This document shows positions 1 to 64,000 of a stretch of 64,000 bases of DNA, piece after piece (the stretch's first letter is position 1; the number at the start of each line of letters is the position of its first letter). Below the pieces are notes generated by a model, which was not told the DNA's origin, did not search any database, and saw nothing but the letters and a program-made list of their open reading frames with translations. A program made the translations under genes and the position numbers. This DNA is from Myxococcus landrumus (GTDB lineage Bacteria; Myxococcota; Myxococcia; Myxococcales; Myxococcaceae), in the NCBI RefSeq assembly GCF_017301635.1, contig NZ_CP071091.1, positions 2,306,001 to 2,370,000 on the forward strand. The letters run 5' to 3'.

Positions 1-216
1 GGACTCACTCGCGTGCTCATGAGCCGCATCGAAGCAGACCTCTCGCCGAGTGCGCTGTTCCTCACCACCGCGGACCCGCGCAATGTGCCGATGTACCAAC
101 ACTTGGGCTTCACGGTGCACCGCGCACTCGAGATGGATGGGTTGTCCATCAGCGCAATGAGCCGGGGCTCACACCTCGACGGGGAGAACGTGAACTCCAA
201 AGTCGTTGCAGCCTGA
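1..216 (+). CDS. GNAT-family N-acetyltransferase, C-terminal fragment
   Basis: The reading frame is open from the left edge, so only the last ~71 residues are visible. The fragment contains the pattern NVPMYQHLGFTVHR, the usual end of a GNAT fold: the helix before the last strands, where a Y/H..LGF motif follows the acetyl-CoA-binding region. GNAT enzymes transfer acetyl from acetyl-CoA to an amine; the substrate cannot be read from this tail. A GTG at 13 is in frame, but the frame continues upstream, so it is probably not the start. The gene ends 24 bp before the stop of a convergent gene. Confidence 0.7.
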   Translation, partial: GLTRVLMSRIEADLSPSALFLTTADPRNVPMYQHLGFTVHRALEMDGLSISAMSRGSHLDGENVNSKVVAA

Positions 217-239
217 GAGAGACCCTGGCGACACTCTCC

Positions 240-959
240 TCACGCCGGGGATTGGGCTGCGAGCCATCGGTCGAAGAAGTCGCTGAGTTCCTCCCGAGAC
301 ACGGAGATGAAGTTGGGCCATACGGCCATGGATTTACTCAGGGGGTATCCGGTCAGGTTGCACAGTGCGCTATGGATGGCGAGCCGCGTGTTGTTGTCGT
401 GGTCGCTTCTCGGCCAGGACTCCAGCACGGCTGCAACCTCCCGCCGATACAATCCGAAGAGGGCATGGAATTCCCAATCCGGAAAGAAGGGGCCGTCGAC
501 AGCCGCGCGAAGGCATTCTTCGATGAGCTTCTCGTCCTGTGTCATGCCTGCGCATCTTGCGAGTGCGGCATCGTCTCGACGCGGCTTCTCCAGAAACCAC
601 TTCGTGGGGGGTATCGAAATCAAGGACACGTCTATTTTGGGGAACCACTCAACCATGATGCCGAAGTCTCGCTCTCCGGGTGAGCACGAGACTCGAACAT
701 CCACCAAGACGGTCGCCACAGTGCCATGGCGGCGCTTGCAGACTCCTTCGAACCGCCGGATGGATGTCGTCAGGAGGCGGAAAGGGGCCAGCTTGCTCAT
801 CTCGTGGACATAGACAGCCAGTCGGCCGTTTTCTCCTCCGGAAGGAAAGAGGAGCTGCTGGCCAGCCGCTTCCAGCCGTCCGTCATTGAGGTGGGTGAAA
901 TGACTTCGAATCAGGGCCAGGGCCTTTGCACAGACCTCGACCGACTGTTGTTCACTCAT
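240..959 (-). CDS. Hypothetical protein with possible NTF2-like N-terminal half
   Basis: This 239-residue protein has no signal peptide or membrane segment. I chose the ATG at 959 (MSEQQSVEV) over an in-frame upstream start at 995, because the extra residues are basic and low complexity. The first ~110 residues read like a mixed alpha/beta NTF2/SnoaL-type fold. The C-terminal half has a pattern WEFHALFGL followed by V.SW and a final AIHSAL.NLTGYP, which gives it a compact helical look. I do not recognise the family. It converges with the GNAT gene and is followed upstream by a gene-poor stretch. Confidence 0.6.
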   Translation of the reverse strand: MSEQQSVEVCAKALALIRSHFTHLNDGRLEAAGQQLLFPSGGENGRLAVYVHEMSKLAPFRLLTTSIRRFEGVCKRRHGTVATVLVDVRVSCSPGERDFGIMVEWFPKIDVSLISIPPTKWFLEKPRRDDAALARCAGMTQDEKLIEECLRAAVDGPFFPDWEFHALFGLYRREVAAVLESWPRSDHDNNTRLAIHSALCNLTGYPLSKSMAVWPNFISVSREELSDFFDRWLAAQSPA

Positions 960-1505
960 GGATTGAGCTGTACGACATGACCGAGAGCGCGCCACACTGG
1001 ACGTAGAGACTCTACGTCGGGGGCTTCAGCTCTAAATGTAGCGGAGGTCACGCGAGAGGCGCTGCGGCGCCACGTCGAGAGGGAGTAGACAACGTAGCGC
1101 TGCCTCGTGAGTGCGTCAAGGCCATCAGCAGGACGCAATCCCAGCGCAGGAAGAATGCCATGCGGGGGTTGACGCCATTGCTTGTCGTTTTCGCTGTCGG
1201 CTTCGCAGCGAGGTACTGAAGTCCAGACGTCACCGTCACAGACCTCGGTCACGATGAGCCCCTGGTGCCATTGACGAACCATGAAGCAGTTTCACGGCGT
1301 GCGGCTATTGCTCCACGGCGAGGACGCGCCAACCCCCAACATCGATTGCATAGGTGGCCCCACGTCCAGGCTGGGTGGATCCCCCACGTCGCAGACCTCC
1401 GAGTTGGGGATGATGCTGACGAACATCACGCCCTCTACTTGCGGTCCCAAGGCAGGTCGTCGTCCATCAGCCCCCTGAACCATTCTCCGCGCTAAGCTCG
1501 GAGAC
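960..1505. other. 546-bp stretch without a convincing gene
   Basis: Short open frames exist on both strands (for example 956-1282 and 1292-1693, minus). None has a good start with a ribosome-binding site, the expected third-position G/C bias or a recognisable motif. It could be the upstream region of the amidohydrolase gene, or an eroded gene. I see no repeat or strong hairpin in it. Confidence 0.5.
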
Positions 1506-3248
1506 ATGGACCTCATCGTCGAGAACGGCCTCGTGTTCGATGGTCTGGGCAATGCCCCACGGAAGCTCCACGTCGGAATCACAGGGGGCACCATCACCAC
1601 CCTCTCCCCTGCCCCCATCCCGCGTGCACCCGGGACTCGCGTCATCGACGCCACGGGCCACTGGGTGACTCCGGGCTTCATCGACTTCCACACCCACTAC
1701 GACGCCGAGGTGGAGCTGGCTCCCTCCCTCTCCGAGTCCGTTCGCCACGGTGTGACATCCGTCGTCCTCGGAAGCTGTTCGCTCAGCCTCGCACTCGGCT
1801 CCGCGGAGGACCTCGCGGACATGTTCTGCCGCGTCGAGGCCATCCCCTACGCCACCGTCCGCTCCCTGCTCGAAGAGCGCAAGACGTGGGACTCGCTCCC
1901 CAGCTATCTGGAGCACCTCCAAGCCCTTCCCCTCGGCCCCAACGTCGCCTCCTTCCTCGGCCACTCCGCGCTGCGCGCCCACACCATGGGCCTCCACCGC
2001 AGCCTCGACTCCAGCGTCCGCCCCAGCGAGGACGAGCTGCGCAGCATGGAGTCCCTCGTCCGCGAGGGCCTCGACCTGGGCTACCTCGGCCTCTCCATCA
2101 TGACCCTCAAGTGGGACAAGATGGGCGGCACCCGAGACATCCGCAGCCGCCCCCTGCCCTCCACCTACGCCCGCTGGAGCGAATACCGCCGCCTCACCCG
2201 CCTCCTGCGCGAAAAAGGCCGCGTCTTCCAGGGCGTCCCCAACATCAGCACCAAGGTCAACGTCGTCCTCTTCCTCCTCGAGAGCATGGGCCTCTGGCGC
2301 CCCACCCTGAAGACCACCGTCATCTCCATGATGGACCCTCGCGCCAGCCGAGGCATCCACCGCCTCATCGGCGTCCTGTCTCGCGTCGCCAACCGGCTCC
2401 TCGGCGCCAACTTCCGCTGGCAGGCCCTGCCTGAAATCTTCGACCTGTGGGCCGATGGCATCGACCTCGTCGTCTTCGAGGAGTTCGGCGCGGGCGCCGC
2501 CGCCCTCCACCTCCAGGACGCGGCCTCACGCGCGGGACTCCTCAACGACCCGGCCTACCGCTCCCGCTTCCGCGCCGAATGGACCGACCGCTTCCTCCCA
2601 CGCGCCTTCCACCGCGACTTCAACCAGTCCCGCATCCTCCAGTGCCCCGACCCCTCCCTGGTCGGCAAGTCCTTCGCCCAGGTCGCCCAGGACCAGTCAC
2701 GCGACGCCGTGGATGTCTTCCTCGACCTGGTGGCCACTCACGGCGACGCCCTGCGCTGGTACACCGTCATGGCCAATGACCGGCGCGAGGAGCTGGAGTT
2801 CATCTGCCGCCACCCGGACATCCTCGTGGGCTTCTCCGACGCCGGCGCCCACCTGCGCAACATGGCCCACTACAACTTCCCCCTGCGCCTGCTGCGCCTC
2901 GTCCGCGAAGCCGAGAAGCGCGGCGAGCCCTTCATGTCCACCGAGCGCGCCGTCCACCGGCTCACGGGCGAAATCGCCGAGTGGTTCAGCCTCGACGCGG
3001 GAGTCCTCGCCGAAGGTCGCCGCGCGGACCTCGTCGTCATCAACCCCGACGGCCTCGACGCAAGCCTCGACGAAATCGCGGAGGCCCCCATGGAGAACTT
3101 CGGCGGCTTCATCCGACTGGTGCGCCGCAACGACGCCGCCGTGAAGTCCGTCCTCATCTCCGGCCGCGAAGCGGTGAGCCACGGCGCCGTGTCCCCCGCC
3201 CTCGGACGTGAACGCGGCTTCGGAACCGTGCTCCGCGCTCGCGCCTGA
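1506..3248 (+). CDS. N-acyl-D-amino-acid deacylase (amidohydrolase family)
   Basis: A 580-residue D-aminoacylase-type amidohydrolase, the usual length for N-acyl-D-amino-acid deacylases, which hydrolyse N-acyl-D-amino acids to D-amino acid plus acid. The N-terminus MDLIVENGLVFDG is the usual beta-sandwich start. The metal motif HTHYD lies at residues 62-66 after PGFID. The sequence GFSDAGAH (D445) supplies the conserved catalytic Asp near the barrel end. The SFSLDAGVLAEGRRADLVV-like ending is the returning beta-sandwich. The usual GNCG motif after strand 2 reads GSCS here. The gene ends against a convergent D-amino-acid-oxidase-like gene, which would act on the product. Substrate (D-Asp, D-Glu or neutral) cannot be assigned. 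Confidence 0.85.
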   Translation: MDLIVENGLVFDGLGNAPRKLHVGITGGTITTLSPAPIPRAPGTRVIDATGHWVTPGFIDFHTHYDAEVELAPSLSESVRHGVTSVVLGSCSLSLALGSAEDLADMFCRVEAIPYATVRSLLEERKTWDSLPSYLEHLQALPLGPNVASFLGHSALRAHTMGLHRSLDSSVRPSEDELRSMESLVREGLDLGYLGLSIMTLKWDKMGGTRDIRSRPLPSTYARWSEYRRLTRLLREKGRVFQGVPNISTKVNVVLFLLESMGLWRPTLKTTVISMMDPRASRGIHRLIGVLSRVANRLLGANFRWQALPEIFDLWADGIDLVVFEEFGAGAAALHLQDAASRAGLLNDPAYRSRFRAEWTDRFLPRAFHRDFNQSRILQCPDPSLVGKSFAQVAQDQSRDAVDVFLDLVATHGDALRWYTVMANDRREELEFICRHPDILVGFSDAGAHLRNMAHYNFPLRLLRLVREAEKRGEPFMSTERAVHRLTGEIAEWFSLDAGVLAEGRRADLVVINPDGLDASLDEIAEAPMENFGGFIRLVRRNDAAVKSVLISGREAVSHGAVSPALGRERGFGTVLRARA

Positions 3249-3269
3249 CGCACACGCCTCAGCGTGCGT
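3248..3269. terminator. Hairpin between convergent deacylase and DAAO genes
   Basis: ACGCAC at 3248-3253 pairs with GTGCGT at 3264-3269. The hairpin overlaps the two convergent stop codons and has no U-tract. It is a plausible bidirectional terminator. Confidence 0.3.
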
Positions 3270-4215
3270 GCGCCGCCACCAGCGTCACGACCTCCTCCGC
3301 GCAACCCCACGAGAGCGTGACGCCCGCACCTCCGTGCCCGTAGTCGTGCACCACCACGCGCGCCCCAGACACCTCCGCCTCCACCCGCACGGAGGGACGC
3401 CCGGGGCGCAGTCCCACCTTGTGCTCCACGACCTCGAACACCGCCCCCGGTGGCAACAACGGCGCATTGCGCTCCAGGATGCCCCGCGCCACCTCCGGGT
3501 CCGGCACCAGCGACGCATTGCCCTCGTCCACCGTGCCTCCCAGGATGCAGTCCCGCGAGCGCGGAATCACATAGGCAATGCCCTGCTCGCACTCGTCATC
3601 GAAGATGAAGCGACCCGTCGGCGGGGGTGTCACGCGCAACACCTCACCCCGAATCGGGAAGAGCGTCTCGTCGCCCACCACCTCGCGCGCGCCCAGGGCC
3701 GTGCAGTTGACCACCACCGGCGTTCGAGCCCACGCCTCCTCCAGCGAACGCACCTCGCGCTGGACGATGCGCCCGCCCAGCTTCCGCAAGCGCTCCATCA
3801 GGAAGGGCAGATAGCGCGGCATCTCGATGACCGGCGCGGAGAAGTGGTAACCCTCCGACAATCCCGGTGGAAGCTCGTCGGGGCGGGCCCTGCGGAAGTC
3901 CGGGACGCTGTCGCGCCACCACGGGTCCTCGACATGGCGACGAAACACTTCCACGCCAGGAATCATCAGGATGCCCGCATCAGGACGCTCACGGGAGAGT
4001 GACTCCAGCACCCCGTACGTCCGCTTCGCCCAGACATTGACGCGCTCCTGCGGCCACGCCCGGTAGGGATACCAGACAGCCGCGGCGACATCCGATGTCG
4101 TGCGCGGCGGCAACTCCCGGGCCCAGACCTCCACCGAGTGTCCCGCCTCCAACAAGCGGATGCCACACGTCAGGCCCGACACGCCGCTGCCTAGGATGAC
4201 AATGAACATATCCAC
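3259..4215 (-). CDS. D-amino-acid oxidase-like FAD oxidoreductase
   Basis: This 318-residue flavoprotein starts with a Rossmann dinucleotide motif (ILGSGVSGLTCGIRLL) that binds the FAD ADP moiety. The family pattern of DAAO/D-aspartate oxidase is visible: TSDVAAAVWYPYR near residue 45, then VNCTALGAREV, a GTVDEGN loop, and GLRPGRPSVRVE holding the conserved substrate-carboxylate Arg. The C-terminal YGHGGAGVTLSWG is the second FAD-contact motif. These enzymes oxidise D-amino acids to imino/keto acids with release of H2O2. Convergence with a D-aminoacylase gene suggests a shared role in scavenging or detoxifying D-amino acids. Divergent from the CHAT gene, with a 170-bp gap. Confidence 0.85.
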   Translation of the reverse strand: MDMFIVILGSGVSGLTCGIRLLEAGHSVEVWARELPPRTTSDVAAAVWYPYRAWPQERVNVWAKRTYGVLESLSRERPDAGILMIPGVEVFRRHVEDPWWRDSVPDFRRARPDELPPGLSEGYHFSAPVIEMPRYLPFLMERLRKLGGRIVQREVRSLEEAWARTPVVVNCTALGAREVVGDETLFPIRGEVLRVTPPPTGRFIFDDECEQGIAYVIPRSRDCILGGTVDEGNASLVPDPEVARGILERNAPLLPPGAVFEVVEHKVGLRPGRPSVRVEAEVSGARVVVHDYGHGGAGVTLSWGCAEEVVTLVAAHAR

Positions 4216-4385
4216 ACCCTCTCTCTCGGCGTTTGTCGCGGGCCGGCATGACTCACTTCGTCATTTGGCGCGAAGATGCGTTTATTTCTCACGATTTGTC
4301 CCGGTCCGCGTTCTTGGCATAAGACCGGGAGTCTTAGCGATGACTCCGCGCCATGGGACGCGGAGTGACGGGGAGGGTCCAGCGG

Positions 4386-7148
4386 ATGGCAGGCGAGCTG
4401 GATGCACCAGGGCAGTCCAAACGCGGGCGACGCGCGCCGCGTCTGCGTGCCTGGCATCTCATTCCCTTGCTGGTGTTCCCCGCCATCCTCATCGCGCGCT
4501 CGGGCCCCCTCGCGGACCGCCACGCCGAGGTGCTCTGGCTCACCGACACCCGCACACGTCCGCTGGAGGCCCGCCTCAGCGTCGCGACCGCGGATGTCTA
4601 TCGCCCCTTTGCGCTCCCTCGAGAAGAGCGCCCTTCCATCGCCGTGCCCCTGCGCGAGCTCGCGCGGCTGGAAGAGGATGGAGACCGGGCCGGAATCGCG
4701 GCCTCCTACCTGCTCCATGGCGACCCACAGCAGGCGCTCGCGCACCTCTCGCAGGCGCCCGCCTCGGTGAACCGCGACAACGACCAGGCCGTCGCCATCT
4801 TCCTGCTCAAGCGGCATGACGAGGCATTGGCCCAGCTCGACACCTTGCTGGAGACGGCCCCTCGCCACCCCCAGGCCCTCTGGAACCGGGCGCTCGTGCT
4901 GCGGGCCATGGGCCTCCACCTGCTCGCGGCCTCCGTCTTCGACGAGGTGGCCCGCCTGGGTGAGAAGGGCTGGAGCACGGAGGCCCGGGAGAACGCCGCC
5001 GCCCTCCGCGCGTCCGTGGCGCAGCGGGCCTCGTCCTGGAAGCGCACCCAATCCGCCTTCACCCGCCTGGCTCAGGACGCACACCTCCCCATTCCCCTGG
5101 AAGAAGCGCGGCAACATCCCGGCATCGCGCGCGGCCTTTACTACGACGCCGTCCGCACCGCCCCCAGCGCCGCCCGGCTGACGGAGCTCCTCCCGCTGGC
5201 GCAGACGCTGGACCGCATCCATGGCGACACGGCCCTGGAGGCCCACACCCGGACCATCGCCACGCGGGACTTCAACCGGCGCGCCCCCCTGGCCGCCGAG
5301 TACGCGCGCCTCGTCCGAGAGCGTCAGCCCGCGTCGGAGGAGTTCCTCACGCGCCTGCGCGGCTCGGGCGAGTACGACCTGCTCCTGGGCGCGCGGCTGC
5401 TGACGCCCAACGCGAAGGGCCCCCAGGGAGAGCTCGAGCGCGTGGCCCAGGCGTGGAACGACCCGTGGATCGCGCTCCTCGTCCAGGACGAGCTGGCGCG
5501 GCAGGAGGACCTGGCGGGCGAGTCCTGGCAGGCGGGGCAACGCCTCAAGGCCGCGCTGACCGCGTGCCGGGAGAAGAACCTGCGGCCGCGCTGCGCGGAG
5601 CTGCTGCGCAAGATGAGCCACCGCGCGACGTCCGCCAATCGCCTGTCGGAAGCGGAGGAGACCGCCCGCGCGAGCTGGCGCGAGGCCCAGTCGATGGGCG
5701 AGTGGGAGCTGGAGTCCGCGGCCTTGCGCGCCCTGGCCCAGGCCGCGCGCTTCCAGTTCCGCATCGCCTCCGCGCGTGCGTACCTCGCCGAGTACCTCGC
5801 TCGGGCGCCGGACACCTGCGAGGTGAAGAACTACACCTATCGCAACCTCGCGGCCCTGGAGCTGATGCGCCTGCGTCCCCACGAGGCCCGCCGCGCCCTG
5901 CTGCAAGCACAGACTTGTCAGCCCACCGTCGGACTCATCGGCGCATGGATTCTCGCCGACCTCATGCGGTTGGACCGCAAGCCCGAGGACGAGGCGCAGA
6001 TTCGCGCGGAGCTGGACCGCGTCCGCGCCACGCGCGAGACACCCGGGCGTCAATTGCTGGCACGGCTGGTCGAGGCGCGGCTCGAGCTGCTGAAGAACCG
6101 GGCCACCGGCAACAAGCTCCTCAATGGCGTCATCCGCGACGCCGAGCCGCTGATGGCCCTGGACTCGGACGTGCGGGATGCCTCGGCGGTGGCCTACCAG
6201 ACGCTGGCCGTCACGGCCGGCGAGGTGGATGCCTTCACCGAGGTCCCTGGTGTCGTGGCCCGCCAGCTGGGCGTCAAGCCTCCGACGCAGTGCGCGCTCG
6301 TGGCGGCCATGGAGACCGAGCGCACGGTGGTGGTGGCGCTGGGGCCTCGCGGGCAGGTGCTGGGCCACTACGACGCCACTCGCAAGGAGCCCTTGGGCGA
6401 GGACCTCACGGGCCTGGTGCCCGAGAAGGTGCTGGCCGCGCTGCGCGCCTGTCCCCAGGTCGATGTGCTCGCCGCGCCGCCGCTCGACAGCCGCTCTGGC
6501 TTGCTGCCGCCCGAGATGGCCTGGAGCTACCGCGTGGCGTCGACCGCCGCCTCGCCGCAGAAGAAGATGCCTTCGCCCCTGCACCTGATGATCGCCAACG
6601 TGGAGACGCCCGCGGGCCTGGGCCTGGCGCGACTGTCCTCGTGGGACACCACGCCCGCGCCCATCGGCGCGTCGCTGGAGCTGTCCGGCGCGCAGGCCAC
6701 GCCGTCGCGCGTGCTGGAGGCGATGGGCCGGGCCACCGACATCGAGTTCCACGCGCACGGCGTGGTGGACCGGAGCCTGTCCGAGGCGCCCGTGATTGCC
6801 CTGGCCCCCGAGTACGACGGGCGCTACGCGCTCACGTCCGAGGCGCTCAAGCAGATCCGCCTGGAGGGCGCGCCGGTGGTGCTCCTGGGCGCGTGCAGCG
6901 CGGCGCGGCTGCCTCCGCTCCTGCATCAGACCTCCTCCCTGCCCCAGGCCTTCGTGGGCGCGGGCGCGCGCGCGGTGTTCGCGGCGACGGTGGACATTCC
7001 CGACTCAGCGGGCCGCTTCTTCCAGGGGGTGCGCGAGCGCATCCACGGGGGCGCGGCACCCGCGGTGGCACTGCGCGCGGAGCGCCTGCGTTGGTTGCGC
7101 GAGGTGAAAAGCGCACCGTGGGTGACTCGCGTGTTGTTGTATGAGTAG
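4386..7148 (+). CDS. Membrane-anchored TPR protein with C-terminal CHAT (caspase-like) domain
   Basis: I place the start at the ATG at 4386, preceded by GGGAGGG; an in-frame ATG at 4353 would add 11 residues. With the 931-residue numbering from 4353, a hydrophobic anchor (HLIPLLVFPAILIA) lies near residues 34-48. A long alpha-helical TPR-like region spans ~60-640. A CHAT domain follows at ~690-931. The predicted peptidase dyad is His802 in EFHAHG and Cys848 in LLGACSA, so the catalytic pair looks intact. CHAT proteins are caspase-relative proteases of clan CD; those with TPRs are often activated by protein partners. It is followed by a transglutaminase-like protein 84 bp downstream and may be co-transcribed with it. 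The target is unknown. Confidence 0.8.
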   Translation: MAGELDAPGQSKRGRRAPRLRAWHLIPLLVFPAILIARSGPLADRHAEVLWLTDTRTRPLEARLSVATADVYRPFALPREERPSIAVPLRELARLEEDGDRAGIAASYLLHGDPQQALAHLSQAPASVNRDNDQAVAIFLLKRHDEALAQLDTLLETAPRHPQALWNRALVLRAMGLHLLAASVFDEVARLGEKGWSTEARENAAALRASVAQRASSWKRTQSAFTRLAQDAHLPIPLEEARQHPGIARGLYYDAVRTAPSAARLTELLPLAQTLDRIHGDTALEAHTRTIATRDFNRRAPLAAEYARLVRERQPASEEFLTRLRGSGEYDLLLGARLLTPNAKGPQGELERVAQAWNDPWIALLVQDELARQEDLAGESWQAGQRLKAALTACREKNLRPRCAELLRKMSHRATSANRLSEAEETARASWREAQSMGEWELESAALRALAQAARFQFRIASARAYLAEYLARAPDTCEVKNYTYRNLAALELMRLRPHEARRALLQAQTCQPTVGLIGAWILADLMRLDRKPEDEAQIRAELDRVRATRETPGRQLLARLVEARLELLKNRATGNKLLNGVIRDAEPLMALDSDVRDASAVAYQTLAVTAGEVDAFTEVPGVVARQLGVKPPTQCALVAAMETERTVVVALGPRGQVLGHYDATRKEPLGEDLTGLVPEKVLAALRACPQVDVLAAPPLDSRSGLLPPEMAWSYRVASTAASPQKKMPSPLHLMIANVETPAGLGLARLSSWDTTPAPIGASLELSGAQATPSRVLEAMGRATDIEFHAHGVVDRSLSEAPVIALAPEYDGRYALTSEALKQIRLEGAPVVLLGACSAARLPPLLHQTSSLPQAFVGAGARAVFAATVDIPDSAGRFFQGVRERIHGGAAPAVALRAERLRWLREVKSAPWVTRVLLYE

Positions 7149-7232
7149 GTCCACCGGTGGCCCTTGGGGGCGCCGCCGGATGCCGTGATGCCGTGTCCGT
7201 GCCCCACCGGCATGGACGAGGGGGAGGTGGAC

Positions 7233-8504
7233 ATGCACTACGCGGAACCGCTGGCCATCTACAGCCTGCACTTCGACCGGGGAGACACGGAGAGCCGCAC
7301 GATTCCCTTGTGGAATCCCGTCACGGACGCACGTCTGGGTGAGCAGCCGGAGTGGATTCGCGGTGCGCGCTCCGAGCCCGTGGCCTACGTGCGAGGAAGC
7401 CGCCCCTCCGTCCGCGTGTCACTGCTGGCCAACCACTTCGTCCCCCCATCGTTCGAGCTGAGTGCCTTTGGTCCCTCGCTGTGCCCCGCCGCCGGGGTGA
7501 ACACCTCCGTGCGCTGGCTCGGGCCCCACCCGGTGAGCCTGGAGCGCACCGCGGGGTGGAACACGCTCGCGGAGCCCGTGCACTTCAACCGGCCCCTGCC
7601 CAATCACATCGGCGTCCACGGGCTGGAGCTCCAGTGGTTCGCGGAGTGGACGGACGCGGACGGCAGCACGCGCAAGCTCTTCCTGGGCAACAGCCGACAT
7701 GAGCTGTTCACCACGGGCGCGCCCATGCGCCAGGGAGAGCCCGGAGCCCCTCCGTGTGGAGCGTACACGCCGCTGTTGCGCTGGTCCTCGCGCTGGTGCG
7801 CGGGGCTCGAGTCGCGCAAGGACATCTGCGACGCGCTGCTGCGAGGACTGCCGGAGACAGGGCTGCGCTACGGCATCCCCGCGTGGACGGTGCGCCACAT
7901 GCTCGCCGTCGGCGGCGGCATGTGCGGCGGCTGGTACCAGCTCTTCCAACAGCTCGCCAACTGCCAGGGCGTGGCGCTGGAAGGCCGCACCCTGCACCTG
8001 CTGCCCCATGAGAATCCGCGGACGGACGAGGTGCGCTGGGAAGCGCTGGTCGCCGTCGCGCCGGGCATCAACCAGCTCGAGCCCAGCCGGCTGACGCGGC
8101 TGCACGGGCGCTTCCAGGACAGCCTGCGCTATCCCTTCGCGCCGGACGAGCCGGTGGAGCTGCTCGGCCGCGCGGAGTCCCGGTATGCTTTCATGTCCGG
8201 GTGGGATGACGGGCACTGCCTCAACTTCCTGGAGGACTCCGGGCGTCTCTATCTCTACGACGCCTGCTTCCTGACAGAAGCCGTGGAGCTGGACATGCCC
8301 CTGCCCCCGACCGACGGACGGCCCGTCAGACTGAGCCAGGAGTCCTCCTTCCGGCGTCGCTACCTGCACCCGACGCTGCCCCTGCTAATGGGGACGCTGC
8401 GCGCGAATGGACGGCTCTGGGAGGTGGACCTGGAGCGCAATGAGCTCGGCATCACCGTCGGGACGGAGCAGGTCCCGGAGATAGACATCATGTGGACACG
8501 CTAG
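7233..8504 (+). CDS. Hypothetical protein with transglutaminase-like Cys-His-Asp pattern
   Basis: The best start is the ATG at 7233, because GGGGAGG lies 5 bp upstream; in-frame starts at 7164, 7188 and 7212 are less likely. The product is 423 residues with no signal peptide. The N-terminal half looks beta-rich. In the middle, GGGMCGGWYQLFQQLANCQG is followed by GWDDGHCLNFLEDSG and LYLYDACF. This order of Cys, His and Asp, each in a typical setting, matches the transglutaminase/papain-like core, so I infer a cysteine peptidase or amide-transferring fold. I do not recognise a named family. It sits between the CHAT protein and a small helical protein. Confidence 0.6.
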   Translation: MHYAEPLAIYSLHFDRGDTESRTIPLWNPVTDARLGEQPEWIRGARSEPVAYVRGSRPSVRVSLLANHFVPPSFELSAFGPSLCPAAGVNTSVRWLGPHPVSLERTAGWNTLAEPVHFNRPLPNHIGVHGLELQWFAEWTDADGSTRKLFLGNSRHELFTTGAPMRQGEPGAPPCGAYTPLLRWSSRWCAGLESRKDICDALLRGLPETGLRYGIPAWTVRHMLAVGGGMCGGWYQLFQQLANCQGVALEGRTLHLLPHENPRTDEVRWEALVAVAPGINQLEPSRLTRLHGRFQDSLRYPFAPDEPVELLGRAESRYAFMSGWDDGHCLNFLEDSGRLYLYDACFLTEAVELDMPLPPTDGRPVRLSQESSFRRRYLHPTLPLLMGTLRANGRLWEVDLERNELGITVGTEQVPEIDIMWTR

Positions 8505-8512
8505 GAGTTGTC

Positions 8513-8911
8513 ATGCCGACGACACGCGAGCAACTCAGGCGGATGGTGGCGGAGCGAAAAGCGCCACCACGCGGCTTTGCCTGGGGGGAGCTGATGGAGG
8601 CACTGGAACAAATGTCGGACGCGGCGAGGAATCGAGCGGTGTGCCCCTTGGGCGACGAGGACGTGGGCGTGCTGGTGGACCTGCTGTCGCAACGCGGGCG
8701 CATCCCGTTGCGAGGCCAGCCTCCCATTCCCCACTCCATGCCCCCCGAAGAGCTGGTGCAGTTCCGAGCGTTGAAGATCCTCGAGCAGGCGGGGCGCCTC
8801 GACACCATCCGAGACTCCCTGGAGCGGCTCAACCGCGAGCCGGGCTCTCCCGCCCTGCGGGGGCTGGCGCGGCAGCTCCTCCAACGACTCGAGGACGAGG
8901 AGGAGGCGTAG
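8513..8911 (+). CDS. Small hypothetical helical protein
   Basis: A 132-residue charged, mostly helical protein starting MPTTREQLRRMV. I chose the ATG at 8513 because TAGGAG lies just upstream. A GTG at 8492 would overlap the preceding gene. It starts 8 bp after the transglutaminase-like gene and is probably translated from the same message. No family recognised. Its 3' end overlaps the convergent cupin-like gene by 83 bp. Confidence 0.65.
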   Translation: MPTTREQLRRMVAERKAPPRGFAWGELMEALEQMSDAARNRAVCPLGDEDVGVLVDLLSQRGRIPLRGQPPIPHSMPPEELVQFRALKILEQAGRLDTIRDSLERLNREPGSPALRGLARQLLQRLEDEEEA

Positions 8912-9728
8912 GCTCTCGGGACTCCGGCCGGGGAGTCCAGGTCACATTGGGTTCTGGCGCGGCGAAGGCGTCGAAGGTGACGGCGGCTCCACCCTCCGGC
9001 GAACGAAACGCGAACCACCAGCCCACGGGCAGCAACAACAGCTCACCGGGCGACAGCTCCACCTCCCAACGCAAGACACCCTCGGGAATCGACGCGGCAT
9101 CCCGCACGTGATGCAAGGCATACGCGGGCACGAGCACGAAGACCCGGCGGCCTCGCACCTGCCCCACCAGCGTGTTGCGCCGCGAGGGTGTCAGCGAAAC
9201 CTCTGTCCCTGGCGCATCACTCCACAACTCCACGGGCGACGGCCACGCCACGATTCCCTCGGGAGGAGTGAGCGGAAGGCGCGTGTCCCATTCGCCTCGG
9301 GGAGCGCTCCCCAGGCGCTCCAGCGCCGTCTGGAGCGTGGAGTCCTCCACCACCGTCGCGCGGCTGACCACGGGCAGGTTCTGGAAGTAGTAGTGCTCGA
9401 AGAAGTCGCGCGAGGCGAGGACGTCGTGCCGTGTGATGTGTGTATGGCTTTGGGATTGGCGATGGAGGTCGCCGTAGAGGTCGAGCAAGCCCTCCAGCTT
9501 CCGCTGCATCGCCACGGCTCGCGCGGCACCCTGGAAGCAGGGGTCCTCCATCTCGGCATGGATGGCCGAGCGCGCGAGCGACGCATCGACTCCCGCCCGA
9601 GCCAGCACGGGCACCAGGTCCTCGGCCTCGGAGCCTCGCAGGAGGTTCTCCACCACCCAGCGCTTCCACTCCGGCGCCAGCGGGTGCCGGTCCGTCGTGC
9701 TCGCGTCGTGCATCACTGAATCCCTCAT
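8829..9728 (-). CDS. Degenerate cupin-8/JmjC-like protein lacking metal ligands
   Basis: A 299-residue paralogue of the two neighbouring cupin-8 (JmjC-like) proteins. It shares the N-terminal helical domain (WKRWVVENLLRG) and the C-terminal double-stranded beta-helix order (LVGQVRGRRVFVLVP, then PGELLLLPVGWW). The iron ligands are gone: the HxD region reads LTPSRRN, and the distal His after GWW is Phe (GWWFAF). I therefore infer a non-catalytic paralogue, perhaps a partner or regulator of the intact copies. It starts with ATGA overlapping the stop of the upstream paralogue, so translation is probably coupled. The open frame continues upstream to 10106, but that part is antisense-frame noise over the neighbour. 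Confidence 0.75.
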   Translation of the reverse strand: MRDSVMHDASTTDRHPLAPEWKRWVVENLLRGSEAEDLVPVLARAGVDASLARSAIHAEMEDPCFQGAARAVAMQRKLEGLLDLYGDLHRQSQSHTHITRHDVLASRDFFEHYYFQNLPVVSRATVVEDSTLQTALERLGSAPRGEWDTRLPLTPPEGIVAWPSPVELWSDAPGTEVSLTPSRRNTLVGQVRGRRVFVLVPAYALHHVRDAASIPEGVLRWEVELSPGELLLLPVGWWFAFRSPEGGAAVTFDAFAAPEPNVTWTPRPESREPTPPPRPRVVGGAAAPAPAGRESPARG

Positions 9729-10780
9729 CGCTGGACCTTCTCCGGCCGGGGGCCAATCCAATAGTCGCGCCACTCCACGTTGCGCTCCGGCCTGTCGAAG
9801 CTGACGAACGTCACGGACAGGCTCACGTCCAGGGCCTGCACCGCGTGCCACCAGCCCACGGGAATCAACAGCGCATCCCCGGGGCCCACCACACACGAAT
9901 GCAACGAGGCCCGCGCGAAGTCCGGGAAGCGGCGTGCGTCCGGCGCGCGGATATCCACCGCGCTGTAGAGCCCCCGGTCGTTGTAGAGGCGAGGTGTCTC
10001 GCAGGGAGGCAACAGCCAGAAGCGCTTCCGCCCCAACACCTGGCAGAAGAGGATGTTGAGGTGGTCGTGGTGCAGGTTGGACAACGTCCCCGCGGGGCCG
10101 AACCACAGGTGGACACTGTCGGGCGCGCTCAGGTCCGGATGGATGAAGCCAGACGGAGGACGCAGGTCGTCGAGCAGGGCACGAAAGGCTGGCTTCAAGA
10201 GCAGGCTGTTGCGCGCGACGAGATAGACATCATCCGATTCACGTGCCCCTCGCACCTGCGCCACCAGCGAGCGCATGGACTGGGTCCTTCGCAGCCGCTC
10301 GGCGTGGAAGTCCGGGTCTGGCTCGGCGCCCCGGCCCGCCATGACCTCCACCGCCTCGTCGCCAAATCGCTCCGCCAGCCATTCCGGCGTCCAGCGCTTC
10401 AGCGCGGGCCAGTCCTCCAGCAGCCCTTCGACGATGACGGGCTGGTTGCGCACGAAGTAGCGCTCGAAGAACGCATCGGGGCTCAAGCCACGCTGGCGCT
10501 CGACTGCGAGGGGGGACGGCCCGGGATGGTGCTGGGCATGCAACACGGCGCGGGTCGCCAGCAGGGCCTCCAATTCCTGACGCCGGTGGGAGGACTGGAG
10601 ACCGTGACGCACCGCGGAGTGCTCGGCCACGGCCTCCACGGCCCGGGCCGCCTGTGTCTGGGACAAACCCCATGAGACCAGTTCCAGGGCGAGCCGAGAG
10701 GGCGCCACCCCCGAGGTCAAGTTTTCCGCGAGCCAGGAAAGCACCTGGGGCGGAAGGCTCTCGCGCTCGTCAGGAGTCAT
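9725..10780 (-). CDS. Cupin-8/JmjC-like Fe(II)/2-oxoglutarate-type oxygenase
   Basis: A 351-residue protein. Residues ~1-75 form a helical domain (LSWLAENLTSG) shared with its two neighbours. Residues ~120-345 are a cupin-8/JmjC beta-helix. The metal triad looks intact: H237 and D239 in LHHDHLN, and H312 in GWWHAV. Bacterial members of this family hydroxylate protein or peptide side chains with Fe(II), O2 and 2-oxoglutarate; the substrate here is unknown. It is translationally coupled to the degenerate paralogue (ATGA) and divergent, with 57 bp between, from a small proline-rich peptide gene that is a conceivable substrate. Confidence 0.8.
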   Translation of the reverse strand: MTPDERESLPPQVLSWLAENLTSGVAPSRLALELVSWGLSQTQAARAVEAVAEHSAVRHGLQSSHRRQELEALLATRAVLHAQHHPGPSPLAVERQRGLSPDAFFERYFVRNQPVIVEGLLEDWPALKRWTPEWLAERFGDEAVEVMAGRGAEPDPDFHAERLRRTQSMRSLVAQVRGARESDDVYLVARNSLLLKPAFRALLDDLRPPSGFIHPDLSAPDSVHLWFGPAGTLSNLHHDHLNILFCQVLGRKRFWLLPPCETPRLYNDRGLYSAVDIRAPDARRFPDFARASLHSCVVGPGDALLIPVGWWHAVQALDVSLSVTFVSFDRPERNVEWRDYWIGPRPEKVQR

Positions 10781-10837
10781 GGTTCACTGGGTGCGATATA
10801 CCACCGGAGCAAACCCACACGTTACACAGGGGAACGC

Positions 10838-11005
10838 ATGACGACGCCCAAGGCTCCTGATCCGAAGAACGCCCCGCTTCAGCCGCCCAATCCCGCCACG
10901 CGTCAGGCACCGCGCATCGTCCCCAATCCCGGAGGTCACATCGCGCCTCCCCGAGAGCGCACCCCACCCACCGAGCCGCCCACCACGCCCCCGCTCGAGA
11001 AGTGA
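10838..11005 (+). CDS. 55-residue proline-rich peptide, unknown
   Basis: A short frame that starts at an ATG preceded by AGGGGA and encodes 55 residues, about one third of them proline, ending TPPTEPPTTPPLEK. There is no signal peptide, Cys or membrane segment, so it should be disordered. It lies between three cupin-8/JmjC-like genes: divergent from one and converging on another whose stop is 19 bp away. The good ribosome site, G/C-biased third positions and clean placement support a real gene. Function is not known; a modified peptide or an unstructured partner are options. Confidence 0.55.
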   Translation: MTTPKAPDPKNAPLQPPNPATRQAPRIVPNPGGHIAPPRERTPPTEPPTTPPLEK

Positions 11006-11023
11006 GCGCGCGGCGCGAAGCTG

Positions 11024-12031
11024 TCATCCCAGCTTCCACCAGGTATTGCCCTCCGGGACTTCGAACTCCTGGAAGGTGACAGACACGCTGACATCCAGCG
11101 CATGCACCCAGTGCCACCACCCCGCTGGAATCAACAGCATGTCACCCGGCTCCACGATGACCTCGAGCACGTCTGCCTCGCGATACGCGGGGAAGCGTGT
11201 GAGGTCTGGCCGCTCCGCGTCGACCTGGCTCCACACCTCGAGATGGCTATAGACGTGGTGCGTGTGGAACGAGGGAATGAGCCGGAAGCGTTTGCGTCCG
11301 AACACTTGTCCGAAGAGGACCGTGCCCAGGTCGTGATGCAGCCCCGTCAGCGTCCCCGCGGGGCCCACCCAGAGCTTCACCGCGCCTGGGCGCGCTGACT
11401 TCCGGAGCAACCCCGGCGGGTAGCGCACGTCATCCAGAAACCCGCGCAGCTCCTCCCGCTCCAACGCGAAGTTCCGGGCCGTGAGGTAGAGGTCATTGCT
11501 GGGGCCCCCCTCCTCCAGCCTGCGGATGAACTCCGCGAAGCGCATCACCGTGCGGCACGCGTCTGGCTCCAGGTCGTGGTCCGCGCGAGCCTCGCGCCCC
11601 GCCATCACCTCCACCTCCACCTCCCCCAGCGCGCTTGCGAGGGATTGAGGCGTCCAGCGCTCCATCAGCGGCCAGTCGCGCATGAAGCCCTCGAGCAGCA
11701 CGGGACGGTGAGCCAGGTAGTAGCGGGTCATCACCTCCGGGATGGGCAGGTCCTTGTGCCGCTCCACCCGCCGATGACCTCCGGCGTGGCGATGAAGCAG
11801 GACGCGCGTGTCGAGCAGCGACAGCGTGTCCTCATGCAGGCGCGTATGCCCGAGCCCCGCCCGCACCGCGGGGTGCTCCCGCGTGGCGGCGACCTCCGCG
11901 CGCGCCGTGGCCCGTGAGAGCCCCGCGGTGACGAGGGTGTCGACCAGGCGCTCCACGTCCACGCCCCGCACCACGTTCTCCGCCAGCCACTCCCGCCAGT
12001 CCGCCCCAAGGCTGGATGCCACGTCCGCCAT
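11024..12031 (-). CDS. Cupin-8/JmjC-like Fe(II)/2-oxoglutarate-type oxygenase
   Basis: A 335-residue paralogue of the gene ending at 9725. I chose the ATG at 12031, preceded on its strand by GGAGAGAGGG; an upstream in-frame start at 12061 is less likely. The N-terminal helical domain reads WREWLAENVVRG. The beta-helix keeps H232 and D234 (GLHHDLG) and H307 (GWWHWV), so it is predicted to bind iron and be catalytic. Its separation from the other two copies by the proline-rich peptide gene suggests the set arose by duplication around that gene. No tailoring substrate can be read from the sequence. Confidence 0.8.
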   Translation of the reverse strand: MADVASSLGADWREWLAENVVRGVDVERLVDTLVTAGLSRATARAEVAATREHPAVRAGLGHTRLHEDTLSLLDTRVLLHRHAGGHRRVERHKDLPIPEVMTRYYLAHRPVLLEGFMRDWPLMERWTPQSLASALGEVEVEVMAGREARADHDLEPDACRTVMRFAEFIRRLEEGGPSNDLYLTARNFALEREELRGFLDDVRYPPGLLRKSARPGAVKLWVGPAGTLTGLHHDLGTVLFGQVFGRKRFRLIPSFHTHHVYSHLEVWSQVDAERPDLTRFPAYREADVLEVIVEPGDMLLIPAGWWHWVHALDVSVSVTFQEFEVPEGNTWWKLG

Positions 12032-12201
12032 GCCCTCTCTCCGGCCGAGGAAGGCCGCCACTGTACAGGACCCCGAGTGCGGGCACGGATGTGGGGAGAA
12101 AAATGACAGAGGAAACTCCTGCCCACATCCGCCGACAATCTTTTCAGAGTGTCCCAGCGCGGGCTGCCTCCGGGCCCCGCCCCCTCAGGAGAGAAGGCGC
12201 C

Positions 12202-12591
12202 ATGATCAAGCGAATCAGCAATCACGTCATCACGAACCCCGCGCGCAAGGAGATTGACGCGACCACGCAGGGAAAGAAGAGCGACTACTCCCAGCAGGTC
12301 CAGGGCGTGAACATGGTTCTGGATGCCTTCAACTACGGCATCTCCAAGAACTCCCAGAAGAGCGTCATCGACAACGTCAAGAAGGTGGAGACAGGTGACC
12401 GCAGCGAGTTCACGGCGCACGGGCTCGAGTCGATCTCCTTCCTGAAGGACGGCACCAAGAACCTCCTGAAGGGCGAGCTGCGCCAGGGCAGCATCGAGCT
12501 CCTCGGGGCAACCCTCAATGCCGCGGGCGCGGTGTACAAGACCTCGTACACGCAGACGCCGTCTGAGAAGAAGGGCGTCGACCCCTGGTGA
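12202..12591 (+). CDS. Hypothetical small protein
   Basis: A 129-residue protein starting MIKRISNHVITN. The ATG at 12202 has AGGAGAGAAGG just upstream. An in-frame ATG at 12103 behind GGGGAG is possible and would add 33 residues. The sequence is polar, with a central stretch of predicted helix and a Gly/Ala-rich segment near residues 95-110. There is no signal peptide. It is followed 24 bp later by a small membrane protein, so the two may be co-transcribed. Family not recognised. Confidence 0.6.
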   Translation: MIKRISNHVITNPARKEIDATTQGKKSDYSQQVQGVNMVLDAFNYGISKNSQKSVIDNVKKVETGDRSEFTAHGLESISFLKDGTKNLLKGELRQGSIELLGATLNAAGAVYKTSYTQTPSEKKGVDPW

Positions 12592-12615
12592 TGCGCGTGC
12601 GAGCATGACGCCGCA

Positions 12616-12846
12616 ATGACCTTCTTCTTGTATCTGCGGATTGTCTTCTTCGGCGCCTTGGGAGCCCTGGCGTCGTTGCGCGTGCTCGAGCAACTCATCT
12701 TCGTCAAAGGAAGCGGCGGCTTCGGTACCATCCTCTTCCAGGCCGCCCTGGGAGCCGGTGCGCTCCTGCTCGCGAAGCAGTCGTTGGACAAGGTGCGAGC
12801 GCGGCGCCGCCCGGCCCCGACCGAGGGTGCGAATCCAACGGAGTGA
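12616..12846 (+). CDS. Small two-helix membrane protein
   Basis: A 76-residue protein with two hydrophobic segments (about residues 3-25 and 37-55) separated by a short glycine loop, then a basic, proline-containing tail (RARRRPAP). The positive tail suggests that both ends face the cytoplasm. Start ATG at 12616. Function unknown. Confidence 0.55.
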   Translation: MTFFLYLRIVFFGALGALASLRVLEQLIFVKGSGGFGTILFQAALGAGALLLAKQSLDKVRARRRPAPTEGANPTE

Positions 12847-12953
12847 CGTCGAGAGACGGGAGCGTGAGGCCGACCGTTCGAGGAAGCGGCCTCACCTCCG
12901 GTTGACTCATCAAGCGTGGAGGCCCTGCCTAGATTCCAGGCACGAGGCCCGCG

Positions 12954-13385
12954 ATGAACCCAGGCAGCTTGAGATTCCCATCGTTTCGCCAGCTCGCGGG
13001 TCTGGGAGGGCTGAGCGTGCTGCTCGGCACCCTGGCTCCTGATGGTGCGTTCGCTCAAGAGGACGACGCCAAGGAAGCCACCGCTCCGCAGGTCTCCTGC
13101 TACACCGCCGCGACCGAGGCGTCGGACGACTACACCGCCACCCAACTGTGCCGAGGCGCCCGCTCCACCGCGCCCGCGGAGTGCTTCTTGCGCGTCCAGC
13201 GCGAGGGCTCGCTGACTCAAGGCCAGGCCCTCCAGCTCTGCCAGTTCGCCACGAGCGACGACGACCCGGCATCCTGCTTCCTCCAGGCACAGCGCAAGAG
13301 CTTCGGCGACGACGCGCGACTGCTCCAGCTCTGCCAGCCCCCGGTGACGGAGTTCCTGCGCTACTGCCCCGTCTACGTCCAGTGA
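12954..13385 (+). CDS. Secreted cysteine-rich protein
   Basis: A 143-residue precursor with a typical signal peptide: a basic start, the hydrophobic core LAGLGGLSVLLGTLA, and likely cleavage after GAFA near residue 34. The mature part is acidic and has seven Cys in a repeating pattern (LC.GA..., ECFLRVQ, QLCQFA, SCFLQAQ, QLCQ). This suggests two or three copies of a ~35-residue unit with a CFLxxQR...LCQ core held by disulfides. I do not recognise a named family. It stands alone, followed after 54 bp by a nuclease-like gene. Confidence 0.65.
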   Translation: MNPGSLRFPSFRQLAGLGGLSVLLGTLAPDGAFAQEDDAKEATAPQVSCYTAATEASDDYTATQLCRGARSTAPAECFLRVQREGSLTQGQALQLCQFATSDDDPASCFLQAQRKSFGDDARLLQLCQPPVTEFLRYCPVYVQ

Positions 13386-13439
13386 GCGCTGTGACACCGG
13401 CGGAGCGCACCCGCCTCCGGAAGCGACTAGGGTGGGGAC

Positions 13440-14306
13440 ATGACGGAGCAGCCGCCCCACGAGGAAGAGCTTCCCACGGCGCGTGAGCTGGAGCTGGACG
13501 AAGCCAGCGCCGCTCCCACGACCCGCGTGCTGACGCCCCCGGGCAATGAGCCGCTGGCCATGTTGGCGCGCCGGGGCTTCCAGGCCACCGTGGCACCGCT
13601 GGACCTGCCCTTCCCCGCCGATGTCCGGGGCCCTCGCGCGGAGCAGCTCGTGGAGCGGCTGGGGCACTACGCCTTCCGCCTCTTCCTGCGCGGCGCCATC
13701 CTGCGCCAGGGGAGCTTCACGCCGCTCGAGGCCACGCGCTACCTGGAGCCCGCGCGCGCCGTCGACTTCGCCGAGGACCTGGTGGCCATGGACCTGGCCG
13801 TGCGAGAGCCCGAGGGGCGCTACCGGCTGCGCCACCCCGCCGCCAGCTTCGGCGGCACCCTGGAGTGGTACGTCGCCCACGAGCTGCGCGTCCGCTTCGG
13901 CTTCGACGTGGCCGCGGGCGTGAAGTTCCATGCCCCCGACGTAGGGGGAGACCTGGACGTCGTCGCCGCCGCGGAGGGCCGGCTCGTCTACCTGGAGATG
14001 AAGTCCTCGCCGCCCAAGCACCTGGCGCCCGACGAGGTGGGGGCCTTCTTCCGCCGGGTGCGCGCGCTGCGTCCGCACCTGAGCATCTTCGTCATGGACA
14101 CCGCGCTGCGGCTCTCCGACAAGGTGCTGCCGCTGCTCCAAGCGGAGCTGGGCACCCAGCCCGCCCCCGAGCCCCGCCGCATCCAGCGGGAGATCTGGGC
14201 GCTGACGCCGCACCTGTACGTGGTCAACGCGCGGCAGGACCTGATGGGCAACATCGGCGTCGCGGTCGCGGAGGGCTTCCGCGCGCTCGCGCCACCAGCT
14301 CCGTGA
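13440..14306 (+). CDS. Hypothetical protein with PD-(D/E)XK nuclease-like core
   Basis: A 288-residue protein. The N-terminal ~170 residues contain a small helical region that resembles a winged helix (FLRGAILRQGSFTPLEATRYL). The C-terminal part has WYVAHELRVRFGFDV, then GGDLDVVAAAEGRLVYLEMK. The order Asp (DLDVV) followed by Glu-x-Lys (LEMK), with an upstream helix carrying a Glu, is the hallmark of the PD-(D/E)XK restriction-endonuclease fold. I infer a nuclease or nuclease-like protein; no restriction or defence partner is adjacent. It converges on the RdgC-like pair. Confidence 0.55.
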   Translation: MTEQPPHEEELPTARELELDEASAAPTTRVLTPPGNEPLAMLARRGFQATVAPLDLPFPADVRGPRAEQLVERLGHYAFRLFLRGAILRQGSFTPLEATRYLEPARAVDFAEDLVAMDLAVREPEGRYRLRHPAASFGGTLEWYVAHELRVRFGFDVAAGVKFHAPDVGGDLDVVAAAEGRLVYLEMKSSPPKHLAPDEVGAFFRRVRALRPHLSIFVMDTALRLSDKVLPLLQAELGTQPAPEPRRIQREIWALTPHLYVVNARQDLMGNIGVAVAEGFRALAPPAP

Positions 14307-14325
14307 GCCCGCCGTCGTCGCGGGC
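14307..14325. terminator. Hairpin between convergent genes
   Basis: GCCCGC at 14307-14312 pairs with GCGGGC at 14320-14325 directly after the upstream stop. No U-tract. It could stop transcription from either side. Confidence 0.35.
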
Positions 14326-14348
14326 CCCCGAAGCGATACGGCGGTGAC

Positions 14349-15038
14349 TCAGTGCCGGGCGGCGCGGGCTTCCTTGCCCCGGGCGCGCGACGCCTTGGAG
14401 AGCGCATCCGCGCCCTGCTCGTCGCCCTTCATCCACTCCTTCATCGCGGGGACGACCTGCTTGCTCCACGTCTTCCCCACGCGAACCTCGAGGAAGGCAT
14501 TCACGAGCGCATCCACCATCGCCGAGAGCTGCTCGGTGAGGTAGAGCCGCTCGTTGAGCTGGTCATCCTCTTCCTCGCTCATCAACGCAGGCAGCTTCGC
14601 GGCGCGGACGTCGAGGAACTCCGAGTCCAGCGTGGCCTCGTATTCCTTCTCGCCATGGGTGAAGCGGATGCGCGCCTGCGCCACCAGGAGCCCCTTGTCC
14701 AAGGCCTCCTTCACCTGAAGCGAGTACGGCGCCAGGGTGCCCTTCGCGCTCATCTCCGTGACGTCGCCCGCGACGCCCCGCAGGATGATGCGGCCCATGA
14801 AGAGCACGTTGACGCCCGAGCCCTCGTGCTCCACCAGCGCGTCGCCCGTCTCCGAGCGCCACAGGAGCCACGTCAGCAGCTCGCGCCCCAGGTAGGCGCG
14901 GCCCCGGAGCAGCTGCTCGCGGGCCTGGCCCTTCTCGACCTCGGCGACGTCCTTCGTCTCCTCGGTGGCGGCACCATCGACGCCGACATCACCTCGCGCG
15001 AAGGCCGCATCCGCCCGCGCCTGATCACGCTTCCCCAT
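14349..15038 (-). CDS. Hypothetical protein coupled to RdgC-like gene
   Basis: A 229-residue protein; the start is ATG at 15038 (MGKRDQARAD). Its start overlaps the end of the upstream RdgC-like gene by 14 bp, so the two are probably translated together. Residues ~45-60 read YLGRELLTWLLWRSE. The rest is mixed beta/helical with an acidic stretch (MSEEEDDQ) and a basic C-terminus. I infer it is the partner or C-terminal half of the RdgC-like function, but it has no motif I can name with confidence. Confidence 0.5.
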   Translation of the reverse strand: MGKRDQARADAAFARGDVGVDGAATEETKDVAEVEKGQAREQLLRGRAYLGRELLTWLLWRSETGDALVEHEGSGVNVLFMGRIILRGVAGDVTEMSAKGTLAPYSLQVKEALDKGLLVAQARIRFTHGEKEYEATLDSEFLDVRAAKLPALMSEEEDDQLNERLYLTEQLSAMVDALVNAFLEVRVGKTWSKQVVPAMKEWMKGDEQGADALSKASRARGKEARAARH

Positions 15039-15669
15039 GCGCCACCTCCGCCGTCGCCGGCAGGTCCATGCCAATCAGCTCCGCGGTGGGCCCCAGGGCC
15101 CCCTCGTCGAGTCCCGACGTCTGCGCGATGGCCGCGGGCGTCAGGCCCACGAACTTCAGCGACAGCGCGTTCTCCAACGCGATGACAATCTCCTCCACCA
15201 CCTTGCGAGACGCGGCCCAGATCTGCATCTGCTGCGTCGTCTGGTTCCAGCTCACATCCAGCACGTTGGTGCGAGGCGTGGCGCGCGTGCGCAGCATCTG
15301 CTTGATCTGCGCCTTGGCCTGCGTCTTCTCGCCTCGGCTGGCCGGCCGGTCATTCTCCTGCTCGAAGTTGGCGGACCACTTCGCCAGCTCCGCCTTCATC
15401 GCCGCCGCGGGAACCTTGAGCGAGTCGATGCGGAACGAGAAGAGCGCGTACTCGCCATAGAAGACACGGCCCGCGGAGAAGTCGACGGCGTCGGCGTTCT
15501 CCAGCTCCACGAAGCCGGCGGCGCGGTCATCCTCGGAGCGGCGGTCAATGGGCTCGAACGCGTGCGCCTTGAGGCCACGGGTCAGCCAGCGCTTGATGTC
15601 GGAAGGCGCTTCCTTCGCGTGTTCGACGCGGAAGCGCGAGAAGGTGACGGCACCACGGAGGACAGGCAT
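15025..15669 (-). CDS. RdgC-like recombination-associated protein
   Basis: A 214-residue protein starting MPVLRGAVTFSRFRV; the ATG at 15669 is chosen because the longer frame to 15912 runs into promoter-like sequence. The pattern resembles RdgC, a ring-forming DNA-binding protein that limits RecA action: an N-terminal strand, a GFV-type strand, YALFSFRIDS, and a late block where a basic region is followed by VLDVSWNQTTQQMQIWAASRKVVEEI. It is shorter than the ~300 residues of E. coli RdgC; the coupled downstream gene may supply the rest. Assignment by motif resemblance only. Confidence 0.5.
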   Translation of the reverse strand: MPVLRGAVTFSRFRVEHAKEAPSDIKRWLTRGLKAHAFEPIDRRSEDDRAAGFVELENADAVDFSAGRVFYGEYALFSFRIDSLKVPAAAMKAELAKWSANFEQENDRPASRGEKTQAKAQIKQMLRTRATPRTNVLDVSWNQTTQQMQIWAASRKVVEEIVIALENALSLKFVGLTPAAIAQTSGLDEGALGPTAELIGMDLPATAEVAHGEA

Positions 15670-15886
15670 GGGGCGCGGCAGGATGGGGGGCCAGCGCGGC
15701 CACGTCAAGGCACTCTTGGTGCTTGCCTCCCGGGCGATTCCGCGTCCACGCCGTACGCGCGCGCGTCCCGACATCACGCCAGGAACCCGCCCTGGGGCCT
15801 CGGCCCCCGGGGCTTCACGCTGCGTCAACCCCTCTCGGCACGGTGGATGCAATCGCTTGCACCTCCCGATTCCAGAGGTCCGCCCC

Positions 15887-17830
15887 ATGTCGAAGTCCGC
15901 GCGCCCCAACATCCTCCTGCTGACGGTGGATCAGCTCATGTTTCCCCGGTTCGCCTACGGGCCCGACGGGGGCTTCCTGCCCGGCATCAAAGACATCCTC
16001 GGCTTCATCGACGAGGGAGGTGAGGACAATCCCTTCCGGACGTTCTTCCCGGGCTTCGCCGCCCTGCGAAAGAACGCGGCCGTCTTCCGCAACCACACCA
16101 TCGCCGCCTCGGCGTGCATTCCCAGCCGCGCCGCCATCTACACGGGCCAGTACGGCACGCGCACTGGCGTCACGCAGACGGATGGGCTCTTCAAGAGCGG
16201 GGATGCCTCGGCCTTCCCCTGGCTCTCCGCCGAGGGGATTCCCACCATCGGCCACTGGTTCCAGCAGGCCGGATATCACACGCACTACTTCGGCAAGTGG
16301 CACGTCAGCAACCCGCCCGAGCACTCGCTGAAGCGCTATGGCTTCGACGACTGGGAGCTGTCCTATCCGGAGCCGCATGGGTCCTCCGTCAACAACCTGG
16401 GCGCCTTCCGGGACGTGGGCTTCGCGGACCTGGCCTGCACGTTCCTGCGTCGCATGGCGCTGGGACAGCCCTACAACCGGGCTCTCGGAGAGCAGGCCTA
16501 TGTGGCCCCGCTCGGCAACCCGCCTTCGACCGAGCCCCAGCCCTGGTTCGCCGTCGCGTCGTTCACCAACCCGCACGACATCGCGACCTACCCCATCCTC
16601 CCGCGGCAGCTCGACTCCACGTCCGCGCCGCTGGGGCCCCTGTCTGTCCCGGGCCAGACGGCGCGCTCCGTCGTCCCCGTCGCGGGCACGATGTCCCTCG
16701 CGTTGAACCCGCTCGACTTCCCCCAGCACAACGCCCACCTTCCGCCCAACGTGCGCGACCCGCTGGTCAACAAGCCGAGCTGCCAGCGCGACTACGCCTA
16801 CAAGATGGGGCTGGCGCTCGCGTCCAAGACGGGGCTCTCCCTGCACCAGGCGAAGGAAGGCATCGACCCCGTCACCGTCACGCTCAACTCAGGCATCCCC
16901 TTCCAGCTCACCGCCGCGCCGGACGTGTCCACCCTGCGCTTCAACCAGTACTACACGTGGCTCATCCACCTGGTGGACGGCCACATCGCGCGCGTGTTGA
17001 ACACGCTTGAGGAGAGCGGCCAGGCGGACAACACGCTGGTGGTGTTCCTCTCGGACCACGGCGAATACGCCGGAGCCCATGGCTACATGATGGAGAAGTG
17101 GCACACGGCCTATCAGGAAGCGCTCCACGTCCCGCTGGTCGTGCGCTTCCCGACCCGCGAGCTGCCTCCAAAGACGCGGCAGATTGAAGCCCTCACCAGC
17201 CACGTGGACGTCCTCCCCACGCTGCTGGGGCTCGCCGGCATCTCTCGCGGCGAGGTCGCGGAGATTCGCACCGAGCTGCGCCTCCACCGCCCCGTGCCGC
17301 CCTTCGTCGGGGCGGACCTGAGCCCGCTCGCGCGCGGTGAGACGAACACCGTGACGGAGCCCGATGGCAGCACGCGCGAGGGCGTGCTCTTCGTCACCGA
17401 CGACGAAATCACCGAGCCGCTGCCCCCCAACGGAGACCCGCACCAGGAACACGACGAGGCCCTGTTCTCCGTGTTCGTCCGCTCCGTCGAGGCGCTGCGC
17501 GAGGGCACCACCCGCGCGGGCAAGGTCCCCTTCCTCGCATCGGGTGCCGTGTGCCAGCCCAACCACGTCCGCTGCGTCCGCACGCCGCGCTGGAAGCTGG
17601 CGAGGACGTGGGACCCGTCGGGGACCCACGCCGACCAGTGGGAGCTCTACGACCTCCAGAACGACCCGCTGGAGATGGAGAACCTGCTCGTCTTCGACGG
17701 CGCCTTCCCCACCCTCATCTCCGACCTGCCCAAGGGGCTGGGCCGCGCGGAGGTGGAGACCGCCGCGCGCGCCACCCACGCGCTCCTCCAGAAGTACGAG
17801 CGCGAGAAGCTGTCGCCCTGGCCCGGGTAG
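15887..17830 (+). CDS. Sulfatase (arylsulfatase-type)
   Basis: A 647-residue sulfatase starting MSKSARPNILLLTVDQ; the ATG at 15887 places the metal-binding D of TVDQ right after the first strand. The sulfatase signature CIPSR is at residues 77-81, so Cys77 should be converted to formylglycine by an FGE. Other family marks are TGQYGTRTGV, HYFGKWH and a C-terminal metal site FLSDHGEYAGAHGYMMEKW. Long loops between make it larger than most. There is no signal peptide. The substrate is a sulfate or phosphonate ester not readable from sequence. No FGE gene is in the window. Confidence 0.85.
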   Translation: MSKSARPNILLLTVDQLMFPRFAYGPDGGFLPGIKDILGFIDEGGEDNPFRTFFPGFAALRKNAAVFRNHTIAASACIPSRAAIYTGQYGTRTGVTQTDGLFKSGDASAFPWLSAEGIPTIGHWFQQAGYHTHYFGKWHVSNPPEHSLKRYGFDDWELSYPEPHGSSVNNLGAFRDVGFADLACTFLRRMALGQPYNRALGEQAYVAPLGNPPSTEPQPWFAVASFTNPHDIATYPILPRQLDSTSAPLGPLSVPGQTARSVVPVAGTMSLALNPLDFPQHNAHLPPNVRDPLVNKPSCQRDYAYKMGLALASKTGLSLHQAKEGIDPVTVTLNSGIPFQLTAAPDVSTLRFNQYYTWLIHLVDGHIARVLNTLEESGQADNTLVVFLSDHGEYAGAHGYMMEKWHTAYQEALHVPLVVRFPTRELPPKTRQIEALTSHVDVLPTLLGLAGISRGEVAEIRTELRLHRPVPPFVGADLSPLARGETNTVTEPDGSTREGVLFVTDDEITEPLPPNGDPHQEHDEALFSVFVRSVEALREGTTRAGKVPFLASGAVCQPNHVRCVRTPRWKLARTWDPSGTHADQWELYDLQNDPLEMENLLVFDGAFPTLISDLPKGLGRAEVETAARATHALLQKYEREKLSPWPG

Positions 17831-17831
17831 C

Positions 17832-17843
17832 CTCGGGCCCGAG
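17832..17843. terminator. 12-bp palindrome between convergent genes
   Basis: CTCGGGCCCGAG lies 1 bp after the sulfatase stop and 5 bp before the end of the convergent SH3 gene. It lacks a loop and U-tract, so the terminator role is only a suggestion. Confidence 0.2.
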
Positions 17844-17848
17844 TCCCG

Positions 17849-18766
17849 CTACGGCTGAGTCTCCGCCGTGGCGGGGGGCTCGGCCTTGAGCTCCGCGTAG
17901 ACGCCGTCGCGGAAGCCGTAGCGCTCGCGCGCCTTCGACTTCTGCTCCTTGCCGGACTCGTCCTCCTCGGTGCGGCTGTGCACCACCGTGAGCTCCTTCG
18001 CGCCCGCCTGGAAGGTGACCTCGTACGAGGAGACGTTGGGCGGGTCCGACAAGCCCGCCACGTCGAGCGCGTTCTTCGCCTTGCCCAGCACGCCCGGCTT
18101 GTTCTCGGGCACCTGGTAGCTCACGTAGGTGGTCTTGTAGTCGCTGCACGCCTCTGGCTTGGAGTCGATCTGCAACAGGGTGACACCCGCCGTCTTCGCG
18201 GGGATGAGCTTCGCCACCACCGGCCCTCCGTCGACGTTGAGGTAGCTCTGTCCCGCGGGCATGACGTCCACGCTGGTGACGCGGCGCGAGGGCTTCGCCT
18301 TCGGCTCCATGAAGCGGACGCGAATCTTGAAGTCGTTGCTCATCACCACCGTGGCGACTTCCTTCTCACCGTCGCCGTCGAAGTCCGCCTCGAAGCGGAG
18401 CGGCGTGAGCGTGTTGCCGAAGAGCCAGCCTTTGAAGGTCTCTTTGTCCTTCGTGTACTCCACCGAGTACCAGTGGTTGACGTACTCCCCCACCTTCAGG
18501 CGGTCCTTGCCACGGGAGACGACGCGCACGGCCGCGCCCAGGGGCAGCGTGGTGACCACCGCCGCATCGGCCGCGGGCGTCTGCCGCAGGTTCGCCTCAT
18601 CCACGCCGACGAAGAGGTTCACCTTCTTCTCGGCGGGCTCCCACTCCGTGAAGGCGTAGCTCTCCAAGGTGCGAGGCCCGGCCTCCTCCTCGATGAAGGC
18701 GGTGTAGTGCAGCGAAGGTGCTTCCGATTGGGAAAGGACCAGCGACAGCAGCAAGGCGGGAGTCAT
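17849..18766 (-). CDS. Secreted SH3-domain protein
   Basis: A 305-residue protein. The ATG at 18766 gives the signal peptide MTPALLLSLVLSQSEA; upstream in-frame starts would bury it. Residues ~45-125 are a bacterial SH3 fold (NLRQTPAADAAVVTTLPLG, VRVV, then HWYSVEY and GWLFG), as found in cell-wall or peptide-binding proteins. DFDGDGEKEVA at ~130 looks like a calcium-binding repeat seen in FG-GAP-type proteins. The C-terminal half is beta-rich and unknown. Likely periplasmic or surface located. Confidence 0.7.
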   Translation of the reverse strand: MTPALLLSLVLSQSEAPSLHYTAFIEEEAGPRTLESYAFTEWEPAEKKVNLFVGVDEANLRQTPAADAAVVTTLPLGAAVRVVSRGKDRLKVGEYVNHWYSVEYTKDKETFKGWLFGNTLTPLRFEADFDGDGEKEVATVVMSNDFKIRVRFMEPKAKPSRRVTSVDVMPAGQSYLNVDGGPVVAKLIPAKTAGVTLLQIDSKPEACSDYKTTYVSYQVPENKPGVLGKAKNALDVAGLSDPPNVSSYEVTFQAGAKELTVVHSRTEEDESGKEQKSKARERYGFRDGVYAELKAEPPATAETQP

Positions 18767-18926
18767 GCGGAACCATCCAAGGATGAGTGCGCGCAGCGTA
18801 GCGCGTCGCCCGCCGGACATGACACAGGGCCGGGTCGCATACCGGACGGACAGGGTGGCGAGACACCCTGGCCCACGCCACCCGTCACATGACACCCACG
18901 TCCTCGGGCGTTAGCGTGGCGTCGTG

Positions 18927-20423
18927 ATGAGCCGCGCCCTGCCCCTCTCCCTGCTCCTGGCCGCCACCGCCCTGCACTCCGGCTGCCGTCACACCCAACA
19001 GCCCCCACCGACCCCCGCCTCCGTGGACGCGGTGGCCCAGGGCCTCTTCGCCACGCTCGAGGACGAGGGAGCGCTCGCCAGCGCCTATGTGCTGGACGCG
19101 ACCACCGGAGAGCCGCTGTACGCGCACCGCGAACACGTGCGCCTGTTGCCCGCGTCGACCATGAAGGTCGTCTCCACCGCCTCGGTGCTCTCCGCGCTGG
19201 GGCCGGACTTCCGCTTCCAGACGCCTGTCTCGATGGAGGGCTCGCTAGTCGAGGGGCTGTTCCTGGGGGACCTCGTCGTGGAGCCCTCGGGAGACCCGTC
19301 GCTCGGCTCGTGGCGGTTCCCCGAGACGGCGACGGCGTGTGAGCAGGTCGCGGACGCACTCCACTCGCGCGGGGTGCGCCAGTGGAAGGGCCAGGTGCGC
19401 GTGCGAGGCGCGGAGGACATGGACGTCGGCTTCGGCCCCGGCTGGGCCTGGGATGATGCCGCGTATGCCTACAGCGCCGCGCCCACCGCGTTCGTCTTCC
19501 GGGAGAACGTGGTGGACCTCGCGCTGTCTCGCGCGGAGGGCTCCGACTGCGCGCTGCCTCCGACGCTGCAACTGACCCCGACCTTCGCCACCTTCACCGC
19601 CGTGGTGCGCGTGGAGCCGAACGCCGAGCGCGCCAACCTCTCCTGCACGCGCCTGCGGTCCGGCCCCGGCGTGAGGTGCGTGTGGCGCTCCGCCGCGAAC
19701 CAATGTCCTCGCGCCGCCACGGTGAAGCTCTCCGTGGATGACCCCCAGGCGCTCTTCGCCGCGTGCGTGGAGGAGGCCCTCACCAAGCGCGGCGTGCCCC
19801 GTCTGCCCTTCACGCTGGAAGCGCCCGGCCCCCTGCGTCCCCCGACGCCGGAGCCCCTGGTCACCCTGGTGAGCCCCCCGCTGTCGGAGCTGGTGAAGGT
19901 CACCAACAAGCAGTCCCTCAACCTCTACGCGGAGCGGCTGGGCCTGCGCTTCGCCCGCGAGCGCGGCGGACTGGAGGGCTACACCGCGCTGAGCACCGCG
20001 CTGGCCCAGGAGCTCACCCGCCGAGGCATCCCCGCCCGTGACTTGCGCCCCGTCGATGGCAGCGGCCTGTCGCGCTACAACCTGGCCACCGCGCGCGGCC
20101 TGGCGCGGGTCATCTTCACCAGCCTGCGTGAGCCCTACGGCGCCGCGCTGGTCGACAGCCTGCCCATCGCGGGGGTCGACGGCACGCTCGCCACCCGGCC
20201 CGTCACGCCCCTCACCGCGGGCCGCATCCGCGCGAAGACGGGCACGCTCTCCGGGCAGAAGTGCTTCACGGGCGTCGTGGACAGACCCGGTGACGCCGAG
20301 CATCCCCGCGTCGTCTTCGCGCTGATGCTGGGCAACATGGACGAAGGCACCACGCTGCCCGCCAACGAGGCCTTCGACCGCTTCGCCGCCGCACTGGTCG
20401 AGCTCCCCCTGCGCGCCCCGTGA
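18927..20423 (+). CDS. dacB: D-Ala-D-Ala carboxypeptidase/endopeptidase, PBP4 type (S13)
   Basis: A 498-residue penicillin-binding protein of the S13 family, which trims peptidoglycan stem peptides in the periplasm. The N-terminus has a lipobox-like end (LLLAATALHSGC), so it may be a lipoprotein. The active-site tetrad STMK starts at Ser77 (S77, K80). The second motif is in DGSGLSRYN and the third is KTG in RIRAKTGTLSG. The GTG at 18924 is also in frame, but the ATG at 18927 is preferred. Followed by a strong hairpin. Confidence 0.85.
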   Translation: MSRALPLSLLLAATALHSGCRHTQQPPPTPASVDAVAQGLFATLEDEGALASAYVLDATTGEPLYAHREHVRLLPASTMKVVSTASVLSALGPDFRFQTPVSMEGSLVEGLFLGDLVVEPSGDPSLGSWRFPETATACEQVADALHSRGVRQWKGQVRVRGAEDMDVGFGPGWAWDDAAYAYSAAPTAFVFRENVVDLALSRAEGSDCALPPTLQLTPTFATFTAVVRVEPNAERANLSCTRLRSGPGVRCVWRSAANQCPRAATVKLSVDDPQALFAACVEEALTKRGVPRLPFTLEAPGPLRPPTPEPLVTLVSPPLSELVKVTNKQSLNLYAERLGLRFARERGGLEGYTALSTALAQELTRRGIPARDLRPVDGSGLSRYNLATARGLARVIFTSLREPYGAALVDSLPIAGVDGTLATRPVTPLTAGRIRAKTGTLSGQKCFTGVVDRPGDAEHPRVVFALMLGNMDEGTTLPANEAFDRFAAALVELPLRAP

Positions 20424-20425
20424 CG

Positions 20426-20454
20426 TCGGGCCTCCTGGGATTCCCGGGGCCCGA
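20426..20454 (+). terminator. Hairpin after the PBP4 gene
   Basis: TCGGGCC at 20426-20432 pairs with GGCCCGA at 20448-20454, starting 3 bp after the stop; inner GGGA/TCCC pairs extend the stem. No U-tract. Confidence 0.45.
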
Positions 20455-20589
20455 TTGACGCACCGCGCGCTTGCGCGAAACCCCAGGGAACGCGCGTCCG
20501 AGGGTGACATTCCCCAGCGGGGAACGTGCGCCACGGGGGAAAGAGACGTGGCAGGCTGCGTCCGCTTTCACCATTCCCCCGAGGTGCAA

Positions 20590-22767
20590 ATGAAGCTGAC
20601 CACCGCATTGGCCGCGGCGACCCTGCTGCTGCCACTGGCGTCCCCCGCCGCGGGCAAGGGCCCGTCCAAGCCACCCGCGACGGCGAAGAAGGAAGTGGTG
20701 GACACCTACCACGACACCCAGGTCAAGGACCCGTACCAGTGGCTGGAGGAGTCCAACGACGCGAGCGTGCAGCAGTGGAACGACGCACAGAACGCCCATA
20801 CGCGCGCCATCCTGGACAAGCTCCCCGGCCGTGAGCCGCTGCGTCAGCGCATCACCGAGCTCCTCACGTGGAAGTCCCCAGGCTACGGCAAGCTGACCGA
20901 GGCCGGCGGCACGCTCTTCGGTGGGAAGTTCCAGCCGCCCCGGCAGCAGCCGTTCGTGGTGGTGCTCGGCTCGGTGGAGGACACGTCGAAGGAGCGCGTG
21001 CTGCTGGACCCGATGGTGCTGGACCCCGCGGGCCACACCACCATCGACTTCTTCGTGCCCACGCGGGACGGCAAGAAGCTGGCGGTGTCGCTGTCGAAGA
21101 AGGGCACCGAGAGCGGCGACGTCTTCATCTATGACGTGGCCACGGGCAAGCAGGTGCCTGACGAGATGGTGCCCCGGGTCAACGGTGGCACCGCGGGCGG
21201 CGGTGTCGCCTGGAACGCGGACGGCACGGGCTTCTTCTACACGCGCTATCCGCGCGGCGAGGAGCGCGCGCCGGAGGACCGCGACTTCTTCCAGCAGGTG
21301 TACTTCCACAAGCTGGGGACGCCCACGGCGCAGGACACGTACGCGCTGGGCAAGGACTTCCCGCGCATCGCGATGACCGACCTGGAGTCGTCTCCGGACG
21401 GCAAGTACACCTCCGCGCTGGTCGCCAACGGCGACGGCGGTGAGTTCATGCTCTTCCTCCACGGCCCCGAGGGGAAGTGGACGCAGGTGACGAAGTTCGC
21501 GGACAAGGTCATCGGCTCGCACTTCGGCCACGACGGCAACCTCTACCTGCTCAGCCGTCAGGACGCGCCGCGCGGCAAGGTGCTGCGCCTGCCCCTGGCC
21601 ACGCCGTCGCTGGACAAGGCCACCGTGCTGGTGCCCGAGGGCGAGGCCAGCATCCAGGGCGTCTACCCGGCCAAGACGCGGCTGTACATCAACGAGCAGC
21701 TGGGTGGCCCGTCCCAGGTGCGCATGGTGGACCTGACGGGCAAGGACCTGGGCCTGGTCCCCACGCCGCCGGTGTCGTCGGTGGGCGGACTGGTGAGCGC
21801 GGGCGGTGACGATGTGTACTTCAGCAACGTCAGCTTCGTGCAGCCGCAGGCCTGGTACCGCTTCACCGCCAAGGACGGCCAGGTGACGAAGACGGCCCTG
21901 GCGCGCACCAGCCCGCTGGACGTGAGCGACGTGGAGGTCATCCGCACCGAGGCCACGTCGAAGGACGGCACCAAGGTCCCGCTCACCATCCTCAAGAAGA
22001 AGGGCACCAAGCTCAATGGAAACAACCCCGCGCTGCTCACGGGCTACGGCGGCTTCAACATCTCCATCTCCCCGGGCTTCAGCCCGCTGGCGGGCCTGTG
22101 GCTGGAGCAGGGCGGCGTCTACGCGGTGGCCAACCTGCGCGGCGGCTCGGAGTTCGGCGAGAAGTGGCACGCCGAGGGCTCGCTGACGAAGAAGCAGAAC
22201 GTCTTCGATGACTTCTACGCCTGCGCGAAGCTGCTGGTGGAGAAGAAGTACACCCAGCCCAAGAAGCTGGCCATCCAGGGCGGCAGCAACGGCGGCCTGC
22301 TGATGGGCGCCGTCGTGACGCAGCACCCGGAGGCGTACGGCGCCGTGGTGGCCCGCGTGGGCCTCTACGACATGCTCCGCTCGGAGCGCACCTCCAACGG
22401 CCAGTTCAACGTCACCGAGTACGGCACGGTGAAGGACGCCGAGCAGTTCAAGGCGCTCCTCGCCTACTCCCCTGTCCACAACGTGAAGGACGGCGCGAAG
22501 TACCCGCCCGTGCTCTTCACCTCCGGCGCCAATGACCCGCGCGTGGACCCGTTCCACTCCCGGAAGATGGTGGCGCGGATGCAGGCCGCCACGTCGGCCA
22601 AGAGCCCCATCCTCCTGCGCGCCGACGCGGAGACGGGCCACGGCTCCGGCACCCCGCTCAGCGCCCGCATCGAGGAGGAGGTGGACGCGTACTCGTTCAT
22701 CTTCAGCCAACTGGGCGTGAAGTACCTGCCGCCCGCGAAGAACCTGGCCGCCCCCAAGCAGCAGTAA
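20590..22767 (+). CDS. Prolyl oligopeptidase (S9A), exported
   Basis: A 725-residue serine peptidase of the S9A family, which cleaves after proline in short peptides. The ATG at 20590 follows GAGG and gives a signal peptide (LTTALAAATLLLPLASPAAG), so the enzyme is probably periplasmic or secreted. DPYQWLEE near residue 45 marks the family start. Residues ~80-430 form the beta-propeller. The alpha/beta-hydrolase catalytic triad is Ser566 in GGSNGG, Asp in NDPRVDP, and His684 in TGHGSG, all present. It has its own terminator-like hairpin downstream and is separated from the PBP4 gene by another. Confidence 0.9.
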   Translation: MKLTTALAAATLLLPLASPAAGKGPSKPPATAKKEVVDTYHDTQVKDPYQWLEESNDASVQQWNDAQNAHTRAILDKLPGREPLRQRITELLTWKSPGYGKLTEAGGTLFGGKFQPPRQQPFVVVLGSVEDTSKERVLLDPMVLDPAGHTTIDFFVPTRDGKKLAVSLSKKGTESGDVFIYDVATGKQVPDEMVPRVNGGTAGGGVAWNADGTGFFYTRYPRGEERAPEDRDFFQQVYFHKLGTPTAQDTYALGKDFPRIAMTDLESSPDGKYTSALVANGDGGEFMLFLHGPEGKWTQVTKFADKVIGSHFGHDGNLYLLSRQDAPRGKVLRLPLATPSLDKATVLVPEGEASIQGVYPAKTRLYINEQLGGPSQVRMVDLTGKDLGLVPTPPVSSVGGLVSAGGDDVYFSNVSFVQPQAWYRFTAKDGQVTKTALARTSPLDVSDVEVIRTEATSKDGTKVPLTILKKKGTKLNGNNPALLTGYGGFNISISPGFSPLAGLWLEQGGVYAVANLRGGSEFGEKWHAEGSLTKKQNVFDDFYACAKLLVEKKYTQPKKLAIQGGSNGGLLMGAVVTQHPEAYGAVVARVGLYDMLRSERTSNGQFNVTEYGTVKDAEQFKALLAYSPVHNVKDGAKYPPVLFTSGANDPRVDPFHSRKMVARMQAATSAKSPILLRADAETGHGSGTPLSARIEEEVDAYSFIFSQLGVKYLPPAKNLAAPKQQ

Positions 22768-22792
22768 GGCCCCGGACACTTCCACCGTGGCT

Positions 22793-22842
22793 CAAGGCCC
22801 GCCTGGTTCCGGCGATGGACTCCGGACACCTGGCGGGCCTTG
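22793..22842 (+). terminator. 11-bp perfect inverted repeat after the prolyl oligopeptidase gene
   Basis: CAAGGCCCGCC at 22793-22803 pairs with GGCGGGCCTTG at 22832-22842. The 28-base loop has a smaller internal stem. It lies 25 bp after the stop and overlaps the GTG at 22840, arguing that the next gene starts later, at 22888. Confidence 0.45.
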
Positions 22843-22887
22843 TCGCGTCTCGCGTTCCACTGGAGCAGCACCGCTCGCGGTGTCAGC

Positions 22888-23988
22888 ATGCGCGGCATGG
22901 AGAACGCCTCGCTCGAAGCGCTCGTGACGCCCGCCGCCCTCGTGGACCTGGACCGCGTGGAGACGAACCTCCAGCGCGTGTCCCGGTACACCCGTGAGCA
23001 CGGGCTCCACTGGCGTCCCCACACGAAGACCCACAAGACGGCGGAGCTCACCGCGCTCCAGCTCACCGCCGGTGCCGTGGGCGCCACTGTCGCCACCCCG
23101 CGCGAGGCCGAAGTCATGGCCGCCGTCACCCCGGACATCCTCTTCGCCTACCCGCCCGTGGGCGCGGCCCGGCTCGCGAAGCTGATGGCCCTGCCGCCGC
23201 GCACGAAGCTCACCGTGGCGCTCGACTCGCTCGAGGCCCTCGCGGGACTCCGCCGCGCGGCCGAGCAAGCGGGACGCAACGTCGGGGTGCTGGTGGAGCT
23301 GGACCTGGGCATGCGCCGCGTGGGCGTCACGACTCCCGCCCAGGCCGTGGCCCTGGCCCGAGCGATGGCCGCCTCCCCGGCGGTGACCTGGCGCGGCGTC
23401 ATCTTCTATCCCGGGCACGTGCGTGCGCCGCTGCACCAACAGGACGAAGCGGTGCGGGAGCAGAACGCGCGGCTGGGCGCGTTCCTGGAGGAACTGGAGC
23501 GCGAGCAACTGAAGCCCGAGGTCGTCAGCGGCGGCTCCACGCCGATGCTCTGGCGCTCCCATGAGGTGAAGGGCCTGACGGAGATTCGCCCGGGCATCAA
23601 CGTGCTGAATGATCGCAACTCAGCCTCCATCGGCGCGTGTGCGTGGGACGACTGCGCCTTCTCCGTGCTGGCCACCGTGGTGAGCACCGCCGTGCCCGGA
23701 CAGGTGGTCATCGACGCGGGCTCCAAGGCCCTGGCCAAGGAAGAGGGCCTCGCCCCCGAGGGAGGCTACGGCGCGCTGCTGGACAGGCCGGACATCATCG
23801 TCCGGAACGTCTCCGAGGAGCATGGCCTGCTCGACGTCTCGTCCACGTCCTGGCGCCCGCGCGTGGGGGACCTGGTGCGGGTCGTCCCCAACCACGTCTG
23901 CGCCGCCGTCAACCTGCACGAGCGGCTGCACGTCCTGCGCGGCGGCACCGTGACGAACACCTGGGCCGTCGCCGCGCGCGGCTGGTAG
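22888..23988 (+). CDS. D-threonine aldolase / D-serine dehydratase-like PLP enzyme
   Basis: A 366-residue fold-type III PLP enzyme (alanine-racemase-like barrel). The start is ATG 22888 or 22897; the GTG at 22840 lies inside the upstream hairpin. The PLP lysine is K47 in RPHTKTHKT. GTPREAEV-like and VSGGSTPM phosphate-binding motifs follow. The C-terminal metal site NHVC has His336 and Cys338; an H-x-C pair is typical of zinc-dependent D-serine dehydratases, while D-threonine aldolases usually have H-x-D. I therefore lean towards D-serine dehydratase-like activity on a D-beta-hydroxy amino acid, but the substrate is not proven. Confidence 0.75.
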   Translation: MRGMENASLEALVTPAALVDLDRVETNLQRVSRYTREHGLHWRPHTKTHKTAELTALQLTAGAVGATVATPREAEVMAAVTPDILFAYPPVGAARLAKLMALPPRTKLTVALDSLEALAGLRRAAEQAGRNVGVLVELDLGMRRVGVTTPAQAVALARAMAASPAVTWRGVIFYPGHVRAPLHQQDEAVREQNARLGAFLEELEREQLKPEVVSGGSTPMLWRSHEVKGLTEIRPGINVLNDRNSASIGACAWDDCAFSVLATVVSTAVPGQVVIDAGSKALAKEEGLAPEGGYGALLDRPDIIVRNVSEEHGLLDVSSTSWRPRVGDLVRVVPNHVCAAVNLHERLHVLRGGTVTNTWAVAARGW

Positions 23989-24996
23989 TCACGCGGGGCG
24001 GCCAAGGTCCATCCGCTCCAGCTCCCGCGTCAGCAGCGTCTCCAGCTCACGAATGCTGCGGTAGACGATGCACCGGTACGAGGCCACGTCGAAGCGCAGC
24101 TCCTTCACGTCCCGCACGAGCAGCAGCGTGGGCCGGCCCTTCCCCCACGCGTAGCCGACCTCCAGGTACACGTTGGGGTTCGCCAGCGACAGGTCCGCGA
24201 TGACGACCTTCGCCGAGTCGATGCGCTCCTTGATGCGCTGGATGATGGGCCCGTCGAACACGGCCTGGTCCACGCGCTCGCACAACAGGCCCACCGACTT
24301 CACCGGCCCCTGGATGCCGTAGTGGTACGTGTCCTCGAGCTCGGGGGTGAAGGGCATGGCCACGAAGGCATGGGGCTTCGCCATCGACACCGCACCCGCG
24401 GTCGCCATCACCGGCGCCTGCACGAAGGCGCGGTCCCTGCGCACGCGGAAGCCGCCCCCCGGCAAGGGCTCCACTCCGGAGGTGCCCCCCAGGCCCCGCT
24501 CCAGCGCGCGCCGCAGCCGCAGCGCGCGGCGATTGTCCAGCTCCACCAGCGTGAAGCGCTCCAACCCCTGAGGTCCAATGCCTCGCTGGAACGCCTCGAT
24601 GAGTCCACCGACGAGCGCCAGCACCGCCTCGTCCTCGTCCAGGCCGTAGTTGGGCCCGTGCACCGTGCTCACCACGTGCTTGAGCCCCTGACGCGACTCC
24701 ATCGCCTTCAGCGCGCGTTGGGTGAACTGGCGAATCTCGTGGTAGCCGAACGCGCCCAGCCGCACCGTCCCCAGGAAGAGCGCCAGCGGCGAGCCCACCA
24801 CGCCCCCCGTCTCCAGGAAGCGGAACTCGCCCGGCTCCACCATCACCTGCGCGGGAGGAACGCCCACCACCTCCAGCCGCCGCGCCACGGATTCGGCCGC
24901 GCCGTACAGCCTTTGTGCATATTTGAACAGGGCGACATCCGCCTTCACTTCGGTGATGTCCCCGACCTCCAGCACCACATCCAGGGCCGCGCTCAT
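23989..24996 (-). CDS. Macro-like domain fused to a deoxyribosyltransferase/TIR-like domain
   Basis: A 335-residue protein; ATG at 24996 (MSAALDVV). Residues ~1-145 read like a macro or macro-like domain (VLEVGDITEVKADVALFKY, then VSTVHGPNYGLDEDEA). Residues ~200-335 begin HAFVAMPF and continue with VIADLSLANPNVYLEVGYAWG, a pattern of nucleoside 2-deoxyribosyltransferase-like and related TIR-like folds. Both domain types handle NAD, ADP-ribose or nucleotides, so a nucleotide-based sensor/effector is possible; no defence partner is next to it. Its stop touches the end of the convergent PLP-enzyme gene. The upstream region is shared with the StyA-like gene. Confidence 0.65.
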   Translation of the reverse strand: MSAALDVVLEVGDITEVKADVALFKYAQRLYGAAESVARRLEVVGVPPAQVMVEPGEFRFLETGGVVGSPLALFLGTVRLGAFGYHEIRQFTQRALKAMESRQGLKHVVSTVHGPNYGLDEDEAVLALVGGLIEAFQRGIGPQGLERFTLVELDNRRALRLRRALERGLGGTSGVEPLPGGGFRVRRDRAFVQAPVMATAGAVSMAKPHAFVAMPFTPELEDTYHYGIQGPVKSVGLLCERVDQAVFDGPIIQRIKERIDSAKVVIADLSLANPNVYLEVGYAWGKGRPTLLLVRDVKELRFDVASYRCIVYRSIRELETLLTRELERMDLGRPA

Positions 24997-25059
24997 CGCT
25001 CGACTGTACGGTTTCCGACTGTCCGCCCCCAACCCGGAATCACTTCATCCAATCGCAAA

Positions 25060-25077
25060 CGGGTGCCATGGGACCCG
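25060..25077. promoter_or_regulatory. 18-bp near-perfect palindrome, candidate operator
   Basis: CGGGTGCCATGGGACCCG matches its reverse complement at 16 of 18 positions. It sits in the 239-bp divergent gap between the macro-like gene (minus) and the StyA-like gene (plus). I infer a regulator-binding site; the regulator is not in the window. Confidence 0.35.
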
Positions 25078-25150
25078 CCTGGCCCTGAGACTCAGTGTAT
25101 GGGGAAATTAAAGAACTCCATCTGCATTGTGATATGGAGCCCTGCGCACC

Positions 25151-25195
25151 CAGGAACACCTGGGGAACCCCACATCCCGGGGAGACGCTTCCCCG
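25151..25195 (+). promoter_or_regulatory. Structured leader upstream of the StyA-like gene
   Basis: Three short inverted repeats follow each other: CAGG/CCTG (25151-25162), GGGG/CCCC (25162-25171) and CGGGGA/TCCCCG (25178-25195). They end 40 bp before the start codon. This may be a folded 5' leader, but GC-rich DNA makes chance hairpins common. Confidence 0.25.
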
Positions 25196-25235
25196 ACCTC
25201 AGTCTTTCGACTTGGAAAAAGTGAAGGAGAGGCAG

Positions 25236-26543
25236 ATGGCGAGCATTGGAATCGTTGGAGCCGGCACCGCGGGTCTGCACCTGGGTCTGAAGCTTCTCGC
25301 CCAGGGGATTCCGGTGACCCTCTACTCGGAACAGGAGCCGGACGCGGTTCGCGTCGGGCGACTCCTGAACACCGTGACGCACCATGCGCCCACGCGAGCA
25401 CGTGAGCGGGAGGTGTGGGTGGACTTCTGGGGGATGCCGGAGCTGGCGATGAAGCGGCTCAGCATCCATGTGCATGCGCCGCAGCCCTTCTCCGTGCACG
25501 GCCGGCTGAGCGAGCCGAGCCTGTGCGTGGACTATCGCGTCTATCAGCCTCGGCTCGCGGAGGCCTTCGCGGAGCGCGGGGGCCGGCTGGAGGTGATGCC
25601 GGTGGACGCCGCCATGCTGGAGAAGCTGGCCCGCCGTCACACGCTGATGGTCGTCGCCACCGGACGCAATGGACTCACCGGGTTGTTCCCGCGCATTCCG
25701 GAGCTGTCGCCGCATACGAAGCCGCCGAGGGTGTTGTTCGCCGCGCTGCTCAAGGGCCTGCGCATGCCGCAGCCGACCAGCATGCACACGAACCTGATTC
25801 CGGGTCAGGGCGAGGTCTTCGAGTCGCAGATCATCACCCGCCACGGCCGCGTTCCCAGCACGCTCATCGAGGCGATTCCCGGCACGGAGCTGGCGGCGCT
25901 CATCTCCCGCAAGCGCGACGAGGACCCGGCCGCGTTCGACGCTTCGCTGCTGGAGGTCATGCGCCGCTTCGCGCCCGCGACGTATGAGCGCATCGACCCG
26001 ACGGAGTTCGGCGTGCGCGGTCCGCTGGACTTCCTCCAGGGAGGCTTCACGCCCACCGTGCGCCGCGCGTGGGCCTCGCTGGGCGAGGGCCGCTACGTGA
26101 TGGCGGTGGGCGACACGCACGTGACGAACGACCCCGTCGCGGGACAGGGCGCCAACGGAGCCTCCGCGTCCGCCTTCACCCTGGCCCACGCCATCCAGGA
26201 CGCGCTCCTGGCGGAGCGTCCCTTCGACGAAGCCTTCTGCCGCGACACCGACGCCCGCATGTGGGCCGCCGTCGCGCCGACGACGCACTGGAGCAACGCG
26301 CTGCTCGAGCCGCCTCCTCCGCACCTCATCGACCTGCTGGTCACCGCGAGCCGGGACACCTTCGTCGCGGACGCCTTCATCAGCGACATGATGATTCCGG
26401 AGCGCATCCTCCCCGTCTGCGCCTCCCCCGAGGCCGCCGCCGCCTATGTCGCGCAGGCCCGGACGCCCCGCGCCGACATGCTGGCCGCCAGCGGCGCGCT
26501 CGGCTGGGACACGGGCACCCGGATCCGCCCGCTCGCGGGCTGA
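25236..26543 (+). CDS. StyA-like FAD-dependent monooxygenase
   Basis: A 435-residue flavoprotein; the ATG at 25236 is preceded by AAGGAGAGG and is followed at once by the FAD motif GIVGAGTAGLHLG. The overall pattern matches two-component (group E) styrene/indole monooxygenases: LLNTVTHHAPT, VDYRVYQPRL, IDPTEFGVRGPLDFLQGG, then a GDTHVTNDPVAGQGAN motif. These use reduced FAD supplied by a separate reductase (StyB-type) to epoxidise an alkene or hydroxylate an aromatic. No reductase gene lies next to it. The substrate is unknown; indole-type or secondary-metabolite substrates are possible. Confidence 0.75.
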   Translation: MASIGIVGAGTAGLHLGLKLLAQGIPVTLYSEQEPDAVRVGRLLNTVTHHAPTRAREREVWVDFWGMPELAMKRLSIHVHAPQPFSVHGRLSEPSLCVDYRVYQPRLAEAFAERGGRLEVMPVDAAMLEKLARRHTLMVVATGRNGLTGLFPRIPELSPHTKPPRVLFAALLKGLRMPQPTSMHTNLIPGQGEVFESQIITRHGRVPSTLIEAIPGTELAALISRKRDEDPAAFDASLLEVMRRFAPATYERIDPTEFGVRGPLDFLQGGFTPTVRRAWASLGEGRYVMAVGDTHVTNDPVAGQGANGASASAFTLAHAIQDALLAERPFDEAFCRDTDARMWAAVAPTTHWSNALLEPPPPHLIDLLVTASRDTFVADAFISDMMIPERILPVCASPEAAAAYVAQARTPRADMLAASGALGWDTGTRIRPLAG

Positions 26544-26557
26544 CCTCGGAGGGAGGC

Positions 26558-26591
26558 GGGAGGACGCCCGGCGCGTCCCCCACGTCCTCCC
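26558..26591 (+). terminator. Inverted repeat after the StyA-like gene
   Basis: GGGAGGACG (26558-26566) pairs with CGTCCTCCC (26583-26591), a perfect 9-bp stem with a 16-base loop, 15 bp after the stop. Confidence 0.35.
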
Positions 26592-26639
26592 CCGGAAGCC
26601 CCATGGCATGGCCGCGCCGCTCCGCTATCCTTCGCGGCC

Positions 26640-27596
26640 ATGCGATTCGCCATCGTGGGTTCAGGTGGAGTGGGCGGCTACTACGGCGCGCGACTGGTGC
26701 GCGCGGGCCATGACGTGCGCTTCCTCGCGCGGGGTGCTCACCTGAGCGCCATGCGTGCGCGAGGGCTCACCATCCTGAGCCAGGAGGGAGACTTCACCGT
26801 CCCCGTCCGCGCCGAGGAGGACGCCACCCGGCTGGGGCCCGTGGACGTGGTGGTCCTCGCGGTGAAGAACTACGACGTCGCCAGCGTGCTGCCGCAGGTG
26901 AAGGCCCTGGTCGCCGCGTCGGAGCAGCCCGCGCTGGGAGGCACCCGCGCCGTGGTCGTCACGCTCCAGAACGGCGTGGACAGTCCGTCGGAGGTCGCCG
27001 CCGCCGTGGGTGAGCCCACGGTCATCGGTGGGACGACGTACATGTCCACCGCCATCCACGAGCCCGGGGTCATCCGCCAGGTCGGCACGCTCCATCGCAT
27101 CGTGCTGGGCGAGGCGTTCGGCGACACGTCCCACGTCTCAGAGCGCGTGCGGGTCCTCAAGGACGCGCTGGCCGGCGCGGGGCTCAACGTGGAGGCGGTG
27201 GCGGACATCCGCGGGCCCCTCTGGGAGAAGCTGGCCTTCCTCGCGTCGATGTCCGGGTTCTGCACGGCGGGGCGCTCGGCGGTGGGCGTGATGCGCGAGG
27301 GCCCCTTCTTCCGGGAGATGTTCCGGGAGGCCGTGTCGGAGGTGCTGCGCGTGGCCGCGGCGGAGGGGGTCGTCACCACCACCCGCGCGGAGGACGTGGT
27401 GCGCTTCATGGAGGACCTGCCCCGGGAGATGCGTCCGTCCATGATGGTGGACTTCGACGCGGGCAAGACCTTGGAGGTCGAGTACCTCCAGGGGACGGTG
27501 GCCCGACGCGGCCATGCCCTGGGCGTCCCCACCCCCGTCATGAGCACGCTGTATTCCGTCCTGATTCCCCACGCCCGGGGCACGCGCCAGGGCTGA
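26640..27596 (+). CDS. panE: 2-dehydropantoate 2-reductase (ketopantoate reductase family)
   Basis: A 318-residue NADPH-dependent reductase. The start is MRFAIVGSGGVGGYYGARL, where GSGGVG binds the cofactor. Other family marks are KNYD with the catalytic Lys, LQNGVDS, and GTTYMSTAI. The C-terminal helical domain has the conserved WEKLAFLASM and the late DFDAGKTLEVEYL. It reduces 2-dehydropantoate to pantoate in coenzyme A synthesis, or acts on a similar keto acid; no pan neighbours are here. Followed 10 bp later by a clear intrinsic terminator. Confidence 0.85.
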   Translation: MRFAIVGSGGVGGYYGARLVRAGHDVRFLARGAHLSAMRARGLTILSQEGDFTVPVRAEEDATRLGPVDVVVLAVKNYDVASVLPQVKALVAASEQPALGGTRAVVVTLQNGVDSPSEVAAAVGEPTVIGGTTYMSTAIHEPGVIRQVGTLHRIVLGEAFGDTSHVSERVRVLKDALAGAGLNVEAVADIRGPLWEKLAFLASMSGFCTAGRSAVGVMREGPFFREMFREAVSEVLRVAAAEGVVTTTRAEDVVRFMEDLPREMRPSMMVDFDAGKTLEVEYLQGTVARRGHALGVPTPVMSTLYSVLIPHARGTRQG

Positions 27597-27605
27597 CGTC
27601 CTCAT

Positions 27606-27630
27606 CCCCATGCAATGGGGCGCGGTTTTT
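27606..27630 (+). terminator. Rho-independent terminator of the panE-like gene
   Basis: CCCCAT-GCA-ATGGGG (27606-27620) is followed by CGCGG and TTTTT. It is the clearest intrinsic terminator in the window. Confidence 0.75.
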
Positions 27631-27646
27631 CGCATAGAGAGAGTCA

Positions 27647-28393
27647 ATGACCGAGCCAAGCCCTCACTCCACGCCCAGCGCCCCCTCGTCCGCTCCCTTG
27701 GGGCGCGTGGCCGTCCACGCCGTCGCCGCGGGGCTGACGCCGCTCATCCCGGTGCCCTTCCTGGATGACTACGCGCTCTTCCAGGTGCGCGAGCAGCTGG
27801 TCCGCTCGCTGCTCGAGGAGCGGGGCCTGCGCGCGTCCGACAAGGCGGTGGAGGCACTGGCGGGCTCCAGCCTGGGCCGCACGATGGGCGGCCGGCTGGT
27901 CAGCTACCTCAAGGGCATGATGCTGCTTCCGGTGAAGAAGATGTTCCGCAAGGTCTTCTTCGTCCTCTGGGTCAAGGACTGCGTGGACGTGGCCTCCGTG
28001 TCACTGCATCACGGCTACCTCCTCCACCACGCGCTCGCGCGAGGAGACCTGGACGCGCACAGCCTCGCCGGGGACAAGCCGGAGACCATCCACGTCGCCA
28101 TCGTCGCCGCCTGCGCGGAGGTGGACGCCCGGCCCGTCAACCAGGCCCTGCGCCGCATCTTCGAGAGCAGCCGCGTGTTGATGGCGGAGGCCATGCGCGT
28201 GTTCGCCGCCCGAGGCAACGCCGGCCCCCGCACTCCCGAGGCCACAGAGGGCGCGGAGGTGAAGTCCCTGTCGGACCGGCTGCTCTCCATCCTCTGGGAG
28301 GAGCGCGGCTACTTCACGACGCTGGAGGCTCACTACGTCCGCCACCTCGAGGCCCGGCTCTCCTCGACCGAGGGCAAGGCGTCAGGGGGCTGA
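27647..28393 (+). CDS. Hypothetical protein
   Basis: A 248-residue protein with a disordered Ser/Pro-rich start (MTEPSPHSTPSAPSS) and a mostly helical body. A hydrophobic stretch near residues 88-110 (MMLLPVKKMFRKVFFVLWV) might lie in or on a membrane. Near the N-terminus, GLTPLIPVPFLDDYALFQVREQLV is a distinctive block. I do not recognise the family. The 3' end overlaps the convergent DUF4105 gene by 12 bp. Confidence 0.6.
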   Translation: MTEPSPHSTPSAPSSAPLGRVAVHAVAAGLTPLIPVPFLDDYALFQVREQLVRSLLEERGLRASDKAVEALAGSSLGRTMGGRLVSYLKGMMLLPVKKMFRKVFFVLWVKDCVDVASVSLHHGYLLHHALARGDLDAHSLAGDKPETIHVAIVAACAEVDARPVNQALRRIFESSRVLMAEAMRVFAARGNAGPRTPEATEGAEVKSLSDRLLSILWEERGYFTTLEAHYVRHLEARLSSTEGKASGG

Positions 28394-29392
28394 GTCCGCG
28401 CGCGGTGCGTCCGCGTCGCGGATGCGCGCCGAGAAGTCGGACGCGTTCGAGGCCGCCCACGCGCGCTCGTTGATGCGATGCCGCGCGCGCACCACGTCCA
28501 GCGGGGCGTCCGTGTCGATGAGCCCCAGCTCGTAAGCGAGCGAGTCGGAGAAGGCCGGCAGGAGCGTGCGGTGGTCATACGGCACGTTCACCTCGCTCAC
28601 CTTCTCGAAGTGCCGCACCAGGTTGGTGGTGCAGTTGTTGGAGACCGAGTCGTAGAACTCCGGCCGCGCGTGCAGCGCGTTCATCCGCGCCACCATGTCC
28701 ATGAAGAAGTCGGCGACGCGCTCCTTCGACGCCTTCACGGGATAGAGGTACACGTCGTCGCGGCGGTGGTTGGAGCGCAGCTGCACCAGGTCCCGCTCGT
28801 CCCCCACCACGTAGACCAGCTCGAACTGGCGGAAGAGACCTCCCAGGGCGGAGAACGTCTCGCCCTTCTCCCGGCGAATCTCCACGGAGAAGACGACGTA
28901 GCGCCCGTCCGCGAAGCCGAAGCTCACCATGGTGTGCGCGGCGCCGAAGAAGCCCGAGAAGGGCTCCACGATGAACCACGCGCCCGTCAGCTCCTTCGCG
29001 TCGTAGGTGCCCGAAAACCAGGCCGCGTCCCAGTCCGTCGTGCTCCGGTAGCGGAAGTCCCGCATGTCATGGAACGTCACGCGGGTGCCCTCGACGTCCG
29101 CGCGCGCCACCTTCTCCAGGTCCGGCGCCCAGTCACGCTCCGTTGCGGGCTTCACCGTGCGCCCCCAGAGCGCGACGCCCACGCAGCCGGCCACCACCAG
29201 GGCCACCGCGCCGGCGCGGGAGCCTCTCCGCAACCAGAGGAAGCAGGCCGCGCCCAGGAGCACCGCGGCGCCCAGGGCCCTCCACCCGTGGGCCCCCTCC
29301 GGCCCCGCCCCCGTCAAGGCCAGCGCGAGCGCGGCCCAGGCGCTCCCCAGCAAGAGCACCCCGGTGGTGAGAATCGTCACAAGCAGTCGCAT
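28382..29392 (-). CDS. DUF4105-type membrane protein
   Basis: A 336-residue protein from ATG 29392; an in-frame GTG at 29428 is possible. Two or three hydrophobic segments lie in the first ~80 residues. The rest carries the DUF4105 pattern: TDWDAAWFSGTYD, AHTMVSFGF, and SVSNNCTTNLVRHF, where Cys and His suggest a permuted papain-like fold. Known members are predicted membrane-bound peptidase-like proteins of unknown substrate. It is divergent from the ABC exporter with a 115-bp gap. Confidence 0.7.
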   Translation of the reverse strand: MRLLVTILTTGVLLLGSAWAALALALTGAGPEGAHGWRALGAAVLLGAACFLWLRRGSRAGAVALVVAGCVGVALWGRTVKPATERDWAPDLEKVARADVEGTRVTFHDMRDFRYRSTTDWDAAWFSGTYDAKELTGAWFIVEPFSGFFGAAHTMVSFGFADGRYVVFSVEIRREKGETFSALGGLFRQFELVYVVGDERDLVQLRSNHRRDDVYLYPVKASKERVADFFMDMVARMNALHARPEFYDSVSNNCTTNLVRHFEKVSEVNVPYDHRTLLPAFSDSLAYELGLIDTDAPLDVVRARHRINERAWAASNASDFSARIRDADAPRADSAP

Positions 29393-29507
29393 CTCTTCAA
29401 TATCGCCCGCCCCTGACACGACCGCCACTCGCGTCGTGCCCGGTTGCTCCTGGAAACAGTGTGTCCCCTGGTATCACTTCATCCGGCAATGACATATGTA
29501 AGCGGCG

Positions 29508-31202
29508 ATGGCTCGTATCTCCGAGCCATCCAGGTCTCCTGGAGCCGTCGTGTCATTGCTCGCCCTGCTCTTCCAGAAGTCCAAATTGCCCATCATCTTC
29601 GCGGCACTGCTGGGCATCCTCACGGGTGCCTCCAGCGCGGCGCTCGTCGCGGTGATGAACCAGGCGTTGACGTCCCGCACGGTGGCGGATGCCCTGCTGC
29701 TGGGGCCCGCTTTCGCCGGGCTCGCCGCGGCGGTGCTCGTGCTGCGCATCGTCTCGCAGATGCAGCTCAACTCCCTTCAGCAGATGGCGCTGCTGGACCT
29801 GCGGCTGTCGCTGTGCCGGCGCATCCTGGAGGCCCCGCTGCGCAAGCTGGAGGAGTCCGGGCAGCACAAGCTGATGGCGGCACTGACGGAGGACATCGCC
29901 GTCATCAACACCACCATCGCCGTCATCCCGAGCGTCATCATCTCCCTGGCCACGCTGGCCGGGTGCCTCGTCTACCTCGCGTGGCTGTCCGGCCCGCTGC
30001 TGGCGTTGGTCCTGTGCGTCGTCGCGGTGGTGATCGCAAGCGTGGCCCTCCCCAACCGCTACGCCTACTCGCAGTTCTTCCGCCGCCGCGAGAGCCACGA
30101 CGCGCTCTACTCCCACTTCCAGACCCTCATCGACGGGTCCAAGGAGCTTCAGCTCCACCAGGCGCGCAGCGAGGACTTCTTCAACAAGGAGCTCCAGCCC
30201 ACGGCCGAGGAGGTCTCCCGCATCTCGCGCGTCACCAACAACCTCTTCATCATCGCCGGAGGCTGGGGCGGCTTCATGGTGATGGTGGTCATCGGCATCA
30301 TCCTGTTCGTCGTCCCCCGGTTCCAGGCCGTGGAGATGCCCACCCTGGCCGCGTACGCGCTGGTGGTGCTCTACCTCCAGCAGCCGCTCGACGGGTTGAT
30401 GCACCAATGGCCGAACCTGTCGCGCAGCCACATCGCGATGAAGAAGCTGGAGAAGCTGGGCCTGTCGTTGCAGGACCCGCAGCCCCCCTCCCGCGACGCG
30501 GTCATCAACCCAGGCTTCGAGCGAATCGAGCTGGCGGACATCACCCACAGCTACTACCGCGAGCACGACGGCGCGACCTTCACCCTGGGCCCCATCAACA
30601 CGACGCTGCGCCGGGGCGAGCTCGTCTTCCTGGTCGGCGGCAACGGCAGCGGCAAGACGACACTGGCCAAGCTCTTCACCGGGCTGTACGTGCCGGAGAA
30701 GGGAGAGATGCGCGTGGACGGTGTCCCCGTCGAGGCCGCCACGCGGCGCGCCTACCGGCAGCTCTTCTCCGCCGTGTTCTTCGACTTCCACCTCTTTGAA
30801 CGAATGCTCGGTCTGGACCACCCGGGCATGGAGGAGCAGGCCCGCGCCTACCTGTCGCGGCTCCAGCTCGAGAAGAAGGTGCGCGTGGAGAACGGCCGGC
30901 TCTCCACCGTGGCGCTCTCCCAGGGACAGCGCAAGCGCCTGGCCCTGCTCACCTCCGTCCTGGAGGACCGCGCCATCTACGTCTTCGACGAGTGGGCCGC
31001 CGACCAGGACCCCGTCTTCCGGGAGCTGTTCTACCGGGAGCTGCTGCCCTCACTGAAACAACAGGGGAAGCTCGTCTTCGTCATCAGCCACGACGACCGC
31101 TACTTCCACCTGGCTGACCGCATCCTCAAGCTGGAGTCCGGTCAGCTCGTGTCGGACCAGGGCGCCACGGCCACTGCCACCCCCGCCAAGCAGGTGGGGT
31201 GA
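29508..31202 (+). CDS. Cyclic-peptide-type ABC exporter (fused TMD-NBD)
   Basis: A 564-residue half-transporter with six predicted membrane helices in residues ~15-310, followed by an ATPase domain. Walker A is GGNGSGKTT from G377, the signature LSQGQRKRL starts at 470, Walker B is YVFDEWAAD with D494 and E495, and the switch is H528 in ISHDD. The form is that of the PvdE/SyrD family that exports nonribosomal peptides across the inner membrane. It opens the secondary-metabolite cluster, on the same strand as the assembly line. I infer export of the product or of its lipopeptide precursor. Confidence 0.85.
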   Translation: MARISEPSRSPGAVVSLLALLFQKSKLPIIFAALLGILTGASSAALVAVMNQALTSRTVADALLLGPAFAGLAAAVLVLRIVSQMQLNSLQQMALLDLRLSLCRRILEAPLRKLEESGQHKLMAALTEDIAVINTTIAVIPSVIISLATLAGCLVYLAWLSGPLLALVLCVVAVVIASVALPNRYAYSQFFRRRESHDALYSHFQTLIDGSKELQLHQARSEDFFNKELQPTAEEVSRISRVTNNLFIIAGGWGGFMVMVVIGIILFVVPRFQAVEMPTLAAYALVVLYLQQPLDGLMHQWPNLSRSHIAMKKLEKLGLSLQDPQPPSRDAVINPGFERIELADITHSYYREHDGATFTLGPINTTLRRGELVFLVGGNGSGKTTLAKLFTGLYVPEKGEMRVDGVPVEAATRRAYRQLFSAVFFDFHLFERMLGLDHPGMEEQARAYLSRLQLEKKVRVENGRLSTVALSQGQRKRLALLTSVLEDRAIYVFDEWAADQDPVFRELFYRELLPSLKQQGKLVFVISHDDRYFHLADRILKLESGQLVSDQGATATATPAKQVG

Positions 31203-31267
31203 CAGCACGTACGACGGCCGCCCAGCCTCTCCGCGACAAAATGTTTATACAGAAAGACGTGCTATTC

Positions 31268-31289
31268 ATATCTAGCCTGAAATAGATAT
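31268..31289. promoter_or_regulatory. 7-bp perfect inverted repeat, candidate operator
   Basis: ATATCTA (31268-31274) and TAGATAT (31283-31289) are separated by 8 bases. They lie in an AT-rich pocket in the 147-bp gap between the exporter and the hydroxymandelate synthase-like gene, ~60 bp before the latter's ATG. Such AT-rich symmetry is rare in this genome and looks like a regulator site. Confidence 0.4.
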
Positions 31290-31349
31290 CTGGCACGCCC
31301 GCCGTGCTGCCCTTGGCTGGCCATGTCCCCGTGAATCGAGGTCTTAGAC

Positions 31350-32423
31350 ATGGAGTTCTCGAGAGTGGAGCATGCCGAGCTGTTCGTGGGTGACGCGGTC
31401 CTCTCGTCCTATTTCTTCTGCCATGCGCTGGGCTTCCGGATGGTGGCCAGCGGGGGGCCGGAGACGGGGCTTTCGGGACGGCGCTCCTTCGTGCTCGAGC
31501 AGGGCACCGCGAGGCTCGTCGTCACCTCGGCCCTGGACTCCGACGGAGAGGTCGCCGCCTTCGTCCGCGCGCATGGAGACGGCGTGCGAGACATCGCGCT
31601 GGGGACTCCGGACGCGCACGCGGCCTTCTCCGAGGCGGTGCGTCGCGGAGCCAAGGCCGTGGCGGAGCCCGTCACGTACGAGTCCAACGGGCAGCGCGTG
31701 GTGAAGGCCACCATCGCGGGGCCGGGGGACTGGGTGCACTCGTTCATCCAGCGCGACGTCCCCTCGTCCTCCTTCCTTCCAGGTGTCTACGTGCCGGTGG
31801 AGGCGGGCCCTTCGGGAGGCGCGTCGCTGTTCGCCGCGGTGGACCACTTCGCCTTCGCGCTGCGACCGCACACGCTGATGGACACCGTCGGCTTCTACGA
31901 GTCGGTCCTCGGCTTCGAGCAGACCCACCGCGAGGACGTGCGCACCGAGTACAGCGGGATGAGCTCGCGCGTGGTGCAGTCCGTCGGGGGCCGCGTCTGC
32001 TTCCCGCTGCAGGAGCCCGTCAGCGGCACCCGGCGTGGACAGTTGGAGGACTTCATCGGCGCCCACGGCGGCGCGGGCGTGCAGCACATCGCCTTCCTGT
32101 CGAACGACATCGCCCGCGCGGTGGACGCCCTCCGCCAGCACGGGGTGAGCCTGCTGGATGCGCCCAAGGGCTACTACGAGAGCCTGGAGGAGCGGCTCGG
32201 CACGCTGAGCCCCTTCGAGCGTGAGCCGCTGCAGGCGCGCAACATCCTGATGGACCGCGACTCGTGGGGCGCGCTGCTGCAGGTCTTCACCCGCTCGCAG
32301 CACGCGCGGCGCACGCTCTTCTTCGAGGTCATCCAGCGCCACCAGGCTCGCGGCTTTGGTGGCGCCAACATCCAGGCGCTCTACGCGGCCAAGGAGCAGG
32401 AGGCCGTGCGCGCCGCGAGCTGA
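31350..32423 (+). CDS. hmaS: 4-hydroxymandelate synthase-like dioxygenase (HPPD superfamily)
   Basis: A 357-residue, two-domain VOC-fold enzyme. The iron ligands are H166 (VDHFAF), H246 (VQHIAF) and E326 (FFEVIQ). Two places separate it from 4-hydroxyphenylpyruvate dioxygenase: SSRVVQS in the active-site region, and a C-terminal FGGANIQALYAA, where HPPDs have a conserved Phe after Asn but hydroxymandelate synthases have Ile. Its length also equals that of known HmaS enzymes. HmaS turns 4-hydroxyphenylpyruvate into 4-hydroxymandelate, the first step to 4-hydroxyphenylglycine. The oxidase (Hmo) and aminotransferase (HpgT) are not in the window, so direct use of 4-hydroxymandelate, or partner genes beyond the edge, are both possible. 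Confidence 0.75.
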   Translation: MEFSRVEHAELFVGDAVLSSYFFCHALGFRMVASGGPETGLSGRRSFVLEQGTARLVVTSALDSDGEVAAFVRAHGDGVRDIALGTPDAHAAFSEAVRRGAKAVAEPVTYESNGQRVVKATIAGPGDWVHSFIQRDVPSSSFLPGVYVPVEAGPSGGASLFAAVDHFAFALRPHTLMDTVGFYESVLGFEQTHREDVRTEYSGMSSRVVQSVGGRVCFPLQEPVSGTRRGQLEDFIGAHGGAGVQHIAFLSNDIARAVDALRQHGVSLLDAPKGYYESLEERLGTLSPFEREPLQARNILMDRDSWGALLQVFTRSQHARRTLFFEVIQRHQARGFGGANIQALYAAKEQEAVRAAS

Positions 32424-32433
32424 GGCTCGGACT

Positions 32434-33783
32434 TCAGCGCCGGGGCTCGAGCGTCATCGGGAGCCCGCCCCGAGGCAGCAGCGAGATGCCCGGATGGATG
32501 TCCACCCGCCGCCCCGGAATGCCGCGGAGGCGGAAGCGCTGGGAGACCATGGCCAGCACCAGCGCCCCGAACATCAGCGACAGGTTGTTGGCGATGCAGA
32601 TGTGCTGGCCTCCGCCGAACGGCACGTAGGCGAACTTGTGCCGCGCGGGGCCTCCTGGCGCGAAGCGGTCCGGGTCGAAGACCTCCGGTGAGGACCAGAA
32701 CTCCGGATGCCGGTGGAGGATGTACGAGATGGACATGATCACCGTCCCGGGCGCCACCGGATACTTGCCCAGCGTGTCCGCCGCCCCCGCGATGCGCACC
32801 AGCTTCCAGGCCGTGGGATACAGCCGGAGCGTCTCCTCGAACACCTGGGTGGCGTAGCGCAGCCGGGGCAGGTCCTCCAGCGTCGGCGCGCGGCCGCCCA
32901 GCACCGCGGCGCTCTCGGAGGCCAGCCGGTCGGCGATCTCCGGGTGGAGTGACAGCAGGTGCCAGCCCCACGCGAGCGCGGCACCCGGTCCCTCGTTCCC
33001 CGAGAACAGGTTCATGAACTCGTCCCGCAGCTCCTTCTCCGTCATGGCCTCGCCCGTGTCGCGGTCTCTCGCCGCGACGAGCATCGCCATGATGTCGTCC
33101 TCGGAGCCGCCCTCGCGGCGCCGCTCGACGATCTCCTTCGCCTTGCGGCGCATCAGCCGCTGCGTGTCGAAGAAGTCCGCCCACTTGCGCCGGTAGAGCG
33201 GCAGCCGCTCCAGCCGGAGCACTCGCGCCAGCAGGGACTCGCGCGCGTTGAAGGTGTGCATCATCCGCCGGACGGCCGCGGTCGTCGGCGCGTCGGGCAC
33301 CTCCGAGTACAGCGCCCGCGTCGTCATGTGCAGGGAGAGGATGCCCATCTCCTCCGCGACATCGAGCGGCTGCGCGGCCCGGGTGCGCTCCTCCCATGAC
33401 TTCAACATCCCGTCGATGAGGTCCGCCATGCCCGACAGCAGGCCGTTGAGCCGCTCCCGGTGGAACGAGGGCTGGACGAGCCGCCGCTGCCGGCGCCAGT
33501 AGGTGCCCTCGCTCACGAACAGCCCGTTGCCCAGGAAGGGGTCATTCACCAGCGGGGGCTTCGAGTAGTTGTTCGCGTTCTCCGTGAGGAAGTACCGGAC
33601 GTGATCCGGGTGACTCACCAGATAGGTCGTTTCAGCACCGAGCTTGAGACGGACCACATCACCATGCTTGCGGAAGCTCTCGACGACGAACCCAAGAGGG
33701 TCGCGATCATGGCGCAACAGGTGGCCCCAGAGCGGTAGCCCCCAAGGGCTGGGCGGGTGCGACAGAACTTGAGTCGAATCCAT
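32434..33783 (-). CDS. Cytochrome P450 with atypical I-helix
   Basis: A 449-residue P450. The ExxR motif is in FEETLRLYP, and the heme ligand is Cys396 in FGGGQHICIA. The I-helix, normally AGxET/TT, reads SGNEGPGAA (S261-A269), so the acid is kept but the conserved Thr that helps O-O bond cleavage is Gly. It may therefore carry out a less common reaction, such as coupling or desaturation, or use a different proton path. It is divergent from the assembly line and converges on the hmaS-like gene, with 10 bp between. It is probably a tailoring enzyme acting on the product or on a carrier-bound unit. Confidence 0.8.
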   Translation of the reverse strand: MDSTQVLSHPPSPWGLPLWGHLLRHDRDPLGFVVESFRKHGDVVRLKLGAETTYLVSHPDHVRYFLTENANNYSKPPLVNDPFLGNGLFVSEGTYWRRQRRLVQPSFHRERLNGLLSGMADLIDGMLKSWEERTRAAQPLDVAEEMGILSLHMTTRALYSEVPDAPTTAAVRRMMHTFNARESLLARVLRLERLPLYRRKWADFFDTQRLMRRKAKEIVERRREGGSEDDIMAMLVAARDRDTGEAMTEKELRDEFMNLFSGNEGPGAALAWGWHLLSLHPEIADRLASESAAVLGGRAPTLEDLPRLRYATQVFEETLRLYPTAWKLVRIAGAADTLGKYPVAPGTVIMSISYILHRHPEFWSSPEVFDPDRFAPGGPARHKFAYVPFGGGQHICIANNLSLMFGALVLAMVSQRFRLRGIPGRRVDIHPGISLLPRGGLPMTLEPRR

Positions 33784-34160
33784 GGGGTCTCGCGAGCGTT
33801 TCTCTTCATTTCAGTGAAGCCCTGGAGCCGTGAAAACCACGGGCTTACTCCGATTTTGGGCTCACTGGACAATCACGATAAAACAAGAGATGAAGCTATA
33901 GGGCATGCTGCAACTTCGACCTTATTTTCTTTGTTCGCGGCTCTGGAATACAGCGACGTGACTTCGTGCGGCAGCGGGCCACTCGCGTCAGACGAGGGAG
34001 AGATGCTCGGCCAACCTCTCGATGAGGTGGTTTGCCGGAGTCTCGCGCTGCCAGGGGAACGAGGACTTCACAGTCATTTCTTTCGTGAAGTCGCTTGGGG
34101 AGAAAACAACTCCCTGGGCACACGGCACCATCATCTCGAGCCGTCCGCCGGGGAGTACGC
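33784..34160. promoter_or_regulatory. Divergent P450 / NRPS1 control region
   Basis: This 377-bp gap between the divergent P450 and NRPS1 genes is clearly richer in A/T than its flanks, mainly 33,790-33,960. An inverted repeat CCGTG-AAAAC-CACGG lies at 33828-33842, 45-59 bp ahead of the P450 start. GGGGAG (34150-34155) is the likely ribosome site of NRPS1. I see no convincing gene in it; the 135-residue plus-strand frame (33757-34164) reads across P450 antisense. Confidence 0.5.
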
Positions 34161-37100
34161 ATGAATCAGCGCAACGAAAAGTCCGTGGGAGACTTCCACA
34201 ACCTCGTCGACCTGCTGAGCTATCGCGCGCAGGTGCGCGGAGACGCGTTGCTCTACCGCTTTCTTGAATCGGGCGACGTGGACGGCCCGGTGGAAGAGTG
34301 GAGCTACGCGAGGCTGGACGCGCGGGCACGGGCGTTGGGCGCGCAGCTGCGGGCTTCGGGTGCGACGGGTGAGCGTGCGCTCCTGCTGTATCCGCCCGGC
34401 ATGGAGTTCGTCGCGGGCTTCATGGGCTGCCTGTACGCGGGCGTCATCGCGGTGCCGTGCTATCCGCCGGACCCGACGCGCCTGGAGCGCACCCTGCCCC
34501 GCCTGCGCGCCATCGCGCGGGACTGCGGCGCGCGCTACGTGCTCACCACGCAGTTCATCGTGGACATGTCGGAGCTGTTCAAGCCGCAGGCGCCGGAGCT
34601 GGCGGAGCTCCAGTGGATGGCGAGCGACGCGGTGCCGGAGAGCCTGGCGGCGGACTGGCGGCGTCCGGAGCTGGAGGCGAACACGCTGGCGTTCCTCCAG
34701 TACACCTCCGGCTCCACGGGCAATCCCAAGGGCGTGATGGTGAGCCACGCCAACATCCTCCACAACGAGGCGTTCATCACCCGAGGCTTCGGGCTGGATG
34801 CGTCGCGCTCGTCGGGCATGGGCTGGCTGCCCATGTTCCATGACATGGGCCTCATCGGGAAGGTGCTCCAGCCGCTCTACCTGGGCTTCCCCTGCACGCT
34901 GATGTCGCCCATCTCCTTCCTGCAGCGTCCGCTGCGCTGGCTGGAGGCCATCTCCCACTACCAGGCCACGTGCAGCGGAGGCCCCAACTTCGCCTACGAC
35001 TTGTGCGTGAGGAAGGCGACCGAGGAGGACCGCGCGAAGCTGAAGCTGCACAGCTGGGACCTGGCCTTCAACGGCGCGGAGCCGGTGCGGCGCGAGACGC
35101 TGGAGCGCTTCGCGGAGACCTTCGCCCCCTGCGGCTTCCGTCGCACGGCGTTCTACCCGTGCTACGGCCTGGCGGAGACCACGCTCATCGTCACGGGTGG
35201 AACGAAGGGCGAGTCCTACGTCCACGGCCACTTCGTCTCGGACGCGATGGAGCAGGGTCGGGCCGAGGAAGCCGTCGCGGAGGCCCCCGGAGCTCGCACG
35301 CTGGTGGGCGCGGGCATCAGCGCGCCGGACCAGCGCGTGCTCATCGTCCATCCCGAGTCGCGCGAAGTGCTCCCCGCGAACTCCGTGGGAGAGATCTGGG
35401 TCTCGGGCCCCAGCGTGGCGCAGGGCTACTGGGCTCGGCCGGAGGAGACGGCGCACGCGTTCGACGCGAAGCTGTCCTCGGGCGAAGGCCCGTTCCTGCG
35501 CACGGGCGACCTGGCGTTCCTCTCGTCCTCGGGCCAGCTCTTCGTCACCGGCCGCCTGAAAGACCTGCTCATCATCCGGGGCCGCAATCTGTATCCGCAG
35601 GACCTGGAGATGGACGCGGAGCGGGCCCACCGCGCGGTGCGTGCGGGCTGCAGCGCGGCCTTCAGCGTGGACGTGGAGGGCGAAGAGCGCCTGGTCCTCG
35701 CGATGGAAGTGGACGTGCGCGACGGCTTCGATGCCTCCGCGGTGGTGGCGGCCGTGCGTCAGCGGCTCGCCGAGCAGCACACGGTCCATGCGCATGGCAT
35801 CGTGCTGCTGCAGGCGCGCAGCATCCCCAAGACGTCGAGCGGGAAGATTCAGCGCCGGGCCACCAAGGCGGCGTACCTGGCCGGTGAGCTGGAAGTCGTC
35901 GAGCTGTCGGTGGCGGAGACCGAGCCCGTCGCGGCGCCTCCGGCACCGACGCTTCCCCTCAAGGAGCTGCTCGTCACGGCGTCCGAGACGGAGCGGCGCG
36001 CGCACGTGGAGGAGTTCCTCCGGCACGCCGTGGCGCGGACGCTGCGCGTGGATGTCCGCAAGCTCCAGGGCGACTCGTCGCTGGCGAGCCTGGGCCTGGA
36101 CTCGCTGATGGTGCTGGAGCTCCACGGGATGCTGGAGTCGGAGCTGGGCGTGGCGCTCCCCGCCGCCTTCCTCTGGATGAGCCAGACGCTGGAGGCCGCG
36201 GCCGACAAGCTCCTCGAAGCGTGGCAGGGCGTCCGGCCGGACTTCTCGCTCGCGGCGCCGCCGCTGACCGCGGGCCCGCGCGACGGTGAGCTGCCGCTGT
36301 CGTCGGGCCAGCTTCGGCTCTGGTTCCTGGACCGGCTGGTGCCGGACAGCGCGCTCTACAACGTCCACTTCCAGCTCCACCTCAGCGGGCCGCTGGACGT
36401 GGAGGCCCTGCGGCGAAGCCTGGATGCGCTGCTCACGCGCCATCCGCTGCTGAACGCGGCCTTCCCCGAGGTGGAGGGACAGCCGCGCCTCGTGGTGCGC
36501 GCCTCCGCGTCGCTGCCCTTGCCGCAAGTGGACCTGCGATCCGAGAAGCCCGAAGCACGGGACGCGGCGCTGCGACGTCTGGCGCTGGAGCAGGCGCGCG
36601 AGCCGTTCCGCCTGACGGAGGGCCCCACCGTGCGCGCGTCGCTGGTGAGGCTGGGCGACAACGAGCACCGGCTGTTGATGACCCAGCATCACATCGTGAC
36701 CGACGGCTGGTCCGTGGGTGTGCTGGGCCGCGAGCTCGCCGCGCTGTACCGCGCGCACGTCGCGGGCACCACCGCGAGCCTCCCCCCTCCCCGCCTCCAC
36801 TACGCGGACTACTCGCGCTGGCAGCAGGGTCTGGGCCCGCTGCTCGACGGACAGCGTGCGTACTGGGCGAAGCAGCTCGCGGGGCTGCCTCGCCTGGAGC
36901 TGCCCACGGACTTCACGCGGCCTCGCGAGCCGCGAGTCCAGGGCGCGCTGCATCGCCTCACGCTGGACCGGTCGCTGGTGGAGTCGCTGCGTGCCCTGGG
37001 CCGTCGCGAGGGCTGCACGCTCTTCATCACGCTGACGGCGGCGTGGACGGCGCTGCTCCACCGCTACAGCGGACAGGAAGACTTCGCCGTCGGCACGGTG

Positions 37101-40100
37101 GTGGCGAACCGCGAGCGGCCCGAGCTGCGTGACGTGCTGGGCTTCTTCGCGCACACGCTCGCGTTGCGCGCGGACCTCGCCGGACAGCCGAGCTTCCGGG
37201 AGCTGCTCAACCGGACGCGGCGCACGTTCCACGAGGCCCTGGCCCACGCGGACCTGCCGTTCGAGGACGTGGTGGCCTCGGCTCGCGTGCCCCGGGGTGG
37301 CGCGGACAATCCGCTCTTCCAGACGGCGCTCCTCCTGGAAGCGCTCCCGCCCACGGACATGACGGTGCCGGGCATGGAGTGGCGCCCGGTGCTCCCCGTG
37401 CCCGACGGCGCGGTGGAAGGCACGTCGAAGTTCGACCTCCAGCTCTCCCTCGTCGAGACGGCCGACGGCTTGTCCGGCGCGCTCGAGTACCGCACGGACC
37501 TCTTCGCTGCCGCGACGGTGGCACGGCTCGCCAGCCACCTGGAGACGGTGCTGCGCGCGGCGGTGAACGCCGTGGAGCTGAAGGTGGACGACCTGCCGCT
37601 GCTCGGCGCGGAGGAGACACGCAAGCTGCTGGTGGATTGGAACGACCTCACCCCGGCGCAGGCCGACGACGCGGCGCTGTGCATCCATGCCCAGTTCCGC
37701 GCGCAGGCGGCCCGGACGCCCGATGCGGTGGCGGTGGCGGGTGACGATGCGACGCTCACGTACGCGGAGCTCGACGGGCGCGCGAACGCGTTGGCGTGGC
37801 GACTGAGGGACGCGGGGGTCGGCCCCGAGGTGCGCGTGGGCCTGTGCCTGGAGCGCTCGGCGGCCATGGTCGTGGCCATGCTGGGCGTGCTCAAGGCGGG
37901 CGGCGCCTACGTGCCGCTGGACCCGGACTATCCCCGCGAGCGGCTCGCCTTCATGCTGGAGGACTCGGGCGCCGCGGTGCTGCTCACCGAGACGCACCTC
38001 CAGGGTTCGATTCCTCCGGGTCGCGCGCGTGTGGTCCTGCTGGACGATGCGGCCGTGGACGCTCACGAGGTTCGGGATGCGCCGCCCGCATCGGGCACGA
38101 GCGCCGCGGGCCTCGCGTACGTCATCTACACCTCCGGCTCCACGGGACGTCCCAAGGGCGTCATGGTGCCGCACGGAGGCGTGGCCAACTTCTTCACCGC
38201 GATGGACGCGCGCCTGGGCCATCAGCCCGTGGGCTCGTGGCTGGCCGTCACCAGCATCTCCTTCGACATCTCCGTGCTGGAGCTGCTGTGGACGCTCACG
38301 CGCGGCTTCAAGGTCGTGGTGCAGGGCGAGGGCGCGCTGCTCAAGGCGCCGTCCCGCGTCGCGGCGGCCCGGCGCAAGCCGATGGAGCTCAGCCTCTTCT
38401 ACTTCGCGGATGACGCGGAGAAGTCGACGGGCGACCGCTACCGCCTGCTGATGGAGGGCGCGAAGTTCGCCGACCGCCATGGCTTCGCGGCGGTGTGGAC
38501 GCCGGAGCGGCACTTCCACGCCTTCGGCGGGCTGTACCCCAGTCCCGCGGTGGCGAGCGCGGCCATCGCCGCCGTGACGGAGCGCGTGGCCATTCGCGCG
38601 GGCAGCGTCGTGTTGCCCCTGCACCATCCGGTGCGCGTCGCCGAGGAATGGGCGCTGGTGGACAACCTGTCGCGCGGCCGCGTGGGCATCTCCGTGGCTT
38701 CCGGCTGGCACGCGAACGACTTCGTCTTCGCGCCCGAGCGCTACGAGAAGCGCCGTGAGCTGATGATGGAGGGGCTGGAGACGGTGCGCCGGCTCTGGCG
38801 CGGCGAGACGCTGCGGATGCAGGGTGGCGCGGGCGCGCAGGTGGACATCACGTTGCGGCCCCGCCCCATCCAGAAGGACCTGCCGGTGTGGCTCACGGCG
38901 GCGGGCAATCCCGACACGTTCATCACCGCGGGGCGCATGGGCTGCCATGTCCTCACGCACCTGCTCGGCCAGACGTGGGACGACCTGGAGAAGAAGCTCG
39001 GGCTCTATCGCGACGCCTGGCGCGAGGCCGGCCACGCGGGTGACGGACACGTCACGCTGATGCTTCACACCTTCATCGGCGAGGACGCCGCCCAGGTGCG
39101 CGCGGTGGTGGAGAAGCCCTTCCGCGACTACCTGCGCAGCTCCGCCGACCTGATGCGCGGCCTGGGGCGGACGCTGGGCGTGGACCTGGACACGGCGACG
39201 GAGGCCGACCTGGACCGCCTCGCCGCGCAGGCCTTCGAGCGCTACTTCGAGACGAGCGGCCTGTTCGGCACGCCGCGCTCCGTGCGCGAGCGGATGGAGC
39301 AACTCCGCGCGCTGGGCGTGGACGAGGTCGGCTGCCTCATCGACTTCGGCATCCCCGCCGAGACGGTGCTGGCCAGCCTGCCCCGGCTGCACGAGGTGAA
39401 GTGCCAGGCGGACCGCGATGGTCGCCGGGCAAGCACCGCGCGCTCCATCCCGCTCAACCTGCGCGAGCACGCGGTGACGCATCTGCAATGCACGCCGTCC
39501 CTGGCGCGCGCGCTCATGGCGGAGCCCGAGTCCGTCGAGGCGCTCGCCGGTCTGCGCCGCCTCATGGTCGGCGGCGAAGCGCTCCCGTCGTCGCTGGGGA
39601 CGTCGCTGCGTCAGGCGCTCGGCGAAGGGGCGCGGCTGCTCAACATGTATGGCCCCACGGAGACGACCATCTGGTCCTCGACGCACGACGTGCGTGACGA
39701 GAGCGGCCCGGTGGCGTCCATCGGCTCGCCGTTCTCGCGGACCCAGTTCTACCTGCTCGACGCGAAGCTGCGTCCGGTGCCTGTGGGTGTCCCCGGTGAG
39801 CTCTTCATCGGCGGCGCGGGCGTGGTGCGAGGCTATCTCTCGCGGCCGGAGCTGACCGCCGAGCGCTTCGTGCCGGACCCGTTCTCTCGGGAGCCTGGCG
39901 CGCGGGTGTATCGCACGGGAGACCGGGCGCGCTGGCGCGACGACGGCACGGTGGAGTTCCTGGGCCGCGTGGACCACCAGCTCAAGGTGCGTGGCTTCCG
40001 CATCGAGGCCGGTGAAATCGAGGCGGTGCTGAGCGCGAGGCCCGAGGTGCGCGAGGCGGTGGTCGTGGCTCGCGAGGACACGCCGGGCGACGTGCGGCTG

Positions 40101-40628
40101 GTGGCCTACGTGGTGGCTCGCGATGGGCAGACGGTGGACGCGACGGCGCTGCGGGACGCGGTGGCGCTGCGGCTGCCGGAGCACATGGTCCCCTCGCTGC
40201 TGGTGACGCTGCCGGCGCTGCCGCTCACGCCCAACGGCAAGGTGGACCGCAAGGCCCTCCCCGCCCCCACCGCGGCCCGAGCCTCACGCGCGGCCTACGT
40301 GGCGCCGCAGAGCCAGCTCGAGATGCAGATCTCCGACGTGTGGAAGCAGGTGCTCAACGTCGAGCAGGTCGGAGTGGACGACAACTTCTTCGACCTGGGC
40401 GGGCACTCGCTGCTCATGGTGCAGGTGCATGCGCGGCTCAAGACGGTGCTGGGCTCGGAGCTGCCGCTGCTCAAGCTGCTGGAGCACCCCACGGTCAGCG
40501 CGCTCGCGCGCTACCTGCGGCAGGGGCCCGCATCGAATGTCACCCCGGTGGAGTCTGCTCAGGACCGGGCGAAGCGCCAGCTCGAGAGCATGAAGCGGCA
40601 GCAACAGCGCGCCAGGAAACAGGGGTAG
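34161..40628 (+). CDS. NRPS1: FAAL-ACP-C-A(Gly-like, monooxygenase inserted)-PCP
   Basis: A 2155-residue starter synthase. Residues 1-575 are a fatty acyl-AMP ligase (YTSGSTGNPKG from 181; WLPMFHDMGLIG from 222; KTSSGKIQ from 557). An ACP follows (Ser648 in GLDSLM). A condensation domain covers ~705-1140 (HHIVTDG at 843). The adenylation domain starts ~1160, with YTSGSTGRPKG at 1323 and SFDIS at 1368. A luciferase-like flavin monooxygenase occupies ~1406-1746, and the A domain resumes (MYGPTETT near 1830). A PCP ends the chain (Ser2083). Selectivity residues read as DILQMGMIWK, close to known glycine codes. The expected step is loading of a fatty acid onto the ACP and condensation with glycine, which may be alpha-oxidised. 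The basic C-terminal tail (KRQQQRARKQG) may dock PKS1. PKS1 begins 8 bp later. Confidence 0.85.
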   Translation: MNQRNEKSVGDFHNLVDLLSYRAQVRGDALLYRFLESGDVDGPVEEWSYARLDARARALGAQLRASGATGERALLLYPPGMEFVAGFMGCLYAGVIAVPCYPPDPTRLERTLPRLRAIARDCGARYVLTTQFIVDMSELFKPQAPELAELQWMASDAVPESLAADWRRPELEANTLAFLQYTSGSTGNPKGVMVSHANILHNEAFITRGFGLDASRSSGMGWLPMFHDMGLIGKVLQPLYLGFPCTLMSPISFLQRPLRWLEAISHYQATCSGGPNFAYDLCVRKATEEDRAKLKLHSWDLAFNGAEPVRRETLERFAETFAPCGFRRTAFYPCYGLAETTLIVTGGTKGESYVHGHFVSDAMEQGRAEEAVAEAPGARTLVGAGISAPDQRVLIVHPESREVLPANSVGEIWVSGPSVAQGYWARPEETAHAFDAKLSSGEGPFLRTGDLAFLSSSGQLFVTGRLKDLLIIRGRNLYPQDLEMDAERAHRAVRAGCSAAFSVDVEGEERLVLAMEVDVRDGFDASAVVAAVRQRLAEQHTVHAHGIVLLQARSIPKTSSGKIQRRATKAAYLAGELEVVELSVAETEPVAAPPAPTLPLKELLVTASETERRAHVEEFLRHAVARTLRVDVRKLQGDSSLASLGLDSLMVLELHGMLESELGVALPAAFLWMSQTLEAAADKLLEAWQGVRPDFSLAAPPLTAGPRDGELPLSSGQLRLWFLDRLVPDSALYNVHFQLHLSGPLDVEALRRSLDALLTRHPLLNAAFPEVEGQPRLVVRASASLPLPQVDLRSEKPEARDAALRRLALEQAREPFRLTEGPTVRASLVRLGDNEHRLLMTQHHIVTDGWSVGVLGRELAALYRAHVAGTTASLPPPRLHYADYSRWQQGLGPLLDGQRAYWAKQLAGLPRLELPTDFTRPREPRVQGALHRLTLDRSLVESLRALGRREGCTLFITLTAAWTALLHRYSGQEDFAVGTVVANRERPELRDVLGFFAHTLALRADLAGQPSFRELLNRTRRTFHEALAHADLPFEDVVASARVPRGGADNPLFQTALLLEALPPTDMTVPGMEWRPVLPVPDGAVEGTSKFDLQLSLVETADGLSGALEYRTDLFAAATVARLASHLETVLRAAVNAVELKVDDLPLLGAEETRKLLVDWNDLTPAQADDAALCIHAQFRAQAARTPDAVAVAGDDATLTYAELDGRANALAWRLRDAGVGPEVRVGLCLERSAAMVVAMLGVLKAGGAYVPLDPDYPRERLAFMLEDSGAAVLLTETHLQGSIPPGRARVVLLDDAAVDAHEVRDAPPASGTSAAGLAYVIYTSGSTGRPKGVMVPHGGVANFFTAMDARLGHQPVGSWLAVTSISFDISVLELLWTLTRGFKVVVQGEGALLKAPSRVAAARRKPMELSLFYFADDAEKSTGDRYRLLMEGAKFADRHGFAAVWTPERHFHAFGGLYPSPAVASAAIAAVTERVAIRAGSVVLPLHHPVRVAEEWALVDNLSRGRVGISVASGWHANDFVFAPERYEKRRELMMEGLETVRRLWRGETLRMQGGAGAQVDITLRPRPIQKDLPVWLTAAGNPDTFITAGRMGCHVLTHLLGQTWDDLEKKLGLYRDAWREAGHAGDGHVTLMLHTFIGEDAAQVRAVVEKPFRDYLRSSADLMRGLGRTLGVDLDTATEADLDRLAAQAFERYFETSGLFGTPRSVRERMEQLRALGVDEVGCLIDFGIPAETVLASLPRLHEVKCQADRDGRRASTARSIPLNLREHAVTHLQCTPSLARALMAEPESVEALAGLRRLMVGGEALPSSLGTSLRQALGEGARLLNMYGPTETTIWSSTHDVRDESGPVASIGSPFSRTQFYLLDAKLRPVPVGVPGELFIGGAGVVRGYLSRPELTAERFVPDPFSREPGARVYRTGDRARWRDDGTVEFLGRVDHQLKVRGFRIEAGEIEAVLSARPEVREAVVVAREDTPGDVRLVAYVVARDGQTVDATALRDAVALRLPEHMVPSLLVTLPALPLTPNGKVDRKALPAPTAARASRAAYVAPQSQLEMQISDVWKQVLNVEQVGVDDNFFDLGGHSLLMVQVHARLKTVLGSELPLLKLLEHPTVSALARYLRQGPASNVTPVESAQDRAKRQLESMKRQQQRARKQG
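38376..39398 (+). other. Luciferase-like monooxygenase domain embedded in the adenylation domain
   Basis: About 340 residues of LLM-fold (KPMELSLFYF, WTPERHFHAFGG, GSVVLPLHHPVRVAEEW, GRVGISVASGWHANDF) lie between adenylation cores A4 (SFDIS) and A5 (YGPTE). This class of insert is known from some myxobacterial synthetases acting on glycine, where it oxidises the alpha carbon. The matching A domain at 62.3 kb lacks it. Confidence 0.85.
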
Positions 40629-40635
40629 GTCTGTC

Positions 40636-43600
40636 ATGGGGAGTCATGTGGAGTACCAGGGGGACTCAGGACTGGCCGTGGCCATCGTGGGCATGGCGGT
40701 GCGTGTACCTGGGGCGCAGGATGTCGATGCGTTCTGGCGGATGCTGCGCGCGGGTGTGGAAGGCATCACCTTCTTCTCCGACGAGGCACTGAAGTCCCTC
40801 GGCGTGGACCCGGCGTTCCTGGCCAATCCCAGCTTCGTTCGCGCCGCGCCTGTCCTGGAGAGGCCGGGCCGCTTCGACGCGGCCTTCTTCGGCTACGCCC
40901 CACGCGAGGCCGAGCTGCTGGACCCGCAGCACCGCATCTTCCTGGAGTGCGCGTGGACGGCGCTGGAGCATGCGGGCTACGCCCCGGGGCGAGTGCCGGG
41001 CACCACGGGCATCTTCGCGGGCTCCAGCCTGAGCAGCTACCTGCTCTTCAACCTGCTCTCACGCGCGGAGTTCCAGCAGGCCGAGGACACCTTCCCGGCC
41101 ATGGTGGCCAACGACAAGGACTTCCTCGCCACGCGCGTGGCCTACCACCTGGACTTCAAGGGCCCGGCCCTCACGGTCCAGACGGGCTGCTCCACGTCGC
41201 TGGTCGCCACGCACCTGGCCTGCCAGTCCCTGCTCGGCTACCAGTGTGACGTCGCGCTCGCGGGCGGCGTGTCCGTGCACGTGCCCCAGCGCACGGGCTA
41301 CACCTACCAGGAAGGCGGCATCACCTCGCCGGACGGGCACTGCCGCGCGTTCGATGCGAAGGGCCAGGGCACGCTCTTTGGCAGCGGCGCGGGCATCGTG
41401 GTGCTCAAGCGCCTGGACGACGCGCTCAAGGACGGCGACACCATCCACGCCGTCATTCGCGGCTCGGCCATCAACAACGACGGCGCGGTGAAGGTCGGCT
41501 TCACGGCGCCGGGCGTGGAGGGCCAGATGGAGGTCATCGCCCGGGCCCAGGCCATGGCGGACGTGACGCCGGACTCCATCTCCTACGTCGAAGCGCATGG
41601 CACGGCCACGCCGCTGGGTGACCCCATCGAGGTGCAGGCGCTCGATGGCGTGTTCCGCGCCGGCACCGACAAGCGCGCCTTCTGCGGGCTCGGCTCGGTG
41701 AAGACCAACGTGGGCCACCTGGATGCCGCGGCGGGAGTGACGGGGCTCGTGAAGACGGTGCTCTCGCTGGAGCACGCGGAGCTTCCCGCCAGCCTGAACT
41801 ACGAGGCGCCCAACCCGCGCATCGACTTCGCGAACAGCCCCTTCTACGTCAACGCCTCCCTGGCTCCCTGGCCGGCGGGCGCGACTCCTCGCCGCGCGGG
41901 CGTGAGCTCGTTCGGCATCGGCGGCACCAACGCACACCTCATCCTGGAGGAGTCGCCCGTCATCCCGTCGGGGGATGCGTCGCGCGCGTGGCAGGTCCTC
42001 GTCCTCTCCGCGCGGACTCCGACTGCGCTGGACGCGCTGACCACGTCGCTGCTCTCCCACTTGAAGGAACATCCCGAGCAGCCGCTCGCGGACGTGGCGT
42101 GGACGCTGCAATCGGGGCGCAAGGCGCTGGACCTCCGGCGCGTGGTGGTCTGCAAGGACCGGGACGATGCCGTGCGGGTGCTGGAGACGCGGGACCCGCA
42201 GCGCCTCTTCACGCTCGCTCCGAGTTCCTCGACGCCGTCCGCGGTGTTCATGTTCCCCGGCGGCGGTGCGCAGTACCCGGACATGGGCCGAGGGCTCTAT
42301 GCCGCCGAGCCCGCCTTCCGCGAGGCGGTGGACCAGTGCTGCACGCTCCTGCGTCCCCGGCTGGGCTTCGACCTGAAGCCCCTGATGTACCCGGATGCGG
42401 ACTCCGCCGCGACCGCGGGCCAGCGCCTCAAGCGGACCTCGCTGGCCCTGCCCGCGCTGTTCACCGTCGAGTACGCGATGGCGCGCCTGTGGGAGTCCTG
42501 GGGCCTGAAGCCCGAGGCGGTCATCGGCCACAGCCTGGGTGAGTACACGGCGGCGTGCCTGGCGGGAGTCTTCTCGCTGGAGGATGCGCTGGCGCTGGTG
42601 GTGCTGCGAGGCAAGCTCTTCGAGGAGCTGCCTGGTGGCGGCATGCTCAGCGTGCCCATGCCCGAGGCGGAGGTGCGGCCACTGCTCGGCGACGCCCTGT
42701 CGCTCGCGGCGGTGAACGGCCCCTCGCAGTGCGTGGTCGCCGGCACGGTGGAAGCCGTCGAGGCGCTGGCCGCGGAGCTCGCCCGCCGCGAGGTGGAGTT
42801 CCGGCACATCCCCATCGACGTGGCGGCGCACTCGCACCTGGTGACGCCGATTCTCGCGCGCTTCCAGGAGTTCATCGGGACGCTGCGGCGCAACGCCCCC
42901 ACCCTGCCGCTGATGTCCAACGTCACCGGCACGTGGATGACGCCCGAGGAAGCCGTGGACCCGGCCTACTGGACGCGGCACCTGCGGCACACGGTGCGCT
43001 TCGGCGACGGCATCCGCACGCTCGCGGAGCAGCCTCACCGCGTCTACCTGGAGGTCGGTCCGGGCCGCACGCTCGGCACGCTGGCGCGGCTCCAACTCAC
43101 GGGCCCCGGCGCGCCGCCCGTGCTTCCTTCCCTCCGCCATCCGCAGGACCCGGTGGCCGATGAGGAACTGCTCGCCGCCACGCTCGGAAAGCTCTGGGCC
43201 GCGGGCGTGGGCATCGACTGGGCCGCGGTGCGCGGAGACGCGCGGCGGCTGCGCGTGCCGTTGCCCACGTATCCCTTCGAAGGCCAGGACTACTGGCTCG
43301 CCCCCGAGGCGCCCTCCGCCGCACGGCGTGGCAACGCGCGAAAGAACGCGGACGTGGCCAGTTGGTTCTACGTCCCCGCCTGGCGGCGCGCTCCGCTGTC
43401 ACCTCCCAAAGTGGGCGCCGTCACTCCGCGAGACTGGGTCGTGCTCCAGGACTCGACGGGAGCTGGCGAGGCGCTCGTCAATGAGCTGGTGCGCGCGGGC
43501 CATCGCGTCGTGCGCGTCACGCCGGGCACGCATCTCCAGGAGCTGGGTGAGCACCACTTCAGCCTGGACCCGTCGGCTCCCGAGGAGACCTTCTTCCTGT

Positions 43601-45171
43601 TGAATGCCCTGAAGGCGAAGGGCCTCGACGTGGAGCGCGTGGTCCACCTGTGGAGCCTGGATGGCGACGGCGTCACGGACTTCGACCGCGCCCAGGAACG
43701 CGGCTTCTACTCCGTGCTCCGGCTGACGCGTGCGCTGGTGGAGGCTTCGCTGCCCAAGCGCGTGGAGCTGACGGTGGTGGGACGCCTCGCGCTGGAGGTG
43801 GAGAGCACGGACGAAGTTCATCCCGAGCTCGCCACGGTCCCCGCGCTGTGCAAGGTGATTCCGCAGGAGCACGACGGCATCGCATGCCGGTATGTCGACC
43901 TGGGCCGTGGCACGGGCCTGTCCACCGTGAGCGCGTTGTCGCACGAGCTGCTCTCCGACTCCGCCGAGCCCGTGGTGGCCCTGCGTGGAGCGCGGCGCCT
44001 CGTGCAGACCCATGAGTCGCTGCGGCTCGAGCAGGACGCCGTGGCCGCGCAGCCCTTCCGGACGCGCGGCGTGTACCTCATCACGGGTGGCCTGGGCGGC
44101 GTGGGATTGCTGCTCGCGGGCGAGCTCGCGCGGAGCCATCAGGCGCGGCTCGTCCTCGTGGGCCGCTCCGGGTTGGAGGTAGACCCGGGAGGCCACAAGC
44201 AGCGTGCGGTAAGAGACCTGGAAGCGGCGGGCGCGGAAGTGCTCGTGGTTCGCGCGGACGTGGCGGACGAGTCGCGGTTGCGCGGCGTGCTCACGGAGGC
44301 CGAAGCGCGCTTCGGAGCGGTGCATGGCGTCATCCACGCGGCGGGCCTCGCGGGTGAAGGCGCGGTGGCGCTGCTCGCCGGTCTGGACGCGGCGGCGTGC
44401 GCGCCCCACTTCCGAGCGAAGGTCCATGGCACCTACGCGCTGGAGCGGGCACTCGCCGGACGCTCGCTGGACTTCGTGTTGCTGGTGTCCTCCAACGCCG
44501 CCGTGCTCGGGGGCCTGGGACTTGGCGCCTATGGCGCGGCCAATGCGTTCCTCGATGCGTTCGCGGCCTCACGCGCGCACAGCGGCACGACGCGCTGGCT
44601 GAGCACCAACTGGGATGGCTGGCCCGTCGCCGAGGAAGGGACGCAGGGCGCGAAGACGAGCCTCGACGCGTTCGCCATGTCCTCGACGGAAGCCGTGGAG
44701 GCGTTCCGCCGCGTCGTCGAGTCCGCGCAAGGCGGACAGGTGGTGGTCTCCACGGGCGACCTGCCCGCGCGCGTGGCGCGATGGGTGAGGAAGGACGGCG
44801 CGAGCGCCGAGTCCTCCTCGGGCGCGGTGCATGAGCGTCCTCAGCTCGGCACCGAGTACGTGGCGCCCACGGATGACGTGGAGCTGGCGCTGGCGAAGGT
44901 CTGGCAGGAGCAGCTCGGACTGGCGCAGCTCGGCATCCACGACAACTTCTTCGACCTCGGCGGGAACTCGTTGCTGTGGCTCAAGATCGTGGGTCGGCTG
45001 AAGCGGGAGCTGGGGCGCGACATTCCGCTCACCTCCGTCTTCGAGGCCCCCACCGTCGCCACGCTGGCGAAGAAGCTGGGCGGGCCGGCCACCACGGCCC
45101 AGCCCCCGGGCTTCGAGACGAGTCAGAACCGAGGCGCGCAGCGCAGGGAGCGGCGAAGCCGCCGCGAGTGA
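40636..45171 (+). CDS. PKS1: KS-AT-KR-ACP
   Basis: A 1511-residue type I polyketide synthase module. KS residues ~15-440: Cys185 (TGCSTS), His in EAHGTATP and NVGHLDAAAG. AT ~535-840: Ser633 in GHSLGEY. The selectivity site, usually HAFH for malonyl or YASH for methylmalonyl, reads AAHS; with GHSLG I lean to malonyl. KR ~1140-1330: TGGLGGVG from Y1147, catalytic Ser in LVSSNA, Tyr1299 in AYGAANA, and Lys in RAKVHG, all present. ACP Ser1445 in DLGGNSLL. Expected result: one ketide unit with a beta-hydroxyl. No DH, ER or methyltransferase. The C-terminus is basic (RRERRSRRE), matching the tails of its neighbours. Confidence 0.85.
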   Translation: MGSHVEYQGDSGLAVAIVGMAVRVPGAQDVDAFWRMLRAGVEGITFFSDEALKSLGVDPAFLANPSFVRAAPVLERPGRFDAAFFGYAPREAELLDPQHRIFLECAWTALEHAGYAPGRVPGTTGIFAGSSLSSYLLFNLLSRAEFQQAEDTFPAMVANDKDFLATRVAYHLDFKGPALTVQTGCSTSLVATHLACQSLLGYQCDVALAGGVSVHVPQRTGYTYQEGGITSPDGHCRAFDAKGQGTLFGSGAGIVVLKRLDDALKDGDTIHAVIRGSAINNDGAVKVGFTAPGVEGQMEVIARAQAMADVTPDSISYVEAHGTATPLGDPIEVQALDGVFRAGTDKRAFCGLGSVKTNVGHLDAAAGVTGLVKTVLSLEHAELPASLNYEAPNPRIDFANSPFYVNASLAPWPAGATPRRAGVSSFGIGGTNAHLILEESPVIPSGDASRAWQVLVLSARTPTALDALTTSLLSHLKEHPEQPLADVAWTLQSGRKALDLRRVVVCKDRDDAVRVLETRDPQRLFTLAPSSSTPSAVFMFPGGGAQYPDMGRGLYAAEPAFREAVDQCCTLLRPRLGFDLKPLMYPDADSAATAGQRLKRTSLALPALFTVEYAMARLWESWGLKPEAVIGHSLGEYTAACLAGVFSLEDALALVVLRGKLFEELPGGGMLSVPMPEAEVRPLLGDALSLAAVNGPSQCVVAGTVEAVEALAAELARREVEFRHIPIDVAAHSHLVTPILARFQEFIGTLRRNAPTLPLMSNVTGTWMTPEEAVDPAYWTRHLRHTVRFGDGIRTLAEQPHRVYLEVGPGRTLGTLARLQLTGPGAPPVLPSLRHPQDPVADEELLAATLGKLWAAGVGIDWAAVRGDARRLRVPLPTYPFEGQDYWLAPEAPSAARRGNARKNADVASWFYVPAWRRAPLSPPKVGAVTPRDWVVLQDSTGAGEALVNELVRAGHRVVRVTPGTHLQELGEHHFSLDPSAPEETFFLLNALKAKGLDVERVVHLWSLDGDGVTDFDRAQERGFYSVLRLTRALVEASLPKRVELTVVGRLALEVESTDEVHPELATVPALCKVIPQEHDGIACRYVDLGRGTGLSTVSALSHELLSDSAEPVVALRGARRLVQTHESLRLEQDAVAAQPFRTRGVYLITGGLGGVGLLLAGELARSHQARLVLVGRSGLEVDPGGHKQRAVRDLEAAGAEVLVVRADVADESRLRGVLTEAEARFGAVHGVIHAAGLAGEGAVALLAGLDAAACAPHFRAKVHGTYALERALAGRSLDFVLLVSSNAAVLGGLGLGAYGAANAFLDAFAASRAHSGTTRWLSTNWDGWPVAEEGTQGAKTSLDAFAMSSTEAVEAFRRVVESAQGGQVVVSTGDLPARVARWVRKDGASAESSSGAVHERPQLGTEYVAPTDDVELALAKVWQEQLGLAQLGIHDNFFDLGGNSLLWLKIVGRLKRELGRDIPLTSVFEAPTVATLAKKLGGPATTAQPPGFETSQNRGAQRRERRSRRE

Positions 45172-45192
45172 TGCACCGAAGGAGCAGATGAC

Positions 45193-48100
45193 GTGGACGA
45201 GAAGCAGACTCCAGACATCGACGACGCAGACCTCGCCATCATCGGCATGTCCGGGCGTTTCCCGGGTGCTCGGGACACGGCGGAGCTCTGGAGCAACGTC
45301 CGGGGCGGCGTGGAATCCATCCGGTTCCTCTCACCCGAGGAGTGTCGCGCCGCCGGCGCGTCGAAAGAGCAGGTCGAGGACCCCGACTTCGTGCGCGCCG
45401 CCGCGGTGTTCCCGGAGCCCGAGTCCTTCGACGCCGCGTTCTTCGACATGCCGCCCCGCGAGGCGGAGCTGACGGACCCACAGCACCGTGTCTTCCTGGA
45501 GATCTGCTGGGAGGCCCTGGAGCACGCGGGCTATTCGCCTCGGGACTACTCCGGCGCCATCTCCGTGTACGGCGGCGCCACGCTCAACACCTACCTGCTG
45601 ATGAACCTGGCGAGGAACCCGCGCGTGCTGGGCTCCGTGGAGCCGGTGCAGGTCAACATCGGCAACGGCACGGACTTCCTGGCGACGCGCGTCTCGTACA
45701 AGTTGAACCTGCGTGGCGCCAGTCACGCCGTGCAGAGCGCGTGCTCGACGTCGCTGGTCGCCGTGCACCAGGCCTGCCAGAGCCTGCTCAATGGGGAGTG
45801 TGACATCGCGCTCGCGGGTGGCGCGTCCGTCAACGTGAGCTTCCTCAACGGCTACCGTCACGTGGAGGGCGGAATGGCGTCCCCGGATGGGCGCTGCCGC
45901 CCGTTCGACGCGAAGGCCCGGGGCACGCTGTTCGGCAGCGGCGCGGGCGTGGTGGTGCTGAAGAAGCTGCGGGCCGCGCTGCGCGACGGCGACACCGTGC
46001 ACGCGGTCATCAAGGGTTCGGCCATCAACAACGATGGCTCGCTCAAGGCCGGCTACACGGCGCCGGGCGTGGAGGGTCAGGCCCAGGTCGTCGCCGAGGC
46101 GCTCGCGGCGGCCGGCGTGGACGCGGACACCATCGGCTACGTGGAGGCCCATGGCACCGCGACGCCGCTGGGGGACCCCATCGAGGTGGAGGCGCTCACG
46201 CGGGCCTTCCGTTCCACCACCCAGCGCAGGCGCTTCTGCGCGCTCGGCTCGGTCAAGGGCAACGTCGGACACCTGGACGCGGCGGCGGGCATCACCGGAC
46301 TCATCAAGACCGCCCTCGCCTTGAAGCACGGAGAGCTGCCCCCCAGCCTCCACTACGAGCGGCCCAACCCGGCCATCGACTTCGACGGCAGCCCCTTCTA
46401 CGTCAACGCGACCCTCAAGCCCTGGCCCACGAGCGCGCTGCCCCGGCGCGCGGGCGTCAGCTCCTTCGGCGTCGGTGGCACCAACGCACACGTCGTCCTG
46501 GAGCAGCCGCCGCGTCCGGTCGACAGCGCTCCTTCGCGACGCGCGTGGCAGTTGCTCCCGCTGTCGGCGCGCACGTCGTCCGCGCTGGAGTCCAGCACGG
46601 GCCGTCTGGCGAAGGCGCTCGAGGGCACCGCCGACAAGGCCCTCGCGGACGTGGCCTGGACGCTCCAGGTGGGACGTCAGCGCTTCGGCCAGCGCCGCTT
46701 CGTCCTCGCGCGCGGCGTGAGCGACGCGGTGGCGGTGCTCTCCCAGCCGGACAGCCCTCGTGTCCACACCGCGACGGAGGACGGCGTGGAGCGCCCGGTG
46801 GCGTTCCTGTTCCCCGGCCAGGGCTCGCAGCACGTGGGCATGGGTCGCGCGCTCTACGACGCGGAGCCGGTGTTCCGCGCGGAGGTGGACCGGTGCTCGG
46901 AGCTGCTCAAGCCGCACCTCGGCGGCAGGGACCTGCGCGACGTGCTGTACCCGAAGTCGGGTGACGCGGCGGAGAACGAGAAGACGCTGGCGCGCACGGA
47001 GCTCACCCAGCCCGCGCTCTTCACCCTCGAGTACGCCACCGCGTGCCTCTGGATGTCGTGGGGCGTGAAGCCCGCCGCCATGCTGGGACACAGCATTGGC
47101 GAGTATGTGGCCGCATGCCTCGCGGGGGTCTTCACGCTGGAGCACGCGCTTCAGCTCGTGGCGACACGAGGCCGGCTGATGCAATCCCTCCCCGCGGGCT
47201 CCATGCTCGCGGTGCCCCTCAGCGAAGAGGAGCTGCGGCCTTCGCTCGGGACCGAGCTGAGCCTCGCCGCGGTGAACGCGCCCATGCAGTGCGTCGCCTC
47301 CGGGCCCACGGAGGCGATTGAACGGCTGCGTCGGCAGCTCGAGGAGTCCGGCGTGCGGTGCCACGTGCTCGTCACGTCGCATGCCTTCCACTCCGCGATG
47401 ATGGACCCCATCCTCGACGCCTTCACGGCGCGAGCGGCGGCCATGCCGTTGCGGCCCCCCACCCTGCCCTTCATCTCCAACGTGACGGGGACGTGGATCA
47501 CCACCGAGCAGGCGACGAGCCCGCGGTACTGGGCACAGCACCTGCGCGGCGCGGTGCGCTTCGCGGACGGCCTGCACGCACTCCTCTCCGACCCCAAGCG
47601 CGTCCTGCTGGAGGCGGGACCAGGCCAGGTGCTCAGCCGTCTCGCGCGGCGGCATCCGGCGTCTTCACCTTCGCGCCCCGTGCTCGGCTCCATGCCGATG
47701 CCTCAGGACACGGTGGCCGAGGGCACACCGCCGCTGGCGTACACGACGCTGGGCAACCTGTGGCTCGCGGGCGTCAACGTCGACTGGCGGAGCTTCCACG
47801 GCGACGAGCGGCGTCAGCGCCTCCCGCTCCCGACCTACCCCTTCGAGCGGCAGCGCTTCTGGGTGGAGCCCGAGGAGCAGCACACGCACGGTGGAGCCAC
47901 CGTGGCCCAGGCCACGTCCGAGCGCCTCCCGGCGCCACAGGAGCAGGCGCCGCTGGAGCGGTGGTTCCACGCCCCCTCCTGGAAGCGTGCGCCGCTCGCG
48001 CCCGTGAGCGCCACGAAGGCGCCGGATCCGCGCGTGTGGCTGGTGTTCGAGGACGCGGCGGCAACCGCTGATTCGCTCCTGTCCTCCGAGCCCGGCACCG

Positions 48101-49881
48101 AGCACGTGGTGGTGCGTGTGAAGCCAGGCACCGGGTTCCAGCGTGTTCACGACGCGGCCTTCACCGTGGCTCCTGGTTCTCAGTCGGATCTGCGCGAGCT
48201 TGTGAACACGTTGCGCGAGTCGGGCCGGCTCCCGGACGCGGTGCTTCATCTCTGGAGCCTCACGTCGGAGCTGCCGACGTCCTTCGCGCAGACCCAGGCC
48301 CACGGCTACCACACGCTCGTGGGGCTCTCGCGAGTCCTCGTCGAGCTCCCCCCCGAGCGCCCCTGCACCGTCTTCGTGGTCTCCAACCACGTGCACGACG
48401 TCACCGGAGAGGAAGCCCTCTCTCCCGACAAGGCGACGGTGCTCGGCCCCTGCCGGGTCATCCCGCAAGAGCATCCCCACCTGCGCTTCCACCACGTGGA
48501 TGTGGTGACGGAGGCCGGGGCTCGACTGTCGCCCGGGAGTCTCCAGGCGCTCCGCACCGAGCTGCGCGCCGCTCCGCGCGAAACGGTGGTGGCATTGCGA
48601 GGAGCCCACCGTTGGGTTCCGGCCCTGGAGCCCCTGCCCCTGCCCGAGGCTCCCGCGCCGCATCCCACCGCGCGCGCGGGTGGCGTCTATCTGCTCGTCC
48701 ATGGCCTCGGAGGTGTCGGCGCCATGAACGCGAGGGCGCTCGCACGGCTGTCTCCTGGCGCGAAGCTTGTGTGCCTGGAGCCCGTGGGCTTCCCTGCTCG
48801 CGACACCTGGGACACCCATGTGTCCACACCGGACACGGGCGAGGACTGGGCCCAGCGCATCCGCCGCGCACGCGAGCTCGAAGCGATGGGCGCGGAGGTC
48901 CATGTCGTCCCCGTCGACCTGACGAACGAGGAGTCCCTGCGCACGGCGGTGGACTCGACGGTCTCCCGCTGGGGCGCGCTCCACGGCGTGGTGCACGCGG
49001 CATGGCTGCCGCGTCAGAAGGTCGCCCGCCTCGTCTCCGAGACGGGACCAGAAGAGACCGCGTGGCACTTCGACCCACGGGTCCGGGGACTGGCGCTGCT
49101 CGACGCGGTGCTCGGAGACCGGGCCCTGGACTTCCGCGTGGTGGCGTCGTCCATCTCCGCCGTGCTCGGTGGCATCTCCACCGTCGCCCACACCGCCGCG
49201 AGCGCGTGGCAGGACGCCTTCGCGCAAGCGACGACCCGAACGGGCCGGCGCTGGACGAGCGTGGGCTGGGACGTGGTGCGAGTGGAGGACTACGGCGCGC
49301 ACCTGGGTGCACGCGGTGAGGCCATCGACCGGCTCGCCGTCACGCCCGAGCAAGGCGCGGAGGTCCTGAGCCGCATGCTCGCGCACGCGGCCGGGCCGTG
49401 GCTGGTCGTCTCCACGCACGATGTGAAGGCGCGGCAAGCACCGCCGCAGCCGCTGCCCGCGCAAGCGGAGGTCGTTGCGCGGCCGCTGCATCCCCGTCCG
49501 GCGAACCTTCGCAGTGCCTATGTGGCTCCGACGACGGAGCTGGAGCGGCTGCTCGCGGACCTCTGGCAGCAGATGCTGGGCGTGACGCCCATCGGCATCC
49601 AGGACAACTTCTTCGAGCTGGGAGGCGACTCACTCGTCGCGGTCCAGCTCACCGACCAGCTCAAGCGCCGGCTCAACCTCAGCGTGCCCGCGTCCAGCCT
49701 CTACGAAGGGGTCACCGTGAAGGCGCTGGCGGCCTTGATTCAGCCGCCCGACGCGAACCCGGGCGCGGCACAAGGCGAGGCGGACGAGCGCGAGTCCACC
49801 GTCCAGCGCCGCAAGCAGAACCTCCAGCGTCAGCGCTCGCGTCGGCGCGCGGAGGATGAGGACGCGGAGGAAGGCAGCTGA
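45193..49881 (+). CDS. PKS2: KS-AT-KR(inactive)-ACP
   Basis: A 1562-residue module; the start is a GTG with AAGGAG 8 bp upstream. KS Cys184 (SACSTS); AT Ser634 in GHSIGEY with HAFHS at 730-734, the malonyl-CoA signature. The KR at ~1160-1360 is degenerate: the cofactor motif reads LVHGLGGVG, the catalytic Lys is Arg1296 (DPRVRG), the Tyr is His1333 (AHTAAS) and the following Asn is Ser. I infer no ketoreduction, leaving a beta-keto group. ACP Ser1480 in ELGGDSLV. The C-terminal tail is long and charged (RRKQNLQRQRSRRRAED). The stop overlaps the glycosyltransferase ATG by one base. Confidence 0.85.
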   Translation: MDEKQTPDIDDADLAIIGMSGRFPGARDTAELWSNVRGGVESIRFLSPEECRAAGASKEQVEDPDFVRAAAVFPEPESFDAAFFDMPPREAELTDPQHRVFLEICWEALEHAGYSPRDYSGAISVYGGATLNTYLLMNLARNPRVLGSVEPVQVNIGNGTDFLATRVSYKLNLRGASHAVQSACSTSLVAVHQACQSLLNGECDIALAGGASVNVSFLNGYRHVEGGMASPDGRCRPFDAKARGTLFGSGAGVVVLKKLRAALRDGDTVHAVIKGSAINNDGSLKAGYTAPGVEGQAQVVAEALAAAGVDADTIGYVEAHGTATPLGDPIEVEALTRAFRSTTQRRRFCALGSVKGNVGHLDAAAGITGLIKTALALKHGELPPSLHYERPNPAIDFDGSPFYVNATLKPWPTSALPRRAGVSSFGVGGTNAHVVLEQPPRPVDSAPSRRAWQLLPLSARTSSALESSTGRLAKALEGTADKALADVAWTLQVGRQRFGQRRFVLARGVSDAVAVLSQPDSPRVHTATEDGVERPVAFLFPGQGSQHVGMGRALYDAEPVFRAEVDRCSELLKPHLGGRDLRDVLYPKSGDAAENEKTLARTELTQPALFTLEYATACLWMSWGVKPAAMLGHSIGEYVAACLAGVFTLEHALQLVATRGRLMQSLPAGSMLAVPLSEEELRPSLGTELSLAAVNAPMQCVASGPTEAIERLRRQLEESGVRCHVLVTSHAFHSAMMDPILDAFTARAAAMPLRPPTLPFISNVTGTWITTEQATSPRYWAQHLRGAVRFADGLHALLSDPKRVLLEAGPGQVLSRLARRHPASSPSRPVLGSMPMPQDTVAEGTPPLAYTTLGNLWLAGVNVDWRSFHGDERRQRLPLPTYPFERQRFWVEPEEQHTHGGATVAQATSERLPAPQEQAPLERWFHAPSWKRAPLAPVSATKAPDPRVWLVFEDAAATADSLLSSEPGTEHVVVRVKPGTGFQRVHDAAFTVAPGSQSDLRELVNTLRESGRLPDAVLHLWSLTSELPTSFAQTQAHGYHTLVGLSRVLVELPPERPCTVFVVSNHVHDVTGEEALSPDKATVLGPCRVIPQEHPHLRFHHVDVVTEAGARLSPGSLQALRTELRAAPRETVVALRGAHRWVPALEPLPLPEAPAPHPTARAGGVYLLVHGLGGVGAMNARALARLSPGAKLVCLEPVGFPARDTWDTHVSTPDTGEDWAQRIRRARELEAMGAEVHVVPVDLTNEESLRTAVDSTVSRWGALHGVVHAAWLPRQKVARLVSETGPEETAWHFDPRVRGLALLDAVLGDRALDFRVVASSISAVLGGISTVAHTAASAWQDAFAQATTRTGRRWTSVGWDVVRVEDYGAHLGARGEAIDRLAVTPEQGAEVLSRMLAHAAGPWLVVSTHDVKARQAPPQPLPAQAEVVARPLHPRPANLRSAYVAPTTELERLLADLWQQMLGVTPIGIQDNFFELGGDSLVAVQLTDQLKRRLNLSVPASSLYEGVTVKALAALIQPPDANPGAAQGEADERESTVQRRKQNLQRQRSRRRAEDEDAEEGS
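48661..49290 (+). other. Degenerate ketoreductase domain of PKS2
   Basis: The positions of Lys, Tyr and Asn in the short-chain dehydrogenase active site are Arg1296, His1333 and Ser. The NADPH loop also departs from TGGLGGVG. The fold pattern is otherwise kept, so it probably remains as a structural domain. Confidence 0.8.
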
Positions 49882-51179
49882 TGCGAGCCATCCTCACCAA
49901 CTTCGGCACGCTCGGAGACGTCCAGCCCTTCGTGGCGCTGGCCGTCGAGCTCCGTCGGCACGGGCATCACCCCGTGCTCGCCGCCGCGCCCTCGTACCGT
50001 GAGCTCGCGGAGCAGCACGGCCTCGACTTCCTGCCCGTGGGTCCGGACCTCCGGGCAGCCCAGAGCGGAATCACGCAGGCGATGATGGGCAGCCCCGACG
50101 TCATCCATGACGCCAGCGGAATGCTCCAGCTCTTCCAGCCGCTCGTGGCGTCCCTACCGCGCATGCTGGAGGACCTTCGCGCCGCGTGTCGTGGCGCGGA
50201 CGTGCTCATCAGCGGACGCGTCCAGCCGGCCGCGCGCATGGTGCATGACCTGACACACGTGCCCTTCGTCACGGTGCTGGTGGAGCACAGCGGAAGTGGC
50301 GGCGGTGGCCCGGCGTTCCAGGCCGCCGTGCGCGGACTGGTCAACCCCCTGCGCGAGTCCCTGCGCCTGCCGCCGCTCGACAATCCGCTGGTGGATGGGC
50401 TGTCGCCGCAGCTCGTGCTCACGGCCTTGAGCCGGCACGTGCGGCCGCCCGCCTCGGACCTCCCGGCGCACCACCACACCGTGGGCTATTGCCTGCTCGA
50501 GGAGCCGGCCTTCACACCCGACGCGGACCTGGCGGCGTTTCTCGCGGAGGGCGAGGCTCCGGTCTGCATCACCTTCGGCAGCATGACCCACGGCGACCCG
50601 GTGGCGCTGACGAACACCTTGGTCGACGCCACGGTGCGCGCGGGACGAAGGGCCCTCATCCAGCAAGGCTGGAGTGGACTGGGCCAGCGCGCCCTCCCGC
50701 CCTCGGTGCGAGTCGTCGGACAGGTGCCCCACTCGTGGCTCTTCTCGCGCGTGTCGTGCGTCGTGCACCACGGCGGCGCGGGCACCACGGGCGCGGCGTT
50801 CCGCGCGGGTGTTCCGCAGGTCGTGGTGCCGCATACGTATGACCAGTTCACCTGGGGCGAGGTCGTCCAGGAGCTTCGCTGCGGCGGAGCGGCGGTGCCC
50901 ATCGGTGAGCTGAGCGTGGAGCGGCTCGCGGAGGCCCTCGGCACGGTGCTGGGCGGCGAGGAGCATCGAGCCTCCGCGGCGCGCGTGGGTGAGCAACTGC
51001 GCGCGGAGCACGGCGCGGCGAAGGCACGTCACCTCATCGAGGACCTGGTCCGTCGAGTGGGGCTTGCCTCGCCAGCGAGCGAAGGGCCCGAGGCCCCGGA
51101 AGAGACAGAAGACGAGGAACGGCGCCAGCGCCGCAGGACCGCGCTGAAGCAGCAAAGGGCGAGGAAGGTCGACACTTGA
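49881..51179 (+). CDS. UGT/MGT-type glycosyltransferase with synthase-like basic tail
   Basis: A 432-residue GT-B glycosyltransferase of family 1 type. The N-terminus ILTNFGTLGDVQPF is the acceptor-domain start. The C-terminal domain has ITFGSMTHGD, and the nucleotide-sugar signature HHGGAGTTGAAFRAG from His296, then PHTYDQFTWG. It transfers a sugar to a hydroxyl of a small molecule. The last ~25 residues (EERRQRRRTALKQQRARK) are unlike normal GT endings and resemble the tails of NRPS1, PKS1 and PKS2. It lies inside the operon between two PKS genes, overlapping PKS2 by one base. I infer glycosylation of the cluster product, perhaps while it is bound to the assembly line. No sugar-biosynthesis genes are in the window. 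Confidence 0.8.
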   Translation: MRAILTNFGTLGDVQPFVALAVELRRHGHHPVLAAAPSYRELAEQHGLDFLPVGPDLRAAQSGITQAMMGSPDVIHDASGMLQLFQPLVASLPRMLEDLRAACRGADVLISGRVQPAARMVHDLTHVPFVTVLVEHSGSGGGGPAFQAAVRGLVNPLRESLRLPPLDNPLVDGLSPQLVLTALSRHVRPPASDLPAHHHTVGYCLLEEPAFTPDADLAAFLAEGEAPVCITFGSMTHGDPVALTNTLVDATVRAGRRALIQQGWSGLGQRALPPSVRVVGQVPHSWLFSRVSCVVHHGGAGTTGAAFRAGVPQVVVPHTYDQFTWGEVVQELRCGGAAVPIGELSVERLAEALGTVLGGEEHRASAARVGEQLRAEHGAAKARHLIEDLVRRVGLASPASEGPEAPEETEDEERRQRRRTALKQQRARKVDT

Positions 51180-51199
51180 GCGGGATTTCGGAGAAGAGC

Positions 51200-54100
51200 A
51201 TGGCCACGGATTCGTCCGACACGGACACCACGGGTCTGGAGATTGCTGTCATCGGCATGGCGGGGCGGTTCCCGGGGGCGAAGGACCTGGAAGCGTTCTG
51301 GCGCAACCTGAAGGACGGCGTGGAGTCCATCCAGTTCCTCACGGACGAGGACCTGGAGCCCAGCGCGCTCGACACGGCGGCGATCCGCTCGGACCCCAAC
51401 TACGTGAAGGCGGCCGCCATCCTCGAGGACGCGGACCTCTTCGACGCGGGCTACTTCGGCGTCACCCCCAAGGAAGCGGAGGTGATGGACCCGCAGCAGC
51501 GCGTCTTCCTGGAGTGCGCGGTGGAGGCCCTGGAGCACGCGGGCTACGACGCCGAGCGCTTCAAGGGACGCATCGGTGTGTACGCCGGCGCCCGCACGGA
51601 CACGTACCTCTTCAACCTCTTCTCCAACCCCGCGGCCGTCGGAGGACTGGACCCCTTCGAGATTGGCCTCGGCAACGACCTGGCCTTCCTCACCACGCGC
51701 GTGGCGCACCGGCTCAACCTGCGCGGGCCCGCGTACTCGGTCCACACGGCGTGCTCCACGGCCCTGGTCGCGCTGCACCTGGCGGGACAGGCCCTGCTCG
51801 CGGACGAGTGCCGGATGGCCGTCGCGGGCGGAGTGGCCATCAACGTCCCGCAGAAGGTGGGCTACCTGTACCAGTACGGCGGCATCGCCTCACCGGACGG
51901 CCACTGCCGGGCGTTCGACGCGAAGGCGGCTGGCACCATCTTCGGCAGCGGCATCGGACTCGTGGTCCTCAAGCGCCTGGAAGACGCGCTCGAGGATGGC
52001 GACACCATCCACGCCGTCATCAAGGGCTCCGCCATCAACAACGACGGCGCCGTGAAGGCCAGCTTCACCGCGCCCAGCGTGCAGGGCCAGGCCACGGTCA
52101 TCAAGGACGCGCTCGCCGCCGCGGAAGTCTCCGCGGATTCCATCTCCTACGTGGAGACGCACGGCACCGGCACCGCGCTGGGAGACCCCATCGAGCTGCG
52201 CGCGTTGACCAAGGCGTTCGGTGGAAAGAGCCTGGGACGTCGCACCGTGCCCATCGGCTCCGTGAAGACGAACGTGGGGCACCTGGACGCGGCGGCCGGA
52301 AGCGCGAGCCTGTTGAAGGCCATCCTGGCGATGAAGCACCAGCAGCTTCCGCCCAGCCTCCACTTCGAGTCCCCCAACCCGCAGATCGACTTCGACAGCG
52401 GCCCCTTCTTCGTGAACACCACGCTCCAGCCGTGGGCACGCGGCCGGGCGCCTCGCCGCGCGGGAGTCAGCTCGTTCGGCATCGGCGGCACCAACGCCCA
52501 CGTCATCCTGGAGGAGGCTCCCGCCGCGCAGCCCGCCGCCGCGGGTCGGCCGTGGGAGCTGATGGTCCTGTCCGCGCGCAGCCACACGGCGCTGGACACC
52601 GCCACCGCGCGGCTCGCGCAGCACCTGGAATCGCATCCGGAGCTCTCTCTCGCGGATGTGGCGCACACGCTTCAAGTCGGCCGCAAGGCGCACGCCCACC
52701 GCCGTGTCGTGGTGGCTCGCGACACGCGAGATGCCGTGCGAGTCCTGCGCATGGCGGAGCCCCGCCGCGTCCTCTCTGGAACCCATGAGACGAGCAATCG
52801 TCCCGTGTCGTTCCTCTTCTCGGATGCAGGAGTGGCGACGTCGCTGGAGCCGCTGTACCGCGCGGAGCCGGCCTTCCGTGAAGAGGTGGACCGCTGCGCC
52901 GAGCTGCTCCAGCCGCGCCTGGGCGTGGACCTGCGCACCGTGCTGTATCCCGAGGAGGGTGGACGTCCCGCGCGCTCGGGAGCGGTGGACGCGGCCGCGC
53001 GCTTCGTGGAGCCGTATGCGCTGGCGCGCCTCTGGATGTCGTGGGGCATCTCCCCGGAGACCCTGCTGGGCGAGGGCCTGGGCGCGTGGGTCGCCGCCTG
53101 CCTCGCGGGCGTGCTCCCGCTGGACGAAGCCTTGAGCCTGACCGTGGCCCGGGGCGAAGGCCGCACGGCGATGCCGAACGCCGCGAGCCTGAAGGCGCCG
53201 GAGGTTCCGGTTCTTCTCGCGGCCACGGGCGCCCTCGTCACGGCCTCCGAGGCCCTGCGCCCGGAGACGTGGCGGGACGCGGCGAATCCCGCGACACGGA
53301 TGGACGATGCGCTTCGCGAGCTGGTGAAGGAGCCCACGCGGGTCGTGCTCGCGATGTGCGCTCCGGGAACGCTCGTCGAGCGGGCCCGCACGCACGCGGG
53401 CACCACGGGAACCCGTGCGCTGCGCACGTGTGTCCCCGCGACCGGTGACACCCAGCCTTCGTTGGCGACGGTCCTGGAGACGCTGGGCCAGCTCTGGCTG
53501 GACGGCGTGGAAGTGGACTGGGAGGCCGTGAACGAAGGACGCGAGCGGCGGCGCGTGCCGCTGCCCACCTATCCCTTCGAGCGCCAGCGCTACTGGGTCC
53601 CTCCCGCGGCGCGCGTCGAGGCGTCGCAGGCGCAAGGCCAGGTTCCGCAGGGGAAGCTGGTGGACATGGCGGACTGGTTCCACACGCCCGCATGGCAGCG
53701 CACGGCGCCCATCGCCCTGGACCGCAAGGCCCTGGCCGAGCGCCGCTGCTGGGTGGTGTTCGTGGACGGGCTCGGCGTCGGTGAGGCGCTGTGCCGTCGG
53801 CTGGAGGACTCCGGCCAGGACGTGGTGAGGATTCGCCAGGGAAGCGCCTTCATGCGGGACGCCGCGCGCCGCTACGCGCTGGACCCGCGGGTTCGCGGCG
53901 ACTACGCCACGCTGTGGAAGGACCTGGCGGACCAGGAGCTGAGCCCGTCCGTGGTGGTCCACCTGTGGAGCCTCGGCGCCTCGGGCGCGGGGCGCACGGG
54001 CCCCGAGCTGTTCCGGGACGTCCAGGACCTGGGCTACTACAGCCTCCTGCACCTGGGTCAGGCGCTCGCCACGGGGGACACGTCGCGTCCCGTGCGGCTG

Positions 54101-55576
54101 GAGGTCGTGACGGACCGGCTGGCCAACGTGGCCGGCGAGAGCACCGCGCTCCCGGAGAAGGCCACCCTGCTCGGACCGTGCAAGGTGATTCCGCAGGAGC
54201 AGGAGCACGTCACCACCCGCTGCATCGACCTGATGGCCCCCGAGCCGCGCAGCGCGGGCGTGGAGCAGGTGGCGGAGCGGCTGTTGTCGGAGCTGAGTCA
54301 GCGCTCGAAGGACGCGGTGGTGGCCTGGAGAGGCAACCTTCGCTTCGCGCAGGCGCTCTCGCCCCTTCGTCTTGAGCCGTCTGGCGATGCCCCCGCGCCG
54401 CTGCGTGAGCAGGGCGTCTATCTCATCACCGGTGGCCTCGGCGGCGTGGGCTTGATGCTGGCCGACCATCTGGCGCGCACCTTCAAGGCACGGCTCGCGC
54501 TGCTGGGCCGGACCGCGATGCCCGCCCCGTCCGAGTGGGACGGCTACCTGGCCACCCACGCGAAGGACGACGCGATGGCCCAGCGCATCCTCCGGGTGCG
54601 CGAGCTGGAACAGGCCGGCGCGCAGGTGATGGTGGTGCACGCGGATGTCGCGAACGCGGAGCAGCTCGAGGCGGCCGTGGCCCAGGTGGAGGCGCGGTTC
54701 GGAGCGCTGAACGGCGTGCTCCACTGCGCCGGTGTCACGCATGGCTCGTCGCTCTACAACCCGCTGACGGACATTGGGCGGAACGAGTCGGAGACGCAGT
54801 TCGGTCCCAAGGTCTACGGCACCTATGCACTGGAGAAGGTGCTGAGCCGCCGCGCCGCGGACTTCGTGCTCCTGTTCTCCTCCAACGCCGCGGTGCTCGG
54901 CGGTCTCGGCTACCTGACCTACGCGTCGTCCAACCTCTTCATGGATGCCTTCGCGCAGGCCCGCGCGGGTCACACCGGCACGCGCTGGGTCAGCGCGTCG
55001 TGGGACCCGTGGCCGGAAGAGACGAAGCACACGAACGTTCGCACCAGCATGGACCAGTACGCGATGACGCCCCGGGAAGGTGCCGAGGCGGTGCAGCGGC
55101 TGGTGACGCTCGGCGTGGACGGACACGTGGTGGTCGCCACGGGCGACCTGGCCCAGCGCTGGCGGCTGTGGATTCAGCGCGACACGTCCAAGCCCGCACA
55201 GGGCACGCGCGCCGCGGGCAAGCCTCGCCGCTCGAAGACGCCGTTCGTTGCGCCTGCCACGGACCTGGAGAAGCAGCTCGCCTCGCTCTGGCAGGAGATC
55301 CTGGGCGTGGACAGCGTGGGCCTGAACGACAACTTCTTCGACCTGGGCGGCCACTCGCTGCTGGCCACACGTGTGGCCGGACGCCTGCGCACCCAGTTCA
55401 ACTTCGACATTCCCCTGGCGAAGCTCTTCGAGGCCGCCACGGTCTCTGCCCTGGCGAAGCTGGTGGCGGACCACCAGGCCTCGCTGGAGGACGCCGCCAG
55501 TCAGGCGGCCCTCGATGAGCTGGCCAACCTGAGTGACGAAGAGATTGAAGCCGAGCTCGCGCGACGCTCGCGATAG
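51200..55576 (+). CDS. PKS3: KS-AT(inactive)-KR-ACP
   Basis: A 1458-residue module. I prefer the ATG at 51200, with GGAGAAG upstream; a TTG at 51176 is in frame and overlaps the GT stop. KS Cys185 (TACSTA) and ETHGTGT/NVGHLDAAAG are intact. The AT region (~535-750) is gutted: the N-terminal GQG motif reads FLFSDAG, the GHSxG motif reads GEGLG (E625, G626, so no nucleophile Ser), and the small subdomain holding the HAFH site is missing. KR from Y1074 (TGGLGGVG) keeps Tyr1241 (TYASSN) and Lys (GPKVYG). ACP Ser1386 in DLGGHSLL. It needs an extender from another AT, or does not extend. The C-terminal linker (LDELANLSDEEIEAELARR) differs from the basic tails upstream. Confidence 0.85.
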   Translation: MATDSSDTDTTGLEIAVIGMAGRFPGAKDLEAFWRNLKDGVESIQFLTDEDLEPSALDTAAIRSDPNYVKAAAILEDADLFDAGYFGVTPKEAEVMDPQQRVFLECAVEALEHAGYDAERFKGRIGVYAGARTDTYLFNLFSNPAAVGGLDPFEIGLGNDLAFLTTRVAHRLNLRGPAYSVHTACSTALVALHLAGQALLADECRMAVAGGVAINVPQKVGYLYQYGGIASPDGHCRAFDAKAAGTIFGSGIGLVVLKRLEDALEDGDTIHAVIKGSAINNDGAVKASFTAPSVQGQATVIKDALAAAEVSADSISYVETHGTGTALGDPIELRALTKAFGGKSLGRRTVPIGSVKTNVGHLDAAAGSASLLKAILAMKHQQLPPSLHFESPNPQIDFDSGPFFVNTTLQPWARGRAPRRAGVSSFGIGGTNAHVILEEAPAAQPAAAGRPWELMVLSARSHTALDTATARLAQHLESHPELSLADVAHTLQVGRKAHAHRRVVVARDTRDAVRVLRMAEPRRVLSGTHETSNRPVSFLFSDAGVATSLEPLYRAEPAFREEVDRCAELLQPRLGVDLRTVLYPEEGGRPARSGAVDAAARFVEPYALARLWMSWGISPETLLGEGLGAWVAACLAGVLPLDEALSLTVARGEGRTAMPNAASLKAPEVPVLLAATGALVTASEALRPETWRDAANPATRMDDALRELVKEPTRVVLAMCAPGTLVERARTHAGTTGTRALRTCVPATGDTQPSLATVLETLGQLWLDGVEVDWEAVNEGRERRRVPLPTYPFERQRYWVPPAARVEASQAQGQVPQGKLVDMADWFHTPAWQRTAPIALDRKALAERRCWVVFVDGLGVGEALCRRLEDSGQDVVRIRQGSAFMRDAARRYALDPRVRGDYATLWKDLADQELSPSVVVHLWSLGASGAGRTGPELFRDVQDLGYYSLLHLGQALATGDTSRPVRLEVVTDRLANVAGESTALPEKATLLGPCKVIPQEQEHVTTRCIDLMAPEPRSAGVEQVAERLLSELSQRSKDAVVAWRGNLRFAQALSPLRLEPSGDAPAPLREQGVYLITGGLGGVGLMLADHLARTFKARLALLGRTAMPAPSEWDGYLATHAKDDAMAQRILRVRELEQAGAQVMVVHADVANAEQLEAAVAQVEARFGALNGVLHCAGVTHGSSLYNPLTDIGRNESETQFGPKVYGTYALEKVLSRRAADFVLLFSSNAAVLGGLGYLTYASSNLFMDAFAQARAGHTGTRWVSASWDPWPEETKHTNVRTSMDQYAMTPREGAEAVQRLVTLGVDGHVVVATGDLAQRWRLWIQRDTSKPAQGTRAAGKPRRSKTPFVAPATDLEKQLASLWQEILGVDSVGLNDNFFDLGGHSLLATRVAGRLRTQFNFDIPLAKLFEAATVSALAKLVADHQASLEDAASQAALDELANLSDEEIEAELARRSR
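52805..53440 (+). other. Degenerate acyltransferase remnant of PKS3
   Basis: Compared with PKS1 and PKS2, the region lacks the nucleophile Ser and about 60-80 residues corresponding to the ferredoxin-like small subdomain. The post-AT linker (PTYPFERQRYW) is kept. Confidence 0.8.
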
Positions 55577-55592
55577 CCGGACCTGATTCGTC

Positions 55593-55635
55593 ACGGGGCC
55601 GGCGGAGAACTCCTTCGCCGGCCCGTCCCAATTTT
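55593..55635 (+). terminator. Strong hairpin between PKS3 and NRPS2
   Basis: ACGGGGCCGGCG (55593-55604) pairs with CGCCGGCCCGT (55616-55626) with one bulged G. It is followed by CCCAATTTT. It lies in the 109-bp gap after PKS3, the only sizeable gap in the assembly-line operon, and may end or attenuate transcription. Confidence 0.5.
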
Positions 55636-55685
55636 CGCCTCCGCCCTGGGCATTCCCCGGCCACCGGAGTCCCTGGAGTACAGAG

Positions 55686-64000
<8,315 letters not shown>

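Follow-up and report, generated by a model that had tools for sequence, protein, structure and literature searches.

The glycosyltransferase (GT) encoded between two polyketide synthase (PKS) subunits in the window (the whole 64,000-nucleotide stretch analysed) carries an appended C-terminal tail resembling that of the upstream subunit, PKS2. In both proteins a linker is followed by a predicted basic helix with the motif RRxxxLxx[QR]R, which in the GT lies near the C-terminus. Judged from its sequence, this segment of the GT is probably a docking tail. The best explanation is that it recruits the enzyme to the downstream subunit, PKS3, for glycosylation on the assembly line, a proposal we believe about as readily as we doubt it. 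On-line glycosylation in full is a less secure claim than docking.

According to this proposal, a GT-B enzyme acquired a docking tail of the PKS2 kind, a disordered linker with a short basic helix. The tail of PKS2 would normally lead its acyl carrier protein (ACP) to PKS3, and the look-alike tail would hold the GT at the same acceptor. There the GT would add sugar to the lipo-amino-acyl-polyketide chain during its growth on the carrier, most likely on a hydroxyl generated by the ketoreductase of PKS1 or PKS3.

The locus and the enzyme body

The genes in the window follow the order NRPS1, PKS1, PKS2, GT, PKS3, NRPS2 (Table 1), and the PKS2 stop codon overlaps the GT start by 1 bp (TGATG). PKS3 most likely starts at the ATG at 51200, which is kept in relatives, and not at the TTG at 51176. 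The other discrete enzymes of the locus (a P450, a dioxygenase-like protein and a GMC oxidoreductase) are without the tail motif. The genome containing the window is a single contig of 10.37 Mb, and the named relatives with the same locus are Myxococcus species (M. eversor, M. qinghaiensis, M. llanfairpwll...).

Table 1. Positions of the genes and tail segments in the window.
Feature	Position	Strand	Basis
NRPS1, FAAL-ACP-C-A(inserted LLM monooxygenase)-PCP	34095..40628	+	domain matches
NRPS1 tail QDRAKRQLESMKRQQQRARKQG	40560..40625	+	protein C-terminus
PKS1, KS-AT-KR-ACP	40636..45171	+	domain matches
PKS1 tail NRGAQRRERRSRRE	45127..45168	+	protein C-terminus
PKS2, KS-AT-(degenerate KR)-ACP-basic tail	45193..49881	+	domain matches
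Motif RRKQNLQRQRSRR of the PKS2 tail, on which the GT tail would be modelled	49807..49845	+	alignment, predicted structure
GT gene, 432 aa	49881..51179	+	Pfam EryCIII-like_C and Glyco_transf_28; GT-B fold
Flexible linker C-terminal to the GT-B fold, residues ~396-409	51066..51107	+	AlphaFold pLDDT <50 over 396-410
GT C-terminal basic helix, putative docking tail, residues 410-432	51108..51176	+	predicted helix, dN/dS
13-residue GT motif RRRTALKQQRARK, in register with PKS2	51129..51167	+	alignment
PKS3, KS-(degenerate AT)-KR-ACP; predicted acceptor of the PKS2 and GT tails	51200..55576	+	domains, leader MATDSSDTDTTGLE
PKS3 C-terminal segment LDELANLSDEEIEAELARRSR, different docking type toward NRPS2	55511..55573	+	unlike the GT tail, p 0.81
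NRPS2, very large multimodular NRPS, start only; continues past the window	55686..64000	+	

Sequence and structure model identify the GT as a GtfA/GtfB-like GT-B glycosyltransferase, for which sugar transfer is predicted. Among the structures on Foldseek's list, which the VIA-align comparison covered, the best matches were GtfA, UGT51 and GtfB (Z 31-33, model range ~1-395); the alignment with 1pn3 (Z 32.8, rmsd 3.6, 362 aligned residues) is that of a GT-B fold. Residues 1-395 thus have this fold in common with the solved vancomycin-type GtfA/GtfB/GtfD, EryCIII-like enzymes and yeast UGT51. The nucleotide-sugar-site motifs GD(V/I)xPF, HH(G/S)GAGT and DQ are conserved, and G12 D13, H296 H297, G299-T302 and D321 Q322 are invariant among the ten family members aligned.

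The fold ends at about residue 395 and is followed by the flexible linker and the predicted basic helix (RRRTALKQQRARK), the protein ending in ...DEERRQRRRTALKQQRARKVDT. The alignment with solved GtfA/GtfB-type relatives (PDB) stops at about residue 393-403, and the tail is extra in the window GT. AlphaFold models the helix over residues 410-431 with moderate confidence. The end of PKS2 is modelled likewise, as a low-confidence linker and then a helix at residues 88-115 of the fragment; the two models have a modest mean pLDDT (72 for the GT, 61 for PKS2).

Distribution of the tail

A profile of the GT family, run against 195 Myxococcota genomes, found 18 members above 700 bits and then a gap down to 249 bits. 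In all 18 the match runs through the end of the family model. The surroundings were read for most of them, in G005 and G009 as 1.5-kb flanks only, and the examined GTs all lie in one family of FAAL-NRPS/PKS clusters spanning three genera. Type A clusters have the order NRPS1-PKS1-PKS2-GT-PKS3-NRPS2 in one operon. In type B (~57% identity), NRPS1-PKS1-PKS2 and GT-PKS3-NRPS2 form divergent operons in those clusters of which both halves were observed; in G012 and G026B the two halves were not seen joined. Type C, from another genus (G142), has the gene order of type A. The tail occurs in all three types and in every family member aligned, and in each type PKS3 is the gene immediately downstream of the GT, despite the differing operon layout of A and B.

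Outside the family, the motif was found in none of 28 GT homologues (a few of these loci repeat one another), nearly all of which end within ~23 residues past the fold. The first-pass annotation had proposed that the GT gained a tail like those of the upstream subunits, and had suggested as a check that such tails should be present only in GTs inside such operons. Both ideas hold up: the tail is conserved, lies past the end of the fold and, among the Myxococcota GTs compared, is confined to those of this cluster family.

This distribution bears on a rival reading in which the GT works off-line, as an ordinary enzyme of tailoring or self-protection that modifies the lipopeptide after its release, with a tail serving stability, dimerisation or the like. 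Most natural-product GTs work after product release, and the closest NCBIfam match of this one is a rifamycin-inactivating GT, far under its cut-off. We nevertheless consider an off-line role unlikely, as the motif is missing from those 28 homologues yet present on PKS2, the solved relatives align only up to the tail, and the GT gene always adjoins PKS3.

A profile HMM of the tail gave strong matches only on NRPS1, PKS2 and the family GT in the 195 genomes, the GT scores being partly circular because the model includes GT rows. In several genomes the tail occurs on an NRPS1-sized frame only. The regions in G001, G006 and G021 have NRPS1 without adjoining PKS1-3 and GT genes, and the tail-profile match alone suggests the same for the remaining genomes of this kind. 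Used as a lone query, the 20-residue GT tail matched only itself. A match in G038 (E 0.004, 353-aa frame) looks like chance, with no synthase-like genes among the calls listed there, and so do weak matches in G149, G150 and others, the G149 and G150 regions likewise being without synthase-like genes among the listed calls.

Likeness to the PKS2 tail and selective constraint

The tails quoted in the first-pass annotation are all present at their coordinates, except that PKS2, which carries QRRKQNLQRQRSRRRAED, runs past RRRAED to an acidic end (...EDAEEGS). The accompanying claim of one tail common to the GT and the assembly-line proteins needs narrowing, for no single sequence unites these tails. 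Beyond composition, the GT tail resembles that of PKS2, marginally in the window (p 0.047) and more clearly in G017 (p 0.0003), G011 (p 0.018) and G142 (p 0.008), these values being not fully independent since the lineages share ancestry. Its likeness to the NRPS1 tail is weak (p 0.02-0.3), and comparison with the PKS1 tail showed nothing beyond basic composition (p 0.40). The C-terminus of PKS3 (LSDEEIEAELARRSR) differs in kind and has no similarity to the GT tail (p 0.81).

When 298 protein C-termini were scored with a position-specific scoring matrix (PSSM) trained on the NRPS1 and PKS2 tails alone, the GT came third, after two of the training sequences. The GT scored 15.8 against a maximum of 11.0 in the background, for which 20 random 20-kb regions were used; among shuffles of the GT tail that preserve composition, 1.2% score at least as high.

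The motif RRxxxLxx[QR]R aligns between GT and PKS2 with no gaps and with the same 13-residue spacing: RRRTALKQQRARK in the GT and RRKQNLQRQRSRR in PKS2 of the window, RRRSALEQQRLRR and RRKQSLEQQRSRR in G017, RRKALLQRRRTLH and RRKQNLERQRTRR in G142. PKS2 of G011 has QRKQALARQRTLR, so the first arginine is not absolute. The pattern, composed after the sequences had been viewed, occurs in 26 of 683 distinct C-terminal 40-mers from a set enriched for these clusters (25 from PKS2 or GT, one from another PKS) and in 0 of 268 random-region proteins. Mere coincidence between basic, low-complexity C-termini, for which the marginal window alignment after composition control might speak, is hardly credible given the recurrence of the likeness in the other clusters and the empty random-region set.

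In type A (11 orthologues), dN/dS is 0.20 in the enzyme body, 0.83 in the linker (residues 396-415) and 0.19 in the tail (416-432), the contrast between linker and tail having a permutation p of 5e-5. The linker drifts near-neutrally and the tail is constrained like the enzyme body. R417, R418 and R426 are invariant across the aligned types. For the six type B sequences dN/dS is, in the same order, 0.18, 0.44 and 0.56; constraint on the whole tail does not exceed that on the linker, the motif being kept while the last residues vary. This counts against the docking reading, as does a search for co-variation, in which GT tails matched PKS2 of their own cluster no better than PKS2 of other clusters (39.1 vs 40.6).

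The same data weigh against a functionless tail, whether a remnant copied from the 3' end of PKS2 or a by-product of the ribosome-binding sequence of the next gene. GT and PKS2 do adjoin in types A and C, and a purine-rich stretch lies upstream of PKS3. The type A constraint, however, acts on amino acids and not on nucleotides, and the tail is kept in type B, where PKS2 belongs to the divergent operon. Only two of the six residues identical between GT and PKS2 in the window use the same codon; in type A generally such residues are for the most part encoded by different codons, evidence against recent copying. Constraint and recurrence together make this origin very improbable.

The predicted acceptor and known docking systems

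The GT tail is most like that of PKS2, and the GT gene stays beside PKS3 even where PKS2 is in another operon; we therefore infer that the GT sits at PKS3 and may glycosylate on-line. PKS1 had also been put forward as a partner of the tail, a suggestion that the comparison does not favour: since the tail matches that of PKS2, weakly that of NRPS1 and not that of PKS1, the predicted partner is PKS3.

The docking had been thought electrostatic, with basic tails meeting acidic starts of the next subunits. PKS2 starts with (V)DEKQTPDIDDAD and PKS3 with (MA)TDSSDTDTTGLE. The acidic stretch is conserved on PKS2 and not on PKS3, which has MADENAWNGLEIAVIGM in type B and MSEPMNQQMGGAELTGLEVAIVGM in type C, so simple charge pairing is a weak explanation at the GT/PKS2-PKS3 junction. 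The short PKS3 leader, variable in acidity between types, also counts against the docking reading.

The tail might instead recruit the GT by binding to the membrane or to carrier proteins (ACP/PCP), raising its local concentration with no mimicry of subunit docking. In favour of this, carrier proteins are acidic as a rule, the tail has a strongly basic character and a predicted helical form, and the acidity of the PKS3 leader is inconstant. This is rather unlikely, as the tail has in common with that of PKS2 a spaced motif, which is more than charge. Docking at PKS3 can be drawn more specifically: the GT would mimic the upstream PKS tail and glycosylate on-line, either competing for the two acceptor sites that a PKS3 homodimer offers or sharing them, with the pairing of a basic helix and a short leader as an undescribed docking type. 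This elaboration is plausible, although we lean slightly towards doubting it.

SLiM and beta-hairpin docking domains have reportedly been described by Hacker in 2018 and Kosol in 2019. A review distinguishes class 1, class 2, four-helix, DHD, COM, PAX and SLiM-beta-hairpin docking. It reports oxidases that end in a SLiM, and halogenases, methyltransferases and thioesterases that carry beta-hairpin domains; docking motifs are thus in use among tailoring enzymes (PMC9113145). Its class 2 and hybrid sections name no GT among the carriers of such motifs. A SLiM is a short, disordered C-terminal motif that recruits the next enzyme, as proposed here for the GT and PKS2 tails; its partners, however, act at PCP/C or PCP/Cy junctions and present a folded beta-hairpin domain at the N-terminus (PMC9113145). 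Here the predicted partner is a KS preceded by a leader of ~9-20 residues, a basic helix is predicted for the tail, and the PKS3 leader, at ~14 residues, is too short for such a domain.

Class 2 docking of cis-AT PKSs (CurG/CurH, CurK/CurL, Bamb_5925/5924) involves, as here, a helical C-terminal tail after the ACP directed toward a KS, but the N-terminal partner contributes one or two helices before that KS (PMC9113145). The leaders of PKS1-3 (~9-23 residues) look too short for a helical segment of this kind, judged by length only.

Recruitment of tailoring enzymes by docking motifs is thus already known; new here would be a GT that mimics a subunit tail, and the acceptor type is possibly undescribed. 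In the open-access literature, no on-line GT bearing a docking domain was found as a precedent, nor any relevant report on the product of this cluster. If the proposal is true, the GT is wired into the PKS/NRPS line through a copied subunit docking address, which would explain the placement of the sugar at one defined stage of synthesis and offer a small portable tag by which tailoring enzymes could be fixed to assembly lines. The case further hints at a docking type that pairs a basic helix with a KS nearly devoid of a leader, at a junction where classical docking domains seem absent. The PKS3-NRPS2 junction looks, by eye, more like class 2.

Active-site motifs of PKS3 and PKS2

In PKS3, GEGLG stands in place of the acyltransferase active-site motif GHSxG. 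This motif is likewise degenerate in genome G003, of type A (single-operon layout, as here), and in type C (same order, another genus), where it reads ACGAG; it is intact in type B (L036, L135, L039), with NRPS1-PKS1-PKS2 divergent from GT-PKS3-NRPS2 wherever the analysis covered both halves of the cluster. PKS3 of types A and C would need malonyl loading in trans. In the ketoreductase region of PKS2 there is no GGLGGVG motif, and the stretch AHTAASAWQD is without the catalytic Tyr; the domain is wholly absent from PKS2 in the examined examples of types B and C.

Other enzymes and an inserted domain

The adenylation domain of NRPS1 is interrupted by an LLM-type monooxygenase (TIGR04020). In L088, a pair with ends similar to those of the fold protein and P450 listed below also precedes NRPS1. 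The basic C-terminal tail, a putative docking segment, is absent from the type B GMC-type oxidoreductase.

Synthase subunits and other enzymes
Feature	Position	Location
Dioxygenase/glyoxalase-fold protein, weak HPPD similarity	31350-32423	just upstream of NRPS1
P450	32434-33783	just upstream of NRPS1
NRPS1	34095-40628	
PKS2	45193-49881	
PKS3	51176-55576	
GMC-type oxidoreductase	L081:8165-9799	adjoins PKS2 in type B clusters

NRPS1-like synthetases outside complete clusters

An NRPS1-like FAAL synthetase retaining the basic tail is found in loci L090-L098 (genomes G001, G006, G021), with no PKS1-3 and GT alongside. Such tailed synthetases are also matched in G007, G015, G018 and G023, where the match itself suggests that these neighbors are missing. 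The lone synthetases look as if clusters had decayed or had been rebuilt.

What the first reader, a model, noticed from the sequence alone, without database searches (positions are those of the whole stretch)
52805..53440. PKS3 has lost its acyltransferase function in an otherwise complete module
Seen: GHSxG is replaced by GEGLG, GQG by SDAG, and the small subdomain with the selectivity site is deleted, while KS, KR and ACP keep their catalytic residues. Inference: malonate is loaded by an AT of PKS1/PKS2 or another protein, or PKS3 passes the chain on after reduction only. This is an AT-less module inside a cis-AT line.
Basis: partly seen in the sequence, partly recalled or inferred. Interest (0 to 1): 0.6.

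Follow-up and report, generated by a model that had tools for sequence, protein, structure and literature searches.

The report
Acyltransferase-stripped module in a Myxococcus synthase
One of three polyketide modules in a myxobacterial lipopeptide pathway has cleanly lost the core of its building-block loader but is otherwise kept intact by evolution, so it very probably borrows a loader from elsewhere, a trick already known from several other pathways.

Summary
PKS3 (51200-55576) keeps KS, KR and carrier residues, but its AT has SDAG for GQG, GEGLG for GHSxG, and lacks 81 residues (the small subdomain with the catalytic His) after aa 664. It is no sequencing error: 13 of 145 genomes searched carry the same stripped AT in an open frame. 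KS3 and KR3 are as constrained as in the intact modules; the remnant is relaxed but not neutral and is modelled as a compact scaffold closest to OzmQ KS1, a solved AT-less ketosynthase.

New here: PKS2's KR is dead or absent in all 21 clusters where it could be read, including eight whose PKS3 AT is intact, so the complementary AT-/KR- pair is not evidence of a split module. AT loss happened twice in myxobacteria, and similar excisions recur in cyanobacteria and other phyla.

Best reading: PKS3 still elongates and its carrier is charged in trans, by the PKS2 or PKS1 AT or by FabD (no discrete AT in the cluster). Non-elongating transfer is not excluded. Haliamide and FK228 are precedents: a new member of a known kind.

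The parts
51200..55576 (+). PKS3: KS - AT remnant - KR - carrier protein, 1458 aa
51239..52504 (+). PKS3 KS domain, Cys-His-His intact
52808..53404 (+). AT remnant (large subdomain only), inactive
52820..52831 (+). SDAG in place of GQG
53069..53083 (+). GEGLG in place of GHSxG (catalytic Ser lost)
53191..53192 (+). junction of the 81-residue deletion (small subdomain with the catalytic His)
53405..53599 (+). post-AT linker, retained
54413..55039 (+). PKS3 KR, catalytic residues intact
55265..55471 (+). PKS3 carrier protein, Ser intact
40636..45171 (+). PKS1: KS-AT-KR-ACP, AT and KR residues intact; candidate AT donor
45193..49881 (+). PKS2: KS-AT-KR(dead)-ACP; candidate AT donor
46798..47658 (+). 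PKS2 AT, GHSIG and HAFHS intact
48682..49317 (+). PKS2 KR, dead (Tyr to His, Lys to Arg)
49881..51179 (+). glycosyltransferase between PKS2 and PKS3, with a docking-like basic tail
34095..40628 (+). NRPS1: fatty acyl-AMP ligase - ACP - C - A with luciferase-like monooxygenase - PCP
55686..63998 (+). NRPS2, runs on beyond the window

Best explanation
PKS3 is a working elongation module whose own AT has decayed to a structural scaffold. Shown: the AT lacks Ser, His and the small subdomain, while KS, KR and carrier stay under strong purifying selection. Inferred: malonate is put on the PKS3 carrier in trans, most likely by the AT of the neighbouring PKS2 (or PKS1), or by one of the four FabD-type proteins of the genome; KS3 then condenses and KR3 reduces, so the chain still gains three ketides (OH, C=O, OH), as expected from sister clusters whose PKS3 AT and KR are both intact.
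For: Catalytic and structural loss in 13 of 13. KS3 keeps both His in 13 of 13, and its dN/dS (0.03-0.16 over eight genus pairs) is like that of KS1 and KS2 (0.03-0.21), while the remnant is at 0.17-0.44. Sister clusters with an intact PKS3 AT share a KR-less PKS2 (eight of them: six M. xanthus-type, G017, G024), so an internal ketone is an old feature that trans-loading would preserve. Stripped ATs in cyanobacteria come with a discrete AT (L041, L043, L047) or AT-ACP protein (L037, L061) in the locus. Best structural match by Z is OzmQ KS1 (Z 61.0, rmsd 2.7, 670 aligned). Donors exist: two intact ATs in the cluster, four FabD equivalogs over cut-off.
Against: No discrete AT is in the cluster, unlike the Anabaena- and Brasilonema-type loci. 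No donor was identified; carrier similarity gives only a weak hint (carriers of stripped PKS3 are on average 45.5% identical to PKS2 carriers, against 41.0% for AT-intact ones). Constraint on KS3 would also be expected if it only transferred the chain. Two stripped-AT KSs in other phyla have lost the HGTGT His, so stripped modules can be non-elongating. Nothing here measures product length.
Confidence: 0.6

Rival explanations
1. Split or complementary module: PKS2 (AT+, KR-) condenses, KS3 takes the beta-keto chain without elongating and KR3 reduces it, so PKS2 and PKS3 together make one ketide.
For: PKS2 lacks a working KR in 12 of 12 clusters of this type where it could be read, and PKS3 has a working KR in 13 of 13. 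Five Nostoc-type loci show the same neighbours: AT stripped, KR intact beside AT intact, KR degenerate (3) or absent (2).
Against: PKS2 is also KR-less in clusters whose PKS3 AT is intact (6 M. xanthus-type, G017, G024), so the pairing is not tied to AT loss. KS3 keeps the HGTGT His in 13 of 13, whereas the non-elongating KS of the hangtaimycin bimodule has Cys-Asn-His (PMC8456789, passages). In the Nostoc-type loci the gene order is the other way round.
Confidence: 0.2
2. PKS2 works twice (stuttering) and PKS3 only receives and reduces.
For: Proposed for irumamycin, where the last module has an AT without its Ser and the module before is thought to iterate (PMC11672594, passages).
Against: Would leave KS3 as a transfer enzyme, with the same objections as above; PKS2 would have to accept its own product. 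No sequence sign of iteration was looked for.
Confidence: 0.1
3. The module is a decaying or dead relic.
For: The AT remnant has raised dN/dS (0.17-0.44 over genus pairs, 0.64 against G083).
Against: Open frame in 13 of 13 genomes, KS3 and KR3 strongly constrained, place between PKS2 and NRPS2 kept.
Confidence: 0.03
4. Sequencing or assembly error.
For: None.
Against: Same deletion in 13 genomes, with different residues around it in G083.
Confidence: 0.01

Closest known systems
OzmQ KS1 of oxazolomycin (PDB 4oqj)
   Same: KS with KS-AT linker, post-AT linker and a partial AT; best Z in the structure comparison and the same break in the sequence alignment (query 6-562 and 738-796). That it is the 'partial AT' structure of Lohman et al. 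2015 is recalled; the paper is not held.
   Different: Its remnant is shorter (about 72 chain residues between the two aligned parts, 175 in the query). That oxazolomycin uses a discrete AT (OzmC) is named in PMC6164871 (passages).
Haliamide synthase of a myxobacterium (modules 2 and 5 without AT)
   Same: AT-less modules among AT-bearing ones in a hybrid line; a stand-alone AT elsewhere in the genome is proposed to serve them (PMC5577590, passages).
   Different: Whether those modules keep an AT remnant was not examined here.
FK228, didemnin and thalassospiramide synthases
   Same: Hybrid NRPS-PKS lines reported to recruit an AT of primary metabolism (PMC5577590, passages).
   Different: No AT at all in the didemnin pathway; here two intact cis ATs sit next door.
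Colibactin ClbC and ClbK (PDB 8xbl, 8cjh)
   Same: KS with a shorter AT region than ClbI, Z 58.5 and 57.9. That they are loaded in trans is recalled.
   Different: A discrete AT in the cluster (recalled).
Type A dehydrating bimodule (hangtaimycin)
   Same: Two modules sharing one elongation would be the analogue of the split-module rival (PMC8456789, passages).
   Different: The second KS there lacks the HGTGT His; KS3 has it.
Irumamycin module 12
   Same: Terminal module with an AT lacking its Ser in a cis-AT line (PMC11672594, passages).
   Different: Explained there by iteration of module 11; no subdomain loss is described in the passages seen.

Membership tests
AT-less module with AT remnant, loaded in trans (OzmQ-like, mixed cis/trans line) | KS catalytic triad intact | tested here: met
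   13 of 13
AT-less module with AT remnant, loaded in trans (OzmQ-like, mixed cis/trans line) | AT Ser and His lost, KS-AT linker and post-AT linker retained | tested here: met
   13 of 13; model pLDDT mostly 83-97 across the remnant
AT-less module with AT remnant, loaded in trans (OzmQ-like, mixed cis/trans line) | Carrier protein intact | tested here: met
   13 of 13
AT-less module with AT remnant, loaded in trans (OzmQ-like, mixed cis/trans line) | A donor AT available to the module | tested here: inconclusive
   Two cis ATs in the cluster and four FabD equivalogs in the genome; none shown to serve PKS3
AT-less module with AT remnant, loaded in trans (OzmQ-like, mixed cis/trans line) | Carrier is malonylated in trans | not testable with these tools
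   needs in vitro loading
Canonical trans-AT PKS | Discrete AT encoded with the line | tested here: not met
   No PF00698 hit between 1.96 and 4.37 Mb of the genome other than PKS1, PKS2 and PKS3
Non-elongating bimodule (KS0) | KS lacks the HGTGT His | tested here: not met
   His present in 13 of 13
Non-elongating bimodule (KS0) | Two modules add one ketide | not testable with these tools
   product unknown

The most novel reading that the evidence does not exclude
A cis-AT 'ketoreducing bimodule': PKS2 (KS-AT-ACP) and PKS3 (KS-AT remnant-KR-carrier) act together as one distributed module, an arrangement that arose in myxobacteria and, in the other gene order, in Nostoc. The more moderate version is that one cis AT natively charges two carriers on two proteins.
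Probability: 0.2. Interest if true: 0.6.

Novelty: new member of a known kind. Interest (0 to 1): 0.35.

Why it matters
It corrects product prediction for a family of myxobacterial lipopeptide clusters: domain counting would either drop a ketide or assume self-loading. The sister clusters with an intact AT at the same place form a natural experiment on how a cis-AT module becomes dependent on another AT. Excision of the small subdomain, leaving linkers and large subdomain, appears in several phyla, which suggests a repeated route from cis to trans loading.

Tried and rejected
I first favoured the split-module reading, because PKS2 (AT+, KR-) and PKS3 (AT-, KR+) complement each other in every cluster of this type. 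The sister clusters rejected it as an inference: PKS2 is KR-less there too although the PKS3 AT is intact.

I first took the Nostoc-type loci for the same cluster. The KS tree puts their KSs with cyanobacterial ones, and the gene between the PKSs in L036 is a PLP decarboxylase and no glycosyltransferase, so I read them as analogues.

A one-clade origin of the stripped AT within myxobacterial PKS3 was tested and rejected (p-AU 0.00028). The wider count (fewest 12 changes, 7 forced by starred branches) rests on FastTree with long branches flagged. Neither tree can tell loss of an AT from its replacement by recombination.

Carrier similarity as a pointer to the donor AT gave only a weak difference. 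Paper searches listed nothing that I recognised from titles and abstracts as describing this cluster; I do not claim it is unpublished. The product was not identified. In the fold comparison many KS and KS-AT chains score within a few Z units, so the first rank of OzmQ KS1 is not a sharp distinction.

Rows left out of counts: G012 has no PKS2 on the contig with its stripped PKS3 (hence 12 of 13 for PKS2); its PKS2 on another contig has a dead KR and makes 21 with the 12 and the eight. G079's PKS2 is cut before its KR and G011's was not fetched. L033, L034 and L035 duplicate genomes already counted and were dropped from the tree, as were 4 KSs with no AT; only 9 of the 13 stripped myxobacterial PKS3 rows were put in that tree. 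L060 was relabelled partial because its GHS and AFHS are present. In one search the 22 stripped-AT KSs include L033, L034, L035 and L060: 20 have Cys-His-His and 2 (L045, L063) Cys-Gln-His. The residue table covers 19 chosen loci of the 79 found. The alignment given to the structure prediction held 68 of 96 sequences at hand.

Full report
Observation. PKS3 runs from 51200 to 55576 (1458 aa). Pfam finds KS, KR and carrier at full strength, but Acyl_transf_1 only over model positions 18-118 at 30.4 bits, below its cut-off of 32.7; PKS1 and PKS2 score 174 and 195 bits. In the alignment of the three proteins PKS3 has SDAG for GQG, GEGLG for GHSxG, and one gap of 81 columns after aa 664 that corresponds to PKS2 aa 673-753 and takes out HAFHS and the rest of the small subdomain.

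Not an artefact. The AT region with its linker (320 aa) was searched in 145 genomes. Thirteen, including this one, have a match over the full length at 50% identity or more without a stop: twelve in the genus, one (G083) in another genus of the family. In all 13, Ser and His are gone and 7 of 89 small-subdomain residues remain; KS Cys-His-His, KR Lys, Ser, Tyr and the carrier Ser are present. The same region found in named records includes Myxococcus llanfairpwllgwyngyll..., M. qinghaiensis and Pyxidicoccus fallax.

Selection. Nei-Gojobori dN/dS over eight pairs within the genus: KS3 0.03-0.16, KR3 0.03-0.39, carrier 0.04-0.18, AT remnant 0.17-0.44; AT2 0.07-0.24; the dead KR2 0.07-0.35. So the module is in use, and the remnant is relaxed but not free, as expected of a scaffold. 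The model of KS plus remnant has mean pLDDT 91, mostly 83-97 over the remnant. Its best match by Z is OzmQ KS1 of oxazolomycin (Z 61.0, rmsd 2.7, 670 aligned), followed within a few units by other AT-less KSs and by KS-AT didomains; Foldseek ranks a ClbI KS-AT chain first and OzmQ KS1 fifth.

What PKS2 adds. The KR of PKS2 is dead: Tyr to His and Lys to Arg in 11 of 12 clusters of this type, and the whole domain is absent in the twelfth, G083. This makes PKS2 and PKS3 look like complementary halves. Sister clusters in the genus are the control. In six M. xanthus-type genomes (G001, G006, G007, G018, G021, G023) and in G017 and G024, PKS2 has no KR while the PKS3 orthologue has an intact AT (GHSLGEY and AAHS). 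Its KR is dead (Tyr to Ser) in the six, intact in G024 and cut off by the locus end in G017. G011, G079 (another genus of the family), G026 (contig 30) and G012 (contig 54) have intact AT and KR in the PKS3 orthologue. PKS2 thus lacks a working KR with or without a working AT in PKS3. The internal ketone is an old feature, and loading PKS3 in trans keeps the product as in the sisters; pass-through would remove a ketide and the ketone.

History. A careful KS tree of 32 rows rejects a single clade for the 13 stripped rows (p-AU 0.00028): G083 stands apart, and the sister of the other twelve is an AT-intact PKS. In a wider KS tree of 118 rows the 27 stripped rows need 12 changes, at least 7 forced by well-supported branches (FastTree, long branches flagged). 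Stripped ATs with similar boundaries occur in Nostoc-type loci (L036, L038, L039, L040, L042), Anabaena-type (L041, L043, L047), Brasilonema (L037, L061) and single loci of other phyla. The Anabaena- and Brasilonema-type loci encode a discrete AT or an AT-ACP protein with intact Ser and His. In the two loci examined by Pfam (L041, L037) these stand with a 3-hydroxyacyl-CoA dehydrogenase, an acyl-CoA dehydrogenase and a HAD protein, a set that I read, from recall, as making an ACP-bound extender. In the Nostoc-type loci the stripped, KR-bearing PKS is followed by an AT-bearing PKS whose KR is degenerate (three loci) or absent (two), as in Myxococcus but in the other gene order.

Donor. Genome-wide, Acyl_transf_1 is found in this cluster only in PKS1, PKS2 and the remnant, and the neighbouring hits lie at 1.96 and 4.37 Mb. 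Four proteins pass the FabD cut-off. Basic tails on NRPS1, PKS1, PKS2 and the glycosyltransferase, and a different tail on PKS3 with a conserved head on NRPS2, fit the order PKS1, PKS2, PKS3, NRPS2 (by eye). An AT-null module rescued by a free AT is established in engineered systems (PMC6164871, passages); natural lines reported to borrow an AT include FK228, didemnin, thalassospiramide and, in a myxobacterium, haliamide (PMC5577590, passages).

Verdict. Real, functional, and a new member of a known kind: an AT-less module with an AT scaffold in a cis-AT line. Loading in trans is most likely (0.6); a non-elongating transfer (0.2) or iteration of PKS2 (0.1) are open. The AT donor and the product are unknown.

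Noticed in passing
48682-49317: KR of PKS2 is dead (Tyr to His, Lys to Arg) and is absent altogether in G083 and in the M. xanthus-type clusters.
   Followed up: yes
49881-51179: The glycosyltransferase carries a C-terminal basic tail like those of NRPS1, PKS1 and PKS2, in the 12 clusters printed, as if it docked on the assembly line.
   Followed up: partly
L146 2166-11561: A second PKS of the same genome has an AT with a similar internal gap (model 1-139 then 205-279) and GSCTG near the active site, after a loading part with two ATs.
   Followed up: partly
L147 2224-6000: Another KS-KR protein of the same genome with only a scrap of AT left (model 72-117).
   Followed up: no
L124-L129: M. xanthus-type sister clusters: PKS3 orthologue with intact AT but KR Tyr to Ser.
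   Followed up: yes
L027 and L134 (G026); L031, L133, L142 (G012): Two genomes carry both a stripped and an AT-intact PKS3 block.
   Followed up: partly
L037, L041: Discrete AT or AT-ACP proteins that begin with a KS-AT linker, as if cut out of a module, beside HAD, acyl-CoA dehydrogenase and 3-hydroxyacyl-CoA dehydrogenase genes.
   Followed up: partly
L036 6652-8355: PLP-dependent decarboxylase gene between two PKS genes of a Nostoc-type locus.
   Followed up: no
34095-40628: NRPS1 adenylation domain holds an inserted luciferase-like monooxygenase of the MupA/Atu3671 family.
   Followed up: no
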